64,000 bases of DNA, from positions 765,501 to 829,500 of the forward strand of contig JAPDOI010000137.1 of assembly GCA_029168955.1 (NCBI GenBank), given 5' to 3'. Source of the DNA: Aplectana chamaeleonis. Taxonomy: Eukaryota > Nematoda > Chromadorea > Rhabditida > Cosmocercidae. The notes under the pieces were generated by a model. The model saw only the letters and a program-made list of their open reading frames with translations. It did not search any database and was not told where the DNA came from. Made by a program: the position numbers and the translations under genes. Positions 1 through 64,000 of this stretch are shown piece by piece (position 1 is the first letter of the stretch; every line of letters begins with the position of its first letter).

Positions 1-918
1 TGCCCCGTCTAGCTGAAAGGCTTATCAGCATTGTTACGTGCCGCTTCTGTCATTCGACGCGACCACGTGCCGCAAAAATACATAACTTTTGCCGCACTCA
101 CGTCGTTATCGTAGCCAACAAGGTTACTGGTCCAGGTCACTGTTAGCCGTCAGTAGGGTGAAGGGGGGGGGGCTGTCGCAGTCCTCAACCAGGGCTACAC
201 CTTGCAACGTAAAAATCTTTAGAAAAGAAATTGAGGTGGCCTCATCGAGGTCCAGGGTGGTGGTCGTTAGGTGCCCGAGGGGCTGGAAAAAGAGACATGG
301 ATACACGAGTGAGCGTAACTGAGAAGCAGAGCACCGTCCAACAGCGTGGCGCCAAAACGCGTTCTCATTTTTTCAGGCCCTCCCTCTAAATTACCATTTG
401 ACCACCACCCCGGGGTCCGAAATAACGGTCCATATGACCCTGATTCAAGGGCCGTCCCGAAAAACCAACCGCGCTATCTGTGAGCCTTCCGTGCATATCC
501 TCTATAAAAAAAGCGTAATTATCACGACTCACGGCGCGAGCGGCTCGTGCGATTATGCTGCCTCGGTCTGTCATGCGCTCTCTCGCTGTCTCTAACTTCC
601 GCTCCGTACCAGCACGCGTAGAACCCAGGACAGCCTGTACCCGCTGCGGGCCTTTTGAGCTTGTGTGCGAATCGAACCCCATCCCAGTGCGTGACGTGAG
701 TTGGTAAGGGTTCAGCCTTTCATACGTCTCCATACCCAAGAAGGGGATACTGCTAATTCTTTGCCCAAAGTATCTTGAACGAAATTCCATTTTCCCTTTT
801 TTTTCATTTTAACTTGTAGAAGTCCGTATTGCTTTATGGCTAGCAGTCTTAATATCTGTAGACCGAGCTTAGATTAGGCTTGCAAATATCGAGTTCGCGC
901 TATTAACGCCTTGTCTTA
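1..918. other. No recognisable gene (left edge)
   Basis: Open frames of 60 to 134 codons occur on both strands, the longest on the minus strand at 386-790. None shows a recognisable domain, a splice-site pattern or similarity to anything else in the window. I see no tandem repeat and no terminal inverted repeat here. It may be intergenic DNA or old transposon sequence upstream of the LINE that begins near 965. Confidence 0.4.
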
Positions 919-954
919 TTCCTTATCAAAATCTATGAAGATTTTGATAAGGAA
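919..954. repeat. Perfect 16-bp hairpin with a 4-nt loop
   Basis: The arms 919-934 and 939-954 are exact reverse complements (TTCCTTATCAAAATCT and its complement) around the loop ATGA. It lies immediately upstream of the first recognisable LINE B sequence and could be part of that element's 5' flank. There is no run of T after it that would suggest a Pol III terminator, and no other sign of a small RNA gene. Confidence 0.6.
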
Positions 955-964
955 ATGAAAAAAA

Positions 965-2556
965 TTTAACAATCAAATCGAGAAAAAGGCTGTGGAATCT
1001 GAAGATCGACACTCTTTCTACAGGTTCCTCAACTCGAAACTTCAAGAAAAGCCACGTGTTGGAGTACTTTATAGCCCCGATGGCGTGATTCTGAGGAAGG
1101 ATGATGAAAAAGCCGAGTTACTGGCAAGCGTTTTTGAAGAGGCCTTCTCTGAAGCTGCCGATACGTCGATACATTCTGTTCCCGGTGCATTTGCCGTTAA
1201 TAATGACTCATGTTGTTTCCACAGGGATGAAATTTTGAATGAACTTTTACGATGGCCTAACTCTGGATCTCAAACCCCTGACGACATCCCGCTTAGTTTC
1301 ATCAAAAGTGTCGCCAATGAGATATCTGGTCCCTTTTTAACACATTTTTAATCTAAGTTTTATGACGGCTGAAGTTCCTCTGAAATGGAGGCACTCATTA
1401 GTTACTCCAATAACAAAAAAGCCCCCGTTCACTAACCCGTCCAACTTCAGACCCATCAGTATTACATCTGTTTTCTCGCGTCTTTTTGAAAAATTCTCAA
1501 AAAACGGATAGTTGCGCATCTCGACGATAACCATATTATCTCCCCTCTTCAGCATGGGTTTCAGAAGGGCAAGTCCACGGTGACGGCAATGATAGAAGCG
1601 TTGAACAACTGGACAGCTCTCATCGATCAAGGAAAAAATGTGGACGTTGTTTATTTTGACTTCACCAAGGCTTTTGATAAGGTTCTCCATGATAAATTGT
1701 TGCAAAAACTTTCACTTGTTGGTATCCATCCGCGAATTGTCTCATGGATTTCGTCATTTTTGACTGATAGGACGTTTTCTGTCCGCGTCAACTCGTCCTT
1801 TTCGAGTCCGCGACCCGTTCATAGCGGAGTCCCACAAGGAGGAGTACTTTCTCCCATCCTTTTCAACATCTACACGTATGAAATCGCGAATTTGATCACT
1901 CACTTCGGCACCGGTTTCAGTGCTTTTGCTGATGATATCAAAATTTATCATGAGGTTACTTCCCCTGGGGGCTGTGAATCCTTACAACAATCAATTAATG
2001 CTATCAACATGTGGTCTCATGATTGGGATCTGCCCCTGTCCAAGGAAAAAACCAAAATTCTCCACCTCGGTGCAAACAATCATAACTTCAATTATAATAT
2101 TGAAGGGACTCCCATTGAGATCACTGATCAGATAACTGATCTTGGTTTCGTCATCACCGGGAGTCTTAGCTTCGATGCGCATTGTGAGGTCACGTCGAGG
2201 AAGGCTACTGCTGCAGTGAATAAGATATTCAGAGCTTTGGCAACACGTAATCCATCTGTGCTTATAAGAGCCTACACCACCTACGTGAGGCCAATTCTTG
2301 AATATGGCACGCCGGTGTTTAATCCCTACAAAGTGAAGGACATCAACTGTTTGGAGAAAGTCCAAGGCAACTTCACAAGGAAATTGTTTATTAGGATGCA
2401 TGGTTTCGTTTATGGCCGCATACCCGATTCCGTGCAGAGAAATGATCTATTTCATTTGAAACCGTTATCCCTCAGAAGAGTAGAGAATGACTTACTTCTT
2501 CTCCACAAGATCCTGTTTGGCGTAGATTTCGGTCTTAAACCTGAGGACCTTGTGAC
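965..2556 (+). mobile_element. CR1-like LINE (LINE B), 5' portion with reverse transcriptase
   Basis: This encodes a non-LTR reverse transcriptase in three pieces. 992-1351 is the pre-RT region (motif PDDIPLSFIK). 1352 to about 1500 carries FRPISITSVFSRLFEKFS after a one-base frame change. 1580-2556 holds the catalytic core after a second frame change: FDFTKAFDKV, GVPQGGVLSPILFN and FADDIKIY, all catalytic residues present. No endonuclease domain is visible upstream, so the copy is 5'-truncated. The frame is cut at codon-level homology to the copy at 11490-12710 by a hAT element and resumes at 4536. The left limit is approximate. CR1-like is my best clade guess; a related LINE clade is possible. 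Confidence 0.8.
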
Positions 2557-4535
2557 CAGGGGTGTGCGGAAATTTCTGTTTTCTGATTTCTGTTTTCTGT
2601 TTTCTGGCCGTTTTGGCCTTTCTGTTTTCTGATTTCTGTTTTCTGAAAAATCTGGGAAAAACAGAAAAAAATCAACAAAATCCGGATCTGTGGAACAGTG
2701 CAGCTTATCTATTGTTTTACGAGGTACTATTTGTGTTCAATGGTGCGATTGCTGTTAAGGGTAGGGTTCGCGACAAAAAAGTTTCTTGTGGCATTTTTTT
2801 GAGAAGGGCCTGGTCATCACAAAATTTAAGATAAGTGGAAAGTCGGAGAAGAAGAACGCTCAAAAACAAGCTGTTGCTGGGTCTCAGCCAGCCCCCAATC
2901 AACTAGATATCTACAATTGCTTGTTTTGTCGTCTTTTATACTGCATTTGAAGTAGTTGCTGGACACCGAGAGACTGCTAACTTTTTAAGCGGCAAAATAG
3001 AACGCGGAAATACGCATTCATAAAAAAGCCCTTTTAATCGGGGGTGTGCGTACACCCACCAATTAGCCGTTCTGACCTGTTTATGTGTGTTTTTACGCAG
3101 ATTCTTCCTTATTTTCACTTTTGTGATGACCAGACCTGCACTCTTATAAAGAAAAGTCAACAATCATTTCTACCGCAAACCCTGCTAACGCACTCGAAGG
3201 GTAGTTCTTCGGCGCAATAGGGGTAGCATCCCAGGGCAGAGCACTAATTCAACCTCCCCTTGTCAGCAGCTGCTGCAGTAAGTTGTTCGCAGCAGCTGCT
3301 GCTAACAGCAAGGGGTTCCACCCGATATCTGTCCTAGAATGCAACCCTCCTTGCGCTGAGGTTCTACCATACGGGTGAGTGCTCTGAGTTTTGGCCGAGC
3401 AATAGCCGATAAATAGCCACAAAATGCCTGATTTTCGCATAATAGTTGAGAACAAGGTCGTGTTCGGAAGCCAGCTGGTTACCGCGAAATAGGCGACAAA
3501 TAATGGTCGTCGAGAAACAGCCACGAAAAATGCTCGCAAAGGGGAGTGTAAGACGCATTGTTGAGGCAGATTTGGATGTCAACACCGCCGCCGGTTCAAC
3601 TACCCATGTTCTCTCGGTTATTCCTCCGTTATTTCGCGAACAACATGGTCGCAGCCACCTAGCAGCCAAGAAATATAGAAATACTCGAGAAATACTCAAC
3701 AGGATTAGTTGTTGAGCCTGGTGGGCTATTTCTCGGCCAAGACTCTCAGCGTGTCTTTAATGATGTTGTATCCGTCACTGACGCATCATTGCTACTATCA
3801 ATGCCTTATAAGCACAGTCCAACCTCAGAATCGGTTTTCTGTTTTTCTGTCTATCTTGAGAACGATCCCACGCTGATTCCAATGATGTCTCTGGAATCGT
3901 TCGCCACCCCCTGGGATTGGAGTTATGGCCCCTCAAAAATTGAGCTGCCGAAGCATGGTGGACAAGTTGTCCGAGGCTTGTAACTTTCGTCATTTGCAAC
4001 CGCTGTATGCGAGCTGGCCTGAATGAAGAGAGAGGCTGAGAATGAAGGGAAGAACGGGGCTTTTGATCGGAAAGCATCGTTCATCTCGCCAATGGTGAGC
4101 TCGAAAGATCGTAAAAGGGGCGGGCCAAAGTGGCTTCCCGAGTTGGGCGCCCCAGGGTGGCTTCCTCCTATATCTCGCTTATTCGGAGGAACTGAGAGCT
4201 CGCACTTGGCAAGTATTACATGGGGTGGGTCTACTCCACAATTATCGAAATCTCAGATTTCGTCCCTGAGCTTGGACTGTGCCTTTATAGGTCATCTGTG
4301 CAGTTCCGTAGATATTATACTACAAACATCACAAAGGCATTTAGAATTACATCCTCTCTTCACTTGAAAAAAAAGTTAAAATGCAATGAGTATTTTTTTC
4401 TGAAAATTTTCTGTTTTCTGATTTCTGTTTTCTGGCCGTTTTGGCCTTTCTGTTTTCTGATTTCTGTTTTCTGACAAACTCGATTTTCTGTTTTCTGTTT
4501 TCTGAAATTTTTCAAAAAATTTCCGCACACCCCTG
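2557..4535. mobile_element. Non-autonomous hAT-type DNA transposon, 1979 bp
   Basis: The termini are inverted repeats CAGGGGTGTGCGGAAATTT on the left and its complement on the right (19 bp). The element is flanked by an exact 8-bp target duplication, CTTGTGAC at 2549-2556 and 4536-4543. CAGGG-type ends with 8-bp duplications are diagnostic of hAT elements. Subterminal tracts of TTCTGTTTTCTGATTTCTG occur just inside both ends (2576-2650 and 4410-4505), the kind of clustered motif hAT transposases bind. No transposase frame is present, so it would need a partner to move. It sits inside the LINE B reading frame, which continues on the far side. Confidence 0.9.
2756..3190. mobile_element. MITE nested in the hAT element (GCAGGGTTYGCG ends)
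   Basis: The sequence from 2763 (AGGGTTCGCGAC then GAAGGGCCTGGTCATCAC) recurs inverted at 3119-3190 (GTGATGACCAGACCTGC, then CCGCAAACCCTGCTAACG), giving imperfect inverted arms of about 70 bp. A relative with the same end lies at 8076-8252. The middle has no coding potential. Boundaries are good to about 10 bp; I did not find a clean target duplication. Confidence 0.55.
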
Positions 4536-26095
<21,560 letters not shown>

Positions 26096-26264
26096 ATCAA
26101 TTGTTTTTGCTCTCTATAGAGTATTCCAGAGATATCTATACTACGGTTGATCTACCGCGTGTTTGTACCTCCATCTGTTCTCACACAAATTACTGTTTAA
26201 CAGCAAAGAGCTCACTTTTCAGTTGTTCTGATTCCTGGATAGTTTCATGTTTCATTGTACTGTA

Positions 26265-26270
26265 AATAAA
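26265..26270 (+). terminator. mog-1 poly(A) signal AATAAA
   Basis: AATAAA lies 170 bp after the mog-1 stop, followed by a T-rich segment (GATTCATTTATTCTGTC). It gives the gene a short, ordinary nematode 3' UTR and sets the distance to the next cistron. Confidence 0.75.
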
Positions 26271-26386
26271 GATTCATTTATTCTGTCGCTCCGCTCTCTG
26301 AGTAAACGCTGCTGCCTTCATCAGCTTGGTTTTATTGATGTTCTGTTATGCTTCGACGATTTAAACGTTTTCATTCCTGTCGTAGG

Positions 26387-26396
26387 TCTTTTTCAG
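26387..26396 (+). promoter_or_regulatory. Probable trans-splice acceptor of the F-box gene
   Basis: GTCTTTTTCAG immediately precedes the ATG at 26397. An acceptor directly on a start codon, 126 bp after an upstream poly(A) signal on the same strand, is the arrangement of downstream operon genes in rhabditid nematodes, where SL2-type leaders are added. The spliced leader itself cannot be read from genomic DNA. Confidence 0.6.
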
Positions 26397-29348
26397 ATGG
26401 AACTTTTTCCACCCGAGCTGTTGCAGAGGATTGGCGCCTTGCTGACTAATACTGATCGACTGAACTTTTCGCTAGCTTGTTCACGGATTTTTCGCGCCAT
26501 AGGTATGCCTAATAAAGACTAGGATACCGTTGAAGAAATCGTTCAGTTGGAGGTGCATCCTCTGTAGTTTTCGGAAGTCCGAGATTTTCGGGGATCGCTA
26601 CATCATCACAGAAGACCTGTGTATTGCAGAGATGACTTGGATTGTCTGTAGCGCCTTTATCTCTGTTTCGCTGATAAGAAAAATGGTCTCATATAGCTGC
26701 TATTGTCGGAATGATTTCTGTCATAGATGAGAAAGTTCGACGAAAAATCACTTCAACAACACACTTCACTGTCAAGAATCTCTGGAGCCTATTTGCTGTC
26801 GTTGCATTTTCTATGTATTCGTCATTCGTCGACTAGTTTACAAGCATAGGTACCGCGTGCAAAAAAGTGGAATTCCTTCAAGGTGCAAAAAGTGAAAAAC
26901 AGGAGGAAAGGTATAAAGCCAATCTCGCCCGGATGAGTACGGGCGTAGCAAGCAGCGGAGCAGTCGGTCATGGCAAAATAATTCAGTGATGAGATTCTGA
27001 CATGATAATCCCGATAAGTCCTTTTTAACCGCCTCAAATTGATGGAGCATGGCTATTCATCGGAGTGTCACTGTCACCCATTCTGAAATTTAAATTTATT
27101 GCACGGCGAACTCGTGTCCATAAAACAATAGAAAAAACAAAACAAGTAAAACAACACAAAATCAATCGATCATAGCTAAGAACCATTCCCAGATCTCAGA
27201 TAAACCTCGAGGGCCTTTTTTGAATGTGGACAATAACCCATTGACCAGGCCCATTCTAAGCGGCTTATTAAATTCGGTACTGGCTCTATTTACGAAGAAA
27301 TGCAATCACACATTCCGTCTAGGTTCAAGCAGGGACAGCTTCTCAGGACCAACCCTGGTCGTAAATGCTCTCAGGTTGAATAGACCACCTGCACGAACAC
27401 CTGCACCACCATAGATAATCCTATACAGCATTATCAAATCCAACTCCCTGCGCTGAAATGCTTGAAAGGCGAAGTCATCAAAATAACGATGGCCGACTAA
27501 GCTACACACTGACCATTATTCGTGCCAATGGATAGCTGCGAAATTTTTGATACCAAGCGGAATTAAGATAATTGTCTTTGATAATTGTGTTTGATGATTT
27601 AGATATTGCGCTCGATCTCTCTGGACTGTGATTTATGAACAAGCGTGGGTCCCAGCCGGGTTTGTTGCAAAATCTTCACAAGCCAACCGCGTGTCAACAC
27701 TTGGTTCGCCCAGTGCTGGGCTTAATTTAGGTCTCACGAAACCGCACCTGCGGCGTGATGGTTTGGGCTTGGGTAAGGTATTAGGTCTCGAGGGACCCAA
27801 TTGTAGCCCAGCGCTAGCCGAACCAGGTGTTTACGCGTTGCAGGCATGTGAAGATTCTGTCACAAACCCAGCTGTGTAGCCCACCCGTTCATTTTTCCGG
27901 GCCGGTTTTGACTGTAGCTGTGCTCCGTGCGTTACTGAGAGTGCTGAACTCAAGATAGACAACCGGCTATCGATCGCACTGATTACAGCTCGCAGTCGTC
28001 CCAAAAATGTGTGTACTGGAGAGTGTGCCTCCATATACTAGACTTTTCAACTCCTGTCACGATCTTTAGTTCAAGTCCTCCGCCCTCCTCTCGGGTGCAT
28101 CAGACCGTTGTCGTTACAGGGCGTCTTCTTCCACGACCGTCGAATGTTCGCGTACAGATCGGGAACTGTCCTGCAACAGCTCGGGTCCACAATGGCGACA
28201 GCTCGGTGTCTCTATGCCAGTGTGATCGTCATGACACACAGTCGCTGCTGTCCTTCATCATTCCACATCTTCTCAGATGTACGTTTTCTCTGTGCTCCTC
28301 TTATTGTTCCCATTTTGCAACTCTGTGGGAGATTAAGGTGCAACGTCACTGGAATTGGAAGATGAACTAGCTCGCGATCGCGTTAGGGATCATCATTTTT
28401 TCGAACTTCTTGCACACAGTGCAAATGCGCCACTCACGAGGTAGTTAGTTTCTCTAAACAAAATTTTGTTCAAATTGATTTCAATGTGAACTCTATTTGA
28501 GAAGTTTCAGACTTGCACTGTCAAATTGTGACCTTGCTGGTGTGAAGCCATGGACTCTGGCACAGTTAGCGCAATTTAGTGAGCTTCAGGAAGTTGGTTG
28601 TTTTTGTACAATTATTAACTTATACGAGGCAGTGACTGTTCTCCCGAACTATTAAAACACGCGTCTGATCCTTCTGAACTCGTTACTTATTTATGAAGGG
28701 TATTCGCAAAAATGTCGTTTCATTCCCAGGCAATTCCAGAAATTCATGTATTTCAGCTGATCTTTGATGGATGCACGTTTTCTGTGTCAGAAAGTCAGCT
28801 GATTCGTGGTATGGCACCGTCATTCAATACTCTATCAAGGCTGGAAATAAGTGATAATAAGCAGGTTAGTTCTTTTGTTTCTCCCGGATATTCCAGGAGC
28901 CAGTTTACGATTTAGTAACGTTCCGATTTCAGATAACGGATAAACTTGCCCGTGCTGTGTCCCGATGCTGCCCGAATCTGGAGAAGTTTTGTGTGACGGG
29001 ATGTGCATCTGTTTCTGCGCTGTCCGCTTTGGCTTTGATGGAGGCGGCATTTTGTCGAATCAGTCAGATGCTGACAATGCATGTGGAGAAGACGGCTTTC
29101 GATGTGGATCAGGTACTGGGAGCTCTATTCGTGAGGGTGAAATTCCTCTCAAGTGGATTATGATTGGGACTCATTGACAATTCAATAACGGAATATCACA
29201 TTTTCAGCTGAATCGTTACATCCATAGCCCGTTGTTCAACTGCCGTGATGAGTGGCGATTGATGCCAGCAGCAATCAGTCTGGGATACGAGAAGTCTGCC
29301 GTACTAGCTGAGCACAAAAGTGCCGTTTGTATATTAATATATGTGTAG
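26397..29348 (+). CDS. F-box protein with leucine-rich-like C-terminal region (6 exons)
   Basis: Exons: 26397-26502, 28277-28337, 28511-28592, 28730-28864, 28933-29112, 29208-29348 (TAG); 234 residues, all junctions in phase. The N terminus (ELFPPELLQRIGALLTNTDR, then LACSRIFRAI) is an F-box, which binds SKP1 in SCF ubiquitin ligases. The remainder (LALSNCDLAGVKPWTLAQL, FDGCTFSVS, LSRLEISDN, CCPNLEKFCVTGC) has the spacing of irregular leucine-rich repeats, suggesting substrate binding. Exon 2 is only 61 bp and rests on splice sites and phase, so it is the weakest. The C terminus (SAVCILIYV) might be a read-through if a further exon exists. Which family member it is I cannot say. Confidence 0.72.
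26918..27062. repeat. Short dispersed repeat, copy 1 (F-box intron 1)
   Basis: About 145 bp containing GGATGAGTACGGGCG, AGCGGAGCAGTCGGTC, TGGCAAAATAA and TTGACATGAT-like blocks that recur in the same order at 30519-30668. At the second copy the ends are TAGCCTAGCT and its inverse, so it is probably a small MITE. Confidence 0.55.
27120..27515 (-). pseudogene. LINE B-like 3' fragment
   Basis: The minus-strand frame at 27306-27509 reads FQRRELDLIMLYRIIYGG, LFNLRAFTTRVGPEKLSL and, after one stop, LHFFVNRASTEFNKPLRMGL. This corresponds to the C terminus of LINE B (KRFDLLMVYKIL, LRASTTRG, HHFFVNRAG) but is clearly diverged, so it is an older relative. It is 5'-truncated, lies within F-box intron 1 and is antisense to that gene. 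Confidence 0.7.
27652..27872. repeat. Small fold-back element (F-box intron 1)
   Basis: The arm starting GGGTTTGTTGCAAAATCTTC...CAACACTTGGTTCG...GTGCTGGGCTTAATTTAGG recurs inverted in the right half (...AGCCCAGCGCTAGCCGAACC...GAAGATTCTGTCACAAACCC), about 80 bp per arm around a short GC-rich centre. No coding potential. Confidence 0.7.
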
Positions 29349-29438
29349 ATATTATACCTTGGTTTTCAAATGAGCCAGAAAATCGAACAAAGCAAATGAT
29401 CTCCAGGATGTCAGTGCCTATTTGAACCATACTTAGTT

Positions 29439-29911
29439 TAAGGGCAGTGTTCACGATAAATCTCGTTTTCGAGTTTTCGGTATGAAACACTATGCTGGCA
29501 AATGCTGGAGGTGATAGAGTCGAAAAAAGCAGCGAAAGCGGACAGAAATGGATAAAAGCGGCCGCGAAGTGAAGATTTCGTTTGCCCAGTACGCCTGCTT
29601 GGCCCGCTGCGTCCCCGTTCTGACGAGCTTGTTTCACCGCGGACGTTTTCAATGGCAAATCGCCGAGCGGCTCCGCCACGTCCAGCCTGATCGATTCGCG
29701 CACATTTCGTCATTAGCGCGCGCTTGCGGGAACTTGCAGGGCGCATAAGCTCGTCGTGGCCCTGAGCCTGTACGTACATAAGAAACCGCTATTTTAGCTT
29801 ATTCTGAGCGGTTTTCTTCGCTGTCTCTTCTCTATTCCATAGCTCATGATCAGACAACTCCATTTTGAGTCGAACTCGAATATGATATTCATCGTGAACA
29901 CTGCCTTTAAA
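29439..29911. mobile_element. MITE, AAAGGCAGTGTTCACGA family (copy 2)
   Basis: The left end is AAGGGCAGTGTTCACGATAA and the right end ATCGTGAACACTGCCTTT. It begins about 90 bp after the F-box stop codon. The GC-rich middle (29560-29760) produces overlapping shadow frames. Confidence 0.75.
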
Positions 29912-32696
29912 TATCCATTTGGGGTGAAGGCCCTCATAATTGTTGACAGAGTGGGATTTTGTCAATTCATGGAATCGCAATCACCACTCAATCTGATTTA
30001 TTCGATTATTCCAAAATAATGCGATGAATCATTGATTTCAGTTTTATTCAAAAATAAAATTCCGCTTCAATCAATTATGAAAACCTTTGCGCCCTAGGGC
30101 TTGTAACCAGGGCAGTTCAAACTGGTTCCGATAATTTTTCGAAATTTCGATTTTCTAGATTATTCGAATACCAAAATAAAGTACATAATCAATGCGCCTG
30201 CCTCATAGTTATTATTTCTTAAGTTCTGGAAAGACCTTCATTTTGAAGTTTTCTCACCTTTCTTCCGCTCTCTGTTAATCGCTGGCGATGAGAGCGTTTT
30301 TTGCGAACAAGGTTTTTGGAGGGCTGTAATAATTTATACTTCCTGCCGTCATGATTGTATTGCCTTTTTAAAGGGCGCTTTCTATAGAGATAGCAGCTTA
30401 TGCTAGTGCTTTTTTGAGCAATTGTTGTACAGAAATGTTGTTGTGCTTCTTCTGGAATACCTCCTTCAGCCAGTCATATCATGAGTTAGCTGACTACAAT
30501 TTTTTCTCGGTGGAGGTAAAGCCTAGCTTGATAGGACGAGTCCGGGCGGAGCAGGCAACGGAGCGGCCGGTCGTGGCAAAATATAACAGTGATAAGGAGA
30601 TTTTGACATGATTAGCCCGATAATCCCTCCTTCGACCGGCTCAAAATGAGGGAGCTAGGCTATACATATCCTCCGTTTCGGAGGCAAATTTAGTTTATTC
30701 ATTTGCGTGCTTGTGCGGAGCGAGGGGAGAGACAAGGTGAGTGTGGGAAGAAGGAGACGCAGCGCAGGCCCGCGCAGGCATCGACGGCGAAAATTTCACT
30801 CCGAAATGGAGGAAACGTGTACATATATATGTAGTATAATGGGAAGTGTATGTATAGTCGTTCTGTAATTTCTAGTCTAGCGAATGTAGCAATCATTTAA
30901 GGCGACCCGTTCGACGTTTGCGACAGCGCCGGTCAGCAGGGTTTTGATCGCAGACGGTTATCAATGGCCGCTGCCACGGTCATTCACTAGACTAGAATTT
31001 CCGAGGCGACCATACATATTTGGTGTCTAGTAGGAACTTTGTAAACATTCATGTGGCTTAATTATATGGAGATGCGTTTTTTTCAGAGCAATGTTTAGGT
31101 TCTATGGTAATATATTTTTCAGCTGTACATGCATTTATTAAAGAAATCCTTTTCCTGTGGCTGCAATATGAAAGCGCGGGAGCCTCCCGGGAAGGCCCAA
31201 AGTCCGCCTGCCGTATAGATCTGCTATTTTTAAAAACCTTCCCGGGCTGTTCCCGTAGTTTCATAAATACAGTCATAGAAAAGTGGTTCATTCCTCTACA
31301 AGCGGTGGAAAGGATGAGCTTCACTTCGACCGGCTCAACATGAGGCAGTCTCCTTCAGTCCTACAATTTTGTTGCCGGTGTATGATACCAGAATCTACCA
31401 CAGTCATTCAAATATTAGAGAACGGTTGTAGGAATTCTGTCGGCAAAGCCAAAACTTAAGCATTTGCCTACCGCGCCATATCCACCGTAACCTCTACGGG
31501 GTTGAGTTGACAGTCGGGTTCAGCTGCCCACATACTACGCTTGAGATGTCTGTCAAAGAAATGCAAATCTTTGAAAAGTGTCTTTGCGAACTTCGTAGTA
31601 TGAGGAGCAGAACTTTAGGGTGTTCGGCTGGCAGGCCGTAGCTCTACCCACTACGCCTTGCTGGCTGATAGGCCTCTAACAGAGTGGACCTACGGCACGC
31701 TCATGATTTTCCATCGTTTTGACCCAGTATGGAAACGGGCCATGAAGTTTTTTTTCTGAAATCGCATGGCAGCTGAAAATTTGTTCGTATTAGAACCCAG
31801 ATGATAGTAGATAGAAAAGAAATGGGCTGTTGTTTGTATTGGCGTTGGATAGAATAAACGTTGCTATGTTCGAATTTGTTCTGCCAATTACACACTGCTC
31901 TAAAATTACTGCGGATTTTATTTCTGTAGCATATAACTTCACTGTGTGGAACAGATTGCGGCACAATCAAGGCTGTACGCAATGTCATGTCTATGGCTTC
32001 CGAAGTCCGAACGAGACTGATTAGAAAACCGCAGAATCAGGAGCGGAAGACTCTAGGAGACATTGCTGGACAGTGTCGGGATTGTGCAAGGTCGATGCCT
32101 ACCTAAAGGCACCGAAGCTGCTTTATCGGGAAGCCTCCGCGGTTTCCTCTGATACCCGCCGCAGAAATTCATCTCAGCAAACGCCTTTATTCAACTTGTT
32201 TTGTTGAGTCAAATCGCCGCTGCGGCTCCGCGATTATGCCGCTTCGGTCCTGCGATAGTGGAGCGGCGGCTCCTCCATCGTGGTAAGGCGTGCCGCGGTG
32301 AAACATCGTGAGAGGTGCGTCCCCCTGTCCAAAAATTACTGCTGCCCAACTCATCTCCCCGAGTGGGTCGTTAGTGTAACTCACACATCGACAAGAAATT
32401 CAGTCGAATTCCTCTATTCTATAAAAAAATTACTTAATAACATATGAGAAGTTAAAAGGTAGGAAATATTATCTGGATGCTTCACCCGGTCCGTCACAGA
32501 GCCGCTTCGATGCCCGTATCCAGGCACTTTCTCGGTAATGTCGCACCAATTTCTCCATAGGACTGGAAAATTATGGAAAGTCTACGCTGTTATGTGCCGA
32601 TCCTTCATTAATTAATTTGATTTCAAAGCAATGAACTAGAATTAAACCAACTCTGTCCCCATGAGTAGGCTGAATTAGTAAAATCATTCCTATTGA
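29912..32696. other. Intergenic stretch, dispersed repeats only
   Basis: 2.8 kb between the F-box gene and FPGT. It holds the second copy of the 145-bp dispersed repeat (30519-30668; TAGCCTAGCT ends), a partial third piece near 31322-31345 (CTTCGACCGGCTCAA), and an inverted pair CCCGGGAAGG/CCTTCCCGGG at 31188-31250. GC-rich patches at 32215-32310 and 30740-30800 are not recognisable. No exon series found on either strand. Confidence 0.45.
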
Positions 32697-32937
32697 CATA
32701 AAGCTGGCCTGAGTGAGATTGTTCGCCCACGCGGTCGGCGTGCACGTCGAGCGGCCGTTGCGAAGGCATTTTTCGGGCTGCTAAATCGATTATCGGGAAT
32801 ATTAGACAAATGGTGAGTTATATCCTAATCAGCTGTTTCCAGCCGTGAGAAGGATTGCCCATATAATGCCTTACGTGACGGGCGCTCGACGCGCACCCTG
32901 ACCGCGTGGGCGTACAGTTTCATCCGGTCAGACTTTA
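32697..32937. mobile_element. MITE with CGCGGTCGGCGTGC arms (copy 1)
   Basis: Inverted arms of about 70 bp: left GTTCGCCCACGCGGTCGGCG, TGCACGTCGAGCGGCCGTTG; right, inverted, GTACGCCCACGCGGTCAGGG, TGCGCGTCGAGCGCCCGTCA. The related element at 51297-51834 has similar arms and carries tRNA-like sequences in its centre. Confidence 0.75.
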
Positions 32938-33014
32938 CTTTTTCTGTTTCACCCGAGTCTGCCAATTGAGAGTCTCAGAGGTGAAAACATTACCTTTGTG
33001 TCTCTGTCGCTCAT

Positions 33015-33185
33015 ACTGTCCTTATCGGAACGAATTTCCGGTCCGCAGTTGCAGCACGCAACACCAACATAATCGTAGTGGGAGAAAGGTGACCACGTGG
33101 TACCAGCGCGGTTATGTTGGAGCTCCTTCTACTGCAGCGGCTGTCTGCAACTGCGGTCCAGAATTTCGTCCCGATAAGGGCAGTA
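33015..33185. mobile_element. Small MITE with CCGGTCCGCAGTTGCAG arms
   Basis: Left CTGTCCTTATCGGAACGAAT, TTCCGGTCCGCAGTTGCAG; right, inverted, CTGCCCTTATCGGGACGAAA, TTCTGGACCGCAGTTGCAG. 171 bp in all. It is the same terminal family as the arms at 9306-9385 and 15051-15130. Confidence 0.75.
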
Positions 33186-33282
33186 GCCATCCCAAACTGC
33201 GCGCGGAGAAACACAGAGGAAAAGTTTTTGCCCCCCCCCCCTTTCATTGGCGGGCTAGATTCCAACAGAGTATAATTCCGAC

Positions 33283-33291
33283 ATTTTTCAG
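33283..33291 (+). promoter_or_regulatory. Possible trans-splice acceptor of FPGT
   Basis: ATTTTTCAG ends 25 bp before the FPGT start codon at 33317. The position and consensus fit a spliced-leader acceptor that would leave a short 5' UTR. Confidence 0.5.
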
Positions 33292-33316
33292 TGTTTTGTG
33301 CTTTTAAAAAGGAGTC

Positions 33317-36300
33317 ATGTGGGATCTGTTGGTGCTTACAGCCGGTAATGAACGACAGAAACAAAATTTCGAACTTCTCCTCAAGGAATTGGACATCACA
33401 CCATACTGTAGGGAGACGACTGTCATTGCTGATTATCCGCCGGGTGTGAAAACAGGTGAGCCTACTAGCGGTAGCGGAATAAAACTCCAAAATACTGGCA
33501 AATTATTGGACAAAGAAAGCTAATTCTCACATTTCTAGTGATACATTCGGTAAGCAGGGACAAATTATGGATTTCAGACTATTAAGAACTCTTAAAGATT
33601 CTTAGGGTTGCTGATGGTCGACAACGGTACAAAGATGTTTTGAGTAGAATAAGGAAGAGGGCTACCGAAGTAGTGCTGCTGAGAGGACCCCGCTCTAACA
33701 GAGAGAGAGAGAGAAATATCTCAGGCAGTTACCGCCCCCAGCGAAGCGACTCTTCTACTTACATAGTCCCAGAAGCGAGTGGGCTGGATGCATCGATCTT
33801 GAGCAAATGAGCTACAGCAAGTCGGGGAATCTCAGGATATGCCAGTATACGGCTAAATATGGAAACCATATTCCTGTTTATGAGTAAGCTATGTGTCGCT
33901 GCTAAAGGCAGTGTCCACGATAAAGACTGTACAATACCAACCCTCGAACTTCGCAAAAAGCTCGTTCTTTGCGCTTCTTTGAAATAACTGTGAAATTTGG
34001 GGTTTTGGAGGCAAGAAAGATATTACAAGAATCGTCTCATCAAGATAAACAAGATGGTGTTAAAATTTCATTGTTATCTTAAACTATACCTTATTTAGAG
34101 GTATGTTGGTCTTTTCATAATACGTTTTGACTCGTCAGGATGCTAGCACAGAAGTTTCGAATCAACTTACTTGCGTGATATCCGGGCAAAATCAAGTTAC
34201 TTGTGGCTTACCTGCGTTGTTTAAATTACTTGCGAGGTTGGGACTCGCAAGTAACTTACATGTGCATAACCAGTAACTTACATGGTAATGATTACCTTGA
34301 TGATGGCTGTTGGGTAAACTGAGTCCTGTGCGCTCGCGCAGTCAACTTTAGGGCCGCAGAGGGCCAACCGGGACTAGCTCAAAGCCGTTTTTTTTTCGAC
34401 AAGATTGTTGCACTCTGTCCCAGTCTTTTGGATTACCTGTGGAAAATCGAAGATAGTTTTCATTATGGACACTACCTTTGAAGAGAGAGGTCTCGAAGTT
34501 GATTTTAGATACGTCTCTGGTTTCTCAAATCTGGTAAAGAAAAATCCTAGTTCGATGTTAGATTTGACTTTTTCCTACTTTTACAAGCACAAAAACCATG
34601 TCGCAGAGACAGCTGAATCCGTTGGATGTCATTATGAGCGCGCACATTGCCTATTTGAGAAATTTTCGAGCAATCGCTAATCTTATTCTATCAAAAAGGG
34701 GTTTTCCAAGCAAGAGAGGTTTGGTTGGCGTCAGAAACGTTCCAACAAAAAGGGAACAATAGGTAAGTAGAATGAGGAGAGTCTACAAAAAGCGAACAAT
34801 ATTTTCTGAGACTAATTTCCCTGGCCGATACTTCTTAACAGCGAAAACAAACCGTTGTGGTACTTCACGAGGAAGACTTCAATGGTTTCCAAGAATGGAC
34901 TTCAATTATTTGACGAGATTATAATAAAATACACTCATTAGATGCTGCACTTTGGTTTCGCTTCTCGTAGCAGCTGGAGCTAACCGTCCGTCTGTGTTTT
35001 TGGCATCATCTTCTATTCTGATGGTAAGTATTAGGTTTACATGCACATACTTTTTAACGGTTCTCGTGTAGTCAAGATCATTTTTGAAACCACAGAGTGC
35101 TTCCGTGTAGAGCGCCGCAACGGTTTGTTTTTGTTGTTAAGAAGTATCGGCCAGGAAATTAGTCTCAGAAAATATTGTTCGCTTTTGTAGACTCTCCTCA
35201 TTCTACTTACCTATTGTTCCCTTTGTTGGAACGTTTCTGACGCCAACCAAACCTCTTGCTTGGAAAACCCCTTTTTGATAGAATTGTTCACTTTTTATTG
35301 ATATTACGAAGTAATATCCTGAAAAATCTTCAATATTTTTCGAAAAGCATGGATTGCTATAATAATCAGTAAGCAACAAACTTGTTGCGCACGCTACAAA
35401 TGAAGCGCTACCACTTTCCACGACGTCCTGATGACGTCAAAGATGCCCTATGCACTTGGCACCACCTTGGCACGACGTCCTGATGACGTCACCAGATGCT
35501 TTATGCACATGGAACGACCTTGGCACGACGTCCTAATGACGTCATCAGATGCCCTATGTACTTTAGATGACACCTGATGACGTCATCAGATGCCCTATGT
35601 ACTTTATATGACACCCTGATGATGTCATCAGATGCCCTATGTATTTTAGATGACACCCTGATGACGCCATCAGATGCCCTATGTACTTTAGATGACACCC
35701 TGAAGACGTCACCAGATGCCCTATGTACTTCACATGACACCCTGATGACGTCATCAGATGCCCTATGAACTTTACATGACACCCTGATGACGTCATCAGA
35801 TGCCCTATGTACTTTAGATGACACCCTGATGACGTCATCAGATGCTCTATGTACTTTAGATGACACCCTGATGACGTCACCAGATGCCCGATGTACTTTA
35901 GATGACACCCTGATGACGTCATCAGATGCCCTATGTACTTTAGATGACACCCTGATGACGTCATCAGATGCTCTATGTACTTTAGATGACACCCTGATGA
36001 CGTCATCAGATGCCCGATGTACTTTAGATGACACCCTAATGACGTCACCAGATGCCCGATGTACTTTAGATGACACCCTGATGACGTCATCAGATGCCCT
36101 ATGTACTTTACATGACACCCTGATGACGTCATCAGATGCCGTACATGAGTAAGAAGTAAAGTAGTTAACGTGAATCAGTAAATAACAAACTTGTTAGTAA
36201 CTTTCCTGTCCCTTCCCATCGAAAAGTTCAGCCTACGACGTGTTTTTAGCGAGTTGATCTACCAACTGATAATATCACACGATATGATAAGCAGTAAAAG

Positions 36301-39300
36301 TAAAGTAGTTAACGTGAATCAGTAAGTAACAGACTTGTTAGTAACTTTCCCTGTCCCTTCCCATCGAAAAGTCCAGCCTACGACGTGTTTTAGCGATTTG
36401 ATCAACCAACTGATAATATCACATGATATGATAAGCAGTAAGAAGTAAAGTAGTTAACGTGAATCAGTAAATAACAAACTTGTTAGTAACTTTCCCTGTC
36501 CCTTCCCATCGAAAAGTTCAGCCTACGACGTGTTTTAGCGAGTTGATCTACCAACTGATAATATCACACGATATGATAAGCAGTAAAAAGTAAAGTAGTT
36601 AACGTGAATCAGTAAGTAACAGACTTGTTAGTAACTTTCCCTGTCCCTTCCCATCGAAAAGTCCAGCCTACGACGTGTTTTAGCGATTTGATCAACCAAC
36701 TGATAATATCACATGATATGATGAAGCAGTAAGAAGCAAAGTAGTTAACGTGAATCAGTAACAGACTTGTTAGTAACTTTCCCTGTCCCTTCCCATCGAA
36801 AAGTTCAGCCTACGACGTGTTTTAGCGAGTTGATCTACCAACTGATAATATCACATGATATGATAAGCAGTAAAAAGTAAAGTAGTTAACGTGAATCAGT
36901 AAATAACAAACTTGTTAGTAACTTTCCCTGTCCCTTCCCATCGAAAAGTCCAGCCTACGACGTGTTTTAGCGATTTGATCAACCAACTGATAATATCACA
37001 TGATATGATAAGCAGTAAGAAGTAAAGTAGTTAACGTGAATCAGTAAATAACAAACTTGTTAGTAACTTTCCTGTCCCTTCCCATCGAAAAGTTCAGCCT
37101 ACGACGTGTTTTAGCGAGTTGATCTACCAACTGATAATATCACATGATATGATAAGCAGTAATAAGTAAAGTAGTTAACGTGAATCAGTAAATAACAAAC
37201 TTGTTAGTAACTTTCCTGTCCCTTCCCATCGAAAAGTTCAGCCTACGACGTGTTTTAGCGAGTTGATCTACCAACTGATAATATCACATGATATGATAAG
37301 CAGTAAAAAGTAAAGTAGTTAACGTGAATCAGTAAATAACAAACTTGTTAGTAACTTTCCTGTCCCTTCCCATCGAAAAGTCCAGCCTACGACGTGTTTT
37401 AGCGATTTGATCAACCAACTGATAATATCACATGATATGATAAGTAGTAAGAAGTAAAGTAGTTAACGTGAATCAGTAAATAACAAACTTGTTAGTAACT
37501 TTCCCTGTCCCACCCCATCGAAAAGTTCAGCCCACGACGTGGTTTAGCGAGTTGATCTACCAACTGATAATATCACATGATATGATAAGCAGTAAGAAGA
37601 AGGTAGTTAACGTGAATCAGTAATTAACAAACTTGTTAGTAACTTTCCCTGTCCCTTCCTATCGAAAAGTTCAGCCTACGACGTGTTTTAGCGAGTTGAT
37701 CAACCAACTGATAATATCACATGATATGATAAGCAGTAAGAAGTAAAGTAGTTGACGTGAATCAGTAATTAACAAACTTGTTAGTAACTTTCCCTGTCCC
37801 TTCCCATCGAAAAGTTCAGCCTACGACGTGTTTTAGCGATTTGATCAACCAACTGATAATATCACATGATATGATAAGCAGTAAGAAGTAAAGTAGTTAA
37901 CGTGAATCAGTAATTAACAAACTTGTTAGTAACTTTCCCTGTCCCTTCCATCGAAAAGTTCAGCCTACGACGTGTTTTAGCGAGTTGATCAACCAACTGA
38001 TAATATCACATGATATGATAAGCAGTAAAAAGTAAAGTAGTTAACGTGAATCAGTAAATAACAAACTTGTTAGTAACTTTCCCTGTCCCTTTCATCGAAA
38101 AAGTCCAGCCTACGACGTGTTTTAGCGATTTGATCAACCAACTGATAATATCACATGATATGATAAGCAGTAAGAAGTAAAGTAGTTAACGTGAATCAGT
38201 AATTAACAAACTTGTTAGTAACTTTCCTGTCCCTTCCCATCGAAAAGTTCAGCCTACGACGTGTTTTAGCGAGTTGATCTACCAACTGATAATATCACAC
38301 GATATGATAAGCAGTAAAAAGTAAAGTAGTTAACGTGAATCAGTAAATAACAAACTTGTTAGTAACTTTCCCTGTCCCTTCCCATCGAAAAGTTCAGCCT
38401 ACGACGTGTTTTAGCGAGTTGATCTACCAACTGATAATATCACATGATATGATAAGCAGTAAGAAGTAAAGTAGTTAAGGTGAATCAGTAAATAACAAAC
38501 TTGTTAGTAACTTTCCCTGTCCCTTCCCATCGAAAAGTCCAGCCTACGACGTGTTTTAGCGATTTGATCAACCAACTGATAATATCACATGATATGATAA
38601 GCGATAGTAAAGTAGTTAAGGTGAATCAGTAAATAACAAACTTGTTAGTAACCTTCCCTGTCCCTTCCCATCGAAAAGTCCAGCCTACGACGTGTTTTAG
38701 CGATTTGATCAACCAACTGATAATATCACATGATATGATAAGAATCGACTGGACTGTTGTAGACTGAGCTGTGGTACAACTATTTATTGAGGAGAGTCAC
38801 CTCTCCGTACCACTACAAACTACAAAATAAGCATCTATAACCGAACGAGCCGCCTTAAGAAGGAGCGGACGCGGCCTCCGATCGCAGGCCCCGCCTGCCG
38901 ACGACGAGAGACCACGGGGGCAGACGAGCGCGAGGCATACATAAGATGCCCTCCCCCATCCACCCCTCCGCGCCCATCGATCGACGGAAACGAACACCAC
39001 CTTAACTCAACGAGGACCCACACCGGAAACGAGAAAAGGGAAGAGGACAATTGTATTACAGGGAAAAAGACAGAAAAACAAACTATTACAAATCATTAGA
39101 CTAATAGTAGAACTACGGTAAACAGTACATTTTAGACTACTACTCTTAACATGCCCGCACTAACTTGAGAGTCGTCCCGACTCACATCACAAATGAGATC
39201 ACTAGACTCCTCTCCGGACATCCCTCTTCTCCATACCATGGTTCCTGCGTCCGGTGTCGCGGCGGCCCTCGACATCTCCACTGAGTCGGTGTCCTTCCGG

Positions 39301-42300
39301 CTTCAGGCATCTTCCGTGACGTTCGTCTCGGTCGACTCGAGCGTGAACAGATGGTGACCGGTGGGTGTCATACCGAGCGCGCTTCGCTCCTTCATTCATT
39401 CCATGACGGACATTGCTGCGATTTCCGGAGTGTGGATCATGGAACGAGATTGCCTGCCGATGCCGCATTCTCTCCGGATCTTGAACCACCCAGAAGTTAG
39501 GCGTTCTCTCGTCACGGCGTCGCTTGGCCTTTAGCGCTTGCTCGCGCTTCCTCTGCTCCTTGAGCTCCTCAGAAGCCGGTTCGAATGGCAACAGTTTGAC
39601 TACGTCATTGACTGTAAGCCTCATCTTCTCGAGGTAGAACACCACTTGGCTCCCGAAGAACGGAGAGCGTTTGTAGCGGGGCTGAAGACCCAAACATATG
39701 GCTGGATGCTCAAAAGATCCTCCATCCAAAACATCACTGTAACAGTCCACGACTAGCGCGTCGAACTTCCTTCCGGGGTCTGTAACATACTTGACCCACT
39801 GTCTGCACACCTCACCCATTTCTCTCCATTGCGCCGCGTTCGAATCCTCTTTTGGGTGCGGGAGAAAAATAAGCGTGCCACTGACTTGCACGTGACGTTC
39901 CAGCGCGATGAGCAACCGCCTCATTGAGATACCACTAGGCATTTCGTCTGGCCATACAAGAATTATCGTTGTCGTCACTGGCATTTCCATCAGCTTATTC
40001 GCAAGCAAGTCCCAGTCCATGTAGGTGCAGATAGTTATGTTCTTGGCATAGTCGACCTCAAAGTGCACTCTCGAAAACGATTTCGGGAGAGCGATGAAGA
40101 CCGTGGAACTGCTCGTACCGTCACTCTGCTTCATATGCCCCAACATTCCGATGGCGCTCGTGACATAGGCACCGACGTCGTAACAGACCGCAACGTTGAA
40201 AGAGCCGTGTGGTCGAACCGTACACCTTTGGCTGCCTCTATGGCTTCAGCATAATCGACGCATCTGCGCCGATGGGCCTCCATGGCAACAGCAAGGCCGT
40301 AGGGAGTGAGATACGTCGACTTTGGTTTGCGAAGCTCCAACTCTTTCCTTTCATCGCCCCAACTTTCTTGTTCGGCGATGGAGGCGACGTTAACCAGCTC
40401 AAACATGTCCGCCACTTTCTTCGAGCGTGCCATTTGGTGTTTCATACTGGGAAGAGCGACGTGGGCACGCTGGCCAAACAGTCCACAATCACAACGGTGA
40501 CGCAAGTTCAGCGGATGTTCCATATCGATCATCGTCCTGAAACAACGAGCTTTTCGACAAGTTCGAATCTCTGAAAGGGGGTTCTTCCTAGGCCTGCCCC
40601 GCTTCCCACGAGTTTTTGCAGTCTGTACTGGATCATCCGCTATCCCTTTAGGTAGTGTTTTTAGCGCATCGAACGGCACTCTAATCGGTTCGTTATTATA
40701 ATTTATCTCCGTTGTTAGTGCGCTATTCTCCGAAGTTTGGAGGACTCGGTAGGGTCCTCTGCTTCTCCTATGGTATCTTCATATACACTCGGTCACCCAC
40801 TTTCGGTGGATTGCGGCAGACGTTCTTCTTATCATCCATCGTAATTGATCTTCATTCTGTCGCGCATCCGGCGATTCACCTCCTGTACATATTTTCGGGC
40901 AATCTGTGTGCCTACAGCTACCTCTTGAGCGTAGCTCTCAACATCCACAGAATATTTACTCACATCTGTTTGCGGCACTGTTTCCCAAGGTACATAGGCA
41001 TCGAACCCATGCAACAGGAAGAATGGTGATTCTCCGATAGATTCATGAGCGGTTGTGTTGTATGCGAACATACAGAACGGGAGAATCTTGTCCCAGTCGG
41101 AGGGCACAGTAACTTTCTTCCTCAGTAGCTGAAGTATCGTTTGGTTGAATCTTTCAGTTACTCCGTTCTCTCGAGGGTTGTGACCCTTGGTCATGACGTG
41201 TTCGATTCCCATGAGTTTGCGTAACTCGGTCATCAACTTATTCTCGAACTCTCCGCCTTGATCAGTGAGTATGCACTTCGGTTGCCGACAACCTTCGGCA
41301 ATCCATCTCTCGAAAAACACCCGAGCAACGAGCTCCGCGTTCTTTGACGGGATTGCGTAAGTACCTCCGAATTTTGTGAAATGGCCCACTACACTCAGAA
41401 TGTATCTGTTTCCTTCCTTTGTGCTTGAAACTTCAATTATATCCAGCCCTACCAGTTCGAACGGGGTGGATGTCGATATGGGCTTGAGCGGTGGAGTCAT
41501 GTCATGCTGCTTGTTGTGACAAAAGCAATCACGACACTCTTTTGACCACTTATTCACGTCTTGAGCCATCGATTCCCAGAACAGTCTCTTTTCGAGTTGT
41601 TTTATCACCTTTTTAGGACCGTAATGCCCTGCTAGCCGTCCTGAATGTGCCTCGTTGAACACCTGCTTCCGTTTTGATGGTGGGACCACCTTTCGAGACC
41701 TGTGATTCTCCATCAGTGCGAGAAAGCCCTGGTCTGCACGAAGTCGGCGATCTTCAACTTTTTACTCAGCCCAGGCAAGGCGACCTCCGTGTCCAAGCTT
41801 CCTTGCTCGATTCCGGTGATAATCGCTCCGTAAACCTCGTCTTGGCGGAGCTCTTTCGTCCACTCAGGTTCATATGTAACCGCCGCGACGATGAGCTCGT
41901 TTGGTATCGGTTCACCATTTACCTCATCCTGAAGCGGAACTGTTCCACGACTGAGCGCGTCTGCAACTCGATTAGCTGCTCCCCTTCAGATACACGATCT
42001 TCAAATTATATTTCTGAAGCTCAGGGCCGATCGAAGGACTCTGGAGGAAACGTTGGTTCTCGTGAACAGAGCAGTAAGTGGCTGGTGGTCGGTGAAAACT
42101 TCTACAGGAAGCCCGTAGACAAACATGTGAAACTTCCTTAGAGCGAATACCACTGCAAGAGCCTCTAAATCCGTCACATGATAATTATTTTCACAGCTTG
42201 TCAAACCTTTTTGACGCGAAGAACACTGGGTGAAGGAGGCTATCGTCCCCCCTCCTGGCTGAGGACTGCCCCCAGTCCTTCATAACTTGCATCGGTATGA

Positions 42301-45300
42301 ATTTTGAAGGGCTTCCGGCCACTTCTAGCTCCTTCGATGTCTGGTTGGGCGAGAACAGGAGCTCGTAATGATAGTCTTCAGCTGCTCAAAACATGTCTTC
42401 CTGGTGAAGTTCCACTCGAACTCCACTTTTTCAGAGGTCATCTCGTGTAACGGTGCAGCCACCTTTGAAAACCCTAAGACAAATTTTTCTCTAATAGGAA
42501 CACATCCCAAGAAATGTGCGGAGGTTTGAACGCGACTGTGGAAGCGGATAATTCACTATCGCTTCGACCTTAGCAGGGTTCATGTGCAGGCCCTCGAAGT
42601 CGATTACGTGACCCAGAAACTCTACTCGTTCCTCCGCCAGCACACACTTTTTAGGATTCAGTCTGAGTCCCCCTTTCCGTAGGGCCAGCAAAACCTTTCT
42701 TAGCCCAGCCATGTGCTCCTCCCGCGTAGCTGTGGCGTTCATTATGTCGCCGAGATAGCAGAAAACGTCATCACCCAGCACTTGGCCCAGGACAGCATGC
42801 ATCAGTCTTTGAAACACTGCTGGGGATGATGCTAATCGAATGGCAACACTCGAAATTGATATAGTCCCTCCGTTGTAGTGAAGGCGGACTTCTCTTTTGT
42901 TTCCTCTGATAGGGCAATCTGCCAATATCCTGACGATAGATCTAGTGTTGAAAAACATCGTTTCCCGGCTAAGCTTTGAAGGATAGAGTCAATGGTGGGC
43001 AGTGGGTAGCTGTCCACCTTCGTGACCTGGTTAACCTTGCGGTAATCTACGCATAACCTCAGACTGCCGTCCTGCTTCTGCACCAAGACTATCGGCGATG
43101 CCCAGCTACCCCTGCTTGGTTCGATTATGTTGCGCTCCTGTAGGTCTTCCAGTATGCGTCGCAACTCGACTTTCGTTGCAAGCGGGATTTGCCGTGCTTT
43201 CTGCCGAATAGGTGCTGCGTCTCCGGTTTCGATCGGAGGCTCCACTAAACTTGTCCGTTACAGCGAAGACATCGGAGTACTCCTCCACGAGCACGACCAA
43301 TTGCCCGTCGTCCTTCCTTGTTCTCTTGTGTTCGAATAGGAATTTTAGTAGCGTGTCAAGTCGATTTTGTTCCTCTGCTGAAGTCCGTTCTAACATGTTG
43401 TCCCTATGATGAAGCGGCCTCTTCCCCACAATAGTTGTGGGCTCACATAACCCCACTGCTTCTCCTTCCTTGAAGATCACTGGCTCTGCAAGGGAATTAG
43501 TGATTGGGACCTCGATCGTGCCAATCGTGCGACCGCGAACGACGTCTGGGACCACTTCGCAAGTTGACCACACCATTTTCTGATGGTGTTCTCTTGGACA
43601 ATGTATCGACAGAAGTTTTGTCTCACCTGGACGAATGTACACTCTCTTCGCCACTGTAGCTGCTTCTTGCGATCCTCCCACAGTCTTGCCTTTATCTTTC
43701 TTCTTTTTTTTCCCGCGTGACTTGTCCTTTTTACATTTGGGGTGGTCATCTGGGCCAACTGTGTCAAGTTAAGGTCGAATTTGTACAGAGCGTTGGTGCC
43801 TAATACCAGCATTCCATCACCCTTCATCACGAAGCACGCTATTCTTTGCTTGCTACCATTTCCAATCTGCATGGAAAGCCTGATCGCTCCTTTGAAGACC
43901 ATAGCATTCCCAGAAGCATCGAACACCGGAGCACATCCTCTAAGTGGAATCTCTTCAACGTCGTTGTTCAAATCGAACCCTGACTTGAAGGCTGTTTCCA
44001 ACATCTCTAGAGGAATGATACTCACTTGAGAACCTGTGTCTAGCAGAGCCTGTCGTGAGAATCCAAGGAGCTGTACCTCTGATGACATTTGTTTCCCCAC
44101 TAAATCGTCCCGCAGGCTGGGTGAACTCACAGTTCCACACATCCATTTGCTCAGCGAAGCTGTAAAGTTCATCGCTGGTGTCTGCCTCGTTGTCCTTCCC
44201 ATTCCACTAGCTTCACGCTGCGAGGGTTTCTTAGGACCTTGGCAGTTGCGAGAGTAGTGTCAGGCTTGCCACAATTATAGCATTTCAGCACTTTCTTTGG
44301 TTCTCCACTTGACGACGCAGATGCAGATCCATTTGCCAGCTTTGGTTTGACGGAACTAGTACGTTGTTGACTTTCTTGTGTCGGTTGCGAATTACTGCCT
44401 CTCCCTATTTCGGTGGATTTCGGTCGGCTTGTCTTTGCAGCTTGCCGCATTCCTGAAGCAATTCGCTCGCATTGTTGGACCAATCTTTTGACCATCTCGT
44501 AATGACAGCCTTTTGGCGCAGCCTCCAGCGTTGCGTACAGCTGTAGATACTCCGGCCAATCCGTGAGTTGTGTTACGAGTTCACCAGCTCGCGTCCTCGA
44601 CAGTTCCTCATCCGAGGCATTCGGATACGCTATCCTTGTTAGTCGCTCGAGCTCGATGCAGAATCTCGTTACATCAACATCTTTCTTCAAATGCTTGAAT
44701 TGCATGTAGGCCTTCATCTGCTGCGCAGGGTCGCTAGCACTAAGACTCTTCCGCATACCCCTAATGATTCCTTCGAGACTTCCTTCGCGGACGTTTCTTG
44801 GCAACGCCTCAGCCACTGCTTTTGGGAACCCGTCCAGCTTGGAGAGGAAAAGGTGGGTAAGCATGTCGTTACCTAACCCCAGGTTTTGGTATTTCATCTT
44901 AAACCTGACAGCGAAGTCGTCAAAGCGCTCTCCCTTGGGTTCTGCAAAAGTTTCCACCTCTGGTAGGCTCATAGCCGCGAACATGTTCCCCAAGTTAAGG
45001 TGAGTGTCAAGATTCTCATGCCCACCTTGGAGGACGGCGTTCGGTGGTGTCGGCCAGTTCGATTCCATCTGCCTCTGCTGACGCGACCTGTTCCCGGTGC
45101 TCTGCAAAAAGTTAGGTGAGTGAAATGGGAACCAATCTGGCTCAGGCGTAACCCTTGGTGAGATTCTTGACTCACCTCTCGCTGCTCAATGGGGTCGAAC
45201 TCCGCATGGTAGACGAATTCCCTGTTCGCTTCGTCGAACGTGATCTGCTGAATGTTGGCCGTTGGAGCGCCTGTTACTGCGACGTTGGCTGGCTGACCCT

Positions 45301-48300
45301 GAATAGTGCTCCTATTACTTTGATCCAACTGCCCATGTTGCTGACAAATCTCCACGAAGGCTCTCGATTTGCTCACAACCTCTGTGGCATCAACGTTGAA
45401 CAGCTCGCACAGTCGCCGCAGACAATTGTCCACTTCAGCAGACTGTTCACGCTGCTCCTCCAGAGCGGTAGCGAGGTTTTCCGAAAGTGTGACCGTTTCG
45501 GGTCTCCTCACCTTATCGGCACCCTGGCTAGAGAGCACGTTGACCTTGTCCATGAGTACATTCATCATGGTTCGCATCTCGGCCAGCTGCTGGGATGTTG
45601 TGGGCTCATTCAGCGCCAGTCGTTGCATTTCCATAACACTTTCTTCTGCGTTGCTGCTTGAAGCCATTGTTCTGGAATCACTAATCGTCACTGGCGATTA
45701 GGCTATCGGCCGCGAGACAATAGCGATCAATTTGTAGTCGGGCTCCTACACGGAACAGTGTCGAGCGTCACTACAACGGACCCCACTCTGTGACGGCGTC
45801 GATCGACACGCACGCTACCCACGCAGCGACGAAACACAACAGTGTATTCCGTGAATAACACTGATGCGTCTCACCACACGGGCACGCACACGCGACCGCA
45901 CCGCGTGAATGAGGATACACTGCTTCCAAGTAGGAGCAGGACTACACGCCGTAACCGCTTGACAACGGCTTAAGGGCGGATCGCTGGTCCTCTTCTTCGG
46001 CCTCGGTTCGGCCCCCAAATCGACTGGACTGTTGTAGACTGAACTGTGGTACAACTATTTATTGAGGAGAGTCACCTCTCCGTACCACTCTACAACTACA
46101 AAATGAGCATCTATAACTGAACGAGCCGCCTTAAGAAGGGAGCGGACGCGGCCTCCGATCGCAGGCCCCGCCTGCGACGAGAGACCACGGGGGCAGACGA
46201 GAGCGCGAGGCATACATAAGATGCCCCTCCCCCCCCATCCACCCCTCCGCGCCCATCGATCGACGGAAACGAACACCACCTTAACTCAACGAGGACCCAC
46301 ACCGGAAACGAGAAAAGGGAAGAGGACAATTGTATTACAGGGAAAAAGACAGAAAAACAAACTATTACAAATCATTAGACTAATAGTAGAACTACGGTAA
46401 ACAGTACATTTTAGACTACTACTCTTAACATAAGCAGTAAGAAGTAAAGTAGTTAAGGTGAATCAGTAAATAACAAACTTGTTAGTAACCTTCCCTGTCC
46501 CTTCCCATCGAAAAGTCCAGCCTACCACGTGTTTTAGCGATTTGATCAACCAACTGATAATATCACATGATATGATAAGCAGTAAGAAGTAAAGTAGTTA
46601 AGGTGAATCAGTAAATAACAAACTTGTTAGTAACCTTCCCTGTCCCTTCCCATCGAAAAGTCCAGCCTACGACGTGTTTTAGCGATTTGATCAACCAACT
46701 GATAATATCACATGATATGATAAGCAGTAAGAAGTAAAGCAGTTAAGGTGAATCAGTAAATAACAAACTTGTTAGTAACCTTCCCTGTCCCTTCCCATCG
46801 AAAAGTCCAGCCTACGACGTGTTTTAGCGATTTGATCAACCAACTGATAATATCACATGATATGATAAGCAGTAAGAAGTAAAGTAGTTAATGTGAAACA
46901 GTAAGTAACAAACTTGTTAGTCACTTCCCCTGTCCCTCCCCATTGAAAAGTACAGCCTACGACGTGTTTTAGCGAGTTGATCTACCAACTGATAATATCA
47001 CATGATATGATAAGCAGTAAGAAGTAAAGTAGTTAATGTGAAACAGTAAGTAACAAACTTGTTAGTCACTTCCCCTGTCCCTCCCCATTGAAAAGTCCAG
47101 CCTACGACGTGTTTTAGCGATTTGATCAACCAACTGATAATATCACATGATATGATAAGCAGTAAGAAGTAAAGTAGTTAAGGTGAATCAGTAAATAACA
47201 AACTTGTTAGTAACCTTCCCTGTCCCTTCCCATCGAAAAGTCCAGCCTACGACGTGTTTTAGCGATTTGATCAACCAACTGATAATATCACATGATATGA
47301 TAAGCAGTAAGAAGTAAAGTAGTTAATGTGAAACAGTAAGTAACAAACTTGTTAGTCACTTTCCCTGTCCCTCCCCATTGAAAAGTACAGCCTACGACGT
47401 GTTTTAGCGAGTTGATCTACCAACTGATAATATCACATGATATGATAAGTAGTAAGAAGTAAAGTAGTTAACGTGAATCAGTAAATAACAAACTTGTTAG
47501 TAACTTTCCCTGTCCCTTCCCATCGAAAAGTTCAGCCTACGACGTGTTTTAGCGAGTTGATCTACCAACTGATAATATCACATGATATGATAAGTAGTAA
47601 GAAGTAAAGTAGTTAACGTGAATCAGTAAGTAACAAACTTGTTAGTAACTTTCCCTGTCCCTTCCCATCGTAAAGTTCAGCCTACGACGTGTTTTAGCGA
47701 TTTGATCAACCAACTGATAATATCACATGATATGATAAGTAGTAAGAAGTAAAGTAGTTAACGTGAATCAGTAAATAACAAACTTGTTAGTCACTTCCCC
47801 TGTCCCTCCCCATTGAAAAGTCCAGCCTACGACGTGTTTTAGCGATTTGATCAACCAACTGATAATATCACATGATATGATAAGCAGTAAGAAGTAAAGC
47901 AGTTAAGGTGAATCAGTAAATAACAAACTTGTTAGTAACCTTCCCTGTCCCTTCCCATCGAAAAGTCCAGCCTACGACGTGTTTTAGCGATTTGATCAAC
48001 CAACTGATAATATCACATGATATGATAAGCAGTAAGAAGTAAAGTAGTTAATGTGAAACAGTAAGTAACAAACTTGTTAGTCACTTCCCCTGTCCCTCCC
48101 CATTGAAAAGTACAGCCTACGACGTGTTTTAGCGAGTTGATCTACCAACTGATAATATCACATGATATGATAAGTAGTAAGAAGTAAAGTAGTTAACGTG
48201 AATCAGTAAATAACAAACTTGTTAGTAACTTCCCCTGTCCCTTCCCATCGAAAAGTTCAGCCTACGACGTGTTTTAGCGAGTTGATCTACCAACTGATAA

Positions 48301-51300
48301 TATCACATGATATGATAAGCAGTAAGAAGTAAAGTAGTTAACGTGAATCAGTAAATAACAAACTTGTTAGTAACTTTCCCTGTCCCTTCCCATCGAAAAG
48401 TCCAGCCTACGACGTGTTTTAGCGATTTGATCAACCAACTGATAATATCACATGATATGATAAGCAGTAAGAAGTAAAGTAGTTAAGGTGAATCAGTAAA
48501 TAACAAACTTGTTAGTAACCTTCCCTGTCCCTTCCCATCGAAAAGTCCAGCCTACGACGTGTTTTAGCGATTTGATCAACCAACTGATAATATCACATGA
48601 TATGATAAGCAGTAAGTAAAGTAGTTAAGGTGAATCAGTAAATAACAAACTTGTTAGTAACCTTCCCTGTCCTTCCCATCGAAAAGTCCAGCCTGCGACG
48701 TGTTTTAGCGATTTGATCAACCAACTGATAATATCACATGATATGATAAGCAGTAAGAAGTAAAGTAGTTAAGGTGAATCAGTAAATAACAAACTTGTTA
48801 GTAACCTTCCCTGTCCCTTCCCATCGAAAAGTCCAGCCTACGACGTGTTTTAGCGATTTGATCAACCAACTGATAATATCACATGATATGATAAGCAGTA
48901 AGAAGTAAAGCAGTTAAGGTGAATCAGTAAATAACAAACTTGTTAGTAACCTTCCCTGTCCCTTCCCATCGAAAAGTCCAGCCTACGACGTGTTTTAGCG
49001 ATTTGATCAACCAACTGATAATATCACATGATATGATAAGCAGTAAGAAGTAAAGTAGTTAATGTGAAACAGTAAGTAACAAACTTGTTAGTCACTTCCC
49101 CTGTCCCTCCCCATTGAAAAGTACAGCCTACGACGTGTTTTAGCGAGTTGATCTACCAACTGATAATATCACATGATATGATAAGCAGTAAGAAGTAAAG
49201 TAGTTAATGTGAAACAGTAAGTAACAAACTTGTTAGTCACTTCCCCTGTCCCTCCCCATTGAAAAGTCCAGCCTACGACGTGTTTTAGCGATTTGATCAA
49301 CCAACTGATAATATCACATGATATGATAAGCAGTAAGAAGTAAAGCAGTTAAGGTGAATCAGTAAATAACAAACTTGTTAGTAACCTTCCCTGTCCCTTC
49401 CCATCGAAAAGTCCAGCCTACGACGTGTTTTAGCGATTTGATCAACCAACTGATAATATCACATGATATGATAAGCAGTAGAAGTAAAGTAGTTAATGTG
49501 AAACAGTAAGTAACAAATTTGTTAGTCACTTCCCTGTCCCTCCCCATTGAAAAGTACAGCCTACGACGTGTTTTAGCGAGTTGATCTACCAACTGATAAT
49601 ATCACATGATATGATAAGTAGTAAGAAGTAAAGTAGTTACGTAAATCAGTAAATAACAAACTTGTTAGTAACTTTCCTGTCCCTTCCCATCGAAAAGTTC
49701 AGCCTACGACGTGTTTTAGCGAGTTGATCTACCAACTGATAATATCACATGATATGATAAGTAGTAAGAAGTAAAGTAGTTAACGTGAATCAGTAAGTAA
49801 CAAACTTGTTAGTAACTTTCCCTGTCCCTTCCCATCGTAAAGTTCAGCCTACGACGTGTTTTAGCGATTTGATCAACCAACTGATAATATCACATGATAT
49901 GATAAGCAGTAAGAAGTAAAGTAGTTAAGGTGAATCAGTAAATAACAAACTTGTTAGTAACCTTCCCTGTCCCTTCCCATCGAAAAGTCCAGCCTACGAC
50001 GTGTTTTAGCGATTTGATCAACCAGCTGATAATATCACATGATATGATAAGCAGTAAGAAGTAAAGTAGTTAATGTGAAACAGTAAGTAACAAACTTGTT
50101 AGTCACTTCCCCTGTCCCTCCCCATTGAAAAGTACAGCCTACGACGTGTTTTAGGGAGTTGATCTACCAACTGATAATATCACATGATATGATAAGTAGT
50201 AAGAAGTAAAGTAGTTAACGTGAATCAGTAAATAACAAACTTGTTAGTAACTTTCCCTGTCCTCCCCATCGAAAAGTACGGCCTACGATGTGTTTAAGCG
50301 ATTTGGTCTACCAACTGATAATATCACTTGATATGATAAGTAGTAAAAGGTGAAGTAGTTAATGTTAAAGTAAGTGAGTAAGTAATCATATCTGTCCACA
50401 TACCAACTTACCTACCTGCCCAACTGATCGCCTGGCAGTGGCCACTGGCAGTGGCTTGTGGCAGGAACGAGGAACGAGGACGAGGGACGAGGACGAGGAC
50501 GAGGGACGAGGACGAGGAACAGGACACGAGGACGCGTTACAAGAAAAACGCGAATTTTAGCTAAGCTTCCGCCGATCTAACTTTGTTAATTTTCAATCGA
50601 TTTGGCTCAAATTTTGTCAGCGGGTGTCTTCTATACTCTCTCACTTATATGCAGAAGGAAATCTCTAGAAAATTTGTTTTACAGGTTTTATTAACTACTT
50701 TACCAAAATCTAAGTGATCACAAGTGCCAGGCAAAACCAAACCTCTCCAGCCGCTTCGCGGCTGGAGCGATTCGACGTCATCGTAGGCTGTAGCCTGTGG
50801 TTCGAATATCAGTTTTTTTTCACAGCGAAGTGTCCCACAATGTTTTGAGCCCCATTATCACATCGTAGGACATATTTTGTCTGGCTGATCGTGCTTGATA
50901 AATAGTTGACAAAGAATAGGTCACAGACCGAGGGCCACATACGATTATCATACAGGAAATTATGAGGACTTCATTTTCTTCGAAGTTTTTGTGCGGCGAG
51001 AGTTTGTCAAGTCCTTGAAGATTTCAGGTGCCGGTGGAGCCACCATGAACGTTCTGCACTCAATCGAAAGTCGGATGAAGGGAATGAAGGTGAGGTGGAC
51101 TTCCAAACGTGCTGAACTGTTCAAAATGTTTAAGAAAGAAAAGAATTATTTTTCGTTTGTGGCTGTCGATAGTGGCAGTTCAACGCCACGTCGGGCACAT
51201 TTGCGCAATCTCGCGCCGATTTTTGTATCTCTCGTTTTGCTCGAAATAAAAAGATCGTCATATTCTTCATTTTCAAGGGAGATTCACGTGTTAAATAAAA

Positions 51301-52621
51301 TCTGTCCGAATGAGACTGTCCGACAACGCGGCCGACGTGCGCGTCAAGGGCCCGCTGCGAAGGCTTTTCCCCGAGGCTGCAAATAGCTGACTTGCAAATT
51401 ATCCACTATTATGATGTTTTTTGAATATTTAATGCCTTCGTAAGGCATGGTATATGATCACAAGTTATCACAAGGTAGCTGAGTTGAACACAAAACACAG
51501 ATGTCAGGCAGGATTCGAACCTGCATTGCACGCTTTCCGGGCCAGAGTGTTACCATTACACTACCGAAACCCCGTTCTTCATCACTCAGCTATTCACACA
51601 TGAACGCGGTGTCGGTAGTGTAATGGTAACACTCTCGCCCGGAAATCGTGCAATGCAGGTTCGAGTCCTGCCTGACATCTGAGTTTTGCGTTCAACTCAG
51701 CTACCTTGTGATATCCACTACTAGTCCAATATTTCAGGTAATCAACTTGTAAGTCCAGAAAATGCCTTTGCAATGGCCACCGGACACGCATGCCGACCGC
51801 GTGTGCGGACAGCCCCATTCGGGCGGACTTTAGTTTGTCTATACAGAAAGTAATTGAATGCCATGAACAGACTTTTCATTTCAGGTGCTGCTCATCCACT
51901 CTGGTGGTCTTTCGCAGCGAACACCATATCTATCGGCATTTGGGAAAATATTCGCCACATTGCCAAACGGTGGCACGGTGCTTCAAGTGAAACTGCGCAG
52001 CTATAGGTGGCTTTCGCACATACTTCTTTCAGAATATCCACTTTTTCTCTCTGCTTTCTTTTACTCTTACCAGTATAACATCGTTCTATGTCCTTCTTTC
52101 TGCTTGTCCGTGTGTCTATTTGTGTCTGTCTGTCTGTGTGTCTGACTGACTGACTGATTGTCTCTCTGCCTGTCTTTTCTCTCGTCCTCTCTCTACAACT
52201 CTCATTAAATAAGTAGTAAAAAGAGGGCGTTTCCAAAAAAAAAGCAAAAAAGTGCGAGTAATATTCCTGCATATTCTTTAACCTTGAATGTTCAGACTGC
52301 TTTCAACCGCCCTTCCAGCAGGACTTCTTATTTCCGCATCTGATGTGCTGGAAGACGTTACCTCCTTCGAAAAATGTACTTCTCTGACGGATATGATATT
52401 ATTCGCTACCGAGTCAAATTTAGAGGTGATAATGCCACAAATTCCCGATTAATAGGTGTGCGTTAGAGAAATACATGAAAGATACCTTTGTAGGTAGCTT
52501 CGAACCATGGAGTGTTCGTGGTTGATAAAGGAAAACTCAAATCCGTCTTGCAAAAGCCATCAAAGGAAGACATGAGAGCTTCTGGTGCCATCCTGCCGTC
52601 AGGCAACGCTCTCACGGACTG
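33317..52621 (+). CDS. Fucose-1-phosphate guanylyltransferase, first five exons (partial)
   Basis: FPGT makes GDP-L-fucose from fucose-1-phosphate and GTP in the cytosolic fucose salvage pathway. Exons: 33317-33455, 51028-51089, 51885-52006, 52296-52425, 52494-52621, all in phase; 193 complete codons. Exon 1 gives [13 protein letters not shown], exon 2 the Gly-rich [12 protein letters not shown] (nucleotide-binding loop), exon 3 [20 protein letters not shown], exon 4 [14 protein letters not shown], exon 5 [12 protein letters not shown] and LQKPS. These follow the FPGT family in order and spacing, with the expected HxGG(Y/L)SQR signature. The known enzyme is about 600 residues, so two thirds are missing: the last exon ends in an open donor (G|GTGGGT) and no continuation was found to 64000. 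Intron 1 is 17,572 bp, mostly satellite plus an LTR element. Confidence 0.8.
33903..34480. mobile_element. MITE, AAAGGCAGTGTTCACGA family (copy 3, FPGT intron 1)
   Basis: Left end TAAAGGCAGTGTCCACGATA, right end ATTATGGACACTACCTTTGA. In its middle (34170-34290) are repeated ACTTACATG/TTACTTGCG motifs resembling those around 54000-55300. Confidence 0.7.
34686..35283. repeat. Fold-back element (FPGT intron 1)
   Basis: Inverted arms 34686-34870 and 35100-35283 of about 185 bp (TTCTATCAAAAAGGGGTTTT..., GGTTTGGTTGGCGTCAGAAA, AATAGGTAAGTAGAATGAGG and their complements) with only a few mismatches, around a 230-bp spacer. No transposase frame. High arm identity suggests recent origin. Confidence 0.85.
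35417..36147. repeat. 42-bp minisatellite built on a CRE palindrome
   Basis: About 17 units; the first three are about 52 bp, the rest 42 bp. The typical unit contains ATGCCCTATGTACTTTAGAT, then GACACCC and TGATGACGTCATCA. The 14-bp palindrome is perfect in nine units and one or two bases off in the others (for example GACGTCACC, GATGTCATC). TGACGTCA is the full consensus site of CREB/ATF-type bZIP factors. Because 42 is divisible by three, frames on both strands stay open (14-residue repeats); these are artefacts. The array abuts the 145-bp satellite on its right. Confidence 0.95.
36147..38742. repeat. 145-bp satellite, block 1 (about 18 monomers)
   Basis: The monomer runs from AGCAGTAAGAAGTAAAGTAG through TGTTAGTAACTTTCCCTGTC and CCTACGACGTGTTTTAGCGA to ACTGATAATATCACATGATA. 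Two monomer types differ at linked sites: GTTCAGCC with GCGAGTTGATCTACC, and GTCCAGCC with GCGATTTGATCAACC. They alternate over much of the block, giving a dimer of about 290 bp. The block is broken at 38742 by the LTR retrotransposon and resumes at 46431. Confidence 0.95.
38743..39151 (-). repeat. 3' LTR of the Ty3/gypsy element
   Basis: 409 bp, near-identical to 46018-46430. The minus-strand sequence before it (TTAGTGCGGGC) is a poor polypurine tract. Open frames across both LTRs are shadows shared by the two copies. Confidence 0.9.
39202..40700 (-). pseudogene. Long extension after the integrase, with AT-hook; function unknown
   Basis: Beyond the GPY module the pol frame goes on ([20 protein letters not shown]) into 40131-40679, with KRGRPRKNP, an AT-hook DNA-binding motif, then a Cys/His-containing stretch ([13 protein letters not shown]). 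After one apparent frame change near 40195-40210 it continues in 39202-40146, roughly 300 codons, with alternating hydrophobic strands ([37 protein letters not shown]) like an alpha/beta fold, and an Arg/Lys/His-rich tail. No transmembrane segment or signal peptide, so it is not env-like. I do not recognise the fold; an SGNH-hydrolase-like domain is a guess only. Gypsy elements normally end pol at the GPY or chromodomain. Confidence 0.6.
40832..41713 (-). pseudogene. Integrase of the Ty3/gypsy pol
   Basis: 293 codons. The HHCC zinc-binding domain is visible as [10 protein letters not shown] with CRDC 30 residues later. The DDE catalytic core is complete: [16 protein letters not shown], and the Glu in [14 protein letters not shown]. 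It ends [19 protein letters not shown] and stops near 40832 through a frame change. The next frame carries [13 protein letters not shown], followed by [14 protein letters not shown], the GPY/F module of the integrase C terminus, at about 40700-40760. Function: insertion of the cDNA into host DNA. Confidence 0.85.
42001..43245 (-). pseudogene. Reverse transcriptase and RNase H of the Ty3/gypsy pol
   Basis: Frame 42832-43245 has RT motifs [40 protein letters not shown] and SGYWQI. After a frame change, 42491-42958 has PAVFQRLM, the catalytic loop and [15 protein letters not shown]. The catalytic loop reads CYLGDIMN, where Ty3/gypsy enzymes have YxDD: the first Asp is Gly, a single A-to-G change that should abolish polymerisation. 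RNase H is spread over 42001-42510, with [15 protein letters not shown] and FTDHQPL (two of the acidic residues). Confidence 0.85.
43250..44202 (-). pseudogene. Protease and linker of the Ty3/gypsy pol
   Basis: The frame 43477-44202 contains [16 protein letters not shown], the retropepsin active-site DTGS motif, and later [11 protein letters not shown], the second conserved strand. It continues toward the RT in a neighbouring frame (43106-43681), which carries [19 protein letters not shown] linker residues. The enzyme would cleave the Gag-Pol polyprotein. At least one frame change separates it from the RT. Confidence 0.8.
44169..45691 (-). pseudogene. gag of the Ty3/gypsy element, frame-broken
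   Basis: Two overlapping minus-strand frames. 44969-45691 is the N-terminal part, with a Gln/Glu-rich coiled-coil-like segment ([15 protein letters not shown]). 44169-45107 holds the capsid-like retrotransposon gag region ([52 protein letters not shown]) and the start of a zinc knuckle CYNCGKP near 44285-44265. The His and last Cys of the CCHC are found only in the next frame, so one indel lies inside the knuckle. Another frame change lies near 45110-45170. Gag would package the RNA in cytoplasmic particles. Confidence 0.8.
46018..46430 (-). repeat. 5' LTR of the Ty3/gypsy element
   Basis: 413 bp. On the minus strand it starts TGTTAAGAGTAGTAGTC and ends in CCAGTCGATT. Immediately inside follows TGGGGGCCGAACC (46004-46017 region), a primer-binding-site candidate because it begins TGG, complementary to a tRNA 3' CCA; the tRNA is not identified. 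Small homopolymer indels distinguish it from the other LTR. Confidence 0.9.
46431..50392. repeat. 145-bp satellite, block 2 (about 27 monomers) with higher-order structure
   Basis: Same monomer as block 1. Three main variants can be read from AAGGTGAATCAG (A), AATGTGAAACAG (B) and AACGTGAATCAG (C), plus mixed forms. The series of seven monomers starting near 46722 (A' B B' A B C C') recurs starting near 48893, each about 1 kb, so a segment was duplicated as a unit. The last monomers (from about 50210) are degenerate, as expected at an array edge. Confidence 0.93.
50464..50536. repeat. (GACGAG)n-like microsatellite
   Basis: About 70 bp of ACGAGG/GACGAG/GGACGA hexamer variants following the satellite edge. 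The next 480 bp up to FPGT exon 2 hold no recognisable feature. Confidence 0.85.
51500..51573 (-). pseudogene. Inverted partner of the tRNA-like sequence
   Basis: 74 nt, about 88% alike to 51608-51679 in opposite orientation. The A box and the B box (GGTTCGAATCC, perfect) are kept, but the 5' acceptor strand reads GGGGTTT and no longer pairs with TGACATC. Together the two copies form a hairpin arm pair with a 34-bp loop. Confidence 0.5.
51608..51679 (+). tRNA. tRNA-like sequence, probably a tRNA-derived repeat
   Basis: 72 nt with a pairable acceptor stem (GGTGTCG with TGACATC, two G-U pairs), D arm (AGTG/CACT) and T arm (GCAGG/CCTGC around TTCGAGT). The A box (TAGTGTAATGG) and B box (GGTTCGAGTCC) fit Pol III consensus. 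The anticodon stem has two mismatches and position 33 is C, not U; the formal anticodon would be GGA. I judge it a degenerate tRNA relic or SINE-like unit, not a functional tRNA. Confidence 0.4.
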
Positions 52622-52657
52622 GTGGGTCTGATGCTAGACTGCGGACATACGGCCGCC

Positions 52658-52754
52658 GACCTCTTCAGTCGCCTGTGGCTTACTAGGAAGTTCAAGTCCC
52701 TCTTCTCGAAAGATTCCAACTTCCTAGTAAGCCACGAAGGCGACTGAAGGGGTC
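52658..52754. repeat. Hairpin 36 bp after FPGT exon 5
   Basis: GACCTCTTCAGTCGCC, TGTGGCTTACTAGGAAGTT and their inverse at 52719-52754 form an arm pair of about 36 bp around a 26-bp loop, with few mismatches. It may be a small MITE. No function is evident. Confidence 0.7.
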
Positions 52755-53439
52755 AGCTCTTAAATCTCTTGTTGAGATATTTGAGCATTTCTGTGGATTG
52801 TTTTATCAAATTCCGCTACTCACGTGATTTTTTCGAAACGTTGCGCCATTTTCTTGACACGTTATCAGACTTCATCATCGTTTGCTTCAAAAAATATGAT
52901 ATGATTCTTTCCAATGCTGCAGATAAGAGTACAGCTTAGAAGTCAGATGGAAATCCCAGTCATCATTGGGATGGAACTGCATAAAGATATCCGTTATTCG
53001 AAAGCAGAATTTCACGACTGATTCGTTGTGATTTTTCGCGAGGTTATCCCATTTGCGCATTAGTTTAAGTTTTCTCATGGGCTACGACGACGTGCTTGTT
53101 TAATTAAGCGCAGCGACTAATCCGCTGAAACTACCGCTTTCGACGCTATTTAGCAAGTTTTTGTAGGTGAGCCAGTCCGATCATATTGTAATATACGTTT
53201 TCCTCCGTTGCTTTCATGAAATACCGAAAGATTGTGTACTTTGCTTCTAGAACAGAACACCATATAATTATTTTATTTCAGTGTTAATAATACAGATCAT
53301 CAATAATAGATACATAATTATTTATGAGAACATTGCAAGAGGTACTCATACACTGGAGGGGGCTAGCGCAGCTCTTCAGGGGCAACCTCCGGGCACCGAC
53401 GCCTCCCCGATTGGGGGCTACCGCCGAAGTGACAATTTG
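52755..53439. other. No gene seen after FPGT exon 5
   Basis: AT-rich sequence without a recognisable FPGT exon. The phase requires an exon beginning with one base that completes TG-N. The acceptors I checked (for example at 53280 and 54653) lead quickly into stops or nonsense. FPGT either continues beyond the window or is truncated here. Confidence 0.4.
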
Positions 53440-53690
53440 GCTTGATCGAAGCCCCCCCCGTCACTGCCCTGAAGCCCCCTGTCACTGCCTTGAAGCCCTG
53501 TCACTGCCCTGAAGCTCCCCTGTCGCTGCCTTGAAGCCCCCTGTCACTGCCCTTAAGCCCCCCTGTGACTGCCTTGAAGCCCCCCCGTCACTGCCCCGGA
53601 GCAGTGACGTCACGGCTCCGGAGCAGTGACGTCACGGCCCCGGAGCAGTGACGTCACGGCCCCGGAGCAGTGACGTCACCCCCCCCCCCC
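53440..53690. repeat. GC-rich minisatellite pair; second part carries TGACGTCA
   Basis: 53450-53595 is an irregular repeat of TTGAAGCCCCCTGTCACTGCC-like units (21-28 bp). 53597-53680 is four exact or near-exact 22-bp units AGCAGTGACGTCACGGCCCC, ending in a poly-C run. The palindrome GTGACGTCAC contains the CRE core TGACGTCA. The two halves are related in inverse (GTCACTGCC against GGAGCAGTGAC). Confidence 0.9.
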
Positions 53691-53999
53691 AAAAAGCGTC
53701 TCCCCTTTCTTCCAAAAATATCCCTTTCTGACAGGGACTCGAAGCCCCCGTCCAGGGCCGGCCCTGTTGGGCCGAATGCGGCTCTCTATGAGGTGAGGCG
53801 CCTTTTATACCGGTTGAGCACGTGATAGATCACAGGAGAAATCACGTCAAATCGGGACAAAACTTGACGTGAATGACGATGCGTGCGTTTGGCCTACTAT
53901 GCCTTCTCTGGCCTCTATTGTCGTAAACTACCTTCTACGACTTCTTCCGATCTTTTCCGTTCGTGGGAGGCCTCCGCTATCGCTCCCCCACTCAGAAAA

Positions 54000-55335
54000 A
54001 TGAAAATATGTTACATGTAATATAAAGTGTAATATACTTGAGACATTCAAGTATATTACCTTTATATCGCATGTAACCTACACTTATATTACATGTAACA
54101 TACACTTATATTAGAAGTAACATACACTTATATTTCATGTAGCTTAATTAGAGCTGCAAGTTGAAGCTCGATGCTTTAAGAGTTGGAGCTGCAAGTTCCA
54201 GGCCACCGCTTCGGGTGCGAATCAGCGACCCTTAAAGGCAGTGTTCGCGATGGTTTTCGTTCCCGCGTTTTTCACATAAAACAATGCGTTGGCCTCCAAG
54301 TGTCAGCACAATTACGAAGAAACGGCAAGAAACGCATTAAAACGTCGTATTTCGGTGACATTATTCTATAACATGGACTAGTTGTCCGGTTGGATCAACA
54401 TGTTCATGGTGGTTGTCACCGGTGAAAATGGGGCTAATCAAAAATGGAAGAATATTTTGGGCAAAACAGTATTAGTTAGGGTTCGAAGGAAATAACGGAG
54501 CTTCATAAAATAGAGGATTACAAAAGAGGGGTTCACAAACGATTTCATTGCCACAACAAACACTTCCTGTGATACTTAATGGGCGGTGTGATACTTAAGA
54601 ATTTCGTGCCCTTCTTGTGCGTTTTTCTGGGTTTCTTCGTCATTTCAGTTCTACTAGGGGGCCAAACAATCGATTTAGCGATTAATCTCAAAATCGAAGA
54701 TTATCGTGAACACTGCCTTTGAGCTCTTTTGGACATCGCAGAAACTTGAAGCTTGCTGCTTCATGATTGAAGCAGCTAGCTTGGATCCCTCAGTTTCATA
54801 CAAGAAGCAGTGGGCTTAAGCTTGCTCAAAAATATTGTATGTCGCTCCCTCTAATCCTTCACACGATTTCAACGGATCATGAGGAGCGAGAGATCAACGA
54901 CTCGGCCAGGGCGAGTGACCACCCTGTCTCATGTCAATCCCATGGGCCTGCGCTCATCGGTAAGGTATGAGGCGGCCCGTGTGCTGTGCAGATTTGCAGA
55001 AGGTGTTCAGCATAGGCCCTCAGTTGTTGAAGATATTTGAGTTATGTTACACTTATACTACATGTAATATACTTGAGTAGAGATAATTCACATGTAACTT
55101 ACATTGACGGAGAGGTATTACAAGTATATTGTAATCGTCTCTTATGTTACAAGGATTATGTTTTCACCATCGAAAACATATTACTTGCGACATTTTGGCC
55201 TGCGAGCGACGGACCGATATATTACATGTAACATACATCGGTCGAGATAATTTGCAAGTAATGTACATTGGCCAATTTATATTACATGTATATTAATTCA
55301 GGCCTTTTTTATTACATGTAATATGTTTTCATGTT
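54000..55335. repeat. ATTACATGTAAT-rich repeat region containing a MITE
   Basis: 54005-54145 and 55025-55330 are dense in TTACATGTAA palindromes and variants (ATTACATGTAACATACACTT, CAAGTATATTAC). Between them 54232-54721 is copy 4 of the AAAGGCAGTGTTCACGA MITE family (left AAAGGCAGTGTTCGCGATGG, right TTATCGTGAACACTGCCTTT). The flanks probably belonged to one palindrome-rich element. No coding signal. Confidence 0.6.
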
Positions 55336-55666
55336 TCTGAGCAAGTCGAAAACGGGCTCTATTGTTTGGCGCTTGCCCCCCCCCCCCGCAGAGTCTGAGT
55401 ACACGAGGAGAGGAAAAAGGGAGGGGCCAAGGGGAAGGGGAAGGAGGAGTCCGCTGCCGAGGGCAGCCACCGGTGTCAACCCAGTGCTGAAATAACTCAT
55501 CAACCCTAGACACGGAGTTGTTAGCTCTGCTTGTTCGTCGGAAATCTCGAGGTCTCTAGGCATCTACAATTCTGCAATACATCCCTTCCACCCGTTTTGT
55601 CCCGGATCCGGGACTTGCCAGAAGGCTGGTTAGGCTTGGCCGCATTGCTTGGATCTACTGTGCACT

Positions 55667-56478
55667 AGAGTGTTGCCCAAATATTCTTTTATTCGAATAT
55701 TCGAATAATTCGAATATTCAAAGAAGTGAAATATTCGTTTATTCGAATATTCAAAAAGTGAAATATTCGCTTTATTCGAATATTCGAATATTCAGCATGA
55801 ATAATTTGAATATTCGACAAGATCGCACTCCATTTTGCCCTGATTTTCCATTTCAAACAACTTAGCGTAATGATTCCTAATTTCTCACAATTCTTCAGTG
55901 CCTCATAAATTTTTAGTTATAGCAATTATGTACAATATATTAAACTGCTCGTAGGATTTTGTCCAAACGCTAGAAATGCCCATTTCACTTTAAGTTATAG
56001 AGAAAAGTTTAAATTTCGAGCGACGCATAAGTATAGCAACACTTAAGGAACATGAAAGTGTCTCGCAAAAACGGCCACATTGTATAATTTTCATGCGTAT
56101 AATAATGGAACTGGGGCCAGGTGATGCCATTCGTCCACTTTCCCGGTGGACTTCACCTGAATTCTTAGGCTGACAAAAGATTTGAGTTGTAAAGAGGGTG
56201 CAGTTCATGAGATGACAACTTACCAACCTGTTGTTGACGCCCCAGTTTGCCTCAGTGGATTGAATGGTATATGTAATACGCAATAGAGTGTTGCCCAAAT
56301 ATTCGTTAATTCGAATATTCAAAGAAGTGGATTATTCGGGTTATTCGAATAATCGAATATTCAAAGAAGTATGGTAGAATATTTGTTTATTCGAATAATC
56401 GAATATTCAAATAAGTGGATTATTCGAATTATTCGTTTATTCGAATATTCAAAAAAAATATTCGTTTCAACACTCTAC
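55667..56478. mobile_element. TTCGAATA-rich elements with TAGAGTGTTGCCCAAATATT ends
   Basis: TAGAGTGTTGCCCAAATATTC occurs at 55666 and again at 56283, each followed by a run of TTCGAATATTCGAATAA. An inverted end CGTTTCAACACTCTA is at 56463-56477, so 56283-56478 looks like a complete small MITE. The first copy lacks a visible right end. The stretch between (55840-56280) has a minus-strand open frame without recognisable content. Confidence 0.55.
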
Positions 56479-56487
56479 TGTGCACTG

Positions 56488-56624
56488 CGTGACATTTCCT
56501 ACATTTTGTTGGCTTGGCGCATAGCGCGGAGCAGTGGTCGAAACCACCACAATTCTTGCACCGGTCGTGTGATGGGCATGCCTTGAGCCTATGGGGTTCC
56601 AAACATTGCGTGCACAGTTTATGT
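56488..56624 (-). pseudogene. Retrotransposon gag fragment with CCHC zinc knuckles
   Basis: Read on the minus strand this gives CTQCLEPHRLKAC, then CKNCGGFDHCSALC (exactly CX2CX4HX4C), then CRKCHAVH. Such clustered knuckles after a gag domain are typical of BEL/Pao- or gypsy-type elements. The frame is cut on one side by the MITE ending at 56478 and on the other at the LTR-like repeat starting at 56639. No protease or RT was found nearby. Confidence 0.55.
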
Positions 56625-56638
56625 TGTATATTAACATC

Positions 56639-57610
56639 TGTGGTTCAGTGGTTTTGTTTGTGTGTACATCAGAACACAGCAACGTCAGCTTTACCAGCCT
56701 CAAACTTGGTAAGTAAACCATAAAACAAACATACATCCAAATATTATGATAGCACGCAATACATGTATATTAATTTTAGTAATAATATAATATAATAATA
56801 CATCGAAGAATGATGCAAATCAAAGCTATGCTGCAAGACTACGGCGCTTTCATTGTTATGTCAGTGGTCCTAGCTGACATAAGCTGAATCTTCTAGAGCC
56901 ATCTTTCTTATTCAACCGACTCGAGAAACACTTCCTCGGCCAACACCAAACGTTCTCTCCCGACTCTTTTACCGATTCATCAATTACAAGCACATCATTT
57001 TATCACCATCCGGATCTTCTCTCAACCAGAGTCCAATCAGTCGAATAACTCCAACTGGCTCATTTCCATTTCATTATGCACCTTCATGATCAGACTTCGA
57101 ATCACATCTTTCCTAGACACACTAGACAGAAACAAACTTATTATGAGAGCATCAAGCAACACAAAAGCATAAAAATAAACCTTACATACCTACAAGCTAA
57201 ACCCTAAAATCCCATGGGCTATCTACGAAGCAAACGACATGTGGGCGAAGTAGGCAGGAGCTAAGCTGGCATGACCAGCGCTTGTTTACTCCACAGGCTT
57301 TTATACCCGACGGAGAGAGGGCCTTCGATAAGAAGGGGTGACGCTGATAACAGCGTTCACCACATCGTGGATAAGAGCACAATTATTATAGAGGTATATA
57401 AGTGCGTTGAAAGACTACGATATTTATAAAGAAGCATATCACGTGAGTTACAGATAATTGACGGCGTTCAACAATGCATGAAGAAAAGAGGACAGTAACC
57501 AGAGCAAGTCGTGCGCTCCGTCGAGTCTGCGAGGGCGAATGCTTTTGCCCATCCATCGTAGGAGGCGGAGCCGTAGTAGATCGACCTCGTCTGACCCGAG
57601 ATGGTTACAC
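56639..57610. repeat. LTR-like dispersed repeat, copy 1 (with a 0.5-kb insertion)
   Basis: It starts TGTGGTTCAGTGGTTTTGTT and ends near TCTGACCCGAGATGG. 56639-56865 and 57365-57610 match copy 2 (60758-61206) in the same orientation and order at roughly 85%. The 500 bp between are absent from copy 2 and hold nothing recognisable. It could be a solo LTR or an internal piece of a degraded retroelement. Confidence 0.6.
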
Positions 57611-58418
57611 GACACTCCCCACCTGCGTTTTTTGAAGGAACAGTGGATCGTTGAAGCCGTCTCCCCACAGCCAGTCCTCGGTATTGACGTTTAGCAAGCA
57701 TGCCAGCTCTAATCTTCTCCTGCGTCTGCTGACTTGATTGACAGCGTCTTCATATTTACAGCGTATATCCCCAGCCTGTCTCTCGTGGGCTTCGCCATTT
57801 CCGGCATCCGACATATCGCTGGGTGGTGTGACGTCGAATAACAGTAAAAACACTGCGCGTCGTATTTTCTGCATTGCACCCCGCCGCGACACCCATTGAT
57901 AAGACTTTTGACACAGCGGCGTCGGTTACTGAGGAATTCTTACCGAGCCCCAGTGTCTTTTACCATTGTACAAGAGTCGCTGTAATGGTCCAGAGCGGCG
58001 TTGTGAAACACACAGCGCCTTTGACATTCGGACAGCGCGGCGCTGGGGCATTTTCGGCATTTACCGCGAGGCTGGGGCGCGAATAGTGCGCGGAGCATCC
58101 TTCAGCGCGAGGCCAGCGACTGCTTCCCCGCGGAATCTTCGCGAGACAGAGTGTTCCATGCGAGACCTGCTGAATTAGTTGAACGGCGCCGCGCTGGGTA
58201 ATAAATCATGGCCCAGCCTCGCGCTCTGTTCGCAATCATCTCTGATTTTTTCGATTGAAGCGCGGATGTTAATGTCTGATTTTCATTTAGTTTCAGTGTC
58301 GCCCTAACTTTCCTCCGCGAATATTTTCTGTCACCGTTTTGTAATAACATAGTTTCAACGAGTTTGTCACTTACAGTTATCGTATTGCTCGATATTCCCT
58401 TTTACATTTCGTTTTCAG
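57611..58418. other. Intervening DNA with a GC-rich MITE-like segment
   Basis: 58034-58225 has inverted ends (GCGCGGCGCTGGGGC and GCGCCGCGCTGGG; GCGAGGCTGGGGCGCG and GCCCAGCCTCGCGC). A similar GC-rich unit lies at 59245-59390 (CCCAGCGCGGCGCC, CCTCGCGCTGGGGCGCG, CCAGCGCCGCGCTG). The frame 57605-57892 (minus) has an Arg-rich stretch but is unrecognised. Confidence 0.45.
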
Positions 58419-58654
58419 ATGTGACGTGCGAGGCCTCAAATCTGCAGACGTGGATGGCGCTCATAGTCAGAAGTGGATTTTGAGAGATGTGAGTTTGTGA
58501 CTAAATCTGCTCAACTTTCTGTAAATTTCATCGTAAAATTCGTATCATGATACGAATTCTCGAACACTTTTTTCAAAATTGCGCTCGGCAGTCTCAGAGT
58601 GTGGAGCAGAAGGATGACGGTCAGTGCAGTGGAGATCCGGATCTAGTCGACTGA
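58419..58654 (+). CDS. Possible two terminal exons of an unrecognised gene
   Basis: 58419-58488 follows a good acceptor (CGTTTTCAG) and ends at a strong donor (GAT|GTGAGT). It encodes CDVRGLKSADVDGAHSQKWI and continues in phase 0 to 58592-58654 (after CTCGGCAG), SQSVEQKDDGQCSGDPDLVD and TGA. The pattern fits the last exons of a + strand gene. It cannot join FPGT exon 5 directly, because the junction would make TGA. No further exons or family were recognised; chance is possible. Confidence 0.25.
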
Positions 58655-58795
58655 TGTATGGCATATTGTGGATTTCGAAAAATCCACAAGGAGCCCATTA
58701 TATGATCTTAACGGTATTCGAATAATGATTAGTTCTCCTAAGCTTGTCCATTTTGTACTCCTGCATTGCATTCGTACGTCTCGATCTTATTGAAT

Positions 58796-58906
58796 GTCCG
58801 TGTTGTGTCCATTACTGGTCGCCCACTTCCTCAATCCATTACTGGTCGCCCGGCTCCTCAACCTATGACAAAACCCTAGACGTGGCTGCAAAGAAGAAGA
58901 AGATGT
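58796..58906 (+). mobile_element. LINE A 3'-end fragment
   Basis: Contains GGTCGCCCGGCTCCTCAACC, TATGACAAAACCC and GTGGCTGCAAAGAAGAAGAA. This is the end of the LINE A family at 9386 and 13127 (stop region, TATGAC, GGCTGCA, (GAA)n). It is severely 5'-truncated and shows an extra tandem CCATTACTGGTCGCCC. It marks continued LINE A activity on both strands. Confidence 0.7.
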
Positions 58907-59439
58907 TGTGTTCCTGTTCAGATATAAGCAGAAGTGTAATCGATCACAAGTGCTTTAAGGTGCTTTCGTATGCCTAAGTACAGGTAATTTAATTTAGAGT
59001 ATTGATTGTTAGAGAATGGAGAGCTATGCAATGAAAGATTTCTTTTTAGCATTGTCAATGCATGAAAACGTGTTGTTATGGCGAAAATTTGTTGTATTAC
59101 GATTTAGAATGAAGATAAATTATTCATAATAATTGTGTCATGTTATTAATAATATATTCCTAATGTAATAATATGATGATATATGATAGCATTGATAATA
59201 ATGAATCGAGAAGTGGATACAATCGACGCGATGGAAGTGGCCGGCCCCGCGCTATTCTGCAAAAATGACCCAGCGCGGCGCCGCTGAAGAATTTTAGCCT
59301 CGCGCTGGGGCGCGAACAGCGCCAGGCTAGGATGGGGGCGCCGCCTCGCACTGTTTGCGCACCAGCGCCGCGCTGTCGGTTGTTCGTGGCTGCCCCCTCA
59401 TGGGGTATTCTTTCAGGACACATAGGCAGGCGCTGTAGT

Positions 59440-60660
59440 TGCACGATCATTGTTTGAAAGTTGCTGCGCTCTTGCAAAGCTTGATGCAGTTCTTCTTCAT
59501 AGCGTCGAACTATCTCTTGGACGAGGTCATGAACTTGTCTTTCCATAGCGGCGTCAGGTGCATTGGGAATAGGCTATTCGTGAATTTTTCCCTCCTAAGC
59601 AGCGACGTACAATACCCGCGCTAAGTTTTGTAAAAACGGGGAGCATTTGCCAAACTTGGCAAAAAAGCGTCCGATGCATGTAACTTTTTTGAACGAAGAC
59701 ATTTTTGGATTCTGAAAAGGCTATCATATTTACAGCTCGAATTCCTACATAACAATGTGCCTTGTGGACCGAAGTTCTCTAAAATCACTTTGTTTTCGAG
59801 TAAAATTGTTTTTGCGGTCGTTTCACAAAAACGTCGCGCGCTTCAAAAAGCGGCGAAACTTTGAGTAGTAATGGTACAAGTAATAGAAGAGCAATCTCTA
59901 TGTTTTCTTCGTGAATTGGATGAAAGAGGGGCTCTCTCGAGATCTGTGCAGATTGATTTTTTGAAATCCTCCATTTATCGGTCTGGGACTTTCGCAACAA
60001 AAGTCCGACTTTTCAGGAAGCTCCCGAGAGTGTTTAATGAAGGATTTCAAAAATTCAATCTGCACAGATCTCGAGAGAGCCCCGTTTTCATCCAACTCAC
60101 GAAGAAAACATAGAGATTGCTTTTCTATTACTTGTACAATTACTACTCAAAGTTTCGCCGCTTTTTGCCGCGCGCGACGTTTTTGTGAAACGACCGCAAA
60201 AACAATTTTACTCGAAAACAAAGTGATTTTAGGGAACTTCGGTACACAAGGCACATTGTTATGTAGGAATTCGAGCTGTGAATATGATAGCCTTTTCAGT
60301 ATCCAAAAATGTCTTCGTTCAAAAAAGTTACATGCATCGGACGCGTTTTTGCCAAGTTTGGCAAATGCTCCCCGTTTTTACAGAACTTAGCGCGGATATT
60401 GTACCTCTCTCTGTATGCGATAACCTCGTCCTTTTCATTGCCTACTTCGTCGACAACTTCCAGGAAATCTGTGTTTGCCTGGATTCTATCGCGTTCCAGA
60501 TCCTCTTCACCACTTTCTGTGTGGCTCTGATTGGCGGCGTCGTCGATCACGTCTTGAGCTTCCATAATGTCGACCGCGTCTTCGGCACCCTCGGGTTCCT
60601 CTTTCTCCGCTTAACTGTGTTATCTAGCGTTGGTGAGGTTAAGGGTTTTCGTTTGACTTG
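59440..60660 (-). pseudogene. Acidic/coiled-coil frame (gag-like relic) split by a palindrome
   Basis: Minus strand. 60405-60565 reads MEAQDVIDDAANQSHTESGE, DLERDRIQANTDFLEVVDEV. It breaks at 60403 and the register is resumed at 59606, leading to MERQVHDLVQEIVRRYEEEL, HQALQERSNFQTM and PMCPERIP, a strong coiled-coil candidate. Charged coiled coils of this kind occur in retrotransposon gag N termini, but no diagnostic motif is present. The interruption is the fold-back element 59607-60403. Confidence 0.35.
59607..60403. repeat. Near-perfect 0.8-kb palindrome
   Basis: Both ends read GTACAATAYCCGCGCTAAGT inward and outward. The arms of about 380 bp match almost base for base (TGCCAAACTTGGCAAAAAMG, CGAACGAAGACATTTTTGGA, TCTCTCGAGATCTGTGCAGA and complements) around an unpaired centre of roughly 40 bp at 59985-60025. 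No transposase frame. The very high arm identity implies a recent fold-back insertion, or an assembly chimera. Confidence 0.85.
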
Positions 60661-60757
60661 AACACCCATTGGCGAATCTGCACACTACAGGGTTTTAGTC
60701 TCCTTGTGTTCGAAGGTAGGGCAGATCAGTGCTTGCGTCGAGACGTATATTGGGCTC

Positions 60758-61206
60758 TGTGGTTCAGTGGTTTTGTTTGTGTGTACACCAGAACACAGCA
60801 AGGTTAGCTTTATTAGCCTCAAACTTGGGTAATTAAAACATAAAACAAACATGCATCCAAGCATTATGATAGCACGCAATAAGTGTATAATAACAATGTT
60901 ACAACAATACATCAATGAATGAGGCATCTTAGGAGTTTGCTGCAAGACTACGGCGTTTTCATTGATAAGAGTACAATGATTACAGAGGTCTACTAGAGCG
61001 TTGAAAGATTATGGCGTTTATAAAGACGCATATCACAAGAGTCACGGTTAATGGACGGCGTTCAGCAGTGCAGAAAGAAAAGAGGACAATAACCAGAGCA
61101 AGCCGTGCGCTCCGTCGAGTCGGCGAGAGCGAATGTTTTTGGCCAGCCATCGGAGGTGGAGCAATGGTCAACCGACCGCGTCTGACCCGAGAACGTTCCA
61201 CGATAT
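60758..61206. repeat. LTR-like dispersed repeat, copy 2
   Basis: It starts TGTGGTTCAGTGGTTTTGTT like copy 1 at 56639 and ends near TCTGACCCGAGAACG. It lacks the 0.5-kb middle of copy 1. Sequence upstream and downstream of the two copies is unrelated, so both are independent insertions or remnants. Confidence 0.6.
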
Positions 61207-62126
61207 GTTGTAAGATTTCTGCCCTGACGCAAAATGGCAGTGGCTGTTTGCGAAATTTTGTGGTATCTGGGTCCTGGCAGATAAGGCAGGGGGCTTCAGG
61301 TTGAGAGGGTTTGGGGCCGTTCTGTGAGGTTTGTGTTCTTGTTACTATTAGGCGGCTAGCCTTTTGTGGTGGTTTGGGTTGTGTCTGGACAGGGGGCCTG
61401 GGGATGGGATCATGATTCCAATTCCATGTAAAACGGGGGTGTTTTTTTGGGGGCGCACATTGTGGAGGGCGGGGTGCAGAATTGCATTTGCTGGGTCATC
61501 CAACCCGAATCCTACAGGTTTTCGGAGAATTTTTTCTGAGGGGTGCCGGCTCTCTCACAGAGTGGATGGTTCGAGTTTCTTTGGTGCTCTTTGAACCACT
61601 CCTCATAGTATGCAGTGATGGTCTGCGACAGTCTCTGACGGGCTTCTCGACGTTGTTAATTGTTGTGTTCGACGACTGACTTGTTGCGGGTGAGTCCTTG
61701 AGAGGTTGAGCTGACAGTGACGCTTGACTGGCGAGCGCCAAGGCGAGTGGATAGCGGTTCTGATTTTGGGTGGGTATTTATACGGGCTTGGGGCGGGGTC
61801 TGTTGGTTAGAATTTCTGGTGAGATGGATGTCGACGTAGTTCAGAGAAGGTTAGTGATTCGGCACTACATCTTGCGTCAGCCGTAGCGATTGTAACTTTT
61901 ACGACCGCCAGTGGCCAACTGGTGTATGGAGATTAGCAGTCTGGTGGGCAGATAGTTGATCGCGTCGGGCTTTGAATATTCGAATGAGGCTGTGATAGAT
62001 GGGCAGATGTCTAGAAGCACGCCTCCCATTGGTTGTTTACTGGCGTAGAATCGGATGAGTACTGTAGGTACTTTAACTAGTTACTCACTCTTAAGAGAAG
62101 AATTTTCTACAATTATACATAAGTTG
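61207..62126. other. Unrecognised region, possible gag-like frame on the minus strand
   Basis: The minus-strand frame 61496-61741 and a neighbouring frame (TITAYYEEWFKEH, HPLCERAGTPQKKF) have a coding-like texture but contain frame changes and stops. They follow the LTR-like repeat's orientation ambiguously. I assign no function. Confidence 0.25.
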
Positions 62127-62985
62127 AACGAATTGACTGGCAATTCAATACACCAAATAGTCCTAGACCAGGACAAAGTTTTTCACTCTGGTCCGAGTGT
62201 TTCTACTTTTACAAGAAGGAATCACAGAGGAAAGAATAATGTAAACCAAGGTTTATCGTCGAGACAGGCACCGGCTGGCACGGACGGCCATTTATTGACT
62301 GACACAGGGGCACAACAATGATCATAACAAATGGTTACAAGAAAATGGTTATTTAGGAATATATAACACACAAAACGTGAGAGAAGTACTCATATGCCCA
62401 CATGGAGGCCCTCAAAGAACGAAGCACTTCCACTGCGCGACATACTCAAAAATGAGAACCACGACCGCCTCTTACCGAGCGCCTGGAGAAATCTTGACGT
62501 TCGTAAACTTTACCACGAGAGGAGGAGCCGGGTCTTTTGAAGTTTGTTCGATCAGCATATGGCGCGCTCATCTGACGACTTCCGTTAGGTACCGGTGCAT
62601 AATGCCATGTGCGGCTCTTATGGTTGATCCTTTGACACTCCCTCAGTTTCAGCATGCCGCTGTACTGCTTGATCGTAGCATTGCATAACCGCTTGGCCGA
62701 GCTTCGCGTATACGACGACCAGACACCAAACTGATCTTATCCGCTAAGATCGGGAACAACACATCGACCATACTTTCTTGAGTTTTTGTCGTAAGCAGGC
62801 AACAGATCCGTTGCTTCAGGCTCGGTTTCTGCACGATTATTTCTTCCGTGAGATCCCTGACGACATTCACCGATTTGGCCTCCAAGTCAAACGAATTGAC
62901 TGTTAATTCAATTCACCAAATAGTCCTAGACCTGTTTCTATTTTTACGAGGAATCACAGAAGAAAGAATGGTGTCAACAAAGGTT
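62127..62985. repeat. Pair of direct repeats 0.76 kb apart
   Basis: AACGAATTGACTGGCAATTC, CACCAAATAGTCCTAGACC and GGAATCACAGAGGAAAGAAT at 62127-62260 recur at 62889-62985, the second lacking about 35 bp. The DNA between has two overlapping minus-strand frames (62446-62655, 62649-62885) of unknown nature. Short terminal direct repeats around a small insert suggest a TRIM-like or degraded LTR element. Confidence 0.5.
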
Positions 62986-64000
62986 TATATCAAAGAGAAC
63001 TTTTGGCAGTAATCCCTGGCTGTTGTTCTCCTCCCAACGGACCAAACATGCATTCGATCCTTTCTGTGAGAGTACACACCTGACCCTGTAACTGAATATA
63101 AGTAAATCGAACTTCCCGAGTTTTCCACCTTTTTAGTAAGCTGTGATCAGAGTATATCTACCTCAAGACTCTTAGCTCTCACTACCGATAAAAACGTCAG
63201 GAATATCGCAATTTAGCTCTTTTGCTAGGCACTTCATTAAACCGATATTATAACTCGCGATTGGCAAAACTGTGCGAAAATCTTCCGGAACTGATGCGAT
63301 TTCTTCGAATATCGGGTGCTTGGCAACCCGGATTATAAGTCTAGCTAAGTCAACAGTTTATCTAACTGAATTAGAAATATTGAGCTTTTCCTTTGTAAAA
63401 AAAATTTGTGAATCTGATCATCAAGATTACCGTCTAACCGTGTTCTGATATTGTCGATTTCGAAGGCTAGCTGAGCATTCATTTGAGTTACCTCTATTCC
63501 GGTTTCAACGGCATGGTCATCCATCTGTTCGGCTCCAGTGATAACTCTGCTAGATGGAGGCATGCCTTATTCTAAGACTCGGTAAAGTGAACTATTTAGT
63601 CAATCCGACTGGTTAGGCTTGGCTCACATGTAAACCACGGAAGTAACCTTTTCAGGAGAGAGTTGTTTCACGGAACCGTAGAACAAATTGTATAGTGGAT
63701 TTTTGCCAGTGGACAAGCGGAGGATTAGAGTTTGAGAGTGCTATAGAGCATGGGAGAGATAGATACTAATATTTGTTGAATCAGTATATATACGCGAACA
63801 AGTGCAAAACGAATTACGGCAGTAGTCGAGTCTCGAGTGTCTTCTCCTACCGTCAGGATACCAATGGTAATGGCAATAGGCAAGATGATAGCGCCTGTGG
63901 TAATGGCATTAAGTGAGCCTCGCTGTCGACGAGGTTGCGCTGAGCTGGATAGCTTGTCAACGAAGTGGGCGAGCGCCTCTAGAGAGGACATTCAAATGTG
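62986..64000. other. Right edge, two unrecognised minus-strand frames
   Basis: 63725-63991 has a hydrophobic stretch (GAIILPIAITIGILTV) that could span a membrane. 63345-63563 has VETGIEVTQMNAQLAFEIDN, a possible coiled coil. Splice sites joining them are not convincing, and neither resembles a family I know. They might be part of one gene or element running past the window edge. Confidence 0.25.

What the first reader, a model, noticed from the sequence alone, without database searches (positions are those of the whole stretch)
33456..51027. A 17.6-kb intron of a metabolic gene made of CRE minisatellite, satellite DNA and a retrotransposon
Seen in sequence: FPGT exon 1 (33317-33455) ends with one spare base and exon 2 (51028) supplies the other two to rebuild the Gly-rich KTGAGG loop, so both exons belong to one gene. 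Between them lie a MITE, a fold-back element, 17 CRE-palindrome units, about 45 satellite monomers and a 7.7-kb LTR element. Satellite blocks inside a conserved gene are rare, because heterochromatin should hinder transcription. The gene is either spliced across about 18 kb of satellite, or split and dead in this genome, or misassembled.
Basis: partly seen in the sequence, partly recalled or inferred. Interest (0 to 1): 0.8.

Follow-up and report, generated by a model that had tools for sequence, protein, structure and literature searches.

The report
Satellite-carrying jumping gene inside an intron
The long intron of a roundworm sugar-metabolism gene is swollen by one mobile DNA element that carries its own satellite arrays, itself hit by a retrotransposon, while the gene around it looks intact.

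Summary
In detail: both exons lie where stated and belong to one gene. It continues past the window as nine GT-AG exons with an open 453-codon frame over 42 kb. A search of its 1.04-Gb genome found no second FPGT locus. So "split and dead" is not supported and misassembly is unlikely, though neither is excluded; no RNA was available. The length is ordinary here: intron 5 is 17.2 kb, and both other metabolic genes tested show exon gaps of 12 and 31 kb.

Main correction: fold-back, CRE minisatellite, 145-bp satellite and right tail recur together, in that order, at other loci. They form one non-autonomous mobile element, about 34688-50770; its 26-bp right terminus has 2,559 exact copies. It resembles Helentron-type HINE elements: 13-bp subterminal inverted repeats, 3' hairpin, central tandem arrays, T^T-like target. 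A young LTR retrotransposon later landed in one satellite monomer. Without these insertions the intron is 1,489 bp. Helentron membership is likely but unproven: all three offsets differ from published ones, and no autonomous partner was found in the 5 of 42 places read. New variant of a known kind.

The parts
33317..33455 (+). FPGT exon 1 (codons 1-46 plus one base)
   Evidence: tblastn of relatives
33456..51027 (+). FPGT intron 1, 17,572 bp; 1,489 bp without the inserted element
34688..50770 (+). One composite non-autonomous mobile element, Helentron/HINE-like (CTATC...GCGA), 16,083 bp; 8,391 bp without the nested LTR element and one target copy. The 5' border is uncertain by about 3 bases
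   Evidence: same order at other loci; ends
34685..35284 (.). Fold-back at the 5' end of the element (arms 34685-34897 and 35079-35284, 90%); carries GAGAGGTTTGGTT at element position 27
35419..36140 (.). CRE minisatellite: 53-bp and 42-bp units, 14 exact TGACGTCA, 9 perfect 16-bp palindromes
36148..38742 (.). 145-bp satellite, left part, 18 monomers
38743..46430 (-). LTR retrotransposon nested in a satellite monomer; LTRs 38743-39151 and 46018-46430; TAAG on both sides (38739-38742, 46431-46434); RT and integrase domains in pieces in several frames
46431..50362 (.). 145-bp satellite, right part, 27 monomers
50363..50770 (+). 3' tail of the element; AACCAAACCTCTC starting 36 bp from the end, hairpin CTCCAGCCGC-TTC-GCGGCTGGAG, end GCGA
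51028..51089 (+). FPGT exon 2
51885..52006 (+). FPGT exon 3
52296..52425 (+). FPGT exon 4
52494..52621 (+). FPGT exon 5; intron 5 (17,176 bp) runs out of the window; exons 6-9 lie at C507:835298-841044

Best explanation
Intron 1 of an intact FPGT gene was about 1.5 kb. One non-autonomous rolling-circle-type transposon of the Helentron/HINE kind inserted into it next to T's. The element brings its own tandem arrays (CRE-palindrome minisatellite, then 145-bp satellite) between a 5' fold-back and a 3' tail that ends in a hairpin. Its arrays vary in length between copies, probably by unequal exchange or slippage, and stand at 45 satellite monomers here. Later an LTR retrotransposon inserted into one monomer. 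The pre-mRNA is then spliced normally across 17.6 kb. Shown: open complete gene, recurrent element with fixed ends, LTR insertion younger than the array. Inferred: rolling-circle mechanism, order of array growth, normal splicing.
For: Gene: nine exons, 453 codons, all introns GT-AG; seven exon hits (8 candidates scored), colinear on C507, none elsewhere at E up to 10. Element: C2, C5, C1666, C1357 and C815 carry the same order with both ends, the last three when overlapping loci are combined. In all 29 other listed copies similarity stops at or within 7 bases of GCGA. The 26-mer terminus has 2,559 exact copies, reversed control 0. The two flanks of this insertion matched nothing else in the genome search. 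Of the first four termini listed on C1, 3 have CRE sites within 1.5 kb upstream and 2 have satellite. The 13-bp inverted repeat of the ends scores 26, maximum of 200 shuffles 19. After GCGA comes T in 32 of 33 distinct flanks, then T or A in 33 of 33, then mixed bases; before CTATC comes (A/T)T in 6 of 6 outer ends, 6 inner-arm matches set aside. LTRs: 3 substitutions in 405 aligned bases plus 14 gap columns, TAAG on both sides, and the array reads on across it. Size: gaps of 12 and 31 kb in 2 of 2 control genes.
Against: No RNA evidence. No copy of the 3' end (up to 5 mismatches in 21) within 5.5-8.5 kb downstream of the 5 of 42 Helitron_like_N matches read. No empty site: both flanks are unique, so which T's belong to the host, and a 1-2-bp target duplication, stay open. 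All three offsets lie outside those given for mite HINEs: 5' repeat at +27 (2-4 nt there), 3' repeat 23 bp from the end (38-60), hairpin 3 bp from the end (8-35). The fold-back occurs in L074 without the other parts in the 7.5 kb held, so it may be an element of its own that became the 5' end. One of the first four C1 termini (L064) has neither array within 1.5 kb, and in C4 about 4 kb of other DNA separates satellite and tail. The loop at the exon 1/2 junction has three unusual residues.
Confidence: 0.72

Rival explanations
1. Separate events: a fold-back, a minisatellite and a satellite accumulated one by one in this intron.
For: Each part is distinct in sequence; the minisatellite does not resemble the satellite; the fold-back also stands without the other parts in L074.
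Against: The same order with the same outer ends recurs at five other loci; flanks found nowhere else in the genome begin at those ends.
Confidence: 0.04
2. The gene is split or dead in this worm and the intron is a graveyard.
For: Three of 7 private changes, at 90 positions invariant in six other strongylid sequences, lie in the IGSGGATL loop at the exon 1/2 junction.
Against: 453 open codons in nine exons, no stop or frameshift; exon 1 is 34/46 identical to Nippostrongylus, which itself is 28/46 identical to Haemonchus; no second locus.
Confidence: 0.07
3. Misassembly: the repeats joined two unrelated stretches of contig C507.
For: Satellite arrays are hard to assemble; the assembly may hold some haplotigs (two glycogen phosphorylase sets that share several identical scores). 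The array length itself may be wrong.
Against: Exons on both sides form one gene in order and phase on one contig; the LTR element has TAAG on both sides inside a monomer; the element has its usual two ends in unique DNA; the F-box neighbour lies upstream of exon 1, as in fused gene models of relatives.
Confidence: 0.05
4. The composite is a mobile element but not a Helentron: a Helitron variant, or a fold-back/TIR DNA transposon with a captured tail.
For: 213-bp fold-back at the 5' end; the borders also fit A|T(T)C on the left; the fold-back stands alone in L074; all three HINE offsets are outside the published ranges.
Against: In the 66 and 72 end bases aligned only the 13-bp subterminal repeat is inverted; the 3' end is GCGA, not CTRR; hairpin plus subterminal repeats plus central arrays fit HINEs.
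Confidence: 0.25

Closest known systems
HINE / DINE-1, non-autonomous Helentrons of mites and flies (PMC4067079, passages)
   Same: Subterminal inverted repeats of 12-15 bp, 3' palindrome, tandem repeats in some copies, T-rich target without clear duplication, high copy number.
   Different: A 213-bp 5' fold-back instead of a short inverted repeat; all three offsets outside the mite ranges; autonomous partner not found.
Cg_HINE elements of Crassostrea gigas (PMC7492417, abstract and two sections)
   Same: Satellite-like central arrays, in some elements two different arrays in a row; 5' subTIR plus complementary repeat; 3' subTIR then palindrome; dispersed, also in genes.
   Different: Nematode host; CRE palindrome units; the short repeat (GACGAGG type, 50463-50534) lies in the right tail, not at the left; 45 satellite monomers in the copy studied.
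HcRep/TcRep tandem repeats of trichostrongylid nematodes (PMC3156134, passages)
   Same: A tandem repeat with copies of 111-182 bp, seven in an array in intron 15 of a conserved gene, with many genome-wide matches.
   Different: Sequences M84610 and U86701 are not held, so kinship with the 145-bp unit was not tested; no mobile-element carrier is mentioned in the passages read.
Gigantic satellite introns of Drosophila kl-3 and kl-5 (PMC6508621, abstract)
   Same: Satellite DNA within introns of functional genes.
   Different: Megabases of simple repeats there; here about 6.5 kb of satellite brought by one transposon.

Membership tests
Helentron, non-autonomous (HINE) | Subterminal inverted repeats of about 11-15 bp near both ends | tested here: met
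   13-bp perfect GAGAGGTTTGGTT / AACCAAACCTCTC; but +27 at the 5' end (2-4 nt published) and 23 bp from the 3' end (38-60 published)
Helentron, non-autonomous (HINE) | Palindrome near the 3' end | tested here: met
   10-bp stem, 3-base loop, ends 3 bp before the terminus, -20.6 kcal/mol with RNA parameters; published distance 8-35 bp
Helentron, non-autonomous (HINE) | Insertion at TT, no target duplication | tested here: inconclusive
   Right T in 32 of 33, left T in 6 of 6; no empty site to say which T's are host or to exclude a 1-2-bp duplication
Helentron, non-autonomous (HINE) | Central tandem repeats (in some members) | tested here: met
   Exact TGACGTCA 5-16 and satellite anchor words 4-45 in the six copies with both ends (window, C2, C5, C1666, C1357, C815)
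Helentron, non-autonomous (HINE) | Shares ends with an autonomous element that encodes Rep/helicase/endonuclease | tested here: inconclusive
   42 Helitron_like_N matches in the genome; 5 of 42 downstream stretches read, none has the 3' end
Helentron, non-autonomous (HINE) | No coding capacity | not tested
   No protein-family search of the element outside the LTR insertion was made
Canonical Helitron | 3' CTRR with a hairpin about 11 bp upstream, 5' TC, A^T target | tested here: not met
   3' end GCGA, hairpin 3 bp from the end; definition from PMC4067079 passages; the 5' border alone would fit
LTR retrotransposon | Two near-identical LTRs, target duplication, RT and integrase | tested here: met
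   LTRs 3 substitutions in 405; TAAG on both sides; RVT_1, Integrase_H2C2, rve; clade not tested
FPGT (fucose-1-phosphate guanylyltransferase) | PF07959 domain and full-length similarity | tested here: met
   PF07959 E 2.7e-26 for exons 1-5; 299 of 449 residues identical to N. brasiliensis
HcRep/TcRep satellite | Sequence similarity to U86701 or M84610 | not testable with these tools
   Records not held; only the unit length is similar

The most novel reading that the evidence does not exclude
A Helentron-type element with at least 2,500 termini is the engine that disperses a worm's satellite DNA into introns and intergenic DNA, seeds the long arrays (over 14 kb at one contig start), and at the same time scatters clusters of five to more than fifty perfect CREB/ATF-type palindromes (TGACGTCA) next to or inside genes such as FPGT, where they act as intronic regulatory sites or as a sink for the factor.
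Probability: 0.15. Interest if true: 0.75.

Novelty: new variant of a known kind. Interest (0 to 1): 0.42.

Why it matters
It explains a puzzling satellite intron by one recurrent transposon, and shows a direct way for satellite DNA to reach genes in a nematode: as internal cargo of a rolling-circle-type element. The 29 best-scoring other tails differ from this copy by 0.25-1.27%, so spread may be recent and presence/absence between individuals testable. How satellites became dispersed in holocentric nematodes is raised in PMC3634726 (passages); here one route becomes testable.

Tried and rejected
Rejected: an FPGT exon near 62090 (part of a repeat; exons 6-9 lie beyond the window). Rejected: minisatellite derived from the satellite (scores 12 and 14, shuffles up to 22 and 24), though 23 bp left of the minisatellite do match the satellite (36, maximum of 100 shuffles 25; unexplained). 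Led nowhere: satellite and CRE patterns in viral contigs (0 hits); Rfam (two tRNAs only); DNA search with the satellite itself (0 hits; the tool skips very common words); solved structures (three L-fucokinase/L-fucose-1-P guanylyltransferase entries at E about 1e-4, not used further). Not answered: genome-wide count of CRE units. Considered: that the I46T change makes a stronger splice donor (CAG|gtgagc); not testable without relatives' DNA.

Print search for novelty: (Helentron, nematode, satellite, Haemonchus; at least 2 of 4 terms; 5,715 papers, 20 listed; 18 papers, 15 listed) list no nematode Helentron with satellite cargo; only titles and abstract starts of the listed papers in that one library were seen.

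Change on checking: I first wrote that two offsets differ from published HINEs; it is three. For that I lowered the main reading from 0.82 to 0.72 and raised the non-Helentron rival from 0.20 to 0.25; two other rivals went down by 0.01.
Full report
Where it is. The window lies on contig C507 (765501-829500) of a genome of 1,036,593,504 bases in 2,087 contigs. FPGT relatives place it among strongylid nematodes: 73% to Cooperia, 73% to Nippostrongylus, 72% to Haemonchus over the five exons in the window. In a FastTree of 17 sequences it joins Nippostrongylus with support 0.61.

The gene is open and complete. Exons 1-5 at 33317-33455, 51028-51089, 51885-52006, 52296-52425 and 52494-52621 have AG/GT borders and one open frame. 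Searching the whole genome with the N. brasiliensis protein gave seven exon hits, all on C507 and in order, none elsewhere at E up to 10. With two adjacent stretches fetched the model closes: nine exons, 453 codons and a stop, introns of 17572, 795, 289, 68, 17176, 166, 1430 and 3373 bp, 299 of 449 residues identical to N. brasiliensis. An F-box/LRR gene lies just upstream (26397-29357). It is fused to FPGT in gene models of Nippostrongylus and two Angiostrongylus species, in C. auriculariae (F-box domain listed) and, judged by eye only, in C. remanei.

The size is ordinary here. Intron 5 of the same gene is 17.2 kb; the 145-bp satellite does not recur elsewhere in the 80.5 kb joined. Two control genes, both tried: glycogen phosphorylase hits have gaps up to 12,014 bp (C39) and 12,606 bp (C634), and glucose-6-phosphate isomerase has gaps of 31.4 and 11.3 kb between neighbouring profile positions. 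Such gaps are upper bounds, since a missed exon may lie within. In H. contortus the mean intron of orthologues is 633 bp (PMC4054779, passages). So these three genes suggest a long-intron genome in which FPGT is no outlier.

The four parts are one element. In other loci the parts stand in the same order, followed by the same tail: C2 and C5 complete in one stretch, C1666, C1357 and C815 complete when overlapping loci are combined. C3 shows CRE, satellite and tail in the stretch held; in C4 the tail is set off from the satellite by about 4 kb of other DNA, not examined. The window copy runs from about 34688 to 50770 (CTATC...GCGA); the left border is uncertain by about 3 bases because the fold-back arms also share the bases before it. 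In the 29 other listed tails similarity stops at or within 7 bases of GCGA. The 26-base terminus has 1272 + 1287 exact copies, reversed control 0 + 0. A 38-base satellite word has 1524 + 1784 exact copies, control 0 + 0; only the first 100 places were listed, among them an array of over 14 kb at the start of C6. DNA search with the tail had 2,163 candidates, of which 40 were scored. As a less selected sample, the first four termini listed on C1: CRE sites within 1.5 kb in 3 of 4, satellite in 2 of 4, neither in L064. The two flanks of the window copy matched nothing else in the genome search.

What kind of element. A 13-bp sequence is inverted between the two ends (score 26, maximum of 200 shuffles 19), and a hairpin stands at the very 3' end. 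After GCGA the next base is T in 32 of 33 distinct flanks and the one after is T (18) or A (15); from the third base on all four bases occur. On the left T precedes CTATC in 6 of 6 outer ends, with A or T before it; six inner-arm matches were set aside. This is close to what PMC4067079 (passages) gives for Helentrons and their non-autonomous HINEs, and the double central array is like some oyster elements in PMC7492417 (abstract and two sections). Against: all three offsets fall outside the mite ranges; the 5' end is a 213-bp fold-back whose loop is flipped relative to the C2 and C5 copies; the fold-back stands without the other parts in L074; and no partner was found in the 5 of 42 Rep-domain places read. 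Five of the 29 other tails (L035, L037, L057, L060, L061) run into satellite again after GCGA, so some copies carry a repeated array-plus-tail, which a rolling-circle mechanism could make but which is not proof of it.

Order of events. The LTR element (minus strand) sits within a satellite monomer with TAAG on both sides. The monomers on either side share two subfamily marks; of the 17 left monomers tabulated only the one nearest the insertion has both. So the array was there first. LTRs differ by 3 of 405 aligned bases plus 14 gap columns; its RT domain is split over two frames, by decay or by sequencing indels. Substitutions between the window tail and the 29 best-scoring other tails are 0.25-1.27%, median 0.75%; this sample is of the most similar and does not date the family. 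Removing the element leaves an intron of 1,489 bp.

How the cell copes. C. elegans introns hold many satellites (PMC9918286, passages), Haemonchus has an HcRep array in a P-glycoprotein intron (PMC3156134, passages), and Drosophila transcribes megabase satellite introns (PMC6508621, abstract). Papers on genes with intronic heterochromatin in plants were seen in a search listing only. Normal splicing is therefore the likely outcome; it is inferred, not shown.

An oddity at the junction. The intron interrupts the loop that reads I-G-S-G-G-A-T-L in six strongylid sequences; here it is T-G-A-G-G-A-T-M. Among 67 relatives aligned, gaps aside, no other has T at the first place, one has A at the third, and one, a partial model that starts there, has M at the last. 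Three of this worm's 7 private changes at 90 conserved positions fall here; the six other sequences have 0, 1, 2, 2, 5 and, in a divergent Cylicocyclus copy, 10. Exons 1 and 2 are otherwise about as conserved as in other species pairs. It may mean altered activity, or nothing.

Verdict. A correct observation with a mostly ordinary cause, and one part of wider interest: a nematode satellite that travels as cargo of a Helentron-like element with CRE palindromes.

Noticed in passing
33450-33455 and 51028-51047: Three unusual residues (I46T, S48A, L53M) in the otherwise near-invariant IGSGGATL loop exactly at the exon 1/2 junction; the T codon also makes the exon end CAG|gtgagc.
   Followed up: partly
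53586-53679: A second minisatellite (22-bp unit) with four exact TGACGTCA palindromes, in intron 5 of the same gene.
   Followed up: no
51466-51713: Inverted pair of tRNA-Ser(GGA)-like sequences (51499-51571 minus, 51608-51680 plus, 89% arms) in intron 2.
   Followed up: no
26397-29357: F-box/LRR gene 4 kb upstream on the same strand, fused to FPGT in several published gene models, which suggests an operon or read-through. A TTTTTCAG lies 25 bases before the FPGT start, a possible trans-splice acceptor.
   Followed up: partly
35363-35387: 23 bp of satellite-like sequence left of the CRE minisatellite, as if the minisatellite had grown inside or beside a satellite monomer.
   Followed up: partly
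G000 C39:1424624-1446043 and C634:59560-83342: Two glycogen phosphorylase sets with several identical scores on different contigs: possibly uncollapsed haplotypes in the 1.04-Gb assembly.
   Followed up: no
L035, L037, L057, L060, L061: Copies in which the 3' tail is followed directly by more satellite; on C1666, C1357 and C815 a second tail lies nearby.
   Followed up: partly
L074:4347-5464: The fold-back alone, about 80% identical in its arms, downstream of a Helitron Rep-domain frame on C1497.
   Followed up: partly
L032 (C4:475001-484500): Copy with 54 exact TGACGTCA in the stretch held and about 4 kb of other DNA between satellite and tail.
   Followed up: no
G000 C6:1-14254 and beyond: Satellite array of more than 14 kb at the very start of a contig, where assembly probably broke.
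   Followed up: no
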